From contig NZ_BMKA01000005.1 of the NCBI RefSeq assembly GCF_014643735.1, forward strand, positions 62,245-126,244: a stretch of 64,000 nt of DNA, in the 5' to 3' direction. This document shows positions 1 to 64,000 of the stretch, piece by piece (position 1 is the stretch's first letter; each line of letters opens with the position of its first letter). This DNA is from Neptunicoccus cionae. GTDB taxonomy: Bacteria; Pseudomonadota; Alphaproteobacteria; Rhodobacterales; Rhodobacteraceae. Under the pieces are notes generated by a model. The model was not told where the DNA came from. It worked only from the letters and a program-made list of their open reading frames with translations, and made no database searches. Position numbers and translations under genes: made by a program.

Positions 1-872
1 TCAAAATACCCGCGATAGCCTTCCTTGCGCAGTTGCTCCCCGAACTTGAAGGTCAGCTCCCGCGCCTTTTCACGCACCTTGGGCGGGAAAGCAGTGGATA
101 GGATTTCATTGCCACACCAGCCGCCCCGATAGGGGGTCAGTTCGTCAAAGCCCACCAGTTCTGTCATCAACGGGCCTACGATGGTGCCTTCCTTGGTGGC
201 GCAGCCCTCAATCGCGGAGCCACGGCAATCAATCCGCTTCATGATCTTGATCTCGCCCTCTCCGACGATTTCATGTTCATGACGCCGGAAGTCCGCTTCG
301 TTCTTGATAAAGAAAGTTGTGTGACCGCTGTCCCCGAAGGCAGACTGCAGCACCAGATCATGTCCAAGCTTGGCTTTTTCGCAGGTTTTGCGCAGGTCTT
401 CGTAATTCTTCACTTCCGCCAGCACGTTTGGCACCGAAGGCACACCCGCCTTGTTGCCGATCCGCACGGTTTCAATCTTGTTGTCCATCTTTGTGCGCAG
501 CTTGGCTTTAGGGAACCAGACATCCGCGCCCAGCTCTTTGGACAGGCGTTCGGTTTCCTCGTCAAACATCAGAAAGACGAATTTCGGCTTGCCACCGCGC
601 CGTTTGATGAAGTCGATGACCTCTTTGTGCTGCAGCAGATAGTTGTTGATGTCCTCAATGCTCTGGAATTCCGCATGGGGTTGTTCAGAGGGGCAGAACA
701 CATTCGGGTGCTTGCCGCCGTAACAATCTATGTAGCAGATATATTTAAAGTTTTTCACCCACTCATCCAGACCGAGCAGGTTGAAGTTTGTCGCCGAAAT
801 GAAATAGATCGGGTCTTCGTTGCGGTGAAAGAAGCGCCGGATCTCCGAGATATTTTTAAGCACTGTTGCCAT
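1..872 (-). CDS. ATP-grasp / biotin-carboxylase-like ligase (3' end beyond window)
   Basis: The reading frame runs from an ATG at 872 down to base 1 without a stop, so about 290 N-terminal residues are visible. The protein begins MATVLKNISEIRRFF. It has the character of an ATP-grasp enzyme: a preATP-grasp-like N-terminal part, the segment PKAKLRTKMDNKIETVRIGN, then a lysine/glutamate-rich ATP-binding part with LVLQSAFGDSGHTTFFI and a stretch around KIMKRIDCRGSAIEG. Proteins like this are often annotated biotin carboxylase, but no biotin-accepting partner is visible, so the substrate is unknown. It lies 14 bases downstream of the decarboxylase gene and is probably co-transcribed with it. From general knowledge this pairing recurs in Rhodobacterales; a role in amino acid or polyamine ligation is only inference. 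The family call is fairly safe, the reaction is not. Confidence 0.7.
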   Translation of the reverse strand, partial: MATVLKNISEIRRFFHRNEDPIYFISATNFNLLGLDEWVKNFKYICYIDCYGGKHPNVFCPSEQPHAEFQSIEDINNYLLQHKEVIDFIKRRGGKPKFVFLMFDEETERLSKELGADVWFPKAKLRTKMDNKIETVRIGNKAGVPSVPNVLAEVKNYEDLRKTCEKAKLGHDLVLQSAFGDSGHTTFFIKNEADFRRHEHEIVGEGEIKIMKRIDCRGSAIEGCATKEGTIVGPLMTELVGFDELTPYRGGWCGNEILSTAFPPKVREKARELTFKFGEQLRKEGYRGYF

Positions 873-886
873 AGTATTGTCCTTTA

Positions 887-3628
887 TTATTCGGCTGCGG
901 TTTTAATGGATTTGTCTTTGTTCAGGGCGTTAAGCGCGTCTTGGGTAAAGACACGAAGCCCCAGATCGGCGCGGTAGCCGTGGATTTCATTCACGTCGAG
1001 CGCGCGCATAAAGTCGAGGATTTCGCGGCTGATCACTTGTCCGGGAACAAGGATCGGAAAGCCGGGGGGATAGGGAATGATGAAACTGGCCGAGACTAGT
1101 TCCCGTCCTTCCTCCATCGCCTGTTTCAACGAACCGTTCAGTTCCAAATAATCACAGTTTTTTTCATCGTAGCTCAGGTAATACGCACTGCGAATATCCC
1201 CTTCCGGTGTCAGATCGTCAGGGCGGAAAGCATCATGGAAGCGGCTGAAATCAGGCAGCGGCGGATAATTTTCCGTCAGGTTTGCCACGCGCCGATCAAA
1301 GGATAGACGCTCCATTTTCGACGCATCGTCCAGCAGGTCGTCCAGCTCGTTCGCGATTTCCACCAGCACTTCGATCAGATAAGCGACCGAGGATCGCGTG
1401 GTGCCGATATTGGTCATAAATAACACGGTATTGCGGGAGGTTTTGTTGATCTGGATGCCGTATTTATCCATCAAAACCTGATTCTTGAACGTATCCCCGT
1501 CCCATCCGGTGCCCCCCACAGCCAGTGTGACGCGGGTTGCATCCAGAACGAAATCGTCCCTTTCCCAACACTCCCACATGTCGGTCCAGCCCTGTTCGGT
1601 ATCAAAATAGGTGCTGACACCGCTTTGGCGATAGCTGTCAGGGATCATGTCCCCAGCCGTTAACACCTTGAAGTATTTCTGCAAAAGGGGATGGCTGCTG
1701 ATGGCGCGGCGCAGGGCCATTGCGGCCTCTATCTGGCGCTGGACAAATTCAAACCCTTCCAGTTCCACCTGCCGTCGCCCCACATCAAGGGATGCGATGA
1801 TCTGGTAGTTGGGGGATGTGGACGTGTGGGTCATGTAGGCTTCATGAAAGCTTTGCTCGACCTCGCCCTTGAAGTCCTGATCGTTGACGTGGATCATCGA
1901 CCCCTGCCGTAGGGACGTCAGGGTTTTATGGGTGGATTGCGTGGCATAGGCCCTGACCCGCGCAGTCGGTGGCGGGATCAGCCGCACATCAAGCAGGTCT
2001 TCCTCGGTCGCGTCTTCCAGTTGCTGTTGCTGCGCATCATAGGCCGCAATGTGTTTGTCAGAGCGAAGTTGCTTGCGCAGATTATTGGCTGATCGCATGG
2101 CTGTGCGTTGACGATAGGTCGGGCTGAAACGGGCAAAGGCGAACCACGCCTCGTCCCAGAGGAACACAAGATCCGGCTTGATCGCCAGACATTCTTCCAT
2201 GACGCGCTGCACGTTGTAGACCAGCCCGTCAAAGGTACAGTTGGTCAGCAGCAACATGCGTACGCGATCCAGCTTGCCCGCCGCCTTAAGCGCCAGAAGC
2301 TGGTGCTTGATTTCGCGCAGAGGGACGGCACCATACATGGAGTATTCATTCAGCGGATAGCTGTCGAGATAGACCACCTCCGCCCCAGCCAGCACCATTC
2401 CGTAGTGATGGGATTTGTGGCAATCCCGATCCACCAGCACAATGTCACCGGGACGTACGAGCGCCTGCACCACGATTTTGTTACACGTCGAGGTGCCGTT
2501 GGTGGCAAAGAAAGTCTGCTTTGAACCAAAGGCGCGGCTTGCCAGTTCTTGCGCCCGTTTGATCGGACCACTGGGTTCCAGCAAGCTGTCCAACCCGCCA
2601 GACGTCGCAGAGGTTTCCGCCAGAAAAATGTTCGGCCCGTAAAACGCGCCCATGTCCTGAATCCAGTGGGACCGGCTGATGGATTTACCACGGCTGATCG
2701 GCATGGCGTGAAAAACACCGGTCGGCTGTTTGGAATACTCTACCAACGCTGTGAAAAACGGCGATTTATTGCGTGCCTCAACCCCGCGCAGGATATTGAG
2801 GTGCAGTTCCATAAAGTCTTCCTGATTGTAGAAAACCCGCCGGCAAATCCCCAGATCCAGCCCCGCGATTTCTTCGACCGAGCGTTCGGTCACAAGATAG
2901 GCGTCCAGTTCGGGGCGGACTTTCTGGATCAGGCGACACAGCTCTGCCCCGTAGTTTTCGGGCAGCATATTGTCGAGATCCTCGTTACTGCCCAGATAGG
3001 TCAGATATTTTTGCAGGATCTCGTTTTCATTCTTGGAGCGAAGCGTCAGGCCGGGGCGCGCGACAATGGCCTGAATGTTGTGATTGAACAGCACCGCGAT
3101 CAGGGCGTCTTCCAGACTGGGCACCACCACCGCTTCATAGTGGAACGGGTCCTCGATCCGTCGCATCCGATCCATGTTGCTCTTGATCCAGCGTTCCTGC
3201 TGGTCATTCACATTATCAACGATCAGAACTTCGAAATAGGGCCGCGCCATTGCCCGCGCTTCGGGGGACAGCAGCGCCTCGTCGTTGTTTTCTTCTTCGT
3301 CCATACTGTCCCGTTCCAGCGGGATACTGCGGCGCCTATAGGAGCCTGTGGTCAGGGCACGGGTGACGCGAGTGACGGAAAAGGCCACATCTTCAAAATT
3401 GCCGTTTTCAAACTGGCGGCGCATATGGACGAAAGCGGACATGCCGGGAAAGGCCCAATAGGGCTCAATCCGCGAGAGGGCCTGAAACAGCTCCTGAATT
3501 TCGGCGCGATAGGCCCTGTTTTTTGCTCTGGAGGTCTCCCGGCTGAGCGCAACAGTCGCGGAACGCAGGGCGGCCCATCTGTCTGTGCGCAGTTGGGTCG
3601 CGGAATAATACTCGCTGACAGAATCCAT
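887..3628 (-). CDS. Orn/Lys/Arg decarboxylase family protein (PLP, fold type I)
   Basis: A 913-residue PLP enzyme of the basic amino acid decarboxylase family, which removes CO2 from ornithine, lysine or arginine to give putrescine, cadaverine or agmatine. Residues 130-250 look like the receiver-like wing domain of long bacterial decarboxylases. The PLP domain follows, with ATNGTSTCNK near 375-384, the cofactor-contacting WDEAWFA (Asp492) and STHKTLTSLRQ, in which Lys568 should be the Schiff-base lysine. The length exceeds the usual 710-760 residues because of an extended N-terminus and an acidic insert near 110-118. The ATG at 3628 follows a strong AAGGAGAG site. The ATP-grasp gene is immediately downstream and an amidohydrolase lies 61 bases upstream. 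If the substrate is arginine, that neighbour could act on an agmatine-derived product. Substrate specificity cannot be read from the sequence. Confidence 0.85.
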   Translation of the reverse strand: MDSVSEYYSATQLRTDRWAALRSATVALSRETSRAKNRAYRAEIQELFQALSRIEPYWAFPGMSAFVHMRRQFENGNFEDVAFSVTRVTRALTTGSYRRRSIPLERDSMDEEENNDEALLSPEARAMARPYFEVLIVDNVNDQQERWIKSNMDRMRRIEDPFHYEAVVVPSLEDALIAVLFNHNIQAIVARPGLTLRSKNENEILQKYLTYLGSNEDLDNMLPENYGAELCRLIQKVRPELDAYLVTERSVEEIAGLDLGICRRVFYNQEDFMELHLNILRGVEARNKSPFFTALVEYSKQPTGVFHAMPISRGKSISRSHWIQDMGAFYGPNIFLAETSATSGGLDSLLEPSGPIKRAQELASRAFGSKQTFFATNGTSTCNKIVVQALVRPGDIVLVDRDCHKSHHYGMVLAGAEVVYLDSYPLNEYSMYGAVPLREIKHQLLALKAAGKLDRVRMLLLTNCTFDGLVYNVQRVMEECLAIKPDLVFLWDEAWFAFARFSPTYRQRTAMRSANNLRKQLRSDKHIAAYDAQQQQLEDATEEDLLDVRLIPPPTARVRAYATQSTHKTLTSLRQGSMIHVNDQDFKGEVEQSFHEAYMTHTSTSPNYQIIASLDVGRRQVELEGFEFVQRQIEAAMALRRAISSHPLLQKYFKVLTAGDMIPDSYRQSGVSTYFDTEQGWTDMWECWERDDFVLDATRVTLAVGGTGWDGDTFKNQVLMDKYGIQINKTSRNTVLFMTNIGTTRSSVAYLIEVLVEIANELDDLLDDASKMERLSFDRRVANLTENYPPLPDFSRFHDAFRPDDLTPEGDIRSAYYLSYDEKNCDYLELNGSLKQAMEEGRELVSASFIIPYPPGFPILVPGQVISREILDFMRALDVNEIHGYRADLGLRVFTQDALNALNKDKSIKTAAE

Positions 3629-3689
3629 CGGTTGCTCTCCTTCTTAAAGGCTTCAACCGACAACACATGTAGCAGTGCTAATCCCGGTA

Positions 3690-4664
3690 TCAGCCGCTTG
3701 GTTTGCCACCTACAAAGGGCACATGCCCAACGTCGGTCGCAAGATTTTGACCCTGTATCTCGGCTTCGGCATCCGCCGGAACATCCACATGCAGACCCGC
3801 GCGGGAGCCTTGCTGTGGCACCTCCAGCGGACCGAGTGTATTTAGAAACGCATCTGTGCCACTGGTGCGGTCATAGACGGAAAAATCAACGGAGCGGTCG
3901 CGGAAGCTTTTGAGCACTTGCCCAAGCCCCTTCATGCCGGTTTCACGCTGGCGGCGGACCATCGACAGGTCCACCTCGATCGGGAACATGTCTTCCTGCC
4001 CTGCGGACTGGTGCAGGACGAGGGATGTCGGATCGACGACGCAGGATTTGCCAACCCCGCCAGCGCCCAGACCGTTCACGTCAAAAACATAACACTGGAA
4101 CTGTGCCGCAGTCGCCCGCGCAATCGCCAGTTCGGCGTCGCGGTCGGTGGTGCCGGTCAGGACCGGATGCAACAGCACCTCAACCCCCTGACTAGTCAGC
4201 TCGCGCGTGGTTTCGGGGAACCACATGTCATAACAGATCGACAGGCCAAAGCGGCCCACATCCGGCACGTCGAACACACAGAATTCCGTCCCTGCAGCCA
4301 CGCCTGCTTCATAGGGAAGGAAGGGGAACATCTTGGCGTAGCGGCGCACCACGTTGCCATCGGGATCAATCACCAAAGAGGTATTATAAACCTGCCCGTC
4401 ATGGGGCGAGGTCAGAAACATAGAGCCCGGAATAAGCCAGACCTTGTGACGCCGCGCGGCTTCACAGAAACGGTCGATGGTTTCATTTTCGGGCGGCAGC
4501 TTGTAGCGCTCCAGCGGTCCGAAAGGCGCCAGTTCGCTGAACAACACCATTTGGGTCCAGGGAAACCGTGCCATCAAAATATCAAGCCGTTGTAGCATTC
4601 CGTCTACATTTGGCTGAAGGGCATTGACGTGCATCTGCACGCCGGCAATTGCGAATGGGGTCAT
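3690..4664 (-). CDS. Carbon-nitrogen hydrolase (nitrilase superfamily)
   Basis: A 324-residue amidohydrolase of the nitrilase superfamily. Numbered from the chosen start, the catalytic triad is visible: Glu44 in LFSELAPFG, Lys111 in RRYAKMFPF and Cys144 in GLSICYDMWFPE. The family hydrolyses amides or N-carbamoyl groups with release of ammonia. The frame is open to an ATG at 4727, but that codon directly abuts its only ribosome-binding site. The ATG at 4664 has GGAG ten bases upstream and starts exactly at the family N-terminus MTPFAIAGVQM, so it is preferred. The position between a decarboxylase and a stress protein makes a polyamine-related amide such as N-carbamoylputrescine an attractive substrate, but an aliphatic amidase is equally possible. 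The C-terminal 50 residues carry no recognised motif. Confidence 0.82.
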   Translation of the reverse strand: MTPFAIAGVQMHVNALQPNVDGMLQRLDILMARFPWTQMVLFSELAPFGPLERYKLPPENETIDRFCEAARRHKVWLIPGSMFLTSPHDGQVYNTSLVIDPDGNVVRRYAKMFPFLPYEAGVAAGTEFCVFDVPDVGRFGLSICYDMWFPETTRELTSQGVEVLLHPVLTGTTDRDAELAIARATAAQFQCYVFDVNGLGAGGVGKSCVVDPTSLVLHQSAGQEDMFPIEVDLSMVRRQRETGMKGLGQVLKSFRDRSVDFSVYDRTSGTDAFLNTLGPLEVPQQGSRAGLHVDVPADAEAEIQGQNLATDVGHVPFVGGKPSG

Positions 4665-4732
4665 TGAGGATACTCTCCGTGCTTGCGCTGACGGCTCTGT
4701 TGTATTGAGTCGTTCACCGCTTTGCATTCCTC

Positions 4733-5164
4733 TTAAGCCCTCACCACCAGAACGGAAACAGGAGATCTGCTAACGATCCTGTCCGCATTGGAGCCCACCA
4801 AAAACTCTCGTAGGCGATCGGGTTTGTGGGACGCCATAACCACCAGATCACAATTGATTTTTTCGATGGTCTTAAGAACTTTACGGTGGATTTTACCAAA
4901 TGCAAGGTGCTGCTTCACCTTTACGTCATTGGGAATTTCGGCGCGAACCAATTTGTCGAGCGCCTTGCTGGCTTCTGCCACCGCCTTTTCTTCGAAGTTT
5001 TCGGGAAAGAACCCTTCCACCAGCGGGCTGCCCATGTCCGGCACAACCGAAATGATATGCAGCACCCCGCCAGAGCTGCTGACCAGCTCTATCGCTTGTG
5101 GCAACGCCTTCACCCAAGAGTCCTTATCCGTCAGATCAATTGTCAGAAGAACCGTGTTGAACAT
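4733..5164 (-). CDS. Universal stress protein, UspA family
   Basis: A 143-residue single UspA domain starting MFNTVLLTIDLTDKDSW, with the alternating alpha/beta pattern of the family and a C-terminal LVGSNADRIVSRSPVSVLVV. The second half of the ATP-binding signature (Gly-Ser before the last helix) is present. The first glycines of the usual G-2X-G-9X-G(S/T) signature are replaced (ASHKPDRL), so nucleotide binding may be weak or altered. The start has a strong GAGGAGAAAGAG site. The gene follows the fused TRAP permease by ten bases in the same orientation. Small Usp proteins co-transcribed with TRAP transporters are known (TeaD beside TeaABC) and are thought to regulate transport, so the same role is inferred here. 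Confidence 0.88.
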   Translation of the reverse strand: MFNTVLLTIDLTDKDSWVKALPQAIELVSSSGGVLHIISVVPDMGSPLVEGFFPENFEEKAVAEASKALDKLVRAEIPNDVKVKQHLAFGKIHRKVLKTIEKINCDLVVMASHKPDRLREFLVGSNADRIVSRSPVSVLVVRA

Positions 5165-5174
5165 CTCTTTCTCC

Positions 5175-7949
5175 TCAGGCTGTGGCCGGTTTGCGAACGG
5201 GGCGGCTGTTGCGACCCCGTTGCAGGAAGACGATCAGCCCCAACAGCAAAAGCGCAGGGATGAACATCAGGTATTTGCTCGGCTGGTCCACAGGGCGCAG
5301 AACCCGCAGAACGGTCTGGTCCCAATCAAGCCCTGCCTTGGCGGCGGCGCTGTCATAGACCACATCGTCCACCATCATTTTACCGTCCGCTTCGCGCAGA
5401 ATCAGACCGGAGCTTTCCAACCGCTCCTCCCCTGTCGCGCCTTCGCCAATAGGCAGGATGGCGACAAATTCGATGGGATCGCCCAGATCGTTGACACCGG
5501 CCACCCGCAGGCGCAGATCCTCATCCGCTGGCGTTGCGAGCGCGGCAGCCGCCAGTTCAGTCGGCGCTTCTTCGGTATAAGGCGGTGCGACCATATCCAT
5601 CCAGAAGCCCGGACGGAACAGGGTGAAGGCCACCAGCAACAATGCGATGGTTTCATAAAACCGGTTCTTGGCAAGGAACCAGCCTTGGGTCGCCGCTGCA
5701 AACAGCAGCATGGCGATGGTTGCCACCACAAAGACGAATATGCCCTGCACCCATGTGACCTCTATCAACAGCAGTTCGGTGTTGAAGATAAACAGGAACG
5801 GCAGCGCCGCTGTGCGCAGCGAATAGAAGAAGGCAACCAGTCCGGTGCGGATCGGATCACCGCCCGAAACAGCAGCGGCAGCAAAGCTTGCCAGTCCCAC
5901 GGGTGGTGTCACATCGGCCATGATCCCGAAATAGAACACAAACAAATGCACCGCGATCAACGGCACGATCAGCCCGTTTTGCTGGCCCAGCGTCACGATA
6001 ACCGGTGCAAGAAGTGCTGACACAACAATATAGTTCGCCGTGGTCGGCAGGCCCATGCCAAGGATCAGGGACAGGATGGCGGTGAGGAACAGAATGGCAA
6101 GAATATTACCGCCGGACAGAACCTCAACCACATCCGCAAGGGCAGAGCCGACACCGGTCTGGCTAACCGCACCGACGATAATACCCGCCGTAGCTGTGGC
6201 AATGCCGATCCCGATCATATTGCGCGCGCCGGTTTCCAGCCCATCGATCAGATCGGCAACACCAGTGCGCACCGCAGCACCAAGGGCGCTGTTCCCCCGC
6301 ATCATTGCGGTCAGCGGGCGCTGGGTCAGCAGGATAAAGATCATATAGGCGGTGGCCCAGAACGCCGACAGACCGGGTGACAGGCGATCCACCATCAGCG
6401 CCCAGACCAGCACCACAACCGGCAGGATAAAGTGCAGGCCGGAGCGGATTGTCGGCCCCGGCAGAGGCAGGCTCGTCACTGGCGCGTTCGGGTCGTCCAG
6501 TTCCAGCGGCTTTTCCTTGGAGGCGATGTAAAGCAGCCCCACGTAAACCGCAGTGAGGAAGGCAAAAATGATATAGCCTGCCGTTTGCGGGAAGGCCGGT
6601 CTGATCCAGCCCATACCGTAGTAAACGATGAAGGAAACCGCACAGATCGCGGCAATGGTGAAGGCCATGCCGATCAGACGTTGTACGATGGGTTTGGGGG
6701 TATAGGCGCGGGGCAGACCCTCCATTCCGGCTTTCAGCGCTTCAAGATGTACGATGTAAACCAGCGCGATGTAGGAAATCACCGCAGGCAGGAAGGCGTG
6801 TTTCACCACGTCAAAATACGGAATACCCACGTATTCCACCATCAAGAACGCCGCAGCGCCCATCACGGGTGGCATGATCTGACCGTTCACCGAAGAGGCA
6901 ACCTCTACCGCACCAGCCTTTTCAGAACTGAAGCCGACCTTTTTCATCAGCGGGATGGTAAACGTACCCGTGGTCACGACATTGGCGATAGAGGACCCCG
7001 AGATCAGGCCCGTCATGGCCGAAGACACCACAGCCGCTTTGGCCGGTCCGCCTTTCATATGGCCCATCAAGCTAAAGGCGACTTGGATGAAATAGTTGCC
7101 CGCGCCCGCACGATCCAGCAAGGAGCCGAACAGAACAAACAAGAACACAAAGCTGGTAGAAACACCGAGCGCGATACCAAAGACGCCTTCCGTGGTGATC
7201 CACTGGTGGTTCACGATCTCGGACAGGCTGTTGCCCTTGTGGGAAATAATGCTCGGCATATGGGGGCCAAGCACGGTGTAAACCAGAAAGACCGAGGCAA
7301 CGATCATCAATGCCGGACCAAGCGCGCGGCGGGTGGCCTCAAGAAGCAGCATCAAGCCGATCACGGCGACGACAAAATCCTGAAGCACAGGCGCACCAAC
7401 GCGCCCCGAAATTTCACGGTAATAGACAAACAGATAGAGGGCCGCCAAAGCGCCCACCAGCGCCAGTCCCCATTCCCAAACCGGAATACGGTCTTTGGGC
7501 GAGCCAAGCACTACGGCAGCGACGACAACGAGTGCGACGATCGGGATCCACCATGTGACCGTGCCGTCTTTGGCCCCTGTCATAAACAGAAAGGCGAGCA
7601 CCACAGGCACGACAATCCCCAACCCGATCTGAAACCGGGAGCGGGTGGCCGGAAAGGCTGCAAACGCAAGGAACATGGCAAAAGCCAGATGGATAGAGCG
7701 GCTTTCCGTATCATTAAACACGCCCCACCCCACCATGAACGGAATAGGCGAAGCGATCCAAAGCTGGAACAGCGACCACGCCAGCGCCACGCAGGTCAGG
7801 AAGATGCCAACAGGGCCGATTGCACCCCGTCCGCCCGTATCTGAGGAGGCGACCAGTTCGTCGAGCTCGGCCTGCGTCAGCCCGCCCCGATCACCGGTTG
7901 CAGCGTTCTCTACTGCGGCGGCTTGCTGTTGATTTGGATCATTGGTCAT
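5175..7949 (-). CDS. TAXI-type TRAP transporter, fused DctQ-DctM permease
   Basis: A 924-residue integral membrane protein that fuses the small and large permease subunits of a TRAP transporter, as is usual in the TAXI subfamily. After a polar N-terminal tail of about 45 residues there are many hydrophobic segments; residues 200-720 carry the DctM-like core, for example SGSSIANVVTTGTFTIPLMK and LILGMGLPTTANYIVVSALL. Between the last membrane segments lies a soluble extracytoplasmic part (about residues 775-880, rich in Glu/Asp), and the protein ends RGRNSRPVRKPATA. It should couple an ion gradient to uptake of the ligand held by the binding protein encoded upstream. The start has AGGGGACATCC before the ATG. 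The Usp gene follows directly. The substrate is unknown; TAXI systems often take dicarboxylates or glutamate-like compounds. Confidence 0.9.
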   Translation of the reverse strand: MTNDPNQQQAAAVENAATGDRGGLTQAELDELVASSDTGGRGAIGPVGIFLTCVALAWSLFQLWIASPIPFMVGWGVFNDTESRSIHLAFAMFLAFAAFPATRSRFQIGLGIVVPVVLAFLFMTGAKDGTVTWWIPIVALVVVAAVVLGSPKDRIPVWEWGLALVGALAALYLFVYYREISGRVGAPVLQDFVVAVIGLMLLLEATRRALGPALMIVASVFLVYTVLGPHMPSIISHKGNSLSEIVNHQWITTEGVFGIALGVSTSFVFLFVLFGSLLDRAGAGNYFIQVAFSLMGHMKGGPAKAAVVSSAMTGLISGSSIANVVTTGTFTIPLMKKVGFSSEKAGAVEVASSVNGQIMPPVMGAAAFLMVEYVGIPYFDVVKHAFLPAVISYIALVYIVHLEALKAGMEGLPRAYTPKPIVQRLIGMAFTIAAICAVSFIVYYGMGWIRPAFPQTAGYIIFAFLTAVYVGLLYIASKEKPLELDDPNAPVTSLPLPGPTIRSGLHFILPVVVLVWALMVDRLSPGLSAFWATAYMIFILLTQRPLTAMMRGNSALGAAVRTGVADLIDGLETGARNMIGIGIATATAGIIVGAVSQTGVGSALADVVEVLSGGNILAILFLTAILSLILGMGLPTTANYIVVSALLAPVIVTLGQQNGLIVPLIAVHLFVFYFGIMADVTPPVGLASFAAAAVSGGDPIRTGLVAFFYSLRTAALPFLFIFNTELLLIEVTWVQGIFVFVVATIAMLLFAAATQGWFLAKNRFYETIALLLVAFTLFRPGFWMDMVAPPYTEEAPTELAAAALATPADEDLRLRVAGVNDLGDPIEFVAILPIGEGATGEERLESSGLILREADGKMMVDDVVYDSAAAKAGLDWDQTVLRVLRPVDQPSKYLMFIPALLLLGLIVFLQRGRNSRPVRKPATA

Positions 7950-8012
7950 GGATGTCCCCTGTTCCCCGCTATGGCCCTTTTATACGGGCTTTTGTTCTGT
8001 TTCGTCGGGTCA

Positions 8013-8036
8013 GGTGCGGCAGCGCGCCGCCGCACC
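8013..8036 (-). repeat. Intercistronic stem-loop between TAXI binding protein and permease
   Basis: Perfect 8-bp inverted repeat: GGTGCGGC at 8013-8020 and GCCGCACC at 8029-8036 with an eight-base loop. It lies between the stop of the binding-protein gene (8076) and the start of the permease gene (7949). In the direction of these genes no T-run follows, so it looks less like a full terminator than like a structure that protects the 3' end of the upstream message and lowers expression of the downstream gene. That role is inferred from position. Confidence 0.6.
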
Positions 8037-8075
8037 ATTTTTTATCTTAAAAGAAGGCCGCGAACGACCGCCGGA

Positions 8076-9032
8076 TTACATCCAGCCTTTTTCTTTGTAG
8101 TATCTTTCAGCACCAGGGTGCAGTGGTGCAGACAGACCAGCGCTGATCATGTCTTCTTCTTTGAGGTTCTCGAAAGCAGGGTGCAGACGCTTGAACCGGT
8201 CGAAGTTGTCGAAGACCGCTTTAACAACCTGATAAACCACCTCATCGTCCACTTTCGCAGATGTCACAAAGGTCGCTTTAACGCCGAATGTGTTCACATC
8301 AGCGTCCGTACCTTTGTACATGCCGCCCGGAATAGTCGCAGCAGCGTAGAAAGGGTTTTCCGCGATCAGCTTGTCGATTTCTGGACCCTGAACCGGAACG
8401 AGAACCGCGTCCACTGTGGAGACAGCTTCCTGAATGGAGCCGTTCGGGTGACCAACAGTGTAGATGATCGCATCTACTTTGTTGTCGCCCAGCGCAGCAG
8501 CCTGTTCAGCCGGTTTCAATTCGGATGCCAGCGCGAAATCGTCGTTGGTCCAACCCAGCGCATCCATCACAACATCCATAGTCGCCCGTTGACCGGAGCC
8601 AGGGTTGCCGATGTTAACACGTTTGCCTTTCAGGTCGGCAAAAGACTTAATGCCGGAATCCGCACGTGCAATCACGTTGAACGGCTCACCGTGGACAGAA
8701 AAGACTGCCCGTTCGTCGGAAAACTGGTTTCCTTCGAATTTGGAAGTGCCGTTGTAGGCGTGGTATTGCCAGTCGGACTGGGCCACGCCCATATCCATGT
8801 CACCCGCCATGATCGCATTGATGTTCGCGATAGAACCGCCTGTCGACGGCGCGGTGCATTTCAGGTTGGTTTCAGCGGTTGTGCGGTTTACCAGACGGCA
8901 AATCGACTGACCGACGACGAAGTAAACGCCGGTTTGGCCGCCAGTCCCGATGGTGATGAATTTCTCTTGCGCCAGACCGGTAGTACCGGCAAGCAGCGCT
9001 CCTGCAAAAGCAAGATGTTTCATGAAACGCAT
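8076..9032 (-). CDS. TAXI family TRAP transporter solute-binding protein
   Basis: A 318-residue periplasmic binding protein. It begins with a signal peptide (MRFMKHLAFAGALLAGTTGLAQ, cleavage expected near Gln22) followed by the typical TAXI opening FITIGTGGQTGVYFVVGQS. Further family features are the segments GQRATMDVVMDALGW and GGMYKGTDADVNTFG. It binds the substrate in the periplasm and delivers it to the fused permease encoded downstream. The frame is open 46 codons further upstream, but the ATG at 9032 has GAGGAGAACACT before it and gives a proper signal peptide, whereas the longer form would bury it. The large amounts expected of such proteins fit the stem-loop that follows the gene. Confidence 0.92.
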   Translation of the reverse strand: MRFMKHLAFAGALLAGTTGLAQEKFITIGTGGQTGVYFVVGQSICRLVNRTTAETNLKCTAPSTGGSIANINAIMAGDMDMGVAQSDWQYHAYNGTSKFEGNQFSDERAVFSVHGEPFNVIARADSGIKSFADLKGKRVNIGNPGSGQRATMDVVMDALGWTNDDFALASELKPAEQAAALGDNKVDAIIYTVGHPNGSIQEAVSTVDAVLVPVQGPEIDKLIAENPFYAAATIPGGMYKGTDADVNTFGVKATFVTSAKVDDEVVYQVVKAVFDNFDRFKRLHPAFENLKEEDMISAGLSAPLHPGAERYYKEKGWM

Positions 9033-9367
9033 AGTGTTCTCCTCTTTTTTGCTCACGTTAACGAACCCTGCTCGCGCAGGGAAAAATTGTCCGAATGGCA
9101 CAAAGCGGCAGCTCTCGTGCGAGCAGTATTTCGAAGCTGCGGCGCTCTCCTTAAAGCGAAGCGCAAACAAGCACCAGCAGGAAAAACAAAGGCTTATCTG
9201 CCTCTCTTCCCCCCCCTGTCATTCATCACGCTAGTAAGTGTTTTCCTTTGTTGTCAAGTAAGTTGTCACTTGAAGACAAGACAATCGCTGCTTTCTTGAC
9301 TGCATTTATTTTCGCGCTATGGTTTGGTCGCTGGCCACCCTTGCAACGCCCGCAAAAGCCGGTTTTG
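9033..9367. promoter_or_regulatory. Upstream region of the TAXI-TRAP operon
   Basis: This 335-base gap holds no convincing gene. It contains repeated TTGTC/GACAA elements around 9251-9283, including CAAGT at 9255-9259 facing ACTTG at 9268-9272, which form a partial dyad suited to a regulator. The gap lies upstream of the TAXI-TRAP operon and downstream of the LysR gene, so it should carry the transporter promoter. Exact -35 and -10 boxes are not clear. Confidence 0.35.
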
Positions 9368-10333
9368 TTAATCCGGAACAGGATAGGTGCGCTGTGCCAG
9401 CGGAAGGGTGCGAATCTGCTCTAAAAGCCGTTCCACGAATATCCGCTCCGCCCGATTGAGCCGCTTCTTCGGGTTGCGCAGCAGGTAGATATCCACCTCC
9501 GGCGGGTCGTCATAGGGCGGCAACCGCCACAGCAAACCGTCCCGCACATCCCGCTCCAGCACGTGTATCGGCAGCGACCCGATGCCCAGCCCGCATTGGA
9601 TCATCCGGCGCACTTCTTCTAATTGTGAAGACCGTCCCACAATCCGCTGCGCCATATCCCATTGTTTGCGCAGCAGTGCCACAGGACGCAGCGCGTCGTT
9701 CAGATCATCTGTATCAAAGGTTACGATGTCATGGCCACGCAGATCCTCCATTGTCAGGTCACGCCGACCGAAAAGGGGATGGGTCGGACCACAGTAAAAG
9801 CTGAAGTATTCCCGATAAAGCAAATCATAGCTGAGGTCCGGCAGCTTGCGATTGACCAGACAGATGCCGAAACTCGCCTGACGGTCCAGAACCGAACTGG
9901 TGACAACAGCGCTGGTGGCGGTTTTGATGTTGAAACTGACGTTGGGATACAGGGTTTTCGTTTCGGTCAGCAGATCATCCAGCAGTGACGTGATCACATG
10001 GCTGGCCAGATGGATAGTGATCTCGCCCGATATTTCCGTGCTGGACGTTGTGGTAATCTCTTTCAGCCCCGACACGCTGCGAAAGATATCCATACATTCA
10101 TCGTAGAGCCGCTGCCCTGCCCGCGTCATGCGAAAACTGCCCTTGGAGCGTTCGATCAACTGGCACTTCAATTCCTGCTCCAACCGCTGCAACGCGAGAC
10201 TGACCGATGGTTGCCCCCGCAACAGGCGATGGGCCGCGCGGGTGATACTGCCTTCCTCAACGATTACAACGAAGGTGCGTAGCAGGTTCCAGTCCAACCC
10301 TATCACGAATTTCTCGTCGCCACGGTCTGTCAT
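9368..10333 (-). CDS. LysR family transcriptional regulator
   Basis: A 321-residue LysR-type regulator. Residues 14-75 form the winged helix-turn-helix (LDWNLLRTFVVIVEEGSIT, then AAHRLLRGQPSVSLALQRLE), and a substrate-binding domain of periplasmic-binding-protein fold spans about 100-300. The ATG at 10333 follows GGACGGGGCAA. It is transcribed away from the polyamine operon beginning at 10474, the classic divergent arrangement for a LysR regulator and its target. It is also codirectional with, and upstream of, the TAXI-TRAP genes. The divergent polyamine importer is the better guess for its target; the effector might be a polyamine or a derived aldehyde, but nothing in the sequence shows this. 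Confidence 0.9.
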   Translation of the reverse strand: MTDRGDEKFVIGLDWNLLRTFVVIVEEGSITRAAHRLLRGQPSVSLALQRLEQELKCQLIERSKGSFRMTRAGQRLYDECMDIFRSVSGLKEITTTSSTEISGEITIHLASHVITSLLDDLLTETKTLYPNVSFNIKTATSAVVTSSVLDRQASFGICLVNRKLPDLSYDLLYREYFSFYCGPTHPLFGRRDLTMEDLRGHDIVTFDTDDLNDALRPVALLRKQWDMAQRIVGRSSQLEEVRRMIQCGLGIGSLPIHVLERDVRDGLLWRLPPYDDPPEVDIYLLRNPKKRLNRAERIFVERLLEQIRTLPLAQRTYPVPD

Positions 10334-10473
10334 TTGCCCCGTCCTTTTAAGCGCCCTGCTGCCCTGCCATCGCTCACATTAACCAAATCAATGCGATCTA
10401 TGGTTTATATCAATTTGCCCAATTCAAAGACCCCGTGCAATAGTTAACATGACTTAAGGGAACAGGGGCCGGA
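10334..10473. promoter_or_regulatory. Divergent promoter region, LysR / polyamine operon
   Basis: A 140-base AT-richer segment separates the LysR start from the first transporter gene. Around 10380-10430 it contains AT-rich half-sites of the T-N11-A type that LysR proteins bind, but no single operator stands out. Promoters for both directions must lie here because no other gap precedes either transcription unit. Confidence 0.4.
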
Positions 10474-11346
10474 ATGCCGTCAAACGATCAGAGTATAGAC
10501 AAGCGGCCCTGGTTGCTGCTGTCCCCTTCCCTTGTTGCCATCACCCTTCTGGTGGTGATCCCGATGGCCTTTATTCTGGTCTATTCCTTTTACGAGAACC
10601 TCGACCTTGCCGTGGATAAAGTCGCCTTTCAATTTGGCAACTGGTCCGAGGTGGCGACCGACGGCTACTATCATACTGCAATCTGGAAAACGCTGCGGCT
10701 GTCGGTGATTGTCACGGTGCTGGCGGCGGTTCTGGGATATATCCCTGCCTACTTCATTGCCATGACCAAGTTCCGCGACAAGTGGCTGCTGCTGCTGTTG
10801 CTGATCTTGCCGTTCTGGATCAGCTTCATCATTCGCACGCTGAGCTGGATTCACATCTTTGGCAATCAGGGGGCACTGAACGGGCTGTTCCAGATGCTTG
10901 GCCTGACCGACGCACCGCTTTCGCTGATGTATAACGAGTTCACGGTGATCGTCGGCTTCATCCACGTCTTTCTGCCTTACATGATCCTGAACATCTATGT
11001 CAGCCTTGAAGGCATCGACGGAAATCTGGAACCCGCCGCCCGCACCCTTGGCGCGACCCCGTGGCAGGCCTTCCGCGAAGTGACGCTGCCCCTGTCCCTG
11101 CCCGGTCTTGCCGCCGGCTGCCTGCTGGTTTTTGTATTAACGGGGGGCAGTTACGTGACACCCCTCATCCTTGGCGGGCCGAGCGATTTCCTGTTTGGCA
11201 ATCTGATCTATGACGCCATCGTAACCGAACTGAACTGGCCAATGGGCGCAACCCTGTCCTTTACGCTGCTGCTGCTGCTGGGACTGGTGGTGGTGGTCTA
11301 CAGCCGCCTGATGGGGCTGAACCAACTGTCAAAGGCGTTTAAATAA
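10474..11346 (+). CDS. Polyamine-type ABC transporter permease, PotB-like
   Basis: A 290-residue inner membrane permease of the spermidine/putrescine class. It has about six membrane segments; the first is [20 protein letters not shown]. The conserved EAA loop appears as [20 protein letters not shown], which contacts the ATPase. It forms the transmembrane pore with the next gene product. It is the first gene of an operon that continues through binding protein, ATPase and five catabolic-type genes. The substrate class is inferred from the PotB-like sequence and from the polyamine enzymes downstream; uptake of another cationic amine cannot be excluded. Confidence 0.88.
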
Positions 11347-11347
11347 C

Positions 11348-12139
11348 ATGAAACTGCGCGTCTGGACCCTGCTGAAAACCTATACCGTTCTGGTCTACTT
11401 CTTTATGTTCGCCCCCATCGCCGTGGTGCTGGTGCTGGCGTTCAACTCCTCTCAGTTTGGGGGCTTCCCGATTGAAGGCTTCAGCTTTCGCTGGTTCGTG
11501 AAACTGTCCGAAAACGAAGCGATCATCCGCGCCCTGCGCACCTCTGTTATACTTGGGGCCTGTACCGCCGTTATTGCCACGACGCTGGGCATTCTGGCAG
11601 CACTGGCACTGGTGCGGTATTCGTTTCGCGGCAAAGACCTGATCACGACAGTGCTGATCGCTCCTGTGCTGGTGCCTGAAACTGTGCTGGCGGTGGGTCT
11701 GCTGATCTTCATGCGCTGGCTGCATGTGCCCCGTTCGTTCGGACTGCTGCTGCTGGGCCATTCGATCATCGCCCTGCCCTTTGTGGTGCTGGTGGTGCAG
11801 GCACGGCTGACGGGCATCCGGCGCGACTATGAAGAAGCGGCGCGCAGTCTGGGGGCCAATCCGCTGCAAACCTTTTTTGCCGTGACATTCCCTTTGATGC
11901 TGCCCGCCGTTTTCGCAGGCGCGTTGTTTGCCTTTACCATTTCCTTTGACAACATCACCGCCACCATTTTCTGGCGTCCGTCGGGGATGGAAACCGTTCC
12001 CACCCAGATTTTCGGCATGTTGCGCAATTCCGTCAGCCCCGAAATCAACGCGCTTGGCTTTGTGATGATCTGCATCACCGTGGGCGTGCCGCTGATGGCA
12101 GGGGCACTGGCGCGGTATTACATGCGCAACACAAAATAA
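11348..12139 (+). CDS. Polyamine-type ABC transporter permease, PotC-like
   Basis: The second permease, 263 residues, starts one base after the stop of the preceding gene, which indicates translational coupling. It shows about six hydrophobic segments and the EAA loop YEEAARSLGANPLQTFFAVT. The region FDNITATIFWRPSGMETVP is typical of PotC relatives. It pairs with the PotB-like subunit to form the membrane channel of the importer. Confidence 0.88.
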   Translation: MKLRVWTLLKTYTVLVYFFMFAPIAVVLVLAFNSSQFGGFPIEGFSFRWFVKLSENEAIIRALRTSVILGACTAVIATTLGILAALALVRYSFRGKDLITTVLIAPVLVPETVLAVGLLIFMRWLHVPRSFGLLLLGHSIIALPFVVLVVQARLTGIRRDYEEAARSLGANPLQTFFAVTFPLMLPAVFAGALFAFTISFDNITATIFWRPSGMETVPTQIFGMLRNSVSPEINALGFVMICITVGVPLMAGALARYYMRNTK

Positions 12140-12176
12140 ACCAAACCAATAAGAACCAACCAACAAGGAGAAAACT

Positions 12177-13343
12177 ATGAAAAAGATAGATAGCACAAAA
12201 CGGTACGAAATGCTGAAGGAACGCATGGGCAATGGCGATATGGATCGCCGCTCCTTCTTTGGCCTGCTGGGTGCTGCGGGGATGTATGCCGGTGTGTCCG
12301 GCGGCATCATGACCGCAATGGCACAGCAGGCCCGCGCCGCGGGAACCGAGCTGTACTTTGAAGGCTGGGGCGGCGTTGTATCCGAAGCCCTGCGCAAACA
12401 TGCTTTTAACCCTTACCAAGAAGCCACTGGCAACAAGGTGGTGGATTCCACTTTCGGCGGAGAGGCCGAGGTGCTGACCAAAATCAAAGCGGCAGGAAAT
12501 ACGGATGGTCACAACATCCTGCATTCCTCGGGCGTCAGCTGGTACAAACGCTGGGTTGATGCGGGGTACGGGTCCGAATTGAACCTTGCCAACATCCCCA
12601 ATGTGGAAAACGTGATGGACGCGATCATCGCGCCGTTCAAGGCAATCACGCCAAACAGCCTGTCCGCCATTCCTTATGACTACGGCACAACGGGTATCGC
12701 GTATAACACCAAACATGTCTCTGCCGAGAAAGCCAAAGAACTGGGCGCGAACCTGCTGCTGGATAAGGAGCTGAAGGGCAAGATCGGCGCGTGGGGTGGC
12801 GACTGGGCCAACCGTGCATGGTACGGGGCGCTGCAATCCAATCAGGACCCGAACAATATCGAGGATTGGGATGCGGTTTGGGACAAGGCCCGCGAAAACC
12901 GCGATCTGGTGCTGAAATACTGGTCATCCGGTGCCGAATTGATGGACCTTCTCGCGAAAGAGGAAATCTACGTCACCGAAGCATGGTCCGGCCGTGTCGC
13001 AGCACTTCAAGCCCAAGGCCACCCGATTGCCTATATGGACCCGCCAAACGGTTTGGCGTGGATGGAAAGCATGTTCGTGTTGAAAGGCTCTCCGATGGCC
13101 GAGGCCGAGGAACTGCTGAACTTCATGCTTGACCCAGCCACCGCGATTGCCGTGGCCGAGGGGCAGAAATACCCGACCTCGCTCGACCCGAACAAGGTCG
13201 AGATGACCGACACGATCAAGGCGCTTCCTGCTTATGATCCGACAGGCAAGCTGGACAAATTGGTGTTCCGCGATCCGGTGGTCTGGAATGAGGTCGAGAA
13301 AGCCCAGTCCAAACAGTGGAACCGTGTCTCCAAGGGCGGCTGA
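12177..13343 (+). CDS. Polyamine-type ABC transporter substrate-binding protein, PotD-like
   Basis: A 388-residue periplasmic binding protein. The N-terminus carries a twin-arginine-like export signal: polar residues 1-23, then DRRSFFGLLGAAGMYAGVSG and a likely cleavage site after QQARA. Export through Tat rather than Sec is therefore inferred. The mature part begins with LYFEGWGGVVSEALRKHAF and has the two-lobe layout of family 1 binding proteins for polyamines. The ATG follows AAGGAGAAAACT, the strongest ribosome-binding site of the operon, as expected for an abundant binding protein. A short GC-rich hairpin follows the gene. Confidence 0.87.
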   Translation: MKKIDSTKRYEMLKERMGNGDMDRRSFFGLLGAAGMYAGVSGGIMTAMAQQARAAGTELYFEGWGGVVSEALRKHAFNPYQEATGNKVVDSTFGGEAEVLTKIKAAGNTDGHNILHSSGVSWYKRWVDAGYGSELNLANIPNVENVMDAIIAPFKAITPNSLSAIPYDYGTTGIAYNTKHVSAEKAKELGANLLLDKELKGKIGAWGGDWANRAWYGALQSNQDPNNIEDWDAVWDKARENRDLVLKYWSSGAELMDLLAKEEIYVTEAWSGRVAALQAQGHPIAYMDPPNGLAWMESMFVLKGSPMAEAEELLNFMLDPATAIAVAEGQKYPTSLDPNKVEMTDTIKALPAYDPTGKLDKLVFRDPVVWNEVEKAQSKQWNRVSKGG

Positions 13344-13373
13344 TTACTACAGGCCAATCCGATACCCAACAAC

Positions 13374-13401
13374 GGCGGGGCGCAACAGGATGCGGCCCGC
13401 C
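13374..13401 (+). repeat. Stem-loop after the PotD-like gene
   Basis: GGCGGG at 13374-13379 faces CCCGCC at 13396-13401 in the 92-base gap between the binding protein and ATPase genes. No T-run follows. Its position immediately after a binding-protein gene resembles the stem-loops at 8013 and 25255 and suggests a 3' stabiliser that sets subunit ratios. Confidence 0.45.
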
Positions 13402-13435
13402 TGCCCTATAAAGTCTGAATTAGGAACCCCTGCCT

Positions 13436-14512
13436 ATGGCGCGTGTTGAACTTGTCGACATCAAGAAATCCTTTGGCGCGGTCAAAGCCGTCCGCAACGC
13501 CAATATCGTGTTCGAGGACGCGTCCTTCACCACACTGCTCGGCCCGTCCGGCTGTGGCAAAACCACCATTCTGCGGATGATCTCCGGTTTGGCCGACCCG
13601 ACGAGCGGTGACATTCTGATCGGCGGCAATCGGGTGAACGAAGTGCCGATCCACAAGCGCAATCTGGGGCTGGTGTTTCAGAATTACGCGCTGTTTCCCC
13701 ATCGCACCATCGGGGAAAACATTGCCTTCGGGTTGAAATACCGTGGGGTGCCGAAATCCGATGTAACGCGCAAGGTGCGGGAATCCCTGGATATTGTGCG
13801 CCTTCCAGGGGTCGAGTACCGCTACCCCCAACAACTGTCTGGCGGGCAACAACAGCGTATCGCGCTGGCGCGTGCCATTGTGATCGAACCGGATGTGCTG
13901 CTGCTTGATGAACCGTTGTCCGCCCTTGATGCCAACCTGCGCGAAGATATGCGGGTGGAGCTGAAGGCCATTCAGGACCGCATCGGCGTGACCACCATTT
14001 TTGTGACCCACGACCAGTCCGAAGCGCTCGCCATGTCTGACAAGATCGTCGTGATGAGCGCGGGACGGGTGGAACAGATCGGCAATCCCGATGAGGTTTA
14101 TAACACCCCCGCGTCCGAATTTGTCGCGTCCTTCCTTGGCGCGTCCAATCTGTTGCCAGCCCGCGTTATCGGGCGCGATGCAAATGGCGTGGCGCTGGAA
14201 ACCGCCGAATTTGGCAAAACCGTCGTCCCCGCCAACCGCGCGGCAACGCTGGGGGATGGGGATCGCGGCCAATTGATGGTGCGCGCTGAAAAACTGTTCC
14301 TGTCCGATGGTCCGGCCACACCAGACAGCACGCAAGCCGTGATCGAGGCTGTGGATTACCAAGGCCAGCTTGCCCGCTATTTCCTGCGCGTGGGCGACAC
14401 ACAGTTGCAAGCGATCAACATGATTTCGGGCCGTCCCTTTGCTGCGGGCAGCACCGTGAACCTGACCCTAGCTGCGGATGAATGCAGCGCCCTGCCCCTG
14501 AAAGACGCCTGA
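13436..14512 (+). CDS. Polyamine-type ABC transporter ATP-binding protein, PotA-like
   Basis: A 358-residue ATPase. It has a Walker A motif GPSGCGKTTILR, a Q-loop in VFQNYALFPH, the signature LSGGQQQRIALARA, Walker B LLLDEPLSALD and the switch histidine in FVTHDQSEA. Residues after about 240 form the TOBE-type regulatory domain common to this class. It energises uptake by the two permeases encoded upstream. The gene is separated by one base from the aminotransferase gene that follows. Confidence 0.92.
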   Translation: MARVELVDIKKSFGAVKAVRNANIVFEDASFTTLLGPSGCGKTTILRMISGLADPTSGDILIGGNRVNEVPIHKRNLGLVFQNYALFPHRTIGENIAFGLKYRGVPKSDVTRKVRESLDIVRLPGVEYRYPQQLSGGQQQRIALARAIVIEPDVLLLDEPLSALDANLREDMRVELKAIQDRIGVTTIFVTHDQSEALAMSDKIVVMSAGRVEQIGNPDEVYNTPASEFVASFLGASNLLPARVIGRDANGVALETAEFGKTVVPANRAATLGDGDRGQLMVRAEKLFLSDGPATPDSTQAVIEAVDYQGQLARYFLRVGDTQLQAINMISGRPFAAGSTVNLTLAADECSALPLKDA

Positions 14513-14513
14513 C

Positions 14514-15842
14514 ATGACGAACCACCTGTTTTATCAAAGCCGCCTGCCCCGCCCCGACCTGCAAAAGGCGGAAGGCATCTATATGTGGGACACCGCAGGC
14601 AAGCGCTATATCGACGGATCATCCGGCGCGATGGTCAGCAATATCGGCCATTCCAACCCGAATGTTCTGGCCGCCATGCGCGAGCAGATGGATAAATCCA
14701 CCTTCGGCTATCGCCTCCATTTCCAGACCGAACCGAGTGAGGCGCTGGCGGCAAGGATTTCCGGCCTGACACCCGAAGGGCTGGACCGCGTGTTCTTTGT
14801 CTCTGGCGGGTCAGAAGCGGTAGAATCCGCGTTAAAGATGGCACGGCAATATGCGCTGACCCAAGGCGAGGCCCAGCGCTATAAGGTTATTTCCCGTTAC
14901 CCGAGCTATCACGGTGCCACGCTCGGCGCGTTGGCGATCACCGGATATGCGCCGATGTCAGCCCCGTTTGATCCGATGATGAAATCCATGCCGAAAATCC
15001 CCGCCCCCCGCGCCTATCTGGACGGGATGGACGCTGATGATCCGGCAACGGGGCTGCATTACGCCAATATGCTGGAGGAGAAAATCCTCGAAGAAGGGCC
15101 GTCCACCGTGCTGGCCTTTATCGTGGAACCCGTGGGCGGCGCATCCACTGGCGCATTGGTGCCCCCTGCCGGATACATGCAGCGCATCCGCGAGATTTGC
15201 GATCAATACGGCGTGTTGCTTATTCACGACGAGGTAATGACAGGCGGCGGACGCACTGGCCGTTTCTTTGGCGCGGAACATTGGGATGTCGCGCCAGATC
15301 TGATCGCCCTGTCGAAAGGGTTCGGTGCCGGATATGTGCCCCTAGGCGCGATGATTGCGCGCAATGATATGGTAGAGGCGGTGTTGGACGCGGGTGGTTT
15401 TATCCACGGCTACACCTATGCGGGAAATCCGCTGGCCTGCGCCGCCGGACTGGCGGTGTTGGAAGAAATCGAACGTCAGGATCTTGTCGGCAATGCCGCT
15501 GCGATGGGTGATGCGCTGACGGATCGCCTGCAAGCGTTGATGCAGCGTTATCCTGTGATCGGCGATGTGCGGGGCAAGGGGTTGTTGCTGGCGTTTGAAC
15601 TGATGGCAGATCGCAACACCAAGGCGCCGCTTCCAGTTGATCTGAACGCCCATTCCAGACTGGTCGATATCGCCTATGAAAACGGTCTGATCATCTATTC
15701 CCGCCGCACGCGGGGAGGTTTGTCGGGGGATCACTTCCTCGTCTGCCCACCGATGAGCGTGAACGAACCGCAACTCGATGAAATTGCAGAAATACTGGAG
15801 CGTTCGATGCAACAGTTCATGGCTGAAAACCCGACCCTGTGA
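14514..15842 (+). CDS. Class III PLP aminotransferase, probably for polyamines or omega-amino acids
   Basis: A 442-residue fold type I aminotransferase of class III. Recognisable parts are FVSGGSEAVESALKMARQYA (cofactor phosphate binding), the Asp in LLIHDEVMTGGGRTG that contacts the pyridine nitrogen, and the Schiff-base lysine in ALSKGFGAGYVPLG. Class III enzymes move amino groups from omega-amino acids or diamines to pyruvate or 2-oxoglutarate. Lying inside a polyamine-uptake operon, it is most simply a putrescine, acetylputrescine or spermidine aminotransferase that produces an aminoaldehyde. Taurine- or beta-alanine-pyruvate aminotransferases look similar, so the substrate remains inference. 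Confidence 0.85.
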   Translation: MTNHLFYQSRLPRPDLQKAEGIYMWDTAGKRYIDGSSGAMVSNIGHSNPNVLAAMREQMDKSTFGYRLHFQTEPSEALAARISGLTPEGLDRVFFVSGGSEAVESALKMARQYALTQGEAQRYKVISRYPSYHGATLGALAITGYAPMSAPFDPMMKSMPKIPAPRAYLDGMDADDPATGLHYANMLEEKILEEGPSTVLAFIVEPVGGASTGALVPPAGYMQRIREICDQYGVLLIHDEVMTGGGRTGRFFGAEHWDVAPDLIALSKGFGAGYVPLGAMIARNDMVEAVLDAGGFIHGYTYAGNPLACAAGLAVLEEIERQDLVGNAAAMGDALTDRLQALMQRYPVIGDVRGKGLLLAFELMADRNTKAPLPVDLNAHSRLVDIAYENGLIIYSRRTRGGLSGDHFLVCPPMSVNEPQLDEIAEILERSMQQFMAENPTL

Positions 15843-15862
15843 CCCTTAGACGGGAAAGAATT

Positions 15863-16354
15863 ATGCTTTCGACCCTCCAAACCATCCGGCTTGCGGAAAG
15901 GTCCGATCTGGCGCTGTTGAATACGGCTCTTGCGGCGCTGTCGGCTGAACTGAATGATCCCCATCCTGCCACGCCGGAATTTCTGGAGCAGGCCGGCTTT
16001 GGCCCTGTGCCCACCTTTTATGCGCTGATCGCGCAAAGCGGGGCTGACACACTGGACGGGGCAATTATGTTTTCGCCTGTGACTTCTACGTCGATGGCCA
16101 GCACCGGCACGTTTGTTTCCGACCTTTGGGTCGCGCAAACCATGCGGGGCACCGGACTGGGGCGGCGTTTACTGGCGGCTGCGGCAGACTGGTCCGCAAT
16201 GCGGTGGGGCGCGGGATACTTAAAGCTCTCTGTGTACGACCAGTCCGTTCAGTCGCGCAAATTTTACGACAGGCTCGGCTTTGTGCCAAAAGACACCGAG
16301 ACAACTATGTTTCTGGATAAAAGCGGGTTTAAAACCCTGAAAGGATGCAAATGA
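15863..16354 (+). CDS. GNAT family N-acetyltransferase
   Basis: A 163-residue acetyltransferase. The acetyl-CoA binding motif is seen as VAQTMRGTGLGRRLLAAAAD, followed by KLSVYDQSVQSRKFYDRLGF, typical of motif B of GNAT proteins. The frame is open to an ATG at 15839 overlapping the aminotransferase stop, but the ATG at 15863 has GGGAAAGAA in front and fits the family N-terminus, so it is preferred. The stop overlaps the next start as ATGA. Between a polyamine importer and an acetylpolyamine deacetylase, the likely acceptor is a polyamine. Confidence 0.82.
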   Translation: MLSTLQTIRLAERSDLALLNTALAALSAELNDPHPATPEFLEQAGFGPVPTFYALIAQSGADTLDGAIMFSPVTSTSMASTGTFVSDLWVAQTMRGTGLGRRLLAAAADWSAMRWGAGYLKLSVYDQSVQSRKFYDRLGFVPKDTETTMFLDKSGFKTLKGCK

Positions 16355-17373
16355 AAGCGTTTTTCGATGATCGCCAGTGGAATCATGATCCCAAGCATTT
16401 CATGGCCAACGGGGTCGTTTTACCAAATCCCGAACAGCCCGAGCGGATCAAAATGCTTCACTCCGGCGCAACCGCTGCGGGGTGCAGCTTTGACGCGCCA
16501 GACGATGCAGGTCTCGGCCCGATAGCCGCGATCCATTCGCCGGAATACCTGACGTTCCTGCAAACCATCCACAAACGCTGGCAGTATATTGATGGTGCAG
16601 GGGAAGAGGTCATCCCCAACATCCATCCCGCCAACCGGACTGACAGCTACCCCCGCTCTGCCGTTGGGCAAGCCGGTTACCATCAGGCAGACAGCGCCTG
16701 CCCGATTGCCTCTGGCACGTGGGAGGCGGCCTATTGGTCCGCGCAAGCGGCCATAACTGGCGCGGACAGTCTGATCGGCGGCGGGCAATCGGCCTATGTG
16801 CTGTCACGACCGCCCGGCCATCACGCCTTTGGCGATCTGGCGGGGGGCTTTTGCTTTCTGAACAATTCGGCCATCGCTGCCGAACGGCTGCGGGCGAAGG
16901 GGCTCCGGCCTGCCATTCTGGATGTGGATGTGCACCACGGCAACGGCACGCAGGGCATCTTTTACAACCGCGATGATGTGCTGACGGTATCACTCCACGC
17001 TGATCCGGAGCGGTTTTACCCGTTCTTCTGGGGCCACGCCCATGAACGGGGCGCAGGGGCCGGCCTGGGGTATAACCTTAACCTTCCCTTACAAAGGGGC
17101 ACAAAAGACGCGGATTTCCTTAAAACGCTGGAGACAGCCCTTGTCCGCGTACAGGCTTACGGCGCGGATGTGGTGGTGATCGCCCTTGGCCTTGATGCGT
17201 TTATCGACGATCCGTTTAAAGGACTGGCGGTGACCACCGAAGGCTTCGGGCGGATCGGGGCCGCCATCGCGGGGTTAAACCTGCCCACGTTGCTAGTACA
17301 GGAAGGCGGCTATCTCTGCGATGAACTGGGCGAGAACCTGACCAGCGTGTTGAACGGGTTTCAGGGCGCATGA
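16351..17373 (+). CDS. Acetylpolyamine amidohydrolase / histone deacetylase family protein
   Basis: A 340-residue zinc hydrolase of the arginase/deacetylase fold. Visible are the histidine pair in SRPPGHHAFGDLAGGFCF, the zinc ligands in ILDVDVHHGNGTQGIFY and ALGLDAFIDDPF, and the tyrosine in EGGYLCDELGEN. The segment YPRSAVGQAGYHQADSACPI followed by SGTWEAAY is characteristic of bacterial acetylpolyamine amidohydrolases rather than HDAC-like enzymes for proteins. It should remove acetyl groups from acetylputrescine, acetylspermidine or acetylcadaverine. The ATG at 16351 overlaps the upstream stop (ATGA) and has AGGA five bases before it; the in-frame ATG at 16345 has no room for a site. It is coupled to the FAD oxidase gene by another ATGA overlap. 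Confidence 0.88.
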   Translation: MKAFFDDRQWNHDPKHFMANGVVLPNPEQPERIKMLHSGATAAGCSFDAPDDAGLGPIAAIHSPEYLTFLQTIHKRWQYIDGAGEEVIPNIHPANRTDSYPRSAVGQAGYHQADSACPIASGTWEAAYWSAQAAITGADSLIGGGQSAYVLSRPPGHHAFGDLAGGFCFLNNSAIAAERLRAKGLRPAILDVDVHHGNGTQGIFYNRDDVLTVSLHADPERFYPFFWGHAHERGAGAGLGYNLNLPLQRGTKDADFLKTLETALVRVQAYGADVVVIALGLDAFIDDPFKGLAVTTEGFGRIGAAIAGLNLPTLLVQEGGYLCDELGENLTSVLNGFQGA

Positions 17374-18473
17374 CCCAGCCGGAAATCATCGTGATCGGGG
17401 GCGGTATCGCGGGCACCAGTGCCGCCGCCCATCTGGCAGAACACGCCGATGTCCTGCTGCTTGAGGCCGAACCGCACCTTGGCTATCACTCCACCGGACG
17501 CTCCGCCGCAATCTTCATCCGCAACTACGGCAACGAAGTGCTACGGGCGCTGAATGCGGCCTCAGCCCCTGTATTGCAAAGCGGTGCAGGGATTAGCGAC
17601 ACAGGTCTCTTGTCCCCCCGCGGCGAATTGCTGATCGCCAGTGAAGAGGACATCCCGGAGCTGGAAAGCTACGCCCGCGAGGCAACCGGTCTGGAACATT
17701 TACGCCCCGATCAGGCGGTCGAACTGGTGCCCATCCTGCGCAAGGAGCGGATCGCGGCGGCCATTCTGGAGCCGGATGCGCAGGATATTGATGTGGACCG
17801 GATGCTACAGGGCTACGTGCGGCTGTTACGATCGCGCGGAGGGAAAACAGTCACGGGTAGCCGCGTCAGGGGATTGTCCCGCAACAAGGGCGTCTGGCAG
17901 GTAACAACAGAGGAAGGCGATTATTCCGCCTCCCTGATTGTAAACGCGGGGGGCGCTTGGGCGGATCAGATCGGCGAACTGGCCGGAGCACACTCCGTTG
18001 GATTAACCCCGATGCGCCGTTCAGCAGTGCTGCTTGATGCGCCAAAGGATTACGACATAGAGCACTGGCCGCTGTTCGCTTCTGTCACCGAAAGCTGGTA
18101 CGCCAAGCCGGATGCGGGCAAATTGCTGGTATCACCGGCGGATGAAGATCCGACCCACCCCCATGACGCATGGCCCGACGATATGGTCCTCGCCGAAGGG
18201 TTATACCGTTACGAACAGGCGGTAACAGTGCCCGTCACCCGCCCCAGCCACAGTTGGGCCGGACTGCGCAGTTTTACCCCCGACCGCACGCCGGTTGTCG
18301 GGTTCGATCCCGCACAGGAAGGTTTCTTTTGGCTCGCAGGGCAAGGCGGTTACGGCGTGCAAACCGCCCCTGCCCTCGCCGCACTTTGCGCGGCATTGTG
18401 CAGGGGACGGGCACCAGAACTGAACACGGCAACCGTGGAGGCTCTGTCCCCCGCCCGTTTTGCGCGGGGATAG
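17370..18473 (+). CDS. FAD-dependent oxidoreductase, DAO / glycine oxidase family
   Basis: A 367-residue flavoenzyme. The N-terminus EIIVIGGGIAGTSAAAHLA is the dinucleotide-binding beta-alpha-beta unit. GYHSTGRSAAIFI matches the FAD-contacting turn of the D-amino acid oxidase group, and the C-terminal WLAGQGGYGVQTAPALA closes the flavin site. Such enzymes oxidise secondary or primary amines with O2 as acceptor. As last gene of the polyamine operon it probably oxidises a polyamine or an aminoacid product of its breakdown, although a D-amino acid or glycine substrate is also possible. The next gene is convergent and starts six bases after the stop. Confidence 0.85.
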   Translation: MTQPEIIVIGGGIAGTSAAAHLAEHADVLLLEAEPHLGYHSTGRSAAIFIRNYGNEVLRALNAASAPVLQSGAGISDTGLLSPRGELLIASEEDIPELESYAREATGLEHLRPDQAVELVPILRKERIAAAILEPDAQDIDVDRMLQGYVRLLRSRGGKTVTGSRVRGLSRNKGVWQVTTEEGDYSASLIVNAGGAWADQIGELAGAHSVGLTPMRRSAVLLDAPKDYDIEHWPLFASVTESWYAKPDAGKLLVSPADEDPTHPHDAWPDDMVLAEGLYRYEQAVTVPVTRPSHSWAGLRSFTPDRTPVVGFDPAQEGFFWLAGQGGYGVQTAPALAALCAALCRGRAPELNTATVEALSPARFARG

Positions 18474-18479
18474 GTGCCT

Positions 18480-19244
18480 TCACCCGCCGATGTTACGCTC
18501 CATCAGCGCTTGGTAGCGACGCGGGGCGAGGCGGTTTAGCCACCATGCCAGTTTGGCAACGCGGCCCACAGGGATCATGTCAGCGCCTTTTGACAATCCG
18601 CGCAGGATTTCCGCGCTGGCATCTTCTGGCGTCATCACATCCACCGCATCTGTTGCCGAACCGGGGCGGGCCAATCCGCCAGATTGTGAGTCTGCACGCC
18701 CGATGTTGGTGCCAACGAAAGATGGCGCTGCGATTTGAACCTTCACGCCATGCGCGCGCTCTTCAGAGCGTAGGGATTTAAAGAACCCTTCCAGCGCGTG
18801 CTTGCTGGCGGCGTAGGCGGTGCGTTGGGTCAGAGGGGCGAAACCGGCGACCGAGGACATCGCCAGATGGGTGCCTGTTGCCTGCCGGACAGCCTGTAAA
18901 AACAGACCGGCGCAGGAAACGGCTGCGAAATAGTTTACCTCAAACAGCTTGCGGTGAGCGGCCATATCCTGTGTTTCAAACGGTCCAATCTGGGTCAGCC
19001 CCGCGTTATAGACTACCAAATCAATCGCAGGGCTTTGCGCAAGGATTTGCGCCGCCGCCGCGTCCAGCGCTGCACTGTCGCAAAGATCACAGGCCAGTGC
19101 CGTGACACCGTCCTTTTGCGCCATCATCTCCAGCTGATCGCTTGGCAGATCAAGCAGATAGACCTGCCATCCCTGCCCCACCAAATCGGCCGTCATCGCC
19201 TGCCCCAAACCGCCGGCCCCGCCGGTAATTACTGCCGTTTTCAC
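18480..19244 (-). CDS. Short-chain dehydrogenase/reductase
   Basis: A 254-residue classical SDR. It has the glycine-rich TAVITGGAGGLGQAM for NAD(P), the NAG motif in VVYNAGLTQIG, a catalytic serine in LAMSSVAGFAPL and YAASKHALEGF with Tyr and Lys of the active site. The frame is open to a TTG at 19265, but a GTG at 19244 overlaps the stop of the upstream gene (GTGA) and has AAAGGCGG seven bases before it; this start puts the Rossmann strand right at the N-terminus and is preferred. It is the last gene of a four-gene operon with an epimerase, a symporter and a flavin monooxygenase. The substrate is unknown, presumably the compound the symporter imports. Confidence 0.87.
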   Translation of the reverse strand: MKTAVITGGAGGLGQAMTADLVGQGWQVYLLDLPSDQLEMMAQKDGVTALACDLCDSAALDAAAAQILAQSPAIDLVVYNAGLTQIGPFETQDMAAHRKLFEVNYFAAVSCAGLFLQAVRQATGTHLAMSSVAGFAPLTQRTAYAASKHALEGFFKSLRSEERAHGVKVQIAAPSFVGTNIGRADSQSGGLARPGSATDAVDVMTPEDASAEILRGLSKGADMIPVGRVAKLAWWLNRLAPRRYQALMERNIGG

Positions 19245-20176
19245 AGGTTTGCCGCCTTTCTCCAAAGTTCGAACACCTCTCGACTGGACAATTCGGGCGT
19301 GTAGCCGAACTGCTGTTTCAACGCTGTATTGTCGAGCACTGGACGGAATTGCAAAAACCGCACCTGCTCGGGCCCGTAGCGAGACAGGCCGAGCGGTTTG
19401 GCCACCGCAAGTGCGGCCTGCACCACCCCCGCTGGAACCGCGCGCACCGGCTTGCCCAATAGCGCAGCCAGTTCGGGTATCCCGAGCGCGCCGTCCCCTG
19501 CCACGTTGTAGATGCCCGCCGGTCCATCGGTCGCGGCACGCAGTAAAATACGCGCCAGATCCTGCGTCCAGATAAAGACAAAGGGGCTGTCATACCCGCG
19601 CAGCATCAGTAATTTCGGCTTATGAAACAGTGCCGTAATCTGATTTTCCAGCCCCGCGCCAAGCACAGTCCCCACCCGCAGAACGACTTGTTCCAAAGCG
19701 GGGTGGTCCTGTCGCGCCTGGGCCAGCATCTCTTCGACCAGCCGTTTGTGATGGGCATAGGGGAAGGCTTCGTTGCCGCGCACCGGATCGCTTTCCCGCA
19801 AGGGGACGGGATTGTCCGCGTGGTACCCATAAGCCGCGCCGGAGGATGTCACCACAATCCGGCGAACCCCGTGTTTGATGCAGGCTGCCAGCACGTTTTT
19901 GCTGCCGTTTACGTCCACGTCGCATTCAAACGCCCGCGTCGATCCTTTGGGCGGCGACACGATAGAGGCCAGATGCACCACAGTATCGGGCCGGATCGCC
20001 CCGATAACGTAGTCCGGATCGTCACCCGTCACATCCAGCTTTTCAAACCGCACTTCGGCGGGCAGGTCCGGTTGGCGCAAGTCGGTCGCGATCACCTCGT
20101 GCCCCGCCCCCTGCAATTGCGCCAGCAGTGCCTGTCCGACGGCCCCTGCCGCCCCCGTGATCAAAATACGGCTCAT
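19241..20176 (-). CDS. NAD-dependent epimerase/dehydratase family protein
   Basis: A 311-residue extended SDR beginning MSRILITGAAGAVGQALLAQ (NAD-binding GxxGxxG). The catalytic region reads VVTSSGAAYGYHADNPVPL and YAHHKRLVEEML, which places the YxxxK pair in a form with His-His between Tyr and Lys. Such proteins act on nucleotide sugars, steroid-like or flavonoid-like ketones. The stop overlaps the SDR start, and its own start overlaps the symporter stop, so the three are translationally coupled. The substrate cannot be deduced. Confidence 0.83.
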   Translation of the reverse strand: MSRILITGAAGAVGQALLAQLQGAGHEVIATDLRQPDLPAEVRFEKLDVTGDDPDYVIGAIRPDTVVHLASIVSPPKGSTRAFECDVDVNGSKNVLAACIKHGVRRIVVTSSGAAYGYHADNPVPLRESDPVRGNEAFPYAHHKRLVEEMLAQARQDHPALEQVVLRVGTVLGAGLENQITALFHKPKLLMLRGYDSPFVFIWTQDLARILLRAATDGPAGIYNVAGDGALGIPELAALLGKPVRAVPAGVVQAALAVAKPLGLSRYGPEQVRFLQFRPVLDNTALKQQFGYTPELSSREVFELWRKAANL

Positions 20177-21078
20177 CTTTGGGCCTCGGTCCGGTTAAAG
20201 ACTGCGGCCAGTGCGATGCCGGAAATTGCGTGCCAGATGCCCCAGAAGGCGGCGACGACGGCCATCCCACCCAAGCCCCCGAAGAAACCGAAGATCAACA
20301 CAAGACCAAGGCCGGAGTTCTGGATGCCTGTTTCAATCGTGATGGCGCGGCGGTCAAACGGGCTGAGCCGCGCAACGCTTGCAAGGGTAAACCCGCCGCC
20401 CAGCGCCAGTGCGTTATGCAGCACCACCAGCCCTGCGACGAGCCATGCAAATTGCAGGAAAAAGTGCCAGTTTGCCGCCAGCGCCAGCACGATGAAGGCC
20501 ACGAATATCCCCATCGAGGTCAGCTGCATCGGCTTGCGCAACCGCGCTGCCAAGGCCGGTTTCTGCGTATTCAACGCAATCCCCAGCACCAATGGCAACA
20601 GCAGCATCAACGTGACCGTAATCGCCACCTGCACCGGATCTATCGACGTGGCCTGCAACACAGCACGGGTCGGGGCGTAAAGCCCGCCCCAAAAGGCGAT
20701 GTTAAGCGGCGTTAACAGCACCGCCCCCACCGTGGCAAACGCCGTCATCGACACGGACAGGGCCGCATTCCCGCCCGCACGGTGCGTAATAAAGTTTGAG
20801 ATATTGCCCCCCGGACAGGCCGCCACAAGGATCAGCCCCAAAGCAATAGAGGGGCGCGGCGTTGTCGCCAGCACCAGCAGAAAAGTCAGCGCTGGCAGCA
20901 GCAAAAACTGCGAGACCAACCCCACTACCAGCGCCTTTGGCGCCACCAGCACGCGGCGGAAATCATCCAGCCGCAAATCCAGCGCGATAGAAAACATAAC
21001 GACAGCCAGAATAGCGTTTAATAACATCAGGCTACCGGGGCTGAAGTTCAGCATTGTAGTATCAAGGTCCTGCATCAC
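20173..21078 (-). CDS. Bile acid:sodium symporter family transporter (BASS)
   Basis: A 301-residue membrane protein with about nine to ten hydrophobic segments. The segment LILVAACPGGNISNFITHRA matches the conserved Na+-binding crossover of BASS proteins, and ITIETGIQNSGLGLVLIFGF matches the second crossover. The family takes up organic anions such as bile acids, pantothenate or 2-oxoacids together with Na+. The start ATG overlaps the stop of the monooxygenase gene (ATGA). Cotranscription with a flavin monooxygenase, an epimerase and an SDR suggests import and oxidation of a ring or sterol-like compound; that is inference. Confidence 0.87.
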   Translation of the reverse strand: MMQDLDTTMLNFSPGSLMLLNAILAVVMFSIALDLRLDDFRRVLVAPKALVVGLVSQFLLLPALTFLLVLATTPRPSIALGLILVAACPGGNISNFITHRAGGNAALSVSMTAFATVGAVLLTPLNIAFWGGLYAPTRAVLQATSIDPVQVAITVTLMLLLPLVLGIALNTQKPALAARLRKPMQLTSMGIFVAFIVLALAANWHFFLQFAWLVAGLVVLHNALALGGGFTLASVARLSPFDRRAITIETGIQNSGLGLVLIFGFFGGLGGMAVVAAFWGIWHAISGIALAAVFNRTEAQR

Positions 21079-22415
21079 GCGCTCTCTTTCAGGGCTTTAA
21101 TGTGCGTGTTCACGGCCCCGCGATAGGTGGCCTTATCCACGTAATAGGCCATGCGCGGCAGATCGATGTAGTTCATCCCGCCCGTGGCCCGCGCAAACCC
21201 TTGCGCCTTTTTCTGCTGCAAGGCTTTGGCTTCAGCGCTGCCATTTCGCAATCCGGCGATATAACGGGCGATCATCTCGGCCTGCTCGTGGCGTCCCTGC
21301 CAGCCCAAGCCAGAGGCTTCGACCATGCCAAGAACGAAAAGGTCGTCCCGTTCGGGGTGCATTGCGTTCAGGTAAAGATGGGGCGCCGATCCGCGCCAGT
21401 TCAGCAGCGCATGGTCGATAAACGGATAGTGCAGCTTATACCCCGTTGCAGCGAGGATCATGTCATATTCGCCCTGCGTGCCGTCTTTGAAATGCACCGT
21501 TTTGCCGTCCATCCGATCAACATCAGCGCGGATTTTGATGTCACCGTGGCCCGCGTGAAACAGGATCAGGGAATTAACGATGGGGTGGCTTTCATACAGT
21601 TCGTAATCCGGTTTCGGAAAGCCGTATTTCTGCGGGTCCCCGACGAACCATTTCAGGATCGCCCCGTCCACCTTACGCTTTAACCACATGGGCAGTTTGA
21701 TCATGCCGCCCATCGTGTCAGCCGGTTTGCCGAACACGTATTTCGGCACAAAATAATAGCCCCGCCGCATCGACAGTTCGCAGGATTTGCCGTGATGGAT
21801 CGCGTCCACCGCAATATCGCAACCCGAATTGCCCGCCCCCACGATCAGCACCCGCTTTCCGGCAAATTGCGTCGGATTTCGGTAGGCGCTGGAGTGGATC
21901 AGCTCTCCGTCGAAATTGCCTTTGAAGTCCGGCATATTCGGTTCAGACAGGGTGCCATTGGCAATCAGGACGCCCGCAAATTCTGCAGAGTATTCTTGTC
22001 CGCCCACCTCCCAAGTCACGCGCCAGCCCTCTCCACTGCGCCCGAGCGGTTCGGCTCCCGTCACGCGAGCCCCGAAGGTGTAATCTTCATAAATTCCGAA
22101 ATGTTGTGCAAAGCTGCGGAAATAGTCACGCAGGTCGCGATGAGAGGGGTATTCAGCCACCTCCTCTGCCATCGGATAATCGGCAAATTCCGTCATCGTC
22201 TTGGAGGAAATCAGATGCGCGGTGTCATACATCGTAGAGAGCGGCGCATCGATGTCCCACAGCCCGCCCACATCCTTGTGCAGCTCAAACCCGTGAAAGG
22301 CTATGCCCTGCTCCTTCAGGGTTTTTGCCATCGCCAACCCCATCGGCCCCGCCCCGATCAGCGCATAACTGTCCTTGGTTTGCGGGCCGGTCGCATTCAA
22401 ATCGTCTTCTGCCAA
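21075..22415 (-). CDS. Flavin-containing monooxygenase
   Basis: A 446-residue NADPH-dependent FMO-like enzyme. It shows the FAD site SYALIGAGPMGLAMAKTL, the FMO fingerprint FDGELIHSSAYRNP and the NADPH site RVLIVGAGNSGCDIAV, with ATGYKLHYPF later. FMOs insert one oxygen into nucleophilic N or S atoms or carry out Baeyer-Villiger oxidations. Two TTG starts compete: 22430 lacks a site, while 22415 has GAGGAG seven bases upstream, so the shorter form starting with Met-Ala-Glu-Asp is chosen. It is the promoter-proximal gene of an operon facing the TetR gene, with a large palindrome between them. Confidence 0.87.
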   Translation of the reverse strand: MAEDDLNATGPQTKDSYALIGAGPMGLAMAKTLKEQGIAFHGFELHKDVGGLWDIDAPLSTMYDTAHLISSKTMTEFADYPMAEEVAEYPSHRDLRDYFRSFAQHFGIYEDYTFGARVTGAEPLGRSGEGWRVTWEVGGQEYSAEFAGVLIANGTLSEPNMPDFKGNFDGELIHSSAYRNPTQFAGKRVLIVGAGNSGCDIAVDAIHHGKSCELSMRRGYYFVPKYVFGKPADTMGGMIKLPMWLKRKVDGAILKWFVGDPQKYGFPKPDYELYESHPIVNSLILFHAGHGDIKIRADVDRMDGKTVHFKDGTQGEYDMILAATGYKLHYPFIDHALLNWRGSAPHLYLNAMHPERDDLFVLGMVEASGLGWQGRHEQAEMIARYIAGLRNGSAEAKALQQKKAQGFARATGGMNYIDLPRMAYYVDKATYRGAVNTHIKALKESA

Positions 22416-22437
22416 AATATGTCTCCTCAATTCCGTT

Positions 22438-22463
22438 TTATATTGAACAATCGTTCAATATAA
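22438..22463. promoter_or_regulatory. Putative TetR operator (11-bp inverted repeat)
   Basis: Arms TTATATTGAAC (22438-22448) and GTTCAATATAA (22453-22463) are exact reverse complements around a four-base spacer AATC. The site sits between the divergent FMO operon and tetR starts (22415 and 22493), close enough to both to cover their promoters. Symmetry, size and place fit an operator for the TetR protein encoded next to it. Confidence 0.75.
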
Positions 22464-22492
22464 GGCAAGATATTTTTCAGAGAGGTGCCGAA

Positions 22493-23161
22493 GTGGATGA
22501 AACCAAAAGAAAAAGAGCACCGTCAAAACGGTCTCTGGAAACCCGAAAGCGGATTTTCGACAGTGCAGAACATCTGTTCGCAGAGCGGGGATTCGACGGG
22601 GCCTCGATCCGTGACATCGCAAAGGCGGCGGCGGTGCAAACAGCGCTGGTGAACCATCACGGTGGGGCAAAGGCCGATTTCTTCGCAGCGATCATTGCCC
22701 GCCGCGCGGACCCATTGGCGGAACGGCGAATTGGCGAATTGACCCGCCTGCGGCCTCTCCTGCCCGACCTGTCCCCACATGATGCTGTGCTGGCGATCTT
22801 ACACGGTTTTATTGATCCGTTTCTCGAACTCGCCCGCGATGATGAGGGATGGCGCAACTACGCCCGCCTTGTGGCGCAGGTGTCGTCGGATCAACGCTGG
22901 GCGCCGCTCGCTGCGCAGTATTTTGACCCGACCGCGCAGCAATTCCTTGCCGCCCTGATCCAGCGCTTTCCAACAGCGCCCCCTGCTGCGGTGGCGCAGG
23001 GGTTTGTTTTCACCATCTCTGCCGTGCTCGGCCTTGTTACATCGCGCTGGCGGATTACTGCACTGGCCAACGATGCCCCGACAGCACAGGATGCGGAACT
23101 GGCGGACGGCCTGTTTGACTATGCCGGTGCGGGGTTTATCGCCCTGCTGGCGCAAGATTAA
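22493..23161 (+). CDS. TetR family transcriptional regulator
   Basis: A 222-residue TetR-type repressor. The N-terminal helix-turn-helix reads RKRIFDSAEHLFAERGFDGA, then SIRDIAKAAAVQTALVNHHG. The rest is helical and hydrophobic, as in the ligand pocket of the family. The frame is open far upstream into the divergent promoter, but a GTG at 22493 with GAGG eight bases upstream begins just before the usual basic N-terminus (DETKRKRAPSKRSLETR). It probably represses the divergent monooxygenase-symporter operon and itself through the palindrome at 22438-22463. Confidence 0.87.
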   Translation: MDETKRKRAPSKRSLETRKRIFDSAEHLFAERGFDGASIRDIAKAAAVQTALVNHHGGAKADFFAAIIARRADPLAERRIGELTRLRPLLPDLSPHDAVLAILHGFIDPFLELARDDEGWRNYARLVAQVSSDQRWAPLAAQYFDPTAQQFLAALIQRFPTAPPAAVAQGFVFTISAVLGLVTSRWRITALANDAPTAQDAELADGLFDYAGAGFIALLAQD

Positions 23162-23182
23162 CCCAGCATTAACATCTGACCC

Positions 23183-24073
23183 TTATGACTGGGCTTTCAG
23201 AATACGTTGCAACACATCAGTTGCCTGCTGACCCTTCAGGCTCTGCTGCCAGATCCGTTCGGCCACCGACTGGTGCAGCTTTACGGATTCTTCTGCCGCT
23301 GTGATCGTCGCCACCCCGATCCGCACGTTGGCCGAAGCGCCAAGCCGGAACGGGCTTGTGGCTACCTGTGCGCTGGTGCCTTTGCGCAGGATTTGAAAGA
23401 TCGTGCTGGGCATGGAATCCTGAACGATCCCGATCTGCATCCCGATGGGTTGCTCCTCGATCAGGGACTGGATGTTACGGATTTCTGCGCGGGCCAGTTC
23501 GTAACGCTCCGGCGGCACTGGCTGGCCGCTGTGCAGGTTCCCCACAAACCCCGAGGATAGGAACTGCTCCAGTTCGGAGGCAGACAACAACCCGATCAGG
23601 TTTGGCTTACGCGCCCGAAACTGTTCTTTGCGCCGCAACAGGATTTCGGTCAGTTGCGCGATAGAGGATTCCAGCCCGTCGCGGTTCGCAGCATTCTCCG
23701 GCACACTCTCGCGCAGGACTTGGGGTAACATCTCGTCATAAGCATCCGTGGTCAGCAGGTAAGGCACCGGCCCGAAAAGCACCGTGATCTGATCCGCTTC
23801 GGATTCAATCTGGCGCAAACGCTCAAAGAACGTGACCGCGGAAGGGATATTTTCCGATCCAACCCCGAACAGCGAGGCAAGCGAAACATCCAGAAGATCT
23901 GCAATTTTCCCTAGCGCATCGACGCGGATCGGCTGGCCCGATTCATACCTGTAAATCGCTGCACGAGAGATTCCTGTCGCTGCGGCAACCTCCTCTGGCG
24001 TAAGCCCGGCGCCCAGTCTATAGGACTTCAACCGTCTGCCAATGTCCGAGATCATTTGATATTGAGATGTCAT
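23183..24073 (-). CDS. XRE family transcriptional regulator with C-terminal sensor part
   Basis: A 296-residue regulator. Residues 7-65 form a Cro/CI-type helix-turn-helix (GAGLTPEEVAAATGISRAAI, then YRYESGQPIRVDALGKIADL). The remaining 230 residues are mixed alpha/beta without a recognised enzyme motif and may bind a ligand. The gene is divergent from the TRAP-pyr operon, and a perfect 20-bp palindrome lies between them. It is convergent with the tetR gene, 21 bases away. Control of the TRAP-pyr operon in response to its substrate is the natural inference. Confidence 0.85.
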   Translation of the reverse strand: MTSQYQMISDIGRRLKSYRLGAGLTPEEVAAATGISRAAIYRYESGQPIRVDALGKIADLLDVSLASLFGVGSENIPSAVTFFERLRQIESEADQITVLFGPVPYLLTTDAYDEMLPQVLRESVPENAANRDGLESSIAQLTEILLRRKEQFRARKPNLIGLLSASELEQFLSSGFVGNLHSGQPVPPERYELARAEIRNIQSLIEEQPIGMQIGIVQDSMPSTIFQILRKGTSAQVATSPFRLGASANVRIGVATITAAEESVKLHQSVAERIWQQSLKGQQATDVLQRILKAQS

Positions 24074-24146
24074 GTTCTGGGCTTTTCCACGCTAGGTTCA
24101 TCGGGTTTAGTCCAGATTTTGCCATCTGTGTAGACAAAATTCAGAA

Positions 24147-24166
24147 AATTCTCAAATTTGAGAATT
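24147..24166. promoter_or_regulatory. Perfect 20-bp palindrome, probable operator for the XRE regulator
   Basis: AATTCTCAAA at 24147-24156 is directly followed by its reverse complement TTTGAGAATT at 24157-24166. A plausible promoter for the TRAP operon has TTGAGA at 24158-24163 as -35 and TACATT at 24180-24185 as -10, sixteen bases apart, so the palindrome would cover the -35 box. Binding there should repress the operon. The promoter assignment is less certain than the palindrome. Confidence 0.72.
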
Positions 24167-24224
24167 GTCTTGACTTTGATACATTGCTGCGGTCCTTTAG
24201 CAAGAATTAACAGTGGAGAACACA

Positions 24225-25238
24225 ATGACGTTTAAAACAAATCTCACCCGCCGCGCTTTGGGGGCGCTTGCTTTGGGGGCGCTGGCCCTATCCGCCGCAC
24301 CCGTCGCTGCACAAGACTTCACCGCGCGGATTGGCCATCTGGAATCAACCCAGCAAAGCCGCCATGTGCATCTGGAAAAAGTTGCTGAACTGGTTAAGGA
24401 ACGCACCAACGGTGCCGTTGAATTCCAGATTTTCCCGCAGGCCCAACTGGGCAACCAGCGCCAAATGACTGAAGGTGTGCAGCTTGGCACGCTGGAAGCA
24501 ACTGTTGCACCGGCGGCGTTTCTGGGCGGGTTCAACCCTGCCGTTTCCGTTCTGGACATTCCTTACCTGATGCCAGCCGATCCTGCCGCCGCACAAGCCT
24601 TGCGCGAAGGTCCCTTCGGCGATGCGCTGCTGGCGTCCTTTGACAAACGCGGCGTAGTGGGCGTTGCCTGGTGGCCCAACGGCATGAAGAACTTCACCTC
24701 CAACGCGCCACTGGATGACATTGCGGCCTTTGCAGACCAGAAGTTCCGCGTGATGGATTCCAACATCCTGATCGAACAGTTCAACGCCCTTGGCGCATCG
24801 GCCATCGCACTGCCCTTTGGCGAGCTGTATACATCCCTGCAAACCGGCGTTGTTGACGGGCAGGAAAACCCGCTCGACACCATCCAGCGCATGAAGTTCT
24901 TCGAAGTGCAGGACTATCTTGTTGTGTCCGAGCACGGCGCGATGGAAGACATGGTATTGTTCAACCCGATGTGGTGGAACAGCCTGCCAGATGAATACAA
25001 AACCGTTATTCAGGACACATTCAACGAAGTCGTCCCCGCCCTGACAGAGCACAAAGCCGCTGCCGTGGCAGAGGCCCTGAAAGTGATCGGCGAAAGCGAC
25101 ATCAACATCCGCGAAGCATCCGCAGAAGAGCGCACAGCCTTTGCCGAAAAAATGACACCGCCAGCCACTGCCGCCTATATCAAGCGCGCAGGCGATGAGG
25201 GCGAAGCCCTTATCGAAACCTACAACGCCAACAAGTAA
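24225..25238 (+). CDS. DctP-type TRAP transporter solute-binding protein
   Basis: A 337-residue periplasmic binding protein. The signal peptide is TNLTRRALGALALGALALSA ending at PVAAQ, and the mature part begins DFTARIGHLESTQQSRHVHL. The family core is recognisable in VEFQIFPQAQLGNQRQMTEG and in LYTSLQTGVVDGQENPLDTI, which includes the helix that contacts the ligand carboxylate; FRVMDSN supplies the conserved arginine. The ATG at 24225 has GGAG seven bases upstream; the in-frame GTG at 24213 is not needed. The ligand is unknown, but the pyr genes that follow point to a carboxylated pyrimidine precursor such as orotate, dihydroorotate or N-carbamoylaspartate. Confidence 0.9.
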   Translation: MTFKTNLTRRALGALALGALALSAAPVAAQDFTARIGHLESTQQSRHVHLEKVAELVKERTNGAVEFQIFPQAQLGNQRQMTEGVQLGTLEATVAPAAFLGGFNPAVSVLDIPYLMPADPAAAQALREGPFGDALLASFDKRGVVGVAWWPNGMKNFTSNAPLDDIAAFADQKFRVMDSNILIEQFNALGASAIALPFGELYTSLQTGVVDGQENPLDTIQRMKFFEVQDYLVVSEHGAMEDMVLFNPMWWNSLPDEYKTVIQDTFNEVVPALTEHKAAAVAEALKVIGESDINIREASAEERTAFAEKMTPPATAAYIKRAGDEGEALIETYNANK

Positions 25239-25254
25239 GCGTTAATCAATCCGG

Positions 25255-25299
25255 TCGGGTCCGCCACTGGTGGGCCCGATCACGCTATCCCCCGTGATC
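25255..25299 (+). repeat. Two overlapping hairpins between dctP and dctQ
   Basis: Bases 25255-25265 pair with 25269-25279 in an 11-bp stem (two G-T pairs) with a three-base loop. A second inverted repeat, GATCACG at 25278-25284 and CGTGATC at 25293-25299, shares two bases with the first, so the end pairs of the two stems cannot both form. No T-run follows. The position after a binding-protein gene suits mRNA stabilisation and adjustment of binding protein to permease ratio. Confidence 0.55.
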
Positions 25300-25330
25300 C
25301 GCCTTGCCGGTTGCAGCCAGAGGACCGAAT

Positions 25331-25843
25331 TTGAAACTCCTTAACCTACTCAGACTTGTGGAAAGAACCTTCCTCGTCAGCGTCTTTCTCGCCATGGTCA
25401 TTCTGTTTTTCGGTAATGTCATCGCGCGGGAGATCGGAGGCACATTTGCCAGCCGCTTTGCTTGGATCGAAGAGGCCGTGCGCTTTATGAACGTCTTTCT
25501 GGTGTTCATCGCTCTTGGCCTGACCCTTGAAAAAGGCCGCCATGTAGGGATTGATACCCTGCGCAACAAACTCTCCGGCACGCCCCGCATTGCCCTGTTG
25601 AAACTGATCGACGGCGTCGGGTTTTTCTTTGCCATTTACCTTGCATGGCTTGGCACCAGCCTTGTGGAATTTGTCCTGATGACCGGCCAGCGCAGCCCGA
25701 CCCTGAACATCCCCATCGGCTGGGTCTATATGGCGCCGGTTACGGGCTTCGGCCTGCTGGCCCTGCGATTTGCCCTGTCGTTTTTCGGCGTCATCGACCG
25801 TTTTTCCGAAAACCAGCATGTGATCGAAGGGGATGAAGCATGA
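25331..25843 (+). CDS. TRAP transporter small permease, DctQ
   Basis: A 170-residue protein with four hydrophobic segments, the DctQ layout. The core includes FVFIALGLTLEKGRHVGIDT (with the leading residues LV) and LNIPIGWVYMAPVTGFGLL. The start is taken as TTG at 25331, which has GAGGA six to seven bases upstream and gives the N-terminus KLLNLLRLVERTFL after Met; a TTG at 25304 is open but lacks a site. The stop overlaps the DctM start (ATGA), so both permeases are made together. Confidence 0.87.
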   Translation: MKLLNLLRLVERTFLVSVFLAMVILFFGNVIAREIGGTFASRFAWIEEAVRFMNVFLVFIALGLTLEKGRHVGIDTLRNKLSGTPRIALLKLIDGVGFFFAIYLAWLGTSLVEFVLMTGQRSPTLNIPIGWVYMAPVTGFGLLALRFALSFFGVIDRFSENQHVIEGDEA

Positions 25844-27120
25844 TCCTGATTGTTATCGCGCTCGCCATCATCCTTCTGGTGCTCGGGTTTGAGATGTTTC
25901 TCGTGCTGGGTGTTCCTGCCCTTGCCACTAAGGAACTGTTCTATGGCAACCTGCCAGATCCGGCGGTTGTGCAGAAAATATTCGGCGGCGTGGATCATTC
26001 CACCCTGCTGGCGATCCCCTTCTTTATCTTTGCCGCCCATCTGATGGGGTCGGGCCAGATTGCCCGCAACCTCACCGGATTTGTGCGTGCCATGATCGGC
26101 CACACCCGTGGCGGTATGGGGCACACTGTCATCGGCGGCTCTATGGCTTTCGGCTCGGTGTCCGGCTCTGCCCCTGCGACGGTGGCGGCTATGGGCAAGA
26201 TGGTCTACCCCGAGATGCGCAAGAACGGGTTTTCCGAAAAATTCAGCCTTGGCCTGTTGGTGGCGAGTGCGGAAACAGCCCTGCTGATCCCACCTTCGAT
26301 CACCTTTATCATCTACGGCTGGATGACCGGCACCTCTATCGCGCGGTTGTTTGCGGGCGGTTTGGCTGTTGGTGTGTTTCTGGGTTTGGCCTTTGCCATC
26401 ATGGTCTGGATCGAAGCCAAGCGCAGAGGCATTGAACCGGACGCGAGATCCTCTTGGGGGCAGCGGTATCAGGCGTTGAAAGACTCCGCTTGGGCGCTGG
26501 GGATGCCGGTCATTATCCTTGGCGGTATCTATTCCGGCACGATCACCCCGACCGAGGCCGCAGCCGTCAGCGTGGTCTACGCGATCTTTGTGGAAATGGT
26601 CATCTACCGGAATTTCGGCTTCAAGGACCTGTTCCGCATCACCGAACAAAGCGCGATTTCCACCTGTGTGATCTTTATCCTTCTGGCGATGGGGGGGCTG
26701 ATTTCCTTCTACGTCACACTGGCGCAGGTTCCGACACAGATCACCGATTTCCTGACGGCGATTGACGCGGGTCCAATCCAGTTCCTGCTGGCGGTTAACA
26801 TCTGTTTTCTGATTGCGGGGATGTTCATTGACCCGAACTCTGCCCTGCTGATCCTTGTGCCACCGCTGTTTCCTGTGGCCATGGCGCTGGGGGTTGATCC
26901 GGTCCATTTCGGAATGATCGTCACGCTGAACATCAGTCTTGGCATGATCACTCCGCCCTTTGGTCTGGATATATTCGTGGCCTCCTCCACCCTGCAAAAA
27001 CCGGTACTAAGCATCATTAAGGGGGTCTGGCCATTCGTCTTTGTGAACATCCTTGTCCTGCTGGTGATCACTTACGTACCGCAAATCTCACTTTTCATCC
27101 CGAAGATGCTCTTCGGCTAA
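25840..27120 (+). CDS. TRAP transporter large permease, DctM
   Basis: A 426-residue membrane protein of the DctM family with about twelve hydrophobic segments. Characteristic stretches are GSMAFGSVSGSAPATVAAMG, LIPPSITFIIYGWMTGTSIA and MITPPFGLDIFVASSTLQKP. It carries out Na+-driven transport of the ligand delivered by the DctP protein. It is followed 12 bases later by the pyrK-like gene, so transport and pyrimidine enzymes appear to be one transcription unit. Confidence 0.92.
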   Translation: MILIVIALAIILLVLGFEMFLVLGVPALATKELFYGNLPDPAVVQKIFGGVDHSTLLAIPFFIFAAHLMGSGQIARNLTGFVRAMIGHTRGGMGHTVIGGSMAFGSVSGSAPATVAAMGKMVYPEMRKNGFSEKFSLGLLVASAETALLIPPSITFIIYGWMTGTSIARLFAGGLAVGVFLGLAFAIMVWIEAKRRGIEPDARSSWGQRYQALKDSAWALGMPVIILGGIYSGTITPTEAAAVSVVYAIFVEMVIYRNFGFKDLFRITEQSAISTCVIFILLAMGGLISFYVTLAQVPTQITDFLTAIDAGPIQFLLAVNICFLIAGMFIDPNSALLILVPPLFPVAMALGVDPVHFGMIVTLNISLGMITPPFGLDIFVASSTLQKPVLSIIKGVWPFVFVNILVLLVITYVPQISLFIPKMLFG

Positions 27121-27132
27121 GAAAGGCAAAAT

Positions 27133-27978
27133 ATGTCACTGATACAAAGGCATAGCGCCGGAGAGGGTTCTCCGGCGAACGGGACAACTCATGAAGTTGA
27201 AACCACTGTAAAGTCGAACACACCCGTGAATGGCGAGTACCGTCTGCTGACGCTCGACGCGCCGCAATCGGTTCTGGATTGCAAACCGGGTCAGTTTTTT
27301 CACATCCTCTGCCCTGTCACCATGGCAGAGCAACCCTACCTGCGCCGCCCGATGAGCATCTATGGCTATTCCGCGGAAAAGGGCGAATTGCAGTTCCTGT
27401 ATAAAGTCACCGGCGAAGGCACACGGGCGCTGGCAACACTGACAAAGGGCGACAAGTTGAACGTGCTTGGTCCGCTGGGTGTGGGGTTTACCATTCAGGA
27501 CGACTGGCAGAACCTTTTGCTGCTGGCGCGGGGTGTCGGGCTGGCCACGCTTGCGCCGCTGGCACAGGAAGCGCAACGCCTGAACCGCAAGCTGGTGGCG
27601 ATCTGCTCGGCGCGGAACGAAGACGTGCTGATGTCTATCGACCACTTCAAAGCCCTTGGCGCAGAGGTGATCACCGTGACCGATGCACAAGGCACCTCCG
27701 ATCTGGAGAACCTGCGCGAGATCATCGAAAATCAAATCGCTGATCACGGCGTGGACGTTATGTATACCTGCGGATCGAACCGGATGCTGAAGCTGCTGCA
27801 AGAGATCGGCGCGAAACATGATATCCCCGGTGAAATCGCACTGGAACAGCAAATGGCCTGCGGGCTTGGCATGTGCCAATGCTGCGTGCGCTCCTTCAAT
27901 CGCAACGGCACAATCACGCAAGAACGGGTGTGCCGCGAAGGCCCCGTTTTTGGCATAGAGGAGGCGATGGCATGGTAG
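27133..27978 (+). CDS. pyrK: Dihydroorotate dehydrogenase electron transfer subunit (PyrK-like)
   Basis: A 281-residue ferredoxin-reductase-type flavoprotein. FAD binding is suggested by LRRPMSIYGYS and the nucleotide domain by NLLLLARGVGLATLAPLAQE. The C-terminal 2Fe-2S motif is complete: C-x4-C-x2-C in QMACGLGMCQCCVRSF and the fourth cysteine in ERVCREGPVFG. In class 1B dihydroorotate dehydrogenases this subunit passes electrons between NAD(H) and PyrD. The N-terminal 25 residues are unusually polar for PyrK and may not be conserved. Its stop overlaps pyrD. A function in oxidising another dihydropyrimidine cannot be excluded. Confidence 0.85.
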   Translation: MSLIQRHSAGEGSPANGTTHEVETTVKSNTPVNGEYRLLTLDAPQSVLDCKPGQFFHILCPVTMAEQPYLRRPMSIYGYSAEKGELQFLYKVTGEGTRALATLTKGDKLNVLGPLGVGFTIQDDWQNLLLLARGVGLATLAPLAQEAQRLNRKLVAICSARNEDVLMSIDHFKALGAEVITVTDAQGTSDLENLREIIENQIADHGVDVMYTCGSNRMLKLLQEIGAKHDIPGEIALEQQMACGLGMCQCCVRSFNRNGTITQERVCREGPVFGIEEAMAW

Positions 27979-28916
27979 ACCTGACGACCAAAATCGGCAG
28001 CCTGACACTGGCAAACCCGATCATGCCGGCCTCTGGCACGTTTTCCGAAGACCTGTCCGAAGTGCTGGACCTGCACCAGTTGGGCGCCCATGTGACCAAG
28101 ACAATTACCGCGGAAAAGCGGGGCGGCAACCCCACGCCTCGGGTCTGCGAGGTACGCGGGTCCATGCTGAATTCGATCGGCATCCCATCAAAAGGCGTGC
28201 AGCATTTCATCGAAAACACAATCCCGTTCTACAACGCCTATGACGTGCCTTTGGTGGTCAGCATCTCGGCTAATTCCGCCGATGAATTCGCCCGTATTTG
28301 TGAACAGGTTTCCGTTCCCGGCGTGGCCGCGATTGAGGTGAATATATCCTGCCCGAACATCGAAGAAGACGGCAAGGCCTTTGCCATGCGCCCCTCCACT
28401 ACCACCGCCGTGATGGAAAAGCTGCGCAGCGCCTCTGACCTGCCGCTTTGGGCAAAGCTAAGCCCCAACACAGGAGAAACTATCGAAGTCGCCCTTGCCG
28501 CAGAAGAGGCTGGCGCGGATGCGTTGGTGGTGGCGAATACGCTGCTGTCTATGGCGATTGACATCCACACCCGCAAACCGAAATTGGGCAATCTGATGGG
28601 TGGCTTGTCCGGCCCGTCCCTGAAACCTATTGCCCTGCGCATGGCCTATCAATGTGCCAAATCGGTTCAAATCCCGGTGATCGGCTGCGGCGGCATTTCC
28701 ACCGTAGAAGACATCGTTGAATACCTGATTGCAGGGGCCACAGCCGTGCAGGTCGGCACCGCAACCTTTATCAATCCCAACATTATGGTGACTCTGCTGG
28801 GGCAGTTGGAATCCTATCTGGAAACGCAAAACATCGCCAGCCTCAGCGATCTGGTCGGCTCGGTTCGCGATGAAGATGCAGCGGATTCAGTCGTGTTCAT
28901 GGAGACCGCACCATGA
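27972..28916 (+). CDS. pyrD: Dihydroorotate dehydrogenase, class 1B catalytic subunit (PyrD-like)
   Basis: A 314-residue FMN TIM-barrel enzyme. It opens VDLTTKIGSLTLANPIMPAS after the initiator Met and has EVNISCPNI near the FMN, LWAKLSPNTGE with the flavin lysine, GGLSGPSLKPIALRM, and IPVIGCGGISTVEDIVEYL with AVQVGTA for the phosphate. A cysteine occupies the base position in NISCPNIEEDGKAF, as in class 1 enzymes. It interconverts dihydroorotate and orotate with NAD(H) through PyrK. The ATG at 27972 overlaps the pyrK stop. Most alphaproteobacteria rely on a quinone-linked class 2 PyrD, so this may be an extra, operon-specific enzyme; that needs the rest of the genome. Confidence 0.85.
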   Translation: MVDLTTKIGSLTLANPIMPASGTFSEDLSEVLDLHQLGAHVTKTITAEKRGGNPTPRVCEVRGSMLNSIGIPSKGVQHFIENTIPFYNAYDVPLVVSISANSADEFARICEQVSVPGVAAIEVNISCPNIEEDGKAFAMRPSTTTAVMEKLRSASDLPLWAKLSPNTGETIEVALAAEEAGADALVVANTLLSMAIDIHTRKPKLGNLMGGLSGPSLKPIALRMAYQCAKSVQIPVIGCGGISTVEDIVEYLIAGATAVQVGTATFINPNIMVTLLGQLESYLETQNIASLSDLVGSVRDEDAADSVVFMETAP

Positions 28917-30193
28917 GCACAGCGCCCTTTACAGTTGATCCGGACGAACTGCGCCTCGCCACGCGGTGGTTCGACGACATCTACAACATGAGCCGCGACC
29001 GCCTTGGAGTATCCCGTCCGGCGTATTCCGCCAAAGAAACCGAGGTTCTGGAATTTCTGGCCGAACTATGCCGCGCAGAGGGGCTGGCTGTGGAAACCGA
29101 TGCGGGGCAGAACCTGTTGTTTTCCCTACCCGAAGATGCGGACGCCGAAAAATTCGTGATTGTAGGCTCCCATGTCGATTCTGTGCCGATGGGTGGAAAC
29201 TATGACGGTATGGCAGGCGTTCTGGCCGGTTTGATGTGCCTGTTCCGCGCCCGCAAAAACGGCACCCGTTTTGCCAGACCAGTAAAGGTTCTGGCCATGC
29301 GGGGTGAAGAAAGCGCGTGGTTTGGTCCCTGCTATATCGCCTCCAAGGCACTAATGGGCACCCTTGACAGCGACGAACTGGCCTCTGCCCACAAAGGCGA
29401 CGGCCGCAGCCTTGCGGATCATATGGGGGATGTAGGAATTGACATGGCGCAGGTTTCCAACGGCCAGCCTCTCATGGATAAATCCGACATTCTGGAATAT
29501 ATCGAACTGCATATCGAACAGGGGCCGTTGCTGATCGGCAAGGAGCAACCAGCGGCTGTTGTTTCGGGCATTCGCGGTAATTTCCGGCACAAACAGGTTC
29601 GCTGTATCGGGGAGGCGGGCCATTCCGGTGCCGTGCCCCGCGCGTTTCGCAAAGACCCTGTGCTGGCGATGGCGGACCTGTTATCCCGACTGGACGAAAG
29701 CTGGCTGACCATCGTTCAAAAGGGCGATGATCTGGTGCTGACCTCTGGCGTGGTCGGGACCGATCCTGAACGCCACGCCATGTCCCGCATTGCCGATGAA
29801 ATCCGCTTCTCGCTGGATGTGCGCAGCCAGAACAGCGAGGTTCTTGCGGCCATGACCCAGCTTTTGCGCGAAGAAATGGACAAGATCGCAAGGGAACGCG
29901 GCGTCCGTTTTGATCTTGGCGATGTGAATAACACGCCCCCTGCCCTGATGACGCCGGAACTGGTGGCGCAGCTGGAACAGGCCATGGGCCGCCTTGGTAT
30001 GGAACCCACCACAATGGCGTCAGGCGGCGGTCATGATGCGGCGGTGTTTTCCAATGCCGGTGTTCCTGCTGCGATGGTTTTTGTGCGCAACCAGAACGGC
30101 TCTCATAATCCGGACGAAGCGATGGAGATCGAGGATTTTCTTGCTGGTGTCTCGATCATTTATGAGTATCTGGTTAGAACTGCGCCATGTTGA
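28913..30193 (+). CDS. M20-family Zn-dependent hydrolase, N-carbamoyl-amino acid hydrolase / allantoate amidohydrolase type
   Basis: A 426-residue amidohydrolase. Metal ligands can be seen in [20 protein letters not shown] (His and Asp), [11 protein letters not shown] (Glu), [10 protein letters not shown] (His) and [20 protein letters not shown] (His); the lid domain follows near residue 215 ([20 protein letters not shown]). In typical HyuC relatives the glutamate motif is followed by glycine and an aromatic residue; here it is Glu-Glu-Ser. The family removes carbamoyl groups from N-carbamoyl amino acids with release of CO2 and ammonia. Between pyrD and pyrE the most tempting substrate is N-carbamoylaspartate (ureidosuccinate), which would feed aspartate and nitrogen; this is inference. 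Start and stop are coupled to the neighbours. Confidence 0.82.
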
Positions 30194-30236
30194 AACCGCG
30201 CCCTGTCACACCGCACCCCACTGCAAAGGATCACAG

Positions 30237-30929
30237 ATGAGCAGCCATTTCCCACCCCGCGAGGTGATGAGCGAAACCACCGCGAATATGCTGCTGGAAA
30301 TCGACGCAGTGCATTTCAACGCGGAGAAACCTTTCACCTTCACCTCCGGCATCGCCAGCCCCGTTTACATCGACTGTCGCAAGATCATCGCCTATCCGCG
30401 CCTGCGCGATATGGTGACAGCGTTTTCCGTGTCGTTGATCCTGCGGGACGTAGGGTTTGAACAATTCGACGCGGTTGCAGGTGGTGAAACCGCTGGCATC
30501 CCCTTTGCCGCATGGATCGCCAAGGAAATGGGCCTGCCGATGCATTACGTGCGCAAAAAGCCCAAGGGCTTTGGGCGGGCTGCCCAGATTGAAGGCGACA
30601 TTCAGGAAGAACAACGGGTGCTTCTGGTGGAGGATCTGACAACGGACGGCGGCAGCAAAATCAACTTTTGCAATGCCTTGCGCCGTGCGGGTGCCAAAGC
30701 CGATCACGCCATCGTCGTGTTTTACTATGACATCTTCCAGCAAACCCGCGACAGGCTGGACGCGGACGGCATCACGCTGCATTCCCTTGCCACATGGTGG
30801 GATGTTCTGTCCGCCAGCAAGAAGCAAAACCGCTTTGACACCAAAACACTCACCGAAGTAGAGGGGTTCTTGAACGCGCCTCTCGACTGGTCCGCCAGAC
30901 ACGGCGGCATTTCCCATCTTACACTTTAA
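30237..30929 (+). CDS. pyrE: Orotate phosphoribosyltransferase
   Basis: A 230-residue type I phosphoribosyltransferase. The PRPP motif is [20 protein letters not shown], the hood region includes [20 protein letters not shown], and [19 protein letters not shown] and [20 protein letters not shown] hold the catalytic loop lysines. It transfers orotate to PRPP to give OMP in pyrimidine synthesis. The ATG at 30237 follows AAGGATCACAG. A stand-alone pyrE in a transporter operon fits salvage of imported orotate; it could also be the only pyrE of the genome. Confidence 0.9.
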
Positions 30930-30939
30930 GGAGCACGCT

Positions 30940-31272
30940 ATGATGTTTGATCAAATTCTGGAAACCCTGCGCGACAATGGCAAAAGCGGCGCGGCTTACA
31001 CAAAAACCATCGCACTGGCCGAACAGGCGATGAAAGACGACGCGGAGCGCGCGGTCGCCTATGGATTGCTGTGCGAACTGGGCGAGCGGTTTCTTGAGTC
31101 CACGGGCCGTTTGCCTGTCACCTCGGTACAGATCGACAAAGCCTTTGAGGAATTTTCCAAAGCCACTAACGATTTGAAAGCCGCCTATGACAAAGGTGAT
31201 GCGGGTGAAACGCTACAGACCGTTAACGCTATTGCCACGCTCAGCCGCACGCCGCTGGACCTGTCGGCGTAA
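30940..31272 (+). CDS. Small helical protein of unknown function
   Basis: A 110-residue acidic protein starting after AAGGAGCACGCT. It is predicted to be almost all helix, for example TIALAEQAMKDDAERAVAYG and IDKAFEEFSKATNDLKAAYD, and has no signal peptide, membrane segment or metal motif. It lies ten bases after pyrE in the same operon and precedes a hairpin. I do not recognise the family. Position suggests an accessory role with pyrimidine salvage. Confidence 0.72.
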   Translation: MMFDQILETLRDNGKSGAAYTKTIALAEQAMKDDAERAVAYGLLCELGERFLESTGRLPVTSVQIDKAFEEFSKATNDLKAAYDKGDAGETLQTVNAIATLSRTPLDLSA

Positions 31273-31285
31273 GTGGACCCGACCC

Positions 31286-31317
31286 TTTCATCCGGCAGAA
31301 TCCCTTGCCGGATGAAA
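31286..31317 (+). terminator. Perfect 12-bp hairpin closing the TRAP-pyr operon
   Basis: TTTCATCCGGCA at 31286-31297 and TGCCGGATGAAA at 31306-31317 pair perfectly around an eight-base loop, 14 bases after the stop of the small gene. The bases after it are A-rich rather than T-rich, so it is not a textbook terminator, but the stem is strong and separates this operon from the urease genes. Confidence 0.6.
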
Positions 31318-31533
31318 GAAAACAGAGACTGTTCGCGCCCATTTCAGATCGCTGATTTTCTAAGCAGATAGACTACACTCTGATTAAATTCTAAACACAT
31401 GCCTGTTTTTAGGGCAGGAAAAACAACCCTCCTCTGCCCCTGCGCCTCACGCTGTGGTCGTGCTGTTTTCGAACCGTCAAAGCACACCGCACCCGCGTGA
31501 GGATACCCTATCAACAGCCCCGCCCCCATAGAT

Positions 31534-32352
31534 TTGCAGACTGACCGTCCTGCCCAGCCCCGCGCTGTCGGCGCTGCGAAGCTTGGCTTGCGCGCCGATC
31601 CGTCGGGACGTACAGGCATAACCGATCTCCGCCAGTCCGGCGCGCTTAAGCTGGTGTTTCCCCGACAGTTAACGAACAGCGCCGAGACCATTTTAGTGAA
31701 CACCGCTGGCGGGATTACGGGTGGCGACCGGTACGATCTGGATATTGATGTCGGGGCTGGTGCTGCGCTTAGCCTGACCACCCAAGCGGCAGAGCGTGCC
31801 TACCGCGCCCAGCGCGGGGAAACTGGCAAGGTCACAACCCGCATCACGGTACAATCCGGTGCGCAAATGAACTGGCTGCCCCAAGAGCTGATCCTGTTTG
31901 AACGCTGCGCATTGAACCGGCGTTTGTCTATTGATCTGCAAGGTGATGCCCGTCTGTTAATGGTAGAGCCTGTCGTTTTCGGCCGCGCTGCGATGAAAGA
32001 GGTTCTGCGCGACATTCACTTATACGACCGTATCTCGATCACGCGGGACGGTCGCCCGCTCTATCTTGACGCCATGAAAATCAGCGGTGACGCGGCGGCC
32101 CGTCTGGCCCGTTCTGCGATTGCCAATGGTGCGGGTGCGATGGCGAGCGTTCTTTGTGTGACACCCGAAATTGCCGCCAACCTTTCCGCCGTGCGCGAGA
32201 TGCTTCCCGCAACGGCCGGTGCCAGCCTGATCGCACCCGATACGCTGGTGATCCGCCAGCTTGCACAAGACAGTTATATGCTGCGTCGCAGCCTGATGCC
32301 CCTGCTGGAGCACCTATCCCAATCCCCATTGCCCGCATCTTGGAGGCTGTAG
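31534..32352 (+). CDS. ureD: Urease accessory protein UreD
   Basis: A 272-residue UreD protein, the chaperone that with UreF and UreG inserts nickel into urease. Family features are LVFPRQLTNSAETILVNTAG followed by GITGGDRYDLDI, then QMNWLPQELILFERCALNRR. The reading frame offers only a TTG (31534) at the position expected from the family, without an evident ribosome-binding site, so the exact start is uncertain. It is the first gene of ureDABCEFG. Confidence 0.9.
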   Translation: MQTDRPAQPRAVGAAKLGLRADPSGRTGITDLRQSGALKLVFPRQLTNSAETILVNTAGGITGGDRYDLDIDVGAGAALSLTTQAAERAYRAQRGETGKVTTRITVQSGAQMNWLPQELILFERCALNRRLSIDLQGDARLLMVEPVVFGRAAMKEVLRDIHLYDRISITRDGRPLYLDAMKISGDAAARLARSAIANGAGAMASVLCVTPEIAANLSAVREMLPATAGASLIAPDTLVIRQLAQDSYMLRRSLMPLLEHLSQSPLPASWRL

Positions 32353-32355
32353 CCC

Positions 32356-32658
32356 ATGCAACTCACCCCCCGTGAAAAAGAGAAACTTCTCATCGCGCTC
32401 GCTGCTGAAGTGGCGCGCAAGCGGCTGGCCCGTGGCGTCAAGCTGAACCATCCAGAGGCTATTGCCATGATCACGGATGCAGTGGTCGAAGGCGCACGGG
32501 ACGGACGCTCTGTCGCCGACATGATGGAGGCGGGCGGCAAGGTTGTCACGCGGGCCGATTGTATGGAAGGCATCCCCGAAATGATCCCCGAAGTGCAGGT
32601 CGAAGCCACCTTCCCCGATGGCACCAAGCTTGTCACCGTTCACAACCCGATCAGATAG
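32356..32658 (+). CDS. ureA: Urease gamma subunit
   Basis: A 100-residue protein with the full UreA pattern: [40 protein letters not shown], and a C-terminus [15 protein letters not shown]. It is one of the three structural subunits of urease, which hydrolyses urea to ammonia and carbamate. The start lies three bases after the ureD stop. Confidence 0.96.
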
Positions 32659-32667
32659 GAGCCACCC

Positions 32668-32973
32668 ATGATCCCCGGAGAACTCTTTCCCGCTGAAGGC
32701 ACGTTAACCCTGAACGCCGACGCAATGGCCGTGACGCTGATGGTGGCAAATACCGGCGACCGGCCGGTGCAGGTGGGCAGCCACTATCATTTTGCCGAAA
32801 CCAACCCCGCGCTGGAGTTCGACCGCGCAAAGGCCCGTGGCTTGCGGCTGGATATAGCCGCCGGAACAGCAGTGCGGTTCGAGCCGGGCCAGCGCCGCGA
32901 AGTGCAGTTGATCCCGCTTGGCGGCGATCGCAAGGTTTACGGCTTCAATCAACACGTTATGGGGGCGCTATAA
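32668..32973 (+). CDS. ureB: Urease beta subunit
   Basis: A 101-residue UreB beginning [16 protein letters not shown], with [20 protein letters not shown] and [20 protein letters not shown]. It packs with UreA and UreC in the urease trimer. The ATG follows AGGAGCCACCC. The stop directly abuts the ureC start. Confidence 0.96.
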
Positions 32974-34683
32974 ATGCCTGTAGAAATTTCCCGCGCGCAA
33001 TATGCGGCAATGTATGGTCCTACCACCGGGGATAAACTGCGGCTGGCTGATACCGATCTGATTATCGAGGTGGAACGGGATCTCACCACCTACGGCGAGG
33101 AAGTAAAATTTGGCGGCGGCAAAGTCATCCGCGATGGTATGGGCCAATCCCAAGCCACCCGCGCGCAAGGGGCTGTAGACACAGTCATCACCAACGCGCT
33201 AATCGTGGATCATTCCGGAATTTATAAGGCGGATGTGGCGCTGAAAGACGGGCTGATCCACGCGATTGGCAAAGCCGGCAACCCTGACACCCAACCCGGC
33301 GTGGATATTATCGTAGGGCCCGGCACCGAGGTAATTGCGGGTGAAGGGCGTATCCTGACTGCGGGCGGTATGGACAGCCATATCCACTTTATCTGCCCCC
33401 AACAGATGGAGGACTCGCTGCATTCCGGTGTGACCACCTGTTTTGGCGGCGGCACTGGTCCAGCGCAAGGAACGCTCGCCACCACTTGCACGCCCGGTCC
33501 CTGGCACATCGGGCGGATGTTGCAATCTTTTGACGGGATCGCCATGAACATCGGCCTTGCAGGCAAGGGTAATGCCAGCCGCCCCGATGCGCTGGTTGAA
33601 ATGGTCAAGGGCGGGGCTTGTGCCTTGAAGTTGCACGAAGATTGGGGCACCACACCTGCCGCCATTGATTGCTGCCTGTCTGTGGCGGATGACATGGACG
33701 TACAGGTGATGATCCATACCGATACCTTGAATGAATCGGGTTTCGTGGAACACACCGTCGGCGCGATCAAGGGGCGGACGATCCACGCTTTCCATACCGA
33801 AGGCGCTGGCGGCGGCCATGCTCCGGACATCATCAAGATTTGCGGCGATGCCAATGTGCTGCCGTCCTCTACCAATCCGACCCGTCCTTTCACCGTCAAC
33901 ACTTTGGAAGAGCATCTCGATATGCTGATGGTCTGTCATCATCTGGACAAATCCATCCCCGAGGACATCGCCTTTGCTGAAAGCCGCATCAGGCGGGAAA
34001 CCATCGCGGCTGAAGATATTCTTCATGACATGGGCGCGTTCTCCATCATCGCATCTGACAGTCAGGCAATGGGTCGTGTCGGAGAAGTGTTGATCCGCAC
34101 ATGGCAAACGGCGGACAAGATGAAAAAGCAGCGGGGACGACTGGCCGAAGAGACCGGCGAGAACGACAATCTGCGGGTGCGCCGCTATATTGCGAAATAC
34201 ACGATAAATCCGGCGATTGCCCAAGGGGTCGGCCATGTGCTCGGCGATATTACTGTGGGCAAACGAGCGGATCTTGCCCTGTGGTCTCCGGCGTTTTTCG
34301 GGGTAAAGCCTGAAATGGTTCTGCTGGGCGGCAGCATCGCTGTGGCGCAAATGGGCGATCCAAATGCGTCGATCCCGACTCCCCAACCGGTTTATTCCCG
34401 TCCGATGTTTGCAAGTTACGGCGGCTCACTTGTTCACTCTTCGGTCAGCTTCATCTCTGGCGCGGCACAGTCCGATGGTCTGCGCGACCAGCTTGGTCTG
34501 TCAAAACAGACTGTCGCTGTCGAGAACACCCGCAACATTGGCAAAAAGGACATGGTGCTGAATGCGGCCCTTCCAGAAATCGAAGTCCATCCCGAAACCT
34601 ACGAAGTGCGCGCGGACGGCGAACTTCTGACCTGTCAGCCCGCCGAGATTCTGCCGATGGCGCAACGCTATTTCATGTTTTAG
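32974..34683 (+). CDS. ureC: Urease alpha subunit (catalytic)
   Basis: A 569-residue amidohydrolase carrying the bi-nickel site. The first metal histidines lie in [19 protein letters not shown], the lysine to be carbamylated in [19 protein letters not shown], further histidines in [20 protein letters not shown] and [19 protein letters not shown], the mobile flap cysteine/histidine in [20 protein letters not shown], and the aspartate in [14 protein letters not shown]. All essential residues are present and the length is standard, so it should be active once nickel is inserted. It starts immediately after the ureB stop. Confidence 0.97.
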
Positions 34684-34692
34684 GAGCTAACG

Positions 34693-35202
34693 ATGGCTAC
34701 GCTACCGATTGCACAAACACTTCACCGCGCGGGGGGGTGGTCCGGTCCGGCAGACAGCTGCGTTCTGGATTACACAGGCCGTTTCTTGCGGCGCAAACGT
34801 CTGACAACCGCCAGCGGCATTCCGTTTCTAGTGGACTTGCCCCAGACCACATCGCTGAACGATGGCGATGGGCTGGAACTGGAAAGCGGCGGAATGATCC
34901 GCATTACCGCAGCGAGTGAAGCCCTGTTTCAAATCACGGGCCCTGATCTGGTGCGCCTCGCGTGGCATGTGGGCAACCGGCACACGCCCTGTCAGATTGA
35001 AAGCGATCATCTGTTGATACAGAACGATCCGGTGATCGGGCATATGCTGGAACATCTCGGCGCAACGCTGAAGCAGGTGAACCGCCCCTTCACACCGGAA
35101 GGTGGTGCATACGGGCATGGGCGTACCCATTCCCATGCGCCCGGGGCGACCGCCCATTCTGCGGTTCATTTCGACACACACGCCCACTCCCATGAGCATT
35201 GA
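34693..35202 (+). CDS. ureE: Urease accessory protein UreE (nickel chaperone)
   Basis: A 169-residue UreE. The N-terminal domain includes DYTGRFLRRKRLTTASGIPF, and the metal-binding domain includes RLAWHVGNRHTPCQIE and QNDPVIGHMLEHLGA, with the conserved surface histidine. The last 35 residues are histidine-rich ([23 protein letters not shown]), a nickel reservoir seen in many UreE proteins. It delivers Ni2+ to the UreG-UreF-UreD complex. The gene overlaps ureF by 11 bases. Confidence 0.94.
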   Translation: MATLPIAQTLHRAGGWSGPADSCVLDYTGRFLRRKRLTTASGIPFLVDLPQTTSLNDGDGLELESGGMIRITAASEALFQITGPDLVRLAWHVGNRHTPCQIESDHLLIQNDPVIGHMLEHLGATLKQVNRPFTPEGGAYGHGRTHSHAPGATAHSAVHFDTHAHSHEH

Positions 35203-35839
35203 ACAGGATGCGCTGACGCTGGCGCAGTGGCTGTCTCCCGCTTTCCCGATCGGGGCTTTTGCCTATTCTCACGGGCTGGAAGCGGCGATCCACAGCGGTC
35301 TGATCCAAACGGGTGACGATCTGCGCACCTGGCTGGAGGACACCGTGCAACACGGCAGCGGGCGCAATGACTGCATCCTGCTTCGCGCGGCCTATGTCTG
35401 CACCTCTCCCGCCGCCCTGTCAGAGGTAAATAACACCGGACTGGCCTTTGCCGCGAGCGCAGAGCGGCGCTTGGAGAGCACCCTTCAAGGCACCGCTTTT
35501 TGCAAAACCGCCACAGCCGTTTGGGGCGGGGATGCGGCCAGTCTGATCTATCCCGTAGCTGTCGGTGCGGCCGCTGCGCGACTGTCGCTGAATGTGGATT
35601 TGACGGCTGTTCTGTTTGTGCAATCCATGACAGGCAATCTGGTGTCTGCCGCCCAGCGCCTGATGTCGCTGGGCCAGACCGACGGGCAGGCAATCCTCGC
35701 CGCGCTCTTGCCCCTGTGTCAGGCAGTCGCCGCGGGCACCAAACACGCAGGTCTCGACGATCTGGAAAGCACCGCCTTTCTGTCGGACATCGCGGCCATG
35801 CAACATGAAACACTACAACCAAGGATTTTTCGCACATGA
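35192..35839 (+). CDS. ureF: Urease accessory protein UreF
   Basis: A 215-residue helical protein opening [20 protein letters not shown], the UreF signature, and later [20 protein letters not shown]. UreF gates the GTPase activity of UreG during nickel insertion. The ATG at 35192 overlaps the end of ureE; the frame is open further upstream only within ureE. The stop overlaps ureG (ATGA). Confidence 0.92.
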
Positions 35840-36447
35840 CTGTTCTGAACGGCCCCCTTCGCGTGGGCATCGGCGGACCTGTGGGCGCTGGCAAGACCAC
35901 ACTGACAGCCGCACTGGCCCGTGCGCTTCACCCTGCTGTTTCGATCGGGGTGATCACCAACGACATCTACACACAGGAAGATGCCGAGGCTTTGATGCGG
36001 ATGCAAGTGTTGCCGCAGGACCGGATTATCGGTGTGGAAACAGGCGGTTGCCCCCATACTGCAATTCGCGAGGATGCCTCTATCAATCTGGCTGCCATTG
36101 CGCAAATGCAACTGCGGCATGACGATCTGGAGGTGGTGCTGATCGAAAGCGGCGGCGACAATCTGTCGGCCACGTTCAGCCCCGAACTCGCCGATTTGAC
36201 GCTCTATGTCATTGATGTTGCCGCTGGCGAAGAAATTCCCCGCAAAGGCGGTCCGGCGATCACCCGCTCGGACCTGCTGGTGATCAATAAGACCGATCTC
36301 GCCCCCCATGTTGGGGCCTCGCTTGAAGTGATGGAGCGGGATTGCATTAAGATGCGCGGCGAACGGCCTTTCGCCTTCTGTGCCCTACGCAACAATGAAG
36401 GCGTGGACGAGGTGCTGAACTTCATCATGCAATGCGGCGGATTGTGA
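35836..36447 (+). CDS. ureG: Urease accessory GTPase UreG
   Basis: A 203-residue G3E-type GTPase. It has the P-loop [19 protein letters not shown], the metal-binding CPH in [19 protein letters not shown], Walker B in [20 protein letters not shown] and the guanine motif [14 protein letters not shown]. It uses GTP hydrolysis to drive nickel delivery to UreC. Last gene of the urease operon; no nickel transporter follows within the window. Confidence 0.95.
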
Positions 36448-36450
36448 TGT

Positions 36451-36484
36451 AAAAAAGCGGCGGACAGGATCACCCGTCCGTCGC
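36451..36484 (-). terminator. Rho-independent terminator of the NAD(P)-binding protein gene
   Basis: On the minus strand a 9-bp stem (bases 36476-36484 with 36457-36465, one G-T pair) is followed by six T (complement of the A-run 36451-36456), 20 bases after the stop at 36504. In the other direction it also follows ureG by ten bases and may end both convergent transcripts. Confidence 0.72.
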
Positions 36485-36503
36485 ACTTTGTCTTAACCCC
36501 AGT

Positions 36504-37124
36504 TTAGAACAACTGCTGGTTTGTAGACTGCATGTTTAGTTCCTTACCCACAAATGTATCGGTTTCCACCGCTTCGGCCAGAACATGGGCCACATCCGCA
36601 CGGGATGCATTGGCGCTGGCGTCTACATCAGAGCCAAGCACGACCTTTGCACTGCGCCCTTCATCCGTCAGCGCCACAGGGCGCAAGATTGCGTAGTTCA
36701 TGCCGGACTGTTTCAAATGCTCATCCGCCGCGTGTTTTGCTTTAAGATAATGGGCCATCTCGCCTTGCGGGTTCTCTTGATCCGCCCCGATAGAGCTGAG
36801 CATGACGAAGCGTTCCACACCTTCCTGACGGGCTTGATCCATCAGGTTTTGCGCGCCTTCGCGGTCTACTTTGTCGGTCATTTCCGGACTGGAATCGCTG
36901 CCTGCACCGGCTGCGAATACAACTGCATCCATGCCGGAACAGCAGCCGGATTGCAGATCGGTCAGATCGCCCTGACGTAATTCCGCCCCTTCCGGCAGAA
37001 CGCTGGTATCAGAGCTTTCCCGCACGAGCGCTGTCGGCTTATAGCCACGCTCGATCAAATTGCGCACCACTTGCCGACCGGTTTTGCCAGTTGCCCCTGC
37101 GACGAGAACATTTTTGTTAGCCAT
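36504..37124 (-). CDS. NAD(P)-binding protein of the NmrA/atypical SDR family
   Basis: A 206-residue Rossmann protein starting NKNVLVAGATGKTGRQVVRN after MA, followed by VVFAAGAGSDSSPEMTDKVD and MLSSIGADQENP. It lacks the YxxxK catalytic pair of classical SDRs, as do NmrA-like redox sensors and some quinone oxidoreductases. The ATG follows AAGAAGGAG. It lies 82 bases upstream of nothing but the aldehyde dehydrogenase 3' end, same strand. A role in sensing NADP(H) or in quinone reduction is possible but not shown. Confidence 0.8.
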   Translation of the reverse strand: MANKNVLVAGATGKTGRQVVRNLIERGYKPTALVRESSDTSVLPEGAELRQGDLTDLQSGCCSGMDAVVFAAGAGSDSSPEMTDKVDREGAQNLMDQARQEGVERFVMLSSIGADQENPQGEMAHYLKAKHAADEHLKQSGMNYAILRPVALTDEGRSAKVVLGSDVDASANASRADVAHVLAEAVETDTFVGKELNMQSTNQQLF

Positions 37125-37206
37125 AGTAAATACTCCTTCTTTTTCTTGATGGGCTGTTCGCCCGGTTCGGTATCACCCGTGCGTTGCATCGGGTGGGTTG
37201 TGCGCA

Positions 37207-38580
37207 TCAAGGCAGGTAAACTGCCTTGGCATTGACGAATTCTTTCATTCCAAAACCGCCGTGTTCGCGGCCATAGCCGGAATTCTTGACCCCGCCGAAG
37301 GGCATGTTCGGGTCGGCGGCCCCAAAGGAATTGATCCGCACCATGCCTGTGTCAAAATGTTCGCGGGCCAGCTTAAGCGCGTGATCTTCGTCCTTGCAGA
37401 AAATCCCACCGCCCAAACCGTAGCGGCTGTCGTTGGCAAGCTGCATCGCGTGATCATCATCCCTCGCGCGGATGATAGAGGCCACGGGACCGAAGATTTC
37501 GTCATCAAACGCCGGCATACCCTCTTTCAGATCGGCTAGCACGGTCGCGGGGTAATAGGCGCCGGTGCGATCCGGCACATCGCCACCACACAGTATTGAC
37601 GCTCCACGAGATACGCTCTCTTCCACTTGTTCCTTGACGGTATTAAACTGGTCTTCGCTCGAAAGCGGGCCAAGCTGGGTGTTTTCGTCCGTCGGATCGC
37701 CCATCTTGATCGCTTTCATCTGGTCGACAAAGGCATCGACGAAGGCGTCGTAAACCTTGTCAGTCACAATGAATCGCTTGGCCGAAACACAGGTTTCCCC
37801 GTTGTTATAAAGCCGCCCCATGACCGAGAATTTGACCGCGGTTTCAATATCCGCGTCCTCTAGCACGAGGTAGGCATCGTTCGAGCCAAGCTCCAAAACG
37901 GTTTTCTTAAGGGATTTCGCCGCAACAGATCCGATATGACGGCCAGCGCTGTCACTGCCGGTCATGGTCACGCCGCGCACCTTGGGATGTTCGATCAGTT
38001 TATCAGAGGTGTCGTGATCAATCACGACCACCTGAAACAGATCCTCCGGCAACCCCGCTTCGACACAAAGCTCCCGCAGACGCAGACCCGAGCCGGTGCA
38101 AATGCTAGCGTGTTTCAGCACACACCCGTTACCGACCATTAGGTTCGCCGCCAAAACCCGCACCGGTTGGTAGAGCGGGAAGTTCCACGGCTGGATCGAA
38201 TAGATCACGCCGATCGGTTGATAGGTCACGACGCCCTTCTTGCCACCACCATGGGTTCGTTCCTCATCGGCGAGCATATCGGGGCCGTTCTTCGCGGTAT
38301 ATTCAAAGATCGCCGCGCAAATCTCGACTTCGGTGTGACCGTCCTTTAGCAGCTTGCCAGTCTCTTTCGTCATCAACGCGGCAAGTTCGTCTGCGTTGTC
38401 CCGCAGCTTTTGTGCGATCTTCTCAAGATAGGGCGCGCGGTCTTTGTGGGACAGTTTGCGCCATTCCAGAAACGCGGTGTGGGAGGCTTCCAACCGATCC
38501 ACCGCTTCGGACTCGCTCATTACGTCATAAGACTTGATGTCTTCGCCGGTCGCGGGATTCTTTGTGGTGATCTGCGTCAT
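37207..38580 (-). CDS. Aldehyde dehydrogenase family protein, succinate-semialdehyde dehydrogenase-like
   Basis: A 457-residue NAD(P)-dependent aldehyde dehydrogenase. Visible are the oxyanion Asn and surrounding IQPWNFPLYQPVRVLAANLM, the nucleotide region VTMTGSDSAGRHIGSVAAKS, the general base in LELGSNDAYLVLEDADIE and the nucleophilic cysteine in NNGETCVSAKRFIV. The short N-terminus (TTKNPATGEDIKSYDVMSES) matches the YneI/Sad-like subgroup of about 455-460 residues that oxidises succinate semialdehyde. That aldehyde arises from putrescine breakdown via GABA, which would link it to the polyamine genes at 10-18 kb, although it is not adjacent. The ATG follows AAAGGAATATTCC. Confidence 0.87.
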   Translation of the reverse strand: MTQITTKNPATGEDIKSYDVMSESEAVDRLEASHTAFLEWRKLSHKDRAPYLEKIAQKLRDNADELAALMTKETGKLLKDGHTEVEICAAIFEYTAKNGPDMLADEERTHGGGKKGVVTYQPIGVIYSIQPWNFPLYQPVRVLAANLMVGNGCVLKHASICTGSGLRLRELCVEAGLPEDLFQVVVIDHDTSDKLIEHPKVRGVTMTGSDSAGRHIGSVAAKSLKKTVLELGSNDAYLVLEDADIETAVKFSVMGRLYNNGETCVSAKRFIVTDKVYDAFVDAFVDQMKAIKMGDPTDENTQLGPLSSEDQFNTVKEQVEESVSRGASILCGGDVPDRTGAYYPATVLADLKEGMPAFDDEIFGPVASIIRARDDDHAMQLANDSRYGLGGGIFCKDEDHALKLAREHFDTGMVRINSFGAADPNMPFGGVKNSGYGREHGGFGMKEFVNAKAVYLP

Positions 38581-38697
38581 GGAATATTCCTTTCGATTTG
38601 AAGACCCAACAGGTGGGACGCTCGAAAGTTCCAGTCACAGGAAGAAAAGTGATCACGAAGACGTTAGTTCAGGCTGAAGCGCCTGTTGGGCCGCGGC

Positions 38698-39084
38698 TTA
38701 GCTGCTGTATTTTTCCCAGCACCCGTCGATCATATCGGCAATATCATTGGTTTCAAACGGCTTGGTGATCACCGCCTCGGCGCCTGCTGCCATCAGGCGA
38801 TCGGTATTGCTCCGCTCGGCCTTGGCAGTCATGAAAATAGCCGGAATATCGTGAAGCCCGTCGATAGCCGCGATTCCTTTCCAAGTCTCTTCGCCATTCA
38901 ACTCCGGCATCATAAAATCAAGCAACAACAACTGGGGTTTGAACGTGCGCGCAACTTCTATGGCATCTTTGCCAGAAGCACAGGATTTGATCTCGTATCC
39001 GCGTGCGATCTCTAGCGTGATCTGGACGATGAAGCGGATGTCTTCTTCGTCATCCACATGCAAAATTCTTTTAAGTTCAGTCAT
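38698..39084 (-). CDS. Single-domain response regulator (receiver only)
   Basis: A 128-residue CheY-like protein. Acidic pocket residues lie in ILHVDDEEDIRFIV, the phosphoacceptor aspartate in LLLLDFMMPELNGEETW, the Thr in AIFMTAKAE and the Lys in AVITKPFETNDI, so it should be phosphorylatable. With no output domain it probably acts as a phosphoryl shuttle or binds a partner protein. It is 27 bases downstream of a histidine kinase gene in the same direction, its likely partner. Confidence 0.92.
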   Translation of the reverse strand: MTELKRILHVDDEEDIRFIVQITLEIARGYEIKSCASGKDAIEVARTFKPQLLLLDFMMPELNGEETWKGIAAIDGLHDIPAIFMTAKAERSNTDRLMAAGAEAVITKPFETNDIADMIDGCWEKYSS

Positions 39085-39111
39085 ATCATTTCCTCAGGGC
39101 GCATCGGCCCC

Positions 39112-40506
39112 CTAAACGGCAGCATTCGTGGGCGATTTCTTAGGTAAATTCAACTTGTCGAATGTAATGGTGAACGTGGTGCCAGACCCCAGCACGCTGT
39201 CATAGCGGATAGAGCCGTCCATTTTCTCAAGTACAGCACGGGCAAGGAACAGGCCCAAACCGGTGCCTCCCGCCTTGCGTACATCGGTTGCGTCCAATTG
39301 GGAGAAGCTGGAAAACACCACCTCCTCCTGTCCTTCGGGGATACCTTCACCTTCATCGGTGACAGTCAATTCAACCTGATCACCGCGTTCGGCCAGGCCG
39401 ATAAGGATGGTCGTGCCAGAGCTTGAAAACTTAACCGCGTTTGAGATCAATCCCGATAGGATCCGTTCCAACCGCTTCTTATCCGCAGTGATCGCCACCT
39501 CAGGTAGAGGGTCTTGCAGCTCCAGTTTACGGTCCTGGCTCTCAACCGCAGCAACATTTGCGTCATAAGTCGATTTTAGAACTGCAGGACAGAGCACCGT
39601 ATCCATGTTGAGCAACAGCTCGTCCGCCTCAAGGCTTTGAACATCAAGAACGTCACCAACAAGTTGCGACAGGTTCACCGCATTTTTTCGTGCAATTTCC
39701 AACGTGCGTTTTTGATGGGGCGAGAGCTCTCCCATTGCGCCACTGTCGAGCAGCGCAATAGCACCGCTGACCGAGGTCAACGGTGTGCGCAGTTCATGGC
39801 TGATGGTGGACAGAAACCGCGATTTGGCAATCAACGCCGAGGTCGCTTTTTCTTTCTCTTCCTTAAGCGTTTCCATTTGCTCAAGGTTGTTCCGATAAAG
39901 CCTGATATAAACCAACGAGCTATCGATGATGAAAAATAGAACGAAGATAACTGTAAACATCTCCAACCAGATCGGCGACAACAGCGCGGCATCGGTTTCG
40001 ACGATGTCTAAGATCGGGATTGCGAGGAAAGTGCCCGCGTAGATCACCAACCGCACGCCGATAAAGGCCAGAACCTGATGATTGTTCATCGCCGCGAAGA
40101 GGGCCGCAGCAAAAAGGAAAAACATCGGCGTAAAGTGGGTCGTGTGTCCCTCTTGCTTGGCGATCGTGAAGATAAAGTAACAGATGGCCGTAGCGTTCAG
40201 AACGGTGTTCAACAACAACCCGTAGTAATGGATTGCGACCCTTCTTAGGACGCCGGTTCGTTCGTCTTCCTGCACCCGTCGTGCGAGGTAGATGTCAAAA
40301 ACTTCGGTGACTTGGATAAGGGCGAGACAGTAAACTGCAATCCATAAGTCGAAGTATATCGCCGCTAATATTGCAGTCGCCACAAATATTGTCTGGCGTT
40401 GCACAATTAATCCGGAAATACATCCGACATAGTCGACCAAGCGCCTTTGAACACGTCTCAAAGAGGCGGAATTAGTCGAAATCAGAATGTTGGCGTGATT
40501 TGTCAA
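39112..40506 (-). CDS. Membrane sensor histidine kinase
   Basis: A 464-residue kinase. The first 200 residues contain about six hydrophobic segments without a periplasmic domain, which suggests sensing of a membrane-soluble or membrane-state signal. A coiled-coil linker (205-228) leads to the dimerisation helix with phosphoacceptor His237 in FLSTISHELRTPLTSVSGA. The ATPase domain has ERILSGLISNAVKFSSSG (N box), TVTDEGEGIPEG (G1) and AGGTGLGLFLARAVLEKM (G2). The only start at the expected place is a TTG at 40506 with a poor ribosome-binding site, so the N-terminus is somewhat uncertain. It is cotranscribed with the receiver protein and divergent from the AHL synthase gene 448 bases away. Confidence 0.88.
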   Translation of the reverse strand: MTNHANILISTNSASLRRVQRRLVDYVGCISGLIVQRQTIFVATAILAAIYFDLWIAVYCLALIQVTEVFDIYLARRVQEDERTGVLRRVAIHYYGLLLNTVLNATAICYFIFTIAKQEGHTTHFTPMFFLFAAALFAAMNNHQVLAFIGVRLVIYAGTFLAIPILDIVETDAALLSPIWLEMFTVIFVLFFIIDSSLVYIRLYRNNLEQMETLKEEKEKATSALIAKSRFLSTISHELRTPLTSVSGAIALLDSGAMGELSPHQKRTLEIARKNAVNLSQLVGDVLDVQSLEADELLLNMDTVLCPAVLKSTYDANVAAVESQDRKLELQDPLPEVAITADKKRLERILSGLISNAVKFSSSGTTILIGLAERGDQVELTVTDEGEGIPEGQEEVVFSSFSQLDATDVRKAGGTGLGLFLARAVLEKMDGSIRYDSVLGSGTTFTITFDKLNLPKKSPTNAAV

Positions 40507-40954
40507 CTTGGGACGTTACCTGCTATTGTTGGGAAAGACGGGCCGGTTAGCACAGACTTTAGGTTCAGGTCATCATAAACCATCATTAGTATACACGGAC
40601 TTTCCCACTTCCACAAAAATACGGTTCCGATGACACCGCTTCGATGGTGAGTGACATAAAAACACTACACCAGTCCAGTCACGCAAAATTTCAATAGAAT
40701 GTGTTATCAATATGTCAGCACTTTGAAACAACTGCAGCAAGCTGGTAATACAATGTTATTTAAACATTTTATTAAATTCTTTTGTGGAGATTTTTACACT
40801 AATTAGCAGCAAATCGCCGTCTTGTCTTTAAGTTGCTTGCTATTTGATCGGTAAAAATCAACAATTTATTACAAATCTGCATGTTAACCCATGCTCTGCG
40901 ATTCAATCTGTGGTATTCATTTGGTTAACGTCACCGCGTCTAAGAGAGAATACA
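40507..40954. promoter_or_regulatory. Divergent AT-rich intergenic region, kinase / AHL synthase
   Basis: About 450 bases clearly richer in A and T than the flanking genes and without a convincing gene. They must hold promoters for both the kinase and the AHL synthase. A short dyad, GCATG at 40879-40883 and CATGC at 40890-40894, flanks a GTTAAC, and a second GTTAAC is near 40923. No good lux box (18-20 bp dyad) was found by eye. Confidence 0.4.
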
Positions 40955-41710
40955 GTGAAATCACTGCGTCACCCATTTTCGGTCAACTCCCAGTCGGTCG
41001 AACCGTCGAGCCTTTCGCCCCTGAACGAATTAACCGTCAGGCCAGAGGCACACGCCCTCCCCGTGCAACCACCGCGTGCCCCCCGCCCTGCAGCCGGATC
41101 CAATCGCGGCGCGATCCGGGTGAGCACGCTTTCAATGGCAAACATGCACAAATACGGTGAAATGTTCCACGACCTGCTACAGGTCAGGCGGCGCGTCTTT
41201 ATCGAGAAACGCGGCTGGGAACTGCCCAGCGTAGACGGTTATGAATTTGACCAATACGACAATCCCTATAGCAGATGGCTGGTGCTGCACCGCTACGGTG
41301 AGATTCTCGCTGGTGTGCGCCTTACCCCGACGACGGCACAATGCGGGATTTACACTTATATGATTCGGGACGCGCAGCGGGGTTTGCTGGAAGACATTCC
41401 ATCCGACCTGCTGATCTGTGAGGCCCCAGTCAGCCCCAAAGTCTGGGAAGCTTCGCGGATATTTGTGACGGATGATGTGCCTGCCCGTGACAGGCTGCTC
41501 GTGCGGACACAATTGCTGCAGGCCATCACAGACGCTGCCTATCGGGAAGGCGCGAAGTTCGTGATCGGGATCGTACCCTACCTGTGGAAACGCTGGAGCC
41601 GGCGACTGGATCTTGATTCCGGCGCATTCGGCCCCAAACGGGAAATTGCCGGTGAGGTGTGTCAGGTTGCCCTGCTCAAGACCAAACTGAATATCTCCAA
41701 GGGCAACTGA
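40955..41710 (+). CDS. N-acyl-homoserine-lactone synthase, LuxI family
   Basis: A 251-residue AHL synthase. Conserved LuxI residues are visible: Arg and Phe in LLQVRRRVFIEKRGWELP with the Trp, acidic residues in GYEFDQYDNPYSRWLVLH, Arg in GEILAGVRLTPTTAQ and Glu-Arg in KVWEASRIFVTDD. It joins an acyl group from acyl-ACP to S-adenosylmethionine to make a diffusible signal. A GTG at 40955 after AGAGAG is the best start. This leaves about 60 low-complexity proline/serine/arginine-rich residues before the LuxI domain; a shorter form from the ATG at 41135 would begin at the domain itself. No luxR gene is adjacent; the neighbours are histidine kinases. Confidence 0.88.
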   Translation: MKSLRHPFSVNSQSVEPSSLSPLNELTVRPEAHALPVQPPRAPRPAAGSNRGAIRVSTLSMANMHKYGEMFHDLLQVRRRVFIEKRGWELPSVDGYEFDQYDNPYSRWLVLHRYGEILAGVRLTPTTAQCGIYTYMIRDAQRGLLEDIPSDLLICEAPVSPKVWEASRIFVTDDVPARDRLLVRTQLLQAITDAAYREGAKFVIGIVPYLWKRWSRRLDLDSGAFGPKREIAGEVCQVALLKTKLNISKGN

Positions 41711-42140
41711 CCGCCCGTCAGCCCGATGACCTATTTGATAGATCCGGCCTAACCATCCGGTTCTACGACCGCTTTACCGCGCGACACTGCGCACCAACTT
41801 TCCCCCTATTTTATACCGTTGCATAAAACGCCTATGCCAAGGCGTCTGAGACCTGTCCCTCTGCGTGCACCCTACCGCCGGATTACTGGCTAGGATGGTA
41901 TCAGGAGGAACGGCAATCTTAAGTTAAATGCAGTCAAATCCCCGGATACAGGAACCGGGATCACAGCTCCTTACAACGGGAGGATAGGAAGAAATAACGA
42001 ACCTAATATCTATTTAAGCACACACCGTACGAGGAAACGGCGCATCCGATGTTCGCGGATTACGCCGTTTCTTTGTGTGGTTTCTTTGCGTGTAGCTAAC
42101 CGCCTTGGGTTGTGACAAGGCAATCAAACCTGCGCTTGGG
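41711..42140. other. Gap between AHL synthase and hybrid kinase genes
   Basis: A 430-base stretch between convergent genes, with no convincing coding frame. It contains the hairpin at 42033-42070. The first 300 bases show no tRNA, no clear terminator and no repeat. A GGAAC element occurs twice, near 41905 and 41952, but no matching -10 half (CGTT) for an EcfG-type promoter was found at the right distance. Confidence 0.4.
42033..42070. terminator. Hairpin between convergent AHL synthase and hybrid kinase genes
   Basis: GAAACGGCG at 42033-42041 pairs with CGCCGTTTC at 42062-42070, and an inner ATCCG/CGGAT stem extends it. A short T-containing run follows on the plus strand. It lies 70 bases after the hybrid kinase stop (minus strand) and may end transcripts from either side. 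Confidence 0.5.
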
Positions 42141-44756
42141 TCAGGTCTGCGCGTAGATCGCATTAAGCGCGGTTTTGGTGCGATTCCATTCTTCCCGCGC
42201 CTTGGCTTGCAACGCCGCGGCGGCCTCTGCGTCGCCTTCCTTGCACGCTGTTTCAAGCCCTGTCAGGGTCTGGCGCAGCAAAGTGGCCCCGAAAATAGCG
42301 CAAGAACCGCTCAGCTTGTGAGTCGAGGACTGCAACGTTTCGCGGTCCTGCTCTAGCGTGTTGTTCAGGACGGCCCCGATCAGCAGATCACCTTCCTTTA
42401 GAAACGCCTGAACCTTGTCGATCATGGTTTCCGGTCCGAAGACCTCTCTCATCTTCATCAACTGGTCAGGACTTAACAGCGGTATGATGCCATTGGCGTT
42501 CGATGACATCGGTGTCTCGGTCTGTGGTGCTTCCACCGGATCGTCCTGTGAGATTTCACCAAGGATCGCGCGAAGCTTCTCGACCCGAATTGGCTTCAGC
42601 AAACAGCCCTCCATACCAGCCTTTTCAAACTCGGCAATCTCGGCAGGCATAGCATGGGCTGTAACCGCATAGATCGGCGTATTGCGGGACAATCCCTGAG
42701 AATTCTTGATCGTTGTGGTCGCCTTGATCCCGTTCATATTGGGCATGCTGATATCCATAAGGATCACGTCAAAGACATTCTTGCTGGCCACGTGGACCCC
42801 TTCAAAACCGTCCGTTGCGAAGGACACGATATGCCCGTCCCGTTCCAGCATCGCACCCAAAAGTTCGCGGTTGATCGGGTTATCTTCTACAACGAGGACT
42901 TTCAAACCTCCCGATACAGCGGGTTGCGCGGATGCGGTGGTCTCTTGCTTTTCGGGCAGGATTTCGTCCTGCACGGGCAGTGTAATTGTGAAACCAAAGA
43001 TACTGCCTTCGCCAAGTATACTGTCAAAGTGCAATTCGCCGCCCATCGTTTCCACAAGGCGCCGCACGATCCCTAGCCCGAGACCCGTTCCTTTTGCCGT
43101 CCGCTCGTACGGGGATTCGGCGGTCACAAAATCATCGAACACGGTTTGCAGGCCTTCGGGCGAAATACCGATGCCCGTGTCGCTGACAGAGAAGTCGAGC
43201 TCTAGGTTACTGGCAGAAACCCAACGCGATGCAATGCCAAGCGTGACCTGTCCACTGGCGGTGAATTTGATCGCATTGCTCAGCAGATTGGTCAGAACCT
43301 GTTCGATCAGGCGCTGTTCACCAAGGACGAACGCTTCTTCGCCCTCAACCTCCAAAAGCAAACTGGTGTTTTGTTCATCCGCAAGCGGGCGCATCACATC
43401 AAGCAGGTCTTCGGCAACCTCCCGCGCCGAGAAAACCTGTTCCGCCGATTTGGTTTCGCCGGAATCCAGCCGCTCTATTGTTAGAACATCATTGATGTGG
43501 TTCAGCAGCACATTACTGGAGTGATCGGCTAAATTGACGAAACGCTCCTGACGCTCGCTCAGCGGGTCATCGCGAAGCAGATGCAGCGAAGAGATGATGC
43601 CATTGAGTGGCGTGCGCATTTCATGGCTCATCACCGCTAGGAAGCGTGATTTTTCCTTGTAAGCTTCCAACGCCTGATCGCGGGCCGCGTGCAAATCTTC
43701 TTTGTTTTGCTTTTCTTCGGTAATGTCCCGGATGTAGGACACAAAGATACGTCCATCGGCGCTATGGGCTTCGGAGATTGACACCTCGACGGGGAATTCA
43801 TGCCCATCCGCGTGAACCGCCACCAGTTCCAGACGCCCCTGATCCACAATGTTCGAGTTCTCCGGACTGGTGTAATTTGCCATACCCGCTTCATGGCCGC
43901 TGCGATAGCGTTCCGGCAGTATGGTGTCCGACAGGGAATGACCGATCACATCAGCGCGGTTCAGCCCGAAGACCTTTTCAGCCGAGCCGTTGAAGTCCGT
44001 GATCTTGCCTTGACCGTCAACCACGACAATGGCGTCCAAAGAGGCCCGCAGGATCGTTTGGTGAAACTTCCCGGCCTTACGGATTTCGGCGGATTGCATA
44101 TTCAAACGTCGTCGTTGCACCCACAAAAAGATGAAAGCCCCGATCAGACTGATCATCACCAAGGTGGAAACCAGTGCGATGGTTTGCAGTATCCTTACGA
44201 TCTCTTTGCGTTTGGCATCAGAACGCGCTGATTTCAGCTCGACGCCGCCAACAGACAGTTCACGCGGCGCAAAGGCGATTTCCTGCATCCTCGCAACGAA
44301 ATCGGGCATGCTAGCAACAAGCAAGCTGTCCGGCCCGTCCACAAGAACAACCATGTTACGGTTAAACTTAAGAAGCATCTCATGCAGGTGGTGTAGCTGC
44401 GGATCTTGGTGGATCTCCATCGCATCCGTGCTGGTGCTGACCAGTTCGATGCGGCTGTAGTGTATGTCAAACCACTTGCGGAATTCCGGCAGCGCAGGCT
44501 CCCCCTCCAGCAGGACATTGTCCGCAGCAATCCGCAGCTTTAAAAATGCCACCTCAATCTGTGACAGATTCCACTGCGCATTGTCTTCCGGCACCTCGCG
44601 CAATTCATCAATTTTGGAAGAAAGCTGCGCACTCAGCAGGACGACCAGGGCGATACCCCCAATAAGGAGGAGGGCCCATGCCAGACGAAAAACGAACTGC
44701 GGTCTTGTTCTGGCCCCTGTCGCCTTGGCAACGCTGGTCCTGCTTAAGTACTTCAT
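42141..44756 (-). CDS. Hybrid sensor histidine kinase (PAS-HisKA-HATPase-REC-Hpt)
   Basis: An 871-residue multidomain kinase. Domain order: a transmembrane segment at about 24-42, a helical periplasmic domain to about 185, a second membrane segment at 190-213, a PAS domain at about 230-348, the dimerisation helix with His378 (FLAVMSHEMRTPLNGI), an ATPase domain (480-595, SDTGIGISPEGL and GTGLGLGIVRRL), a receiver domain with Asp668 (VILMDISMPNMNG) and a C-terminal Hpt domain with His813 (STHKLSGSCAIFGA). This is a complete ArcB/BarA-like internal phosphorelay that ends on an Hpt histidine and so needs an external response regulator. It is eight bases downstream of a secreted SUOX-fold protein gene, which suggests that protein presents the signal to the periplasmic domain. 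Confidence 0.92.
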   Translation of the reverse strand: MKYLSRTSVAKATGARTRPQFVFRLAWALLLIGGIALVVLLSAQLSSKIDELREVPEDNAQWNLSQIEVAFLKLRIAADNVLLEGEPALPEFRKWFDIHYSRIELVSTSTDAMEIHQDPQLHHLHEMLLKFNRNMVVLVDGPDSLLVASMPDFVARMQEIAFAPRELSVGGVELKSARSDAKRKEIVRILQTIALVSTLVMISLIGAFIFLWVQRRRLNMQSAEIRKAGKFHQTILRASLDAIVVVDGQGKITDFNGSAEKVFGLNRADVIGHSLSDTILPERYRSGHEAGMANYTSPENSNIVDQGRLELVAVHADGHEFPVEVSISEAHSADGRIFVSYIRDITEEKQNKEDLHAARDQALEAYKEKSRFLAVMSHEMRTPLNGIISSLHLLRDDPLSERQERFVNLADHSSNVLLNHINDVLTIERLDSGETKSAEQVFSAREVAEDLLDVMRPLADEQNTSLLLEVEGEEAFVLGEQRLIEQVLTNLLSNAIKFTASGQVTLGIASRWVSASNLELDFSVSDTGIGISPEGLQTVFDDFVTAESPYERTAKGTGLGLGIVRRLVETMGGELHFDSILGEGSIFGFTITLPVQDEILPEKQETTASAQPAVSGGLKVLVVEDNPINRELLGAMLERDGHIVSFATDGFEGVHVASKNVFDVILMDISMPNMNGIKATTTIKNSQGLSRNTPIYAVTAHAMPAEIAEFEKAGMEGCLLKPIRVEKLRAILGEISQDDPVEAPQTETPMSSNANGIIPLLSPDQLMKMREVFGPETMIDKVQAFLKEGDLLIGAVLNNTLEQDRETLQSSTHKLSGSCAIFGATLLRQTLTGLETACKEGDAEAAAALQAKAREEWNRTKTALNAIYAQT

Positions 44757-44764
44757 TGTGTTTG

Positions 44765-45289
44765 TTACTTCACTGTGATGCGGTCAAGTTGCCAGATGCT
44801 CCGGCTGTAGACAGTTTCGGACCGGTATTTTTCGTCAGAGTCGTAGGGGTACACGATCCACAGCGGGCCTTTTTCGCGGCGTGACATCTGCTTTCCGTTC
44901 AACTCGTACGCGACCAGCGCCCCTTCAAAGGTTTCGTCGTTCAGCGGAATAGACACCGAATAGTCATTGGCGGCAATGGCGCTGATTTCGCTTCCATCGC
45001 TGCCCAACGCCTCTAGCAGGGTGCTGAGCAGAACGCCTTTGAAGACCTGCTCCCCTTCGGTCCAGATGGTTTCGGTTTTATATTCCGTCGCTTCAAGCGC
45101 GTGGATCATCTCCAGATCGAAAGCGGCCGCGTCAGAGGCGTTGGTGTTCCCGATCTCACCCTTGACGGTAAGAACCACATCCCCGCTTGGCGCAGCTATT
45201 GGCGCTTCTGCAAGGGCGGCAGAGGCGAAAGAGATCTGCGCGCACATAATGGCGGCAATTGTAGTCGTTAGAATGCTTGGCTTTTTCAT
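44765..45289 (-). CDS. Secreted SUOX/molybdopterin-binding-fold protein, probably non-catalytic
   Basis: A 174-residue protein with a Sec signal peptide (MKKPSILTTTIAAIMCAQIS, cleavage near ALAEA). The mature part resembles the sulfite-oxidase fold: DVVLTVKGEIGNTNASDA, FDLEMIHALEA, GVLLSTLLEALGSDG, and IVYPYDSDEKYRSETVYSRS near the end. The only cysteine of the protein lies in the signal peptide, so the Mo-coordinating cysteine of true sulfite oxidases is missing. It is therefore more likely a ligand-binding or partner protein than an enzyme. The ATG at 45289 has AGGA nine bases upstream and is preferred over the ATG at 45310. It is cotranscribed with the hybrid kinase. Confidence 0.75.
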   Translation of the reverse strand: MKKPSILTTTIAAIMCAQISFASAALAEAPIAAPSGDVVLTVKGEIGNTNASDAAAFDLEMIHALEATEYKTETIWTEGEQVFKGVLLSTLLEALGSDGSEISAIAANDYSVSIPLNDETFEGALVAYELNGKQMSRREKGPLWIVYPYDSDEKYRSETVYSRSIWQLDRITVK

Positions 45290-45370
45290 TGTATAGGATC
45301 CTGTTCGCATGTTGATCTTGTCTCAGGCTCCGGTTTAAACCAAGGCATTTGATGTTACATGTGCAATATT

Positions 45371-45387
45371 GGATAGGAAGACTATCC
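45371..45387. promoter_or_regulatory. Small dyad in the divergent SUOX-protein / response-regulator promoter
   Basis: GGATAG at 45371-45376 faces CTATCC at 45382-45387 across a five-base spacer, in the 288-base region between the divergent genes starting at 45289 and 45578. It could bind a dimeric regulator, possibly the FixJ-type protein encoded beside it. Evidence is limited to symmetry and place. Confidence 0.35.
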
Positions 45388-45577
45388 CAAAGTATAGTTC
45401 TTGAGTAGCATTGGTATCGGACGGCTTTAAGTTTGTTGATTTCGAGATTCTCAAAAGGTTAAAGCCAAGACACAAAGCGTCTTTCTGACCCTACAGCAGG
45501 GCAATTCAGTACCGGATAGAGACGATAGAAAAGCTGGAACAGCGGGTTCACCCCCCAAAAGGTCAGCGCAAAGTGGA

Positions 45578-46197
45578 ATGATGCCAATGAGAATTTTAAT
45601 TGCAGACGATCATGATTTGGTCCGCGATACAATCGCAGCCTATATTCAATCCGATCCTGAAAACACCGTCGCGCCTGCGGCCAATCTACAGGATGCGCTT
45701 GATCACATAACCAAAGACGTTCCTTCGATCTGGTGCTTCTGGATTTTGACATGCCCGGAATGAACGGGCTCTCCGGTCTTGCCAAAGCGCTGGAAGCCAA
45801 TGAAAACAAGCCAGTCGGCATTATTTCCGGCACCGCGCCTGTGTCTGTCGCAGAAGCCGCCCTAGAGGCGGGCGCTGCGGGGTTCCTGCCAAAAACAATG
45901 GCTGCGAAATCCCTGCTGAACGCGGTGCGCTTCATGGCGGCTGGCGAAACATTCGCGCCTGTCAGCTTTATGGCACAACGCAACGAAACGGCTCACGAGT
46001 TCGACACGCTGTTGTCCCCCCGCGAAAAAGAAGTCCTGAAAGGGTTGTCTGACGGCAAGGCCAATAAGGAAATCGCCCGTGATCTGGACCTGCGCGAGGT
46101 TACAGTGAAACTGCATGTCAAAACGCTCAGCAAGAAGTTGAACGCGCGCAACCGCACCCATGCTGCGATGATCGCGAAAGAAGCCGGTTACATCTAA
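45578..46197 (+). pseudogene. FixJ/NarL-type response regulator with one-base frameshift
   Basis: Two frames together make one response regulator of about 205 residues. The first (45578-about 45724) gives RILIADDHDLVRDTIAAYIQ and the start of the receiver. The second (from about 45725) continues LVLLDFDMPGMNGLSGLAKA with the phosphoacceptor Asp, then GAAGFLPKTM with the Lys, and ends in a LuxR-type helix-turn-helix, LLSPREKEVLKGLSDGKANK and EIARDLDLREVTVKLHVKTL. Adding one T after GTTCC at about 45724 restores the expected Pro-Phe-Asp-Leu-Val-Leu-Leu-Asp. As written, translation stops early and neither half has a whole receiver. The rest of the gene is undamaged and a strong terminator follows, so this is either a recent mutation, phase variation or a sequencing error. 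Confidence 0.85.
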
Positions 46198-46222
46198 CCG
46201 TGTTGCGAAGTTCTGCTTTATC

Positions 46223-46259
46223 AAAAGCCGTCAAGCGCAGTTCGCGCCTGACGGCTTTT
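46223..46259 (+). terminator. Rho-independent terminator of the response regulator gene
   Basis: AAAAGCCGTCA at 46223-46233 pairs with TGACGGCTTTT at 46249-46259; a further GCGC/GCGC pairing is possible within the loop. T residues follow the stem. It is 25 bases after the regulator stop, a classic terminator that also works on the opposite strand by sequence. Confidence 0.85.
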
Positions 46260-46609
46260 TCGTTTTGGCCAGCTCGCTTTCCGACAAATAATATACCTTT
46301 GTAATCAATTCCTATACTTTCGCGCACACCCGCCCGCGCAGTAGTCCTGTATAAATAAACTACGCCAGCCACGTGGGGAGCCAACGCCCCGACTATCGAG
46401 CTCCCCACAAAGCGGCAGGCGTAGAAACGGGGCATAGAAAAAGTGATGGCGTCCTCTATCAAGGCTCGCACACTTGCACAGCCCACCCCCCTCCAGCGCT
46501 GTGATTGTGGTCGCCGTTGCTTTTTCTGCCCCTCATCCCTTCTGATCTACTTTACAAACCGGACCCTCTTACCGGCAGGCGCGACCGTTCCGTGTAGCGG
46601 ACAACAAAG
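46260..46609. other. Gene-free region holding a compound hairpin (46360-46424)
   Basis: There is no convincing coding frame between the two terminators. Within it, bases 46360-46370 (CTACGCCAGCC) pair with 46414-46424 (GGCAGGCGTAG) with one A-A mismatch, and GTGGGGAGC at 46373-46381 pairs with GCTCCCCAC at 46400-46408 around an 18-base loop. The result is a two-stage stem of 19 pairs. A TATAAA at about 46350 precedes it on the plus strand. It may be a small RNA, an mRNA structure or a dispersed repeat; which of these cannot be decided from one copy. Confidence 0.55.
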
Positions 46610-46640
46610 AAACGCGCCTCGAATGAAACGAGCGCGTTTT
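46610..46640 (-). terminator. Terminator of the Hpt gene
   Basis: AAACGCG at 46610-46616 plus CTCG at 46618-46621 pair with CGAG and CGCGTTT at 46629-46639, with one bulged C. On the minus strand the stem is followed by T-rich TTTCTTTG; on the plus strand by TTTAG. It is about 40 bases after the Hpt stop at 46679. Confidence 0.7.
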
Positions 46641-46678
46641 AGTTCTAAATTTACAATGCAGCAATTACAGTGCGGGGC

Positions 46679-47032
46679 TTAGAAGAAGCTGACCTTGGTC
46701 AAGCGGTTCAATTCACTTTCGGTGCTGATAGCAAGTTGGGACACCAGACGCGATATCTTCGGGACATGCTGAAGCCGATCGTTTCGCAGTTCCTCCTCCA
46801 GCTCTCGCATGGCGTCAGTCAATGCAGCAGCGCCAAAAACTGCACATGGCCCGCAAGCCAAATGAACCCGGTTGGCCCAAAAACCGGCGTTCGCCGTTGC
46901 GTCCAGCGCGCTCAACTGTTCGAGATCCTTCTTTAAACAGCGAAACCCCTTGCGGATGGAGCGCCGCAAACGGCGGCTGCCCAGAATATCCATTGCTTCA
47001 TACAAAACCGTTGTGTCGACCAGTCCGTTCAT
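46679..47032 (-). CDS. Stand-alone Hpt domain protein (histidine phosphotransferase)
   Basis: A 117-residue helical protein. The stretch VHLACGPCAVFGAAALTDAM (from His57) aligns position by position with the Hpt motif HKLSGSCAIFGA of the hybrid kinase at 42141, including the phosphoacceptor histidine and the Phe-Gly-Ala after it. The usual lysine after the histidine is replaced by leucine. It should pass phosphoryl groups between receiver domains. GAGGAAAAA precedes the ATG at 47032. Placed among two kinases, a receiver protein and a FixJ-type regulator, it is a likely node of the same relay. Confidence 0.75.
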   Translation of the reverse strand: MNGLVDTTVLYEAMDILGSRRLRRSIRKGFRCLKKDLEQLSALDATANAGFWANRVHLACGPCAVFGAAALTDAMRELEEELRNDRLQHVPKISRLVSQLAISTESELNRLTKVSFF

Positions 47033-47492
47033 TTTTTCCTCGCTGTGTTCGGGTGTCCGACCGACCGCATTGCGCGGGCGATACTATTATCGTGACCAGA
47101 GCTAGTGAAAACAGCCCGCCCGATCAAAAGTTCAAAAGGGTAGAAAGCTGACGCGAAAGTATAAGCGGCTCGGATTGGCCTTATACTGTGTACTCCCCCC
47201 TAATTCCGCTACCTGGGCGGGAGTAAATTGGGGCGATTCTGTGACGGGTTGCCGATTCGGAAACAATAACCGTCAAGATTGTTTCCGAATACGCTACGTT
47301 ATCGCCTTATTTTTACCTAAAGTTGAATGTTCATAGACTTTAGGATAGTTCACGCCTCAAAACGGACACATTCTGCCACGATTTTGTACAGGTCGCTGTA
47401 TGCGATATTGGGCCGGTTTAGCCCTCTGCTCAGTAACCATTATCAAACGCTACTGATAGTTTTTTAAGGGAAATAAACATTTCTTTAGAACT
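47033..47492. promoter_or_regulatory. Long upstream region of the glycosidase-like gene with two dyads
   Basis: 460 bases without a plausible gene between divergent genes. One dyad has arms TACTCCC (47191-47197) and GGGAGTA (47219-47225). The second and stronger is described separately at 47255-47290. The 200 bases before the coding start are AT-rich. Confidence 0.45.
47255..47290. promoter_or_regulatory. 13-bp perfect inverted repeat with 10-base spacer
   Basis: ATTCGGAAACAAT at 47255-47267 and ATTGTTTCCGAAT at 47278-47290 are exact reverse complements around AACCGTCAAG. Centre-to-centre distance of the half sites is about 23 bases, close to two DNA turns, which suits cooperative binding by a dimer or a pair of dimers. 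It lies about 200 bases upstream of the glycosidase-like gene. It is not followed by a T-run, so a terminator is less likely. Confidence 0.6.
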
Positions 47493-49322
47493 ATGCGGGG
47501 CACCAAGATGACTATCAATATGTATGACTTCGAGACGGCAGACTTAACAACGGCAAAATCTGCACCAGAATCGGACACAATCGTTAAGGTTGAGTCCTAC
47601 AAAAATGCAACAGATTACAAAGTTACTGAAAAACACTTTGGTGACATATACACGACTTACACCACGCTCTCTAATTTTGAGAAATCTCATGACAATGCCG
47701 GCTATCAAGGCAACTTCATCCGTTGGCCGGATGGGGGCCGCGCAGAGACTGATGACTACAGCCTGACGAACCCCGATCTGTTCCTCGTTGATGGCTCTGA
47801 CGAGGGCAAAGGTTTGACCGATATGCTGGCCTATGCCAACTCCTTAGGCCAGTCGTTTTCGATGATCCTGCCCACCCGCCGGTATGCCGACGATCTGAAA
47901 TCCTGCGAGGCAGACCTTAAGAAATTCCTGATCAAACTCTTTGCAGGCGACTTTGGCGAACTACCTGCGGACATGACCCTTGAAATCGGCAACGAAACCT
48001 TTGCAATGGGTTGGGAAGGCAAGACATATTCGTCGGAAGGCAGCTATGGCCAAATCGCCAATACAATGCTCGAGACGATCAACAAGATCGCTTCAAGCAG
48101 CCGCTACAATCCTGACGGAATAGAAATTTCTGTTGCGATCCAATCCGGCACCAACAGCCCGCGCACGATCATCCGCGAAATTGAAACCCAGAACCTCGAC
48201 CGGATCGACCAGATCGTCTCTCATCATCTGGAAAGCAACGTCGATAAGTTCGGCTTCACCGATATCGAAAACGCCTATGAAATCTGGAGCGCGGTTCTGG
48301 GGCGGGACGTGGATCAGAACCTCTCGGCGTGGAATGTGGGCAAACCGGTTCACACCTATGACCCCAAAGACCCCTTTGACGTGTCGGGCATCGACACGAC
48401 CGCATTGAAAGCCAACAGCATCGGCGCACGTCAAGCAGGCGAAACCATCGAGGCCTTCACCTCCTTCATCGCTCTCGGCGCGGATGCACTGTCGCTTTGG
48501 GGCACGGTAAAGCACGAAAACAGCTACTTCTGGCACACCGATCACGGCGCGCTTGAAGGGACTAGCCACGGTGGAGAGGCGCTGAGCCTGCTGTCCGACA
48601 GTCTGGTCGGAAAGAAACTGCTCGGCGGAAGTTTTGAAGACGGGTCATGGTCTGAAAACCACGATGCGAAAAACTACCAGTCCTACACTTACGCGGACAA
48701 GACCGAACAAGTGGTGTTTCTGACAGCTGGCGACATCAAGAAATCCGGTCAGACCGTGACCGTCTCTCTGCAAGAGGAAACGTCGGTTGAATACGTCTGG
48801 GCAGATGTGATCCGCACCGAAATCCCTGAAAAGTTCCTAGATTTCAAAGGCACTGTTTACGAAAGATTGTTCGAAATCCCCGTCGTATCGCGGATCGAAC
48901 TGGCCGTAAGTGACGGCGAAATCAGCTACCAGTTCGAGGAAGACTTCGAAGTGGCGCGGATCATCATCCCAACCGGTGGCAAGAAAGCTTCCAAGCCAGA
49001 ACCAAGCGAGCCTGAGAGCGAGACAGACGCCCCTGCAGACGCACCGGCAGCAAGGGCCACGCGGACTTCCTGTGACGACACAGGGTTCTTTGGAAGCGCC
49101 GCAATCGCCGCTTCAGTCGGCGCCTTGTCGGACACATTTACGTTCATTGATCCGGCCAATGCCGAACCCGCCATTATCGAAGAAACCCCGACACGGGTTG
49201 AACCGGGCGACAACCCGTTCTCATCCGCATTTGGCAGCTTTGGCGCAGAGTCAGCCCCCAATGTCACAGAGATCGCAACCATCGTCGCCTGCCCCCCCGT
49301 CGACGAATTCGCTTTCTGCTGA
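47493..49322 (+). CDS. Glycoside-hydrolase-like TIM-barrel protein with altered nucleophile
   Basis: A 609-residue protein (604 if the ATG at 47508 is used). The first 370 residues resemble clan GH-A barrels: YQGNFIRWPDGGRAETDDYS resembles the RYPGG strand 1 motif, MTLEIGNETFAMGW holds the acid/base pair Asn167-Glu168, IVSHHLESN matches strand 6, and YEIWSAVLGRDVDQNLSAWN corresponds to the strand carrying the nucleophile, normally (T/S)EWN. Here Glu is Ala279, codon GCG at 48327. A beta-rich domain follows (about 385-500), then a low-complexity Ala/Pro/Glu/Ser/Thr tail with three cysteines, two of them in the last 18 residues. No Sec signal or RTX repeats are seen. It is probably a carbohydrate-binding or surface protein related to secreted Rhodobacterales glycosidases, but the family is assigned by motif reading alone. 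Confidence 0.6.
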   Translation: MRGTKMTINMYDFETADLTTAKSAPESDTIVKVESYKNATDYKVTEKHFGDIYTTYTTLSNFEKSHDNAGYQGNFIRWPDGGRAETDDYSLTNPDLFLVDGSDEGKGLTDMLAYANSLGQSFSMILPTRRYADDLKSCEADLKKFLIKLFAGDFGELPADMTLEIGNETFAMGWEGKTYSSEGSYGQIANTMLETINKIASSSRYNPDGIEISVAIQSGTNSPRTIIREIETQNLDRIDQIVSHHLESNVDKFGFTDIENAYEIWSAVLGRDVDQNLSAWNVGKPVHTYDPKDPFDVSGIDTTALKANSIGARQAGETIEAFTSFIALGADALSLWGTVKHENSYFWHTDHGALEGTSHGGEALSLLSDSLVGKKLLGGSFEDGSWSENHDAKNYQSYTYADKTEQVVFLTAGDIKKSGQTVTVSLQEETSVEYVWADVIRTEIPEKFLDFKGTVYERLFEIPVVSRIELAVSDGEISYQFEEDFEVARIIIPTGGKKASKPEPSEPESETDAPADAPAARATRTSCDDTGFFGSAAIAASVGALSDTFTFIDPANAEPAIIEETPTRVEPGDNPFSSAFGSFGAESAPNVTEIATIVACPPVDEFAFC

Positions 49323-49369
49323 TAAGAAAACGGATCGGCTGGGACAGCTGCATGAAATACCAAACGTGC

Positions 49370-49400
49370 ATCGCCGCTTTTTGGATGGAAGAGCGGCGAT
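49370..49400 (+). terminator. Hairpin after the glycosidase-like gene
   Basis: ATCGCCGCT at 49370-49378 pairs with AGCGGCGAT at 49392-49400 around a 13-base loop, 48 bases after the stop. No T-run follows, so termination efficiency is uncertain. Confidence 0.5.
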
Positions 49401-49500
49401 TGGTCGAACACTTATGACGCAACAAGCTGGTTGCTGCGCAAGGTTCTGACTTATTAAGGCGTTCGACCTCTCACATCCCGGAACCAGCTCCCGTTAACCA

Positions 49501-49872
49501 TCAAATCGGGGTTCGCCCCATAAGGCGAAGCGTTATAGCCCGCCCCGTTTTAAGCACTGGATACAGCAGCTTGGACAGGGTCGGGGAGCGAAACACACTG
49601 GCATTGATCCGGTTAAACATCCCCGAGGGCGTGCTCATCAGGGCGAGCCGGTGAATACATTCGTCACCGAAAAAAATCCGGTCCCCATCAATAAGCGCCA
49701 TTCCATCGTTTAAATCCACACCCGTCGCGCGCACCTGCTCTACCGCTGGATCATCGGAGCGGGCATCGACAAGTTCCACCGCCCCGAGTGTATCCTTCAA
49801 CCGGATAAATCGCACATAACGGGCGCAAAACGGGCAGTCTCCGTCATAAACGATTTTAAGGGTCTGCTTCAT
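49501..49872 (-). CDS. DCC-family thiol-disulfide oxidoreductase-like protein (DUF393)
   Basis: A 123-residue protein opening LKIVYDGDCPFCARYVRFIR, which gives the family its name (DxDCxxC). The cysteine pair resembles a thioredoxin-like active site. Family members are of uncertain function and often small cytosolic proteins. GRAITLRLMG near the end is basic. It stands alone between the glycosidase-like gene and the tRNA. Confidence 0.88.
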   Translation of the reverse strand: MKQTLKIVYDGDCPFCARYVRFIRLKDTLGAVELVDARSDDPAVEQVRATGVDLNDGMALIDGDRIFFGDECIHRLALMSTPSGMFNRINASVFRSPTLSKLLYPVLKTGRAITLRLMGRTPI

Positions 49873-50137
49873 TGTTCGGCCTTTTTCCCTCTGCGAAATT
49901 GAAGGTTCGGGTTGTAAGTAACTCTCTTAAAACGCGGCTGTAGCCCCGCCCCAAGGGGTGTGCGATTTACCCTACAGAAAACTCCGACCAGATCAAAACA
50001 TTGAAAACGGTTTCCGCCAGAACAATCAGTCCAGCGTCAAAAGAACGAGCACTTTAACCATAAGCGCATCAAACGCCCCCGAGGCAAGCGCAAAGAAGCC
50101 AAGCTCGGAAGTGTTGGCGTTCAGTAAAAAGGGGTGG

Positions 50138-50227
50138 TGGCGGACAGACAGGGATTCGAACCCTGGAGACGGTTCCCCGCCTACACACTTTCCAGGCGTG
50201 CGCCTTCGACCACTCGGCCACCTGTCC
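50138..50227 (-). tRNA. tRNA-Ser (anticodon GGA)
   Basis: On the minus strand the 90 bases begin GGACAGGTGGCCGAGTGGTC and end in TCTGTCCGCCA with an encoded CCA. The acceptor stem pairs GGACAGG with TCTGTCC (one G-T pair). The anticodon loop CTGGAAA gives anticodon GGA, reading UCC and UCU serine codons. A long variable arm (GTAGGCGGGGAACCGTCTCC region) is typical of class II tRNA-Ser, and the T arm is CAGGGTTCGAATCCCTG. Confidence 0.95.
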
Positions 50228-50374
50228 GTAAGGCGGGGTATTACCGATCTCGGCGGGGGCATGCAAGCCCTAAGGCGCGAAAAAATGCGGTTATTCGGGA
50301 TTGGGGGCATTTCGGTTCAACGCCCCCGGTTTAGGACCATAGGTCAAAGGGCGTTTTTTGCCCCCTGCCCCTTG

Positions 50375-52036
50375 TTATCGCTGACTATTCTGCCAGTTAG
50401 GGTGAATCCACGGCTGTAGGTTGGAGGCAGGCAACGGCGTGCGGCCGAGGATGTGATCGCTGGCCTTTTCGCCGACCATGATCGACGGCGCGTTGAGATT
50501 TCCGTTCGGAATGCTCGGGAAAATCGAACTGTCCGCAACGCGCAGGCCTTCGACGCCAATCACGCGACATTCCGGATCGACCACGGCCATCGGATCGTCA
50601 GCCGCACCCATCTTGCAGGTGCCACAGGGGTGATAGGCGCTTTCGGCATGTTCCTTGATAAATCCGTTCAGTTCCTCATCCGTTTGGACTGCTGCACCCG
50701 GCTGGATTTCGCCGCCGTTGTAGGGCTCAAAGGCATCCTGCGCAAAAATCTCGCGGGTGAGGCGGATACAGGTGCGGAAATCTTCCCAATCCTGTTCCTT
50801 GCTCATGTAATTAAACAGGATTTTAGGCGCTTTCGCAGGATCGGCGCTGTTGAGCGTAACCGCCCCGCGCGACGTAGAACGCATTGGCCCCACATGGGCC
50901 TGAAACCCGTGCCCTTCCGCGGCGGCCTGTCCATCGTAGCGCACCGCCATCGGCAAAAAGTGATACTGGATGTCGGGATATTCGATCCCCGCGCGGGATC
51001 GGATAAAGGCGGCGGATTCAAACTGGTTTGACGCACCCGGCCCCTTACCTGTCAGCAGCCATTTTGCCCCGACATAGCCTTTGCCAATCAGGTTCCAGTA
51101 TTTGAACAAGGTCACAGGCTGCAAGCTTTTGACCTGAATATATAGCTCCAGATGATCCATCAGGTTCTGGCCCACACCGGCGCGGTCGGCCACGACCTCT
51201 ATACCGTGTTCACGCAGATGGGCGGCCGGACCAATACCCGAGCGCATCAAAAGCGCGGGGGAGTTAAAGGCCGATGCCGAAACGATAATTTCGCGGTTGG
51301 CGCGCAGGGTCGTGACCTTGCCGCCTTGGGTGATCTCCACGCCGATCGCGCGCCCTTGCTCGATCACCACGCGGTTGGCATGACCTTTGACCAACTCCAC
51401 ATTAGGACGCTTCAGGGCGGGTTTCAGGTAGGCATTGGCAGCAGACCAGCGCTGGCCCTTGTGGACGGTCTGGTCCATCGGGCCGAACCCTTCCTGCTGG
51501 GTGCCGTTGTAATCCTCCGTCACCTGATAGCCTGCCTGACGCCCTGCCTCGACAAAGGCGTGGGTCAGGGGGTTTTCGCGGCTGCCCCGTTGCACATGCA
51601 GCGGGCCACTGTTGCCGCGCACCTCGGGATCACCGCCGTGGCCGGAGGCATCCCAGTTTTCCTGTCGCTTGAAATAGGGCATCACATCCGCGCCGGACCA
51701 GCCTTGCGCGCCTTTTTCCGCCCATGTGTCATAGTCCCGTGCGTGGCCCCGCACGTAGACCATCCCGTTGATGGAGGACGACCCCCCGATCACCTTCCCC
51801 CGCGGCGCGGCCAGTCTGCGTCCGCCAAGGTGGGGTTCAGGTTCCGATTGATAGCCCCAGTCATAGCGCTTCATGTTCATCGGATAGCTGAGCGCCCCGG
51901 GCATCTGGATGAACGGCCCCCAATCGGTGCCGCCGTATTCGACCACCAGCACCTTGTGCTTGCCGTCTTCGGACAGGCGATAGGCCATAGCACAGCCGGC
52001 AGAACCGGCCCCGATGATGATATAGTCTGCGTTCAT
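50375..52036 (-). CDS. betA: Choline dehydrogenase
   Basis: A 553-residue GMC-family flavoenzyme. FAD binding is by [20 protein letters not shown] near the N-terminus. GMC signatures are [20 protein letters not shown] and [18 protein letters not shown]. The C-terminal [13 protein letters not shown] supplies the catalytic histidine region, and [20 protein letters not shown] closes the active site. It oxidises choline to betaine aldehyde at the membrane. The ATG at 52036, with AGGAAAG upstream, is used rather than a TTG at 52078. It lies downstream of betC and betI. The usual partner betB (betaine aldehyde dehydrogenase) is not in this window. Confidence 0.94.
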
Positions 52037-52094
52037 AGCGTTTACTTTCCTAAGGGATTGCAACCTCTTGCGGTTCAACCCTGCCCCGTTGGGC

Positions 52095-53603
52095 TTATTC
52101 CCCGCGCGGATAGCGGGCGACGTCTTCGACAGTGTTCAGGTCCATGTGATTGCGCATGTAGCGTTCGGAGGCTTTTTGCAGCGGCTGATAGTCCCACGGA
52201 TAGTAATCGCCGTTGCGCAAAGCCTCATAGACGACCCAGCGGCGGGCCTGACTCTCGCGGACCTGTGCATCGAACGTTTCCAGATCCCAGCGGGCCTCGG
52301 ATTTCGCCCGAAGCGAGTTCAGCGTGCCTTCGTGGGCCGGAATTTCTGCCAGATTGGTCAACTCGTGCGGATCGGCATCGAGATCAAACAACTGTTCGGG
52401 ATCAAGGGCGCAGCGGTTGTATTTCCAATTACCATAGCGCAGGGACACCAGCGGCGCGTAAGACGCCTCGGCGGCGTATTCCATAGCCACGGGCGCTGTG
52501 CGCGCGCCGCCCTGCCCCAGATAGACAAGGCTTTCGCCCTCGGTCCAGGGTTCGACCTCTGCCATCGACACACCGGCGAGCGCTGCCAGTGTCGGCGTGA
52601 CGTCGATATTGCTGACAGGATCAGTCACAAGTCCGGGTTCCATATCCGGCGCGCTGATCATCAAAGGCACGCGGGATGCGCCCTCAAAGAAGCTCATCTT
52701 GAACCAAAGGCCCCGCTCCCCCAGCATATCGCCGTGATCGGACACAAACAGGATGATCGCCTCTTGTTTAGTGCCCTCAAGCGCCTCCATCACCTCGCCT
52801 ATTTTGTCGTCCAAATAGGAAATATTGGCGAAATAGGCGCGGCGGGAGCGTTTGATGTCTTCTTCCTGAATATCGAAACTGCGCCAGTCGTTCGCATCGA
52901 AAATCCGCTTGGAATGGGCGTCGTGATCATCGTAATCCATTGCCGGAACGGTTGGCAGCAGATGGTCGCAATCCTCGTACAAATCCCAGTATTTCTTGCG
53001 CGCCACATAAGGATCGTGGGGATGGGTGAAACTGACGGTCAGGCACCACGGGCGATCGTCCTTGCCCCGCGCCAGATCGTAGACCTTGCGGGTGGCGTTA
53101 TAGGCGACCTCATCGTCGTATTCCATCTGGTTAGAAATTTCGGCCACGCCCGCCCCTGTGACCGAACCCATGTTGTGATACCACCAATCGATCCGCTCTC
53201 CGGGTTTGCGATAATCCGGTGTCCAGCCGAAATCCGCAGGATAGATGTCAGTGGTCAACCGCTCTTCAAACCCGTGCATCTGGTCAGGCCCGACAAAGTG
53301 CATTTTGCCAGAGAGACAAGTCTGATAGCCCGCCCGACGCAGGTGGTGGGCATAGGTTGGAATGTCGGATGCAAATTCGGCCGCATTGTCATAAACCCGT
53401 GTGCGGCTGGGCAGTTGGCCGGACATGAAAGACGCCCGCCCCGGTGCACAAAGCGGCGATGCGGTATAGGCATTTTTGAACCGTGTGGAGCGTGCTGCCA
53501 GCTTTTTTAGGTTTGGCGCGTGCAACCAGTCAGCAGGACCATCCGGAAACAGGGTGCCGTTCAACTGATCCACCATGAAAATGAGAATGTTCGGTTTGTC
53601 CAT
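52095..53603 (-). CDS. betC: Choline-sulfatase
   Basis: A 502-residue alkaline-phosphatase-fold sulfatase. The sulfatase signature is [14 protein letters not shown], in which the Cys of C-x-P-x-R is converted to formylglycine. Metal ligands are seen in [11 protein letters not shown] and in [20 protein letters not shown]. It hydrolyses choline-O-sulfate to choline and sulfate, feeding BetA. The C-terminal [20 protein letters not shown] is typical of BetC. Eight bases separate it from betI, so the three bet genes form an operon. Confidence 0.94.
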
Positions 53604-53611
53604 GATATTTC

Positions 53612-54199
53612 CTAATTTCCGCTATTTTGCAGCTGTTGCCGCAGGTATTCGTCAACCATTGCCATTACTTCTACACGGGCCGGTGCTTTCTCCTGCAAGG
53701 CGTGCCGGATGTAAAACCCGTCAATCATCGCCGCGAGCCCCTGCGCCACATGATTGGCCCGAGACCCGTCCATAAGCTGGGACAGGTTGAAGACCAGATT
53801 GGAATGCAGTCGCCGCCCGTAGATATCGAGCAGCCGTTTCGCCTCGGGGACGGTGCGGGCATAGACGTAGAAATTCAGCCACGCCGAGACGACTTCTTCG
53901 GCAAAGTTCAGGGGATGAAAGCTGACCGCGATAATCGCGTCGAGCCGTTCTTTCGGCCCCTCTACCAGCTGCAATTCGGAACGGATGTGCTCCCCGTAGG
54001 ACCGCAGGATATGGCGCATGGCGGCCACGAAAATCTGTTCCTTACTGCCAAAATAGTGATGCGCCAGACCGCTCGACATACCGGCACGTTTGGCAATCTG
54101 GCTGACCGTCACGCTCAGCGATCCCGCCTGCCCGATCTCGGCAATCGTTGCATCAATCAACGCCTGACGGCGGACCGGTTCCATTCCAACTTTGGGCAT
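53612..54199 (-). CDS. betI: TetR-type repressor BetI
   Basis: A 195-residue TetR regulator beginning MPKVGMEPVRRQALIDATIA, with the helix-turn-helix VSQIAKRAGMSSGLAHHYFG. The near-identical N-terminus and its place in front of betC and betA identify it as BetI, the choline-responsive repressor of betaine synthesis. It is the first gene of the operon; a TTGAC dyad just upstream could be its operator. Confidence 0.93.
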   Translation of the reverse strand: MPKVGMEPVRRQALIDATIAEIGQAGSLSVTVSQIAKRAGMSSGLAHHYFGSKEQIFVAAMRHILRSYGEHIRSELQLVEGPKERLDAIIAVSFHPLNFAEEVVSAWLNFYVYARTVPEAKRLLDIYGRRLHSNLVFNLSQLMDGSRANHVAQGLAAMIDGFYIRHALQEKAPARVEVMAMVDEYLRQQLQNSGN

Positions 54200-54241
54200 T
54201 AAAGACTCAGATCTGTTACCGGCCCAATCTGGAGGTTTTAT

Positions 54242-54255
54242 ATTGACTGGTCAAT
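54242..54255. promoter_or_regulatory. Putative BetI operator
   Basis: ATTGAC at 54242-54247 and GTCAAT at 54250-54255 form a 6-bp dyad with a two-base spacer, 43 bases upstream of the betI start. The sequence is similar to half-sites bound by BetI in enterobacteria, which also read ATTGA with TCAAT. TTGAC within it could serve as a -35 element. Confidence 0.6.
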
Positions 54256-54401
54256 CAACAAAAACCGGAAGGCATTGACTACATGCAAAACTATGGCGCG
54301 AAAAGACGCACCCCCTACATACTGTTCTTGTGCGATTGGAACTTTTTAGAAGAGAGGTTAAAAGCCCGTTCGCACTGATTCACTAGAAGAAAGCAAGACC
54401 C

Positions 54402-54950
54402 ATGAAACTAGGTTCGAAACTCCCCGAAGTCACTTTTCACAACCGTGTCCGCGATGAATCCATCGGCGGTGAAAATCCCTTCCGTTGGCAGGATCAGACC
54501 ACTTCAGAGCTGTTCGCGGGCAAAAACGCCCTTCTGATCGGCCTGCCCGGTGCCTTTACACCAACTTGTTCCACCCGCCAGCTGCCGTCCTTCGACGAAC
54601 TGGCCGAAGAATTTGCGGATGCCGGTATCGACACGATCTACTGTGTATCCGTGAACGATGCCTTCGTGATGTACCAATGGGGTAAATCGCTCGGCTTGAA
54701 AAACATCCGCATGATTCCGGATGGGTCCGGCCACTTTACCCGCCAAATCGGCATGCTGGTGAATAAGGACAATCTGGGCTTTGGCCACCGGTCCTGGCGC
54801 TATGCTGCCGTTGTGCGCGACGGTGTTGTAGACGGTTGGTTTGAAGAAGCTGGTCGTTGCGACAATGCGGCAGACGACCCTTATGCCGTTTCCACACCAG
54901 AGACTGTTCTGGATTGGCTGCGCGGTCAAACTGCTGAAAAAGCGGCCTGA
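54402..54950 (+). CDS. Peroxiredoxin, Prx5/PrxII-type
   Basis: A 182-residue thiol peroxidase. LLIGLPGAFTPTCSTRQLPS holds the peroxidatic cysteine and the Thr of the active site, and RMIPDGSGHFTRQIGMLV is typical of Prx5-like proteins. A second cysteine in FEEAGRCDNAADDPY may be the resolving cysteine. It reduces H2O2 and organic hydroperoxides with glutaredoxin or thioredoxin. It is divergent from the betI operon. Confidence 0.93.
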   Translation: MKLGSKLPEVTFHNRVRDESIGGENPFRWQDQTTSELFAGKNALLIGLPGAFTPTCSTRQLPSFDELAEEFADAGIDTIYCVSVNDAFVMYQWGKSLGLKNIRMIPDGSGHFTRQIGMLVNKDNLGFGHRSWRYAAVVRDGVVDGWFEEAGRCDNAADDPYAVSTPETVLDWLRGQTAEKAA

Positions 54951-54969
54951 TCTGCCCCTTACACTTGCC

Positions 54970-54996
54970 ACATCCGCCCCTGCAACGGGCGGATGT
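54970..54996 (+). terminator. Terminator of the peroxiredoxin gene
   Basis: Bases 54970-54979 pair with 54987-54996 in a perfect 10-bp GC-rich stem (CATCCGCCC with GGGCGGATG plus an A-T pair) and a seven-base loop, 19 bases after the stop. The following T-run is short. Confidence 0.65.
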
Positions 54997-55196
54997 TCGC
55001 AGGGCCAGCCCTGCCTTCACCGCCTAACCGGTGCTCTTTTCCAAAAAACACGCAATTCGCTGCTTAAATGTCACGCAAAGTGGCAGCTTACCCCTTGGGC
55101 GCTGCGCAAGGCAGCCTCATTCCTGACACATTCACACCTCAATTCTGAACGCCTGAGAGTTATTGAAAACAACCTGATTTAAGTAAGGGCTGAGAT

Positions 55197-55295
55197 ATGA
55201 ATTTTCTGATTGGAATGGCGATCGGCGGCATGGTCGCATGGCTTGTTATCGCCGTGCTGGAAACCACATGGGACGATATCTTCCCCGAGCAGTAG
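55197..55295 (+). CDS. 32-residue single-span membrane protein
   Basis: A short frame that reads MNFLIGMAIGGMVAWLVIAV then LETTWDDIFPEQ. Residues 3-21 form one hydrophobic segment followed by an acidic tail, and AAGGGCTGAGAT precedes the ATG. It is followed 31 bases later by a strong terminator, which supports it as a real transcript end. Function unknown; small membrane proteins of this size are often accessory to larger complexes. Confidence 0.55.
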   Translation: MNFLIGMAIGGMVAWLVIAVLETTWDDIFPEQ

Positions 55296-55326
55296 CACGC
55301 CTGTCCCAACACCCATACCCCATAAA

Positions 55327-55362
55327 AAAAGCGCCTGTAGATCGTAATCCACAGGCGCTTTT
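55327..55362. terminator. Bidirectional Rho-independent terminator
   Basis: AAAAGCGCCTGT at 55327-55338 and ACAGGCGCTTTT at 55351-55362 form a perfect 12-bp stem. T-runs follow on both strands (TTTTGTTTG on plus, seven T on minus). It ends the small membrane protein transcript on one side and pntAB on the other. Confidence 0.9.
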
Positions 55363-55396
55363 GTTTGAGTAGGGCGGATTTTCACCCGCCCCGGCT

Positions 55397-56830
55397 TTAG
55401 GAAATATTCGCCAGAAGCTGGTTCACACTGTCCTTGGCATCACCGTAAAGCATCCGTGTGTTCTCTTTGAAGAACAGCGGGTTCTCGATGCCGGAATAGC
55501 CTGTCCCCTGCCCGCGTTTGGACACGATGACGTTCTTGGCTTTCCAGACCTCCAGTACCGGCATCCCCGCGATAGGGGAGTTCGGATCCTCTTGTGCAGC
55601 TGGATTAACGATGTCGTTGGAGCCGATGATCATAACCACATCCGTTTCAGGGAAGTCGTCGTTGATTTCATCCATCTCCAGCACGATGTCGTAAGGCACC
55701 TTAGCCTCGGCCAGCAGCACGTTCATGTGGCCCGGCAAACGCCCTGCAACAGGGTGGATACCAAAACGCACGTTCTTGCCTTTTGCCCGCAGACGATTGG
55801 TCAGTTCCGATACGGCTTGCTGGGCTTGCGCCACCGCCATGCCATAGCCCGGAACGATGATCACAGAGTCCGCATCATCCAGCTGTGCAGCAACAGTTGC
55901 AGCATCAGTTGCGATCTGCTCACCCTCAACAGCCATTTGTTCACCGGCAGGACCACCAAAGCCCCCAAGGATCACGCTGATGAAAGAGCGGTTCATCGCC
56001 TTACACATGATGTAGGACAGAATCGCACCCGAAGAACCAACCAACGCACCGACCACGATCAGCAGATCGTTGCCAAGGCTGAAACCAATCGCCGCAGCTG
56101 CCCAACCGGAGTAGCTGTTCAACATGGACACAACCACAGGCATATCCGCGCCGCCGATCCCCATGATCAGGTGATACCCGATAAACAAAGCTGCCAGTGT
56201 CATGATCGCCAGCGGGACAAAACCACCGGTGTTGAAGTACCAGACCAGACAGATCAGCGACAGCAGTGCTGCCCCTGCGTTCAGCATATGACCACCCGGC
56301 AGTTTCGTTGCAGCACTGCCCACACGGCCCGCCAGCTTGCCATAGGCAATAACCGAACCTGTAAACGTGACCGCACCGATAAAGATGCCAAGGAAGACTT
56401 CAACCCGCAGGATGGAAATCTCCAGCGCGTCTTTCTTGGCCAGCAGGGCTGCGAAACCCTCTAGGCTTTTCTTGGCGGTGTCATCCATCGCCAATACGTT
56501 GCCCATTTCTATATGCGCGTTAAAGCCTACAAAGACCGCCGCAAGCCCCACGAGAGAGTGCATCGCCGCAACCAGTTCCGGCATTTGTGTCATCTGCACG
56601 CGGTTGGCCAGTTGCCAGCCGATCACGCCGCCACCGGCGATCAGGACCAAAGACAGCAGCCACAGCCCCGAACCGGGGCCGACCAGCGTTGCAAAAACAG
56701 CCAGCGCCATCCCTGCAATGCCATACCAGACAGCGCGTTTTGCGCTTTCCTGACCGGACAATCCGCCCAGTGACAGGATGAAAAGAACAGCCGCAACAAC
56801 GTAAGCGGCGGTGGTAAATCCAAATTCCAT
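55397..56830 (-). CDS. pntB: NAD(P) transhydrogenase beta subunit
   Basis: A 477-residue membrane protein with about nine hydrophobic segments followed by the NADP(H)-binding domain: [60 protein letters not shown] and [19 protein letters not shown]. With PntA it couples hydride transfer between NADH and NADP+ to proton flow across the inner membrane and makes NADPH. It begins 15 bases after pntA with GGAGGAAGGTACT as ribosome-binding site. Confidence 0.96.
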
Positions 56831-56845
56831 AGTACCTTCCTCCGA

Positions 56846-58420
56846 TTACGATTTCTGGAACATGGCGAGCATTCGCCGTGTCACCATGAAGCCGCCAAAG
56901 ATGTTAATACCGGCCATAAAGACCGAGAGTGCCGCCAGCAGGATCACAAGGAAACTCCCCGATCCGATCTGCATCAAAGCGCCCAGAATGATGATCGACG
57001 AAATCGCATTCGTGACCGCCATCAGTGGTGTGTGCAGGCTGTGCGCCACGCCCCAGATGACCTGAAAGCCGACAAAGACCGCCAGAACAAACACGATAAA
57101 GTGCTGCATAAAGCTCGCCGGAGCCACAAGGCCCACGCCAAGGATCAACGCACCGCCAACCGCCAGCAGAGTAACCTGATTGCGGGTCTCGGTCCGGAAC
57201 GCAGCCGCTTCTGCAGCCTTTTTCTCTTCCGCTGTCAGTTCTTTGACTGCTTCCTTGGGCTTTTGCGCCGCGATCGCCTTTACCTTCGGCGGCGGTGGCG
57301 GGAAGGTGATATCGCCTTCAAAGCTCGCCGTGGCCCCTCGGATCACATCGTCTTCCATGTTGTGATTGACCACACCGTCTTTTTCCGGTGTGAGATCAGT
57401 CATCATGTGACGGATATTGGTGGAATAAAGGGTCGAAGACTGCGCAGCCATACGCGATGGGAAATCCGTGTAACCCACAATGGTCACACCATTTTCCGAC
57501 ACGATCTTTTCATCAGGAACTGTCAGGTCACAGTTGCCGCCCCGCTCTGCTGCAAGGTCGACCACCACGGAACCTGCCTTTTGCAAGGCCACCATATCGG
57601 CGGTCCACAGCTTGGGCGCATCACGGCCCGGAATAAGCGCGGTAGTGATGACGATGTCCATCTCCGGCGCCAGTTCGCGGAACTTGGCAAGCTGGGCCTC
57701 GCGGAATTCGGGGCTGGAGGGGGCCGCATAGCCGCCAGTCTCAGCACCGTCCTTGGCGTCCTCCTCAAATTCAAGGAACACAAATTCTGCGCCCATGGAT
57801 TCAATCTGTTCGGCCACTTCGGGGCGCACGTCAAATGCATAAACCTGTGCGCCAAGCGACGTCGCAGCACCAATTGCCGCCAGACCGGCCACACCGGCAC
57901 CGACAACCAGAACCTTGGCAGGCGGAACCTTACCCGCAGCTGTCACCTGACCGGTAAAGAAACGGCCAAAGTTGTTACCCGCTTCCATCACCGCCCGGTA
58001 GCCCGCGATATTGGCCATAGAGGACAGCGCGTCCATCTTTTGCGCCCGCGAAATACGTGGAACCATGTCCATCGCAATCACATGAGCACCTTTTTTATTG
58101 GCCGCTTCCAGCAGTTCGGTGTTCTGCCCCGGATAGAAGAAAGAAATCAGCGTCTGACCCTTGCGCAGACGTTTCAGTTCGATCTCCTCTGGGGGGCGAA
58201 CCTTGGCGACAATATCGGCCGTTTTATACAGCGCCGCAGCGGTTTTCACCACTTCCACGCCAGCCGCTTTGTAATCCTCGTCAGAGAAACGCGCCTTTGC
58301 GCCCGCCCCTGCTTCGATGACACATTCATAGCCAAGCTTTTGCAACTGTCGTGCAGAGTCCGGCGTCATTGCCACTCTTGCTTCGTTCTCGAAAATCTCT
58401 TTGGGAGTTCCGATGCGCAT
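56846..58420 (-). CDS. pntA: NAD(P) transhydrogenase alpha subunit (single chain)
   Basis: A 524-residue protein holding both the soluble NAD-binding domain ([20 protein letters not shown], then [20 protein letters not shown]) and four C-terminal membrane segments from about residue 420. In some alphaproteobacteria this subunit is split into two genes; here it is one chain. A linker rich in Pro, Lys, Ala and Glu joins the two parts ([20 protein letters not shown]). The frame is open upstream, but the ATG at 58420 has AAAGGAGG and matches the family start. Confidence 0.95.
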
Positions 58421-58731
58421 GACAAACCTCCTTTGTTCAAGCGTTGCGACCGGGTCTCCGCCCCGAACGGGCAAAACCGGCGCACATTTATACATCACTG
58501 AATTTGGATAACAGGATTCGATCACGAGTACATGCGGCAATCTGCCCGAAAACCCCATATATCTCCCTAATTTCTGCATAAATAACGGGCGAATCCCCAG
58601 CAAAGCCAAAACGCAGAGTTCTAACGTTACGTCGTGAATTGCGTAGACACCTTAAAATTTATGCAAAGAAACCGACCAACAAGGGAAATATTGTTAGGCA
58701 GCGAATCAAAAATACGCGCAACCTTCTCACG
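58421..58731. promoter_or_regulatory. Upstream region of pntAB
   Basis: A stretch of just over 300 bases between the pntA start and the terminator of the YebC-family gene. It must contain the pntAB promoter, but no clear -35/-10 pair or operator stands out. No convincing gene was seen. Confidence 0.4.
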
Positions 58732-58759
58732 AAAAAAGGCCACGGAGTCCTCCGCAGCC
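58732..58759 (-). terminator. Rho-independent terminator of the YebC-family gene
   Basis: On the minus strand GGCTGCGGAG and CTCCGTGGCC form a stem with paired GGC/GCC and CGGAG/CTCCG blocks, followed at once by six T (complement of the A-run 58732-58737). It is 33 bases after the stop at 58792. Confidence 0.88.
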
Positions 58760-58791
58760 CTGTTTCAATGTTCCAAAAATACTCAGGAAAC

Positions 58792-59532
58792 TTACAGCTG
58801 TTCCATGATCTCGTCAGAGATTTCAAAGTTCGCTGTCACGTTCTGAACATCATCATCGTCTTCCAGCGCAGAAATCAGACGCATTAGTTTTTCTGCCCCT
58901 TCAAGATCCAGTTCGGTCGTGGTTGTCGGCTTCCAGATCAGTTTGGAGGATTCAGATTCTCCCAGCTTTTCTTCCAGCGCATTACTGACTTCGTTCAGAT
59001 CGGTGAACTCGCAGTAGATTTCATGGCCTTCTTCCGTGCTTTCCACATCTTCCGCGCCCGCTTCGATTGCAGCTTCGAAAACAGTATCCGCATCGCCCAC
59101 CGCAGCAGGATAAGCCACCAGCCCTTTACGCTCGAACATGAAGGAGACGGCGCCGGTTTCAGCCAGATTGCCACCGGATTTTGTGAAGGTGGAGCGCACG
59201 GTTGATGCGGTGCGGTTTTTGTTGTCGGTCATGGCTTCGACAATTACGGCGACACCAGCGGGGCCATAACCCTCGTAGCGGATTTCCTCGTAATTCTCGC
59301 CGTCTTGTGCCGACGCCTTGTTGATAGCGCGATCAATCACGTCCTTGGGGACGGATTTACCTTTGGCTTCTTTTACAGCCAACCGCAGACGCGGGTTTTT
59401 CTCGGGATCGGGGTCGCCCATCTTGGCGGCAACGGTGATCTCTTTGGCCAGCTTTGAAAACAGCTTGGAGCGCACAGCGTCCTGACGTCCCTTGCGGTGC
59501 TGGATATTTGCCCATTTGGAATGGCCTGCCAT
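58792..59532 (-). CDS. YebC/PmpR family DNA-binding regulator
   Basis: A 246-residue protein starting [20 protein letters not shown], the unmistakable YebC N-terminus, followed by [20 protein letters not shown] and [20 protein letters not shown]. The family regulates transcription and, in some bacteria, helps ribosomes through proline stretches. Length is standard. GGAGGAAAC precedes the ATG at 59532; the frame is open further upstream without a comparable start. Confidence 0.94.
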
Positions 59533-59697
59533 GTTTCCTCCGGCGTAAAATATGTCTTTGGGGTGTCTATAAATGCTCCCCCGTAAAGGGGCAAGCGCCT
59601 CGACAAACTTGCAAAACACCCCTTTTTGGGGGTCGCAACGGCTTTGCGCAGATATTACCCGTTTCCCCTCAGCGCTATTCCAGCAATAAAGCACCTT

Positions 59698-60294
59698 ATG
59701 GATTACGCATTAATACCCGCTTTGGCCGGTTTCGCCTTTGTCTCCTCGATCACACCGGGGCCAAATAACTTGATGCTAATGGCATCCGGGGCCAACTTCG
59801 GTTTTGCGCGGTCTATTCCCCATATGCTGGGGATCGGGATCGGGTTTACCGTGATGATCCTACTGGTGGGTCTGGGGCTGATCGGTCTGTTTGATCTGTT
59901 TCCGCTCTCCTACACTCTGCTGAAAATCTTCAGCATCGCTTATCTGTGCTGGCTGGCCTGGAAGATTGCCAATGCAGCCCCGCCAAAGGCCGGAGAGTCC
60001 GGCGGCGTTCCGATGACTTTCATTCAGGCGGCGCTGTTCCAATGGGTTAATCCCAAAGCGTGGTCCATGGCCCTGACGGCAATCACGGCCTACGCGCCAG
60101 AGCGCACGGTCGGGTCCATCGTGCTGGTCGGGCTGGTGTTCGGGATTATTAACCTGCCTTGTGTCAGCACATGGACCGTCATGGGTCAGCAAATCCGCCG
60201 CATACTAAATCGGCCCCGCTGGCTGCGGGCATTCAATATCTTTATGGCGCTGTTGCTGGTGCTCTCTGCCCTTCCCGTTTTGTTGATAAAGTAG
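59698..60294 (+). CDS. LysE family amino acid/metabolite exporter
   Basis: A 198-residue membrane protein with six hydrophobic segments. The LysE/RhtB signature appears as [20 protein letters not shown] near the N-terminus, and [20 protein letters not shown] matches the central loop. The family exports amino acids or related metabolites. It starts at the ATG at 59698, which matches the usual short N-terminus, although the frame is open from 59626. It is divergent from the YebC-family gene. Confidence 0.9.
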
Positions 60295-60373
60295 ACTCAC
60301 TGCGCTCCGCGCGGGGATATTTGGGGAAAATGGCGCCGAAAAGGATGACCTCCCGTGGATCGGGAGCTAAGTC

Positions 60374-62158
60374 TTGAGTATGACCACTGATCAAATCCTG
60401 CTGTTCGTCATCTTTGCCTGTGTCTTCGGCCTGCTGCTTTGGGGGCGGTATCGCTATGATCTTGTCGCCTTTGGCGCCCTGCTGGTCGGGGTATTGATCG
60501 GCGTTGTCCCCGCAAACGAGGCGTTTTCCGGTTTTGGCCATCCCGCGACACTGGTGGTGGCCTTGGTGCTGATTGTGTCCGCAGGTTTGGTCAATTCAGG
60601 CGCAGTGGGGCTGATCACCCGGGCGCTGGTGGACAGCTCTCGCGGGCTTGGCGCACATATTGCGATCATGGGAAGCGTGGGTGCGGTTCTGTCGGCTTTT
60701 ATGAACAATGTCGCAGCGCTCGCCCTGCTGATGCCGGTCGATCTGCAAACTGCGAAAAAGGCCAAGCGGGCGGCGCGTTTGTCGCTGATGCCCCTGTCTT
60801 TCGCCACTATTCTTGGGGGGATGGTGACGATGATCGGCACACCGCCCAACATTATTATCGCCACCATCCGCGAGGATTCGCTGGGCGAGGCTTTCAAGAT
60901 GTTCGACTTTGCACCAGTCGGTCTGGTGGCCGCGATCAGCGGATTGCTGTTTGTTTCAACCATCGGCTGGCGCCTGATCCCGCAGATGGATGACGGATCG
61001 CCGGTGGAAAAGTTGCTGGACAATGCCAATTACATCGCCGAACTGACTGTCCCGCATGACAGCGATTTGATCGGAAAGACGCCTTTTGATCTGTCAGAGG
61101 AAGCCGAGAAAGCCGACATCGCCATTATCGGTGTGATCCGCGAAGGGCGGCGGCTTTATGGTAACGCCCGTTATCGCAAGCTGCTGGCCGGTGATGCGCT
61201 GGTGCTTGAGGCGCGGCCCGAAGCGCTGGACGAGTTTCGCAGCGCTGTGAAACTGGATTTCGATGAAGAACGCCGTCAGGAAAAGGTCAAAGCCGCTGGC
61301 GAGGGGCTTGCCCTGACCGAAGTCGTCGTGACCGAGCACAGCCGGATTGCGGGGAAGTCCTCTCTGTCTATCGGTTTGAACTGGCGCCAGAATACCATCC
61401 TGATGGGGATTTCACGCAACGGCAAACCGATCCGCAGTCAGGTGCGGCGCACCAATATTCAAGCGGGTGACATCCTGTTGCTGCTGACGCCCAAAGCAAC
61501 GCAGAACCACGTAGTGGACTGGCTCGGCTGCCTGCCGTTGGTTGAACGTGGCTTGCAGGTGACGCAGGACGAAAAGACCTGGCTCGCCATTGGTATTTTC
61601 GCGGCCGCTGTTGTCGCGGCCTCCTTCGGGCTGGTCTATCTGCCAGTCGCGCTTGGCGTGGTGGTGGCTTTGTTCACCCTGACCCGCATCGTCCCCTTGA
61701 ACGAGGTCTATACCCACGTGGAATGGCCTGTCGTTGTGTTGCTCGGCTCTATGATCCCGCTTGGCGTTGCGCTGGAAACCTCGGGCGGGACGGAGCTGAT
61801 TGCCAACTCCTTGATCGGGCTGACGGAAGGGATGCCTGCTTGGGTGATCCTGACCGTTCTGATGATCGTGACCATGACCCTGTCAGATGTGCTGAACAAC
61901 ACAGCGACCACCATCGTGGCTGCCCCCGTGGGGATCAAAATGGCGCAAAGCCTTGGGGTGAACCCTGATCCTTTCCTGATGGCCGTGGCGGTTGCGGCGT
62001 CCTGTGCGTTCCTTACCCCGATCGGGCATAAGAACAACACGCTGATCCTCGGCCCCGGTGGCTACCGTTTTGGAGATTACTGGCGCACGGGTCTGCCGCT
62101 GGAAATCCTGATCGTGGCCGTCAGCATCCCTGCAATCCTGTTCTTCTGGCCGCTCTGA
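60374..62158 (+). CDS. SLC13-type permease with two TrkA-C (RCK_C) domains
   Basis: A 594-residue membrane protein. Hydrophobic segments from about 1-195 and 400-594 flank a soluble middle with two RCK_C-like repeats: NYIAELTVPHDSDLIGKTPF and ALTEVVVTEHSRIAGKSSLS. Permease motifs include GSVGAVLSAFMNNVAALALL, MVTMIGTPPNIIIATIRED and FLTPIGHKNNTLILGPGGY. Bacterial relatives of this layout carry sulfate, citrate-type anions or arsenite. A TTG at 60374 has GGGAG seven bases before it; an ATG two codons later is the alternative. The gene is tail to tail with a paralogue 12 bases away. Confidence 0.88.
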   Translation: MSMTTDQILLFVIFACVFGLLLWGRYRYDLVAFGALLVGVLIGVVPANEAFSGFGHPATLVVALVLIVSAGLVNSGAVGLITRALVDSSRGLGAHIAIMGSVGAVLSAFMNNVAALALLMPVDLQTAKKAKRAARLSLMPLSFATILGGMVTMIGTPPNIIIATIREDSLGEAFKMFDFAPVGLVAAISGLLFVSTIGWRLIPQMDDGSPVEKLLDNANYIAELTVPHDSDLIGKTPFDLSEEAEKADIAIIGVIREGRRLYGNARYRKLLAGDALVLEARPEALDEFRSAVKLDFDEERRQEKVKAAGEGLALTEVVVTEHSRIAGKSSLSIGLNWRQNTILMGISRNGKPIRSQVRRTNIQAGDILLLLTPKATQNHVVDWLGCLPLVERGLQVTQDEKTWLAIGIFAAAVVAASFGLVYLPVALGVVVALFTLTRIVPLNEVYTHVEWPVVVLLGSMIPLGVALETSGGTELIANSLIGLTEGMPAWVILTVLMIVTMTLSDVLNNTATTIVAAPVGIKMAQSLGVNPDPFLMAVAVAASCAFLTPIGHKNNTLILGPGGYRFGDYWRTGLPLEILIVAVSIPAILFFWPL

Positions 62159-62170
62159 CGCCCCCTGCCC

Positions 62171-63949
62171 TTACAACTCCCAGAACAGCGGGATCAGCGC
62201 ACTGGCCAACAGGCCGACCGTGATATTCAGCGGCACGCCGATCTTTAGGAAATCGGTAAAGGCATAGCCCCCCGGACCGTAAACCAGCGTATTGGTCTGA
62301 TAGCCAATCGGCGTGGCGAAAGACGCACTCGCCGCGACCATCACCGCAATCACCAGCGGGCGCGGATCAATCCCAAGCACCGTAGCCAGCGCAATCGCAA
62401 TCGGTGTCACCACCACAGCCACCGCGTTGTTGCTGACCAGCTCGGTCAAAACTGACGTCAGCAGGTAAATCGCCCAGATCACAAAGAACGGCGGCAATCC
62501 GTGCAGAAGTGGCGCAACCCCGTTGGCCAGCAACGCCACCGCGCCAGATTCCTGCAAGGCGGACCCGATCCCCAGCATAGCAAAGATCAGCGCCAGCAAA
62601 CGCCCGTCGATGGAGCTGAAAGCCTCATCCGCATCTATACATCGCAGCATCAGCACCGCAGCCACTGCCACAAGGGACAGCGCAAATATCGGCGCAACGC
62701 CGAGGGCCGACAGGATCACCACACCAGCCAGCATCAGGATCACAATCGGGGCATAGGCACGGCGGAACGGGCGCGCTTCGGGCATGGCGAGGTCGACCAG
62801 TTCCATTTCCTGTGCAAGGCGCTGGATGTCGTTTGGCGCACCTTCCAGCAGGATCGTGTCGCCCACCTCTACCACAATATTGCCAATCTCGCGGCCAAGG
62901 TTCTGGTTCCGGCGATGCACCGCCATCGGATAAACCCCGAACCGTCGCCGCAGATTGAGCGAGGACAAACGCCGCCCGATCATCCGGCACCCCGGTGTGA
63001 TCAGCGCCTCAACCGTCGTGGTTTCGCGGTGGGACACCTTATCAGCAAGGATGACTTCCTTGTTCTCCTTCAAACCCAAAAGCTCGGTTATGCGCGTGCG
63101 AAGGACCACACGGTCACCGGCCACTAGGGTCACATCAGGAAACTGGAAGCGCAGTGTGTTGTCATTGCGCAGCACGTCCATCACACGGCCGCCGTCCCGC
63201 TTGAAAGCATCCACTTGCAGCGGATTTTCCCCGATGAGGGCGCTATCTTCGGGGACGACCACCTCGGTGATGAACTTCATGTTGGACTTGTCGCGCAACA
63301 TCTCGGCCATCGTTTCGCGCTCGGGCAGCAGACGGGGCGCCATGACCCGCAGATAAATCGCACCGTATATCGCAAGGATAATGGCCATCGGCGTGACTTC
63401 AAACAGGGAAAACGGCGCCAGTCCGTTGGCCCGCGCGACACCATCCACCAGCAGGTTGGTCGAGGTCCCGATCAGCGTCAACATGCCCCCGAAAATCGCC
63501 ATATAGCTAAGTGGAATCAGCAGTTTCGAGGCTTTCACCTTCATCATCCGCGCCATTTGCAAAGCTACGGGGATCAGGACCACGACCACAGGCGTGTTAT
63601 TCATGAAGGCACTGGCCAAAACGGTGAAAATGCCCAACCCCGCCAGCACGGTTTTTGGCCGCGTCGCCCCCACCGTCGTGACCCAGTTAGACAGGCTGTA
63701 AAGCGCACCTGTCCGCACCAGCGCCCCTGACATGATGAACATGGCGGCAATGGTCCAAGGTGCAGGATTAGAGAAAACCTCCAGCGCTTTGGCATAGGGT
63801 AACACACCGGTAAGCAACAGGAACGCAACACCGCCAATGGCAACGACTTCGGTCGGGTATGTCTCCCGTACGAAGAGGATGAACATGACCACAACAACCC
63901 CCATCGACAGCCAAGCATGCCAGGCCTGCGGGATGATTTCTTCAAGCAT
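62171..63949 (-). CDS. SLC13-type permease with two TrkA-C domains (paralogue)
   Basis: A 592-residue protein with the same architecture as its convergent neighbour: membrane half, two RCK_C domains (KFITEVVVPEDSALIGENPL and EALITPGCRMIGRRLSSLNL), second membrane half. It has MLTLIGTSTNLLVDGVARAN where the neighbour has the TPPN form, and SFATPIGYQTNTLVYGPGGY near the end, more like SLC13/CitM-type carriers. The two are therefore diverged and probably carry different anions. The ATG follows AAAGG. Only about 50 bases remain before the end of the window, and they hold nothing recognisable. Confidence 0.88.
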   Translation of the reverse strand: MLEEIIPQAWHAWLSMGVVVVMFILFVRETYPTEVVAIGGVAFLLLTGVLPYAKALEVFSNPAPWTIAAMFIMSGALVRTGALYSLSNWVTTVGATRPKTVLAGLGIFTVLASAFMNNTPVVVVLIPVALQMARMMKVKASKLLIPLSYMAIFGGMLTLIGTSTNLLVDGVARANGLAPFSLFEVTPMAIILAIYGAIYLRVMAPRLLPERETMAEMLRDKSNMKFITEVVVPEDSALIGENPLQVDAFKRDGGRVMDVLRNDNTLRFQFPDVTLVAGDRVVLRTRITELLGLKENKEVILADKVSHRETTTVEALITPGCRMIGRRLSSLNLRRRFGVYPMAVHRRNQNLGREIGNIVVEVGDTILLEGAPNDIQRLAQEMELVDLAMPEARPFRRAYAPIVILMLAGVVILSALGVAPIFALSLVAVAAVLMLRCIDADEAFSSIDGRLLALIFAMLGIGSALQESGAVALLANGVAPLLHGLPPFFVIWAIYLLTSVLTELVSNNAVAVVVTPIAIALATVLGIDPRPLVIAVMVAASASFATPIGYQTNTLVYGPGGYAFTDFLKIGVPLNITVGLLASALIPLFWEL

Positions 63950-64000
63950 GTGTTACGCCTTTTAAACTGCTGCGAAGCAGTGTGACCGAAGGGGGCGGTC

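Follow-up and report, generated by a model that had tools for sequence, protein, structure and literature searches.

A conserved operon of TRAP transporter and pyr genes in Neptunicoccus cionae with a probable role in orotate utilisation

The operon that joins a TRAP importer to pyrK, pyrD, an M20 hydrolase gene and pyrE in Neptunicoccus cionae is likely to be an orotate-utilisation operon, probably inducible, that would import orotate and break it down to aspartate, CO2 and NH3 as a source of nitrogen and carbon, while PyrE would serve salvage. The module is mobile and conserved. Its gene content and gene adjacency, its conservation, an operator-like site and the kinship of DctP with an orotate-bound structure were all established by computation, starting from a window, the whole stretch of DNA that was analysed, of 64,000 nucleotides. 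All substrates, the direction in which PyrDK runs, the mode of repression and what the small protein does are inferred.

Organisation of the operon and its control region

A divergently transcribed XRE regulator gene is followed by dctP-dctQ-dctM-pyrK-pyrD-M20 hydrolase-pyrE-small gene (Table 1), and every gene named in the earlier note is confirmed in this order. The three overlaps of stop and start codons that it described are real, with 4 bases between dctQ and dctM, 7 between pyrK and pyrD and 4 between pyrD and the hydrolase gene. The TRAP set is complete, with PF03480, PF04290 and PF06808 all above cut-off. The start of dctP is ATG 24225, the ORF as listed opening at GTG 24213, and that of dctQ is probably a TTG at about 25331 in an ORF open from 25304. 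The inverted repeat closing the operon has no T run, is not a standard terminator and is absent among the terminator-like sites found.

Table 1. Coordinates in the window of the operon genes and of the sites around them
Feature	Position	Strand	Evidence or remark
XRE-family regulator	23183..24073	-	HTH at about residues 15-66 and C-terminal domain of about 220 residues
Probable operator, perfect 20-base palindrome AATTCTCAAATTTGAGAATT	24147..24166	.	core TTCTCA-N4-TGAGAA at 24149-24164
Promoter-like site TTGAGA-16-TACATT	24158..24185	+	weak, consensus match only; overlaps operator
dctP, TRAP solute-binding protein, probable orotate binder	24225..25238	+	PF03480 279 bits
dctQ, TRAP small permease	25331..25843	+	PF04290 94.5 bits
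dctM, TRAP large permease	25840..27120	+	PF06808 390.6 bits, TIGR00786 405.6
pyrK-like electron-transfer subunit (FAD / 2Fe-2S), divergent	27133..27978	+	PF10418 41.5 bits
pyrD, class 1B-type dihydroorotate dehydrogenase, proposed orotate reductase	27972..28916	+	NF005574, TIGR01037
M20 hydantoinase/carbamoylase-family hydrolase, candidate ureidosuccinase	28913..30193	+	TIGR01879
pyrE, orotate phosphoribosyltransferase, operon-type lineage	30237..30929	+	NF001729
Small all-helical protein	30940..31272	+	frequent module member
13-base inverted repeat closing the operon	31285-31297 / 31306-31318	.	read from sequence

The core of the probable operator, with at most two mismatches, is found in 43 of 48 intergenic regions between divergent XRE and dctP genes. 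This core was picked after palindromes had been inspected, and its density is 44 sites in 15,036 intergenic bases against 21 in 917,747 bases of the rest of the same loci. Promoter-like sites in the region are not significant (4 observed against 3.2 expected in shuffled sequence); the position of the one lying over the operator is compatible with repression. The C-terminal domain of the regulator is predicted to have a PLD-like fold that may resemble the effector domain of TrmB. The regulator would bind the palindrome over the promoter and repress the operon, with release once orotate or an intermediate appears. The start coordinate of the earlier note, 24147, is the first base of this conserved operator-like palindrome.

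Conservation, distribution and accompanying genes

We compared 81 loci centred on PyrD, that of N. cionae and those of the 80 best relatives out of 120 confirmed ones, so that more distant relatives are absent. PyrK is near pyrD in all 81 loci, and the others are the M20 hydrolase (79 loci), the XRE regulator (70), the small gene (65), PyrE (61) and dihydroorotase (46), counts that depend on PyrD since the 80 loci were found by it. Near means a profile match over a set threshold, on either strand, with at most 6.5 kb between its start and that of pyrD, and the nine loci that end at a contig end downstream of pyrD are kept in the totals. The transporter is of TRAP type in 56 loci, MFS in 18 and ABC-nmt1 in 3, with none seen in 4; L059, which has both DctP and MFS nearby, is counted as TRAP, and L040 is a TRAP locus without an M20 gene.

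Separate searches with each protein in 394 genomes of the family, a set that includes the centre genome G001, gave PyrD in 10, DctP (at least 66% identity) in 11, M20 in 10 and the small protein in 10 genomes. The genes for these four proteins adjoin one another in the same 9 of the 394 genomes and are rarely apart, so the co-occurrence of TRAP and pyr genes that the earlier note had set as a test holds in relatives and a chance grouping is very unlikely. Of these nine genomes, at least six (G001, G009 and four with identical DctPs) also belong to the 80 loci. Klebsiella plasmids carry the form MFS-pyrK-pyrD-M20-pyrC-XRE-small, and the 18.9 kb examined showed no pyrE; the module is matched by 55 plasmid records, 53 of them over at least 80%. 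One record was inspected for its surroundings and has lac genes near the module.

The operon PyrE scores 378.6 bits with NF001729 (cut-off 245) and 112.3 with TIGR00336 (cut-off 106.8). In a phylogenetic tree, from which 13 genome-search rows identical to operon copies were left out, the N. cionae copy clusters with the PyrEs of other operons, and the non-operon copies in the two closest genomes branch separately from it. Whether another pyrE exists had been raised as a check, and the answer varies: a second strong match is present in 10 of 17 operon genomes, and the operon copy is the sole match above 80 bits in four (G005, G010, G011 and G016), which implies that the operon also serves nucleotide synthesis there. 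No PyrE above threshold is near pyrD in 20 of the 81 loci, five of which have less than 4.3 kb after pyrD and one of which (L019) contains a short ORF that resembles PyrE but scores under the threshold.

The N. cionae operon lacks a dihydroorotase gene, an enzyme that the earlier note does not take into account. Where pyrC does occur, in the 46 loci, it is always on the pyrD strand and in 36 lies between the M20 gene and pyrE. Both of the pyrC products tested with TIGR00856 pass (416 and 427 bits, cut-off 293), and the genomes G001 and G002 (of loci L001 and L003) have one TIGR00856 match each, outside the operon. The small protein has no Pfam match up to an E-value of 0.1, and its AlphaFold2 model (mean pLDDT 92.4) has five helices. 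Nine of the 10 family genomes with this protein are operon carriers, and we infer a role for it in the module.

Binding protein and enzymes

The top PDB match of DctP is 4NN3 (4nn3_A), with an E-value of 5.7e-128 and 64.3% identity over 305 columns. This structure reportedly comes from the screen of Vetting et al. in 2015. In the DctP tree, from which two duplicate rows (L121x and L124x) were removed, 4NN3 falls in a clade of four rows (99/99) whose other three members come from pyrD-linked loci. PMC11668362 reports 4NN3 as orotic acid-bound, and a review includes orotic acid in a list of new ligands of TRAP proteins (PMC5812351). The suggestion of the earlier note that these TRAP proteins take up orotate is well supported by this kinship.

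The identity of DctP alone is insufficient to fix the ligand. Relatives without adjoining pyr genes are found in G432 (71%) and G566 (67%), and five more at 51-55% come from genomes without a PyrD match and have other neighbours, some resembling aromatic catabolism. The G566 protein and four of these five branch within the operon DctPs. The pocket positions named in PMC11668362, placed by our own mapping, do not separate operon from non-operon DctP groups.

PyrD is above the class 1B cut-offs of both NF005574 (352.6 bits, cut-off 269) and TIGR01037 (316.1, cut-off 270), and its NISCPN motif aligns with the same motif in the two best PDB matches. The Cys of this motif is presumably the catalytic Cys of the PyrD loop, where class 2 enzymes have Ser. 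The partner protein is PyrK-like in look and position and stands outside the PyrK equivalogs by profile score: its 2Fe-2S domain matches PF10418 with 41.5 bits (cut-off 23.9), and it is below all PyrK equivalog cut-offs, the best score being 140.9 against 314. A class 2 pyrD outside the operon, the presence of which was another check proposed earlier, is above cut-off in all 17 operon genomes searched, which makes PyrDK accessory.

The M20 hydrolase passes TIGR01879 (277.5 bits, cut-off 204) and is below the equivalog cut-offs for AllC (199.4 against 597.75) and ErtE (263.4 against 520). Its best PDB match is the N-carbamoyl-L-amino acid hydrolase 3n5f (E-value 1.4e-48), followed by AllC 1z2l. 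From the gene context, N-carbamoyl-L-aspartate is the best guess for its substrate, which would make it a ureidosuccinase (EC 3.5.1.7).

Proposed orotate breakdown, alternatives and known systems

Orotate brought in by DctPQM would be reduced with NADH to dihydroorotate by PyrDK acting as an orotate reductase. Ring opening to N-carbamoyl-L-aspartate would require a dihydroorotase, which roughly half of the relatives encode in the operon and which N. cionae is assumed, from relatives, to encode at another place in its genome. The M20 hydrolase would then release L-aspartate, CO2 and NH3, and some orotate would pass through PyrE to OMP and UMP as salvage. The earlier note had PyrDK and PyrE working from dihydroorotate to orotate and on to OMP. 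For PyrDK that direction is probably reversed, because imported orotate would need no PyrDK for UMP and the enzyme would be useful only as a reductase, which favours breakdown.

The system as a whole was first proposed to scavenge pyrimidine precursors, with import of dihydroorotate, N-carbamoylaspartate or orotate, oxidation of dihydroorotate by PyrDK, conversion to OMP by PyrE and clearance of excess ureidosuccinate by the hydrolase. PyrE near pyrD in three quarters of the loci (61/81), its distinct operon-type lineage and the four of 17 genomes in which it is the only strong match agree with scavenging, and this part survives as the side branch. Scavenging as the main purpose is nevertheless unlikely, since the crystal structure of the nearest binding protein is reported to contain orotate (PMC11668362), a compound from which OMP is reached without PyrDK, and a hydrolase that destroys the precursor is present in 79 of 81 loci. 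The class 2 pyrD in 17 of 17 genomes and the lack of PyrE above threshold in 20 of 81 loci, with none seen in the Klebsiella stretch, point the same way. The recurrent core of PyrDK, M20 and often dihydroorotase, sometimes with no PyrE, indicates breakdown first.

It is less probable still that a repurposed dihydroorotate dehydrogenase and carbamoylase degrade another cyclic ureide acid, such as a substituted dihydropyrimidine or hydantoin carboxylate, for which orotate is a look-alike DctP ligand. The close DctP relatives that have no pyr genes beside them (G432, G566) or stand in surroundings resembling aromatic catabolism, and an M20 protein under both the AllC and ErtE cut-offs, would fit such a substrate. 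However, PyrE and dihydroorotase, both specific to the orotate/pyrimidine pathway, accompany the operon in 61 and 46 of 81 loci, both tested pyrCs pass TIGR00856, and PyrD is above its class 1B cut-off. A further reading is that the pyr genes are mistaken ones for reductive catabolism of uracil/thymine by the PydABC route, which likewise runs through a reductase, ring opening and a carbamoylase, and the PreA model does match PyrD. The match of 133.1 bits is far under the cut-off of 335 while the dihydroorotate dehydrogenase models pass, and with PyrE in the operon and an apparently orotate-type DctP this explanation is very improbable.

Orotate catabolism by the preferred route is biochemistry established long ago in an anaerobe, and a literature search found no gene system for it in proteobacteria; the chemistry is known and the gene system is apparently undescribed. 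The operon supplies gene candidates for the binding protein, reductase, ureidosuccinase and regulator, and corrects annotations that place these genes in pyrimidine synthesis. It also suggests that orotate, as a nutrient, repays import by a binding-protein transporter, and the Klebsiella plasmid form near lac genes suggests a possible link with growth in milk. Chances are about even for a wider reading: a mobile orotate-degradation module that has spread through alpha-, beta- and gammaproteobacteria and can exchange its importer (TRAP, MFS, ABC). Its parts would include an M20 ureidosuccinase subfamily, an orotate-sensing regulator (XRE head with TrmB/PLD-like effector domain) and a family of small helical proteins dedicated to the module, all of them new, and Klebsiella cells with the plasmids could use orotate from milk.

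Several parts have known counterparts. The structures 1ep1-1ep3 of PyrDB-PyrK, presumably from Lactococcus lactis, resemble the N. cionae pair in PyrD (246 bits to 1ep1) and in a paired PyrK with a 2Fe-2S domain, but the N. cionae PyrK is divergent and the gene pair is in an accessory operon. The M20 protein shares its subfamily model, TIGR01879, with N-carbamoyl-L-amino acid hydrolases and allantoate amidohydrolases, to which its PDB matches 3n5f and 1z2l belong. These two carry Asn (NVIP, NVVP) where Ser, Thr or Ala stands in the operon M20 proteins, with a near-invariant Arg as the next residue (R292; 29 rows). The orotate-binding TRAP protein of Maridesulfovibrio salexigens, 4NN3, has besides its overall identity a Lys, an Arg and an Asn in common with DctP at the pocket positions named in PMC11668362, as we mapped them. 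What 4NN3 provides is a ligand assignment.

The closest parallel is the orotate fermentation of the anaerobe Clostridium (Zymobacterium) oroticum, reportedly described by Lieberman and Kornberg in the 1950s. An NAD-linked orotate reductase, dihydroorotase and ureidosuccinase lead there to aspartate, CO2 and NH3, and the chemistry proposed for the N. cionae operon would be identical. The C. oroticum route includes the dihydroorotase that is missing from the N. cionae operon, where the M20 hydrolase gene is a candidate for the ureidosuccinase step. Because of this missing gene the operon would not be classed as C. oroticum-type catabolism, although it would work like it. N. cionae, unlike C. oroticum, is a proteobacterium, and its operon adds a TRAP importer, a dedicated XRE regulator, PyrE and the small protein.

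Gene content of the operon

All the genes named in the earlier note were located in the window sequence in the order described, and the three overlaps are real: 4 bases between dctQ and dctM, 7 between pyrK and pyrD and 4 between pyrD and the M20 gene.

Features of the operon (window positions)
Feature	Position	Strand	Remark
XRE regulator	23183-24073	-	divergent from dctP
dctP	24225-25238	+	TRAP subunit, over Pfam cut-off
dctQ	about 25331-25843	+	TRAP subunit, over Pfam cut-off
dctM	25840-27120	+	TRAP subunit, over Pfam cut-off
pyrK-like	27133-27978	+	2Fe-2S domain; under PyrK equivalog cut-offs
pyrD	27972-28916	+	over class 1B DHODH cut-offs
M20 hydrolase	28913-30193	+	over hydantoinase/carbamoylase subfamily cut-off
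pyrE	30237-30929	+	over cut-offs of two models
small gene	30940-31272	+	last gene of unit
13-base inverted repeat	31285-31318		downstream of small gene

PyrD scored 352.6 bits in the curated class 1B DHODH model (cut-off 269) and failed as PreA (133 bits against 335). The PyrK-like protein, whose 2Fe-2S domain was found in a Pfam search, reached at best 140.9 against 314 and stayed under all PyrK equivalog cut-offs. The M20 protein passed the hydantoinase/carbamoylase subfamily model with 277.5 bits against 204 and fails both the AllC and ErtE models. Directly beyond the operon, our own reading of ORF translations gave a urease-like cluster (31534-36447). Such a cluster also follows the operon in L002 and L003, two compared loci judged on ORF sizes, and is absent from the examined stretch of L001.

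Distribution and accessory status

A PyrD scan confirmed 120 relatives, and the best 80 were retained, making 81 loci with the window. Within 6.5 kb of pyrD in these loci were PyrK (81), M20 (79, the exceptions being L040 and L065), XRE (70), the small protein (65) and PyrE (61). The transporter is TRAP in 56, MFS in 18 and, in 3, ABC with a binding protein of NMT1 type; none was seen within that distance in 4. The unit was also found on a Nitratireductor plasmid and at locus L151 of G032, a further alphaproteobacterium of the sample. L040 carries TRAP-pyrK-pyrD-pyrE-small without the M20 hydrolase (1134-7620), possibly a salvage-only form, and in L065, from a member of the Orbaceae, a related pyrK-pyrD pair lies around 10001-10906 with none of the remaining module genes within 6.5 kb. 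A second XRE regulator of the same family lies near the operon in L012 (18403-19296), L044 (4180-5133) and L045 (4221-5135), adjoining ABC-transporter genes as if it were a paralogue governing a different importer.

As a check depending less on PyrD, each protein was used separately as query against 394 genomes of the family. DctP (E <= 1e-100) was found in 15 genomes at 16 places, with at least 66% identity at 11 of these, and PyrD (E <= 1e-90), M20 (E <= 1e-110) and the small protein (E <= 1e-6) in 10 genomes each. All four share a contig and a common gene order, with DctP and PyrD spaced by about 3.7 kb, in G001, G009, G324, G393, G398, G453, G456, G562 and G605; the centre genome is one of these nine, and at least six of them were already represented among the 80 loci. 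The co-occurrence of TRAP and pyr genes in relatives, on which the earlier note had staked its proposal, is thus borne out. Beyond these carriers, DctP recurs twice at 66% or more and five times at 51-55%, and there are single matches to PyrD (G566, 51%), to M20 (G576, 46%) and to the small protein (G643, 57 bits). The module is rare, nearly all-or-none and patchy in the family, as expected for an accessory, transferred function.

The earlier note also raised the question of further pyrD and pyrE copies. A class 2 pyrD away from the operon is present in all 17 operon genomes searched (350-412 bits, cut-off 200). For pyrE the answer is divided: 10 of the 17 have two matches above 80 bits and seven do not, the operon PyrE being the sole such match in G005, G010, G011 and G016 and the single PyrE lying outside the operon in G006, G013 and G014. 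In a tree, the window PyrE clusters with operon PyrEs and apart from L098 and L099, the copies that the two closest genomes carry outside the operon. The operon is accessory, not housekeeping.

The small protein accompanies TRAP, MFS and ABC versions of the unit, an argument that it acts together with the enzymes or the regulator and not in transport. Its predicted structure has five helices (mean pLDDT 92.4), N96 (Asn) is invariant over 30 aligned rows and a YDDQPL motif is frequent; fold searches gave no convincing match.

DctP and its candidate ligand

The top PDB-chain match of the window DctP is 4NN3 from Maridesulfovibrio salexigens (E 5.7e-128, 64.3% identity over 305 columns), and the runner-up has E 1.6e-49. 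According to a 2024 paper (PMC11668362), 4NN3 was bound to orotic acid and has Asn at position 76 and Lys at 152; a 2018 review (PMC5812351) counts orotic acid among the new TRAP ligands of a 2015 screen. Orotate as the probable substrate of the unit rests on this crystal ligand of a homologue. In a midpoint-rooted tree of 73 DctPs, 4NN3 forms a four-row clade (support 99/99; 91/64 inside it) with L049, L059 and L151, each of which belongs to a pyrD-linked locus. No pyr operon lies beside the DctP of G566 (67%) or the five at 51-55%, and all of these but one of the five are nested in another operon-DctP group (98/91), so the tree does not delimit function. Pocket positions do not tell operon from non-operon DctPs, and G432 has a DctP at 71% remote from any pyr operon.

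Neighbours of the DctP relatives at 51-55% in L140, L141, L143 and L144, read from translations, are branched-chain-type ABC transporter genes, or amidohydrolase/decarboxylase-like and oxygenase-like genes; these DctPs are perhaps a sister TRAP group for aromatic carboxylates. L137 (8057-10101) has a DctP 71% identical to that of the window, adjoining amidohydrolase-like and thiolase-like genes, and neither DctQ/DctM nor pyr genes were recognised near it.

Probable breakdown of orotate and the rival reading of scavenging

From gene context and known family chemistry we infer that, after import, PyrDK would reduce orotate using NADH, a dihydroorotase would open the ring and the M20 enzyme would hydrolyse the product to aspartate, CO2 and ammonia, with PyrE converting orotate to OMP in a side branch. 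The carbamoylase would make sense solely if the dihydroorotate ring is opened, so dihydroorotase is the missing step, and it is present in relatives. It lies near pyrD in 46 of the 81 loci (best 80 of 120 relatives plus the window), always on the strand of pyrD and in 36 between the M20 gene and pyrE; two pyrCs tested both pass TIGR00856 (416 and 427 bits, cut-off 293). No operon-borne copy is present in the window or in L001-L003, and the L001 and L003 genomes have one TIGR00856 match each outside the operon. A match over the cut-off was found in 16 of the 17 operon genomes by whole-genome search, the exception being G011.

The main rival, close to the scavenging proposed in the earlier note, is that the importer feeds nucleotide synthesis from dihydroorotate or carbamoylaspartate. 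This accounts for PyrE better than breakdown does, but worse for PyrDK, M20 and a gene set on Klebsiella plasmids. That set (L148, NZ_CP050823.1 57265-76173, reversed, a plasmid from milk) occupies 6533-13770 and consists of MFS and pyrK-pyrD-M20-pyrC-XRE-small (646, 314, 477, 600, 483, 375 and, for small2, 66 bits), with lacY and lacZ close by; pyrE was neither annotated nor profile-matched within the 18.9 kb examined. Biosynthesis can hardly explain an extra plasmid DHODH and dihydroorotase without PyrE, Klebsiella possessing the chromosomal pathway. A 5.6-kb stretch of the set was matched in 55 of 72,556 plasmid records, every one Klebsiella and at 99% identity or more, 53 covering at least 80% of it. 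The source is listed as milk or mastitis for nine, and most others are human or environmental samples. Milk is rich in orotate, so the plasmid set may be linked to growth in milk. Where the operon PyrE is the sole copy, orotate breakdown and nucleotide use must coexist.

In the portions of the literature searched, no description of a gene system of this kind in proteobacteria was found. The gene system thus appears to be undescribed there; its chemistry is known, and the route proposed is that of Clostridium oroticum.
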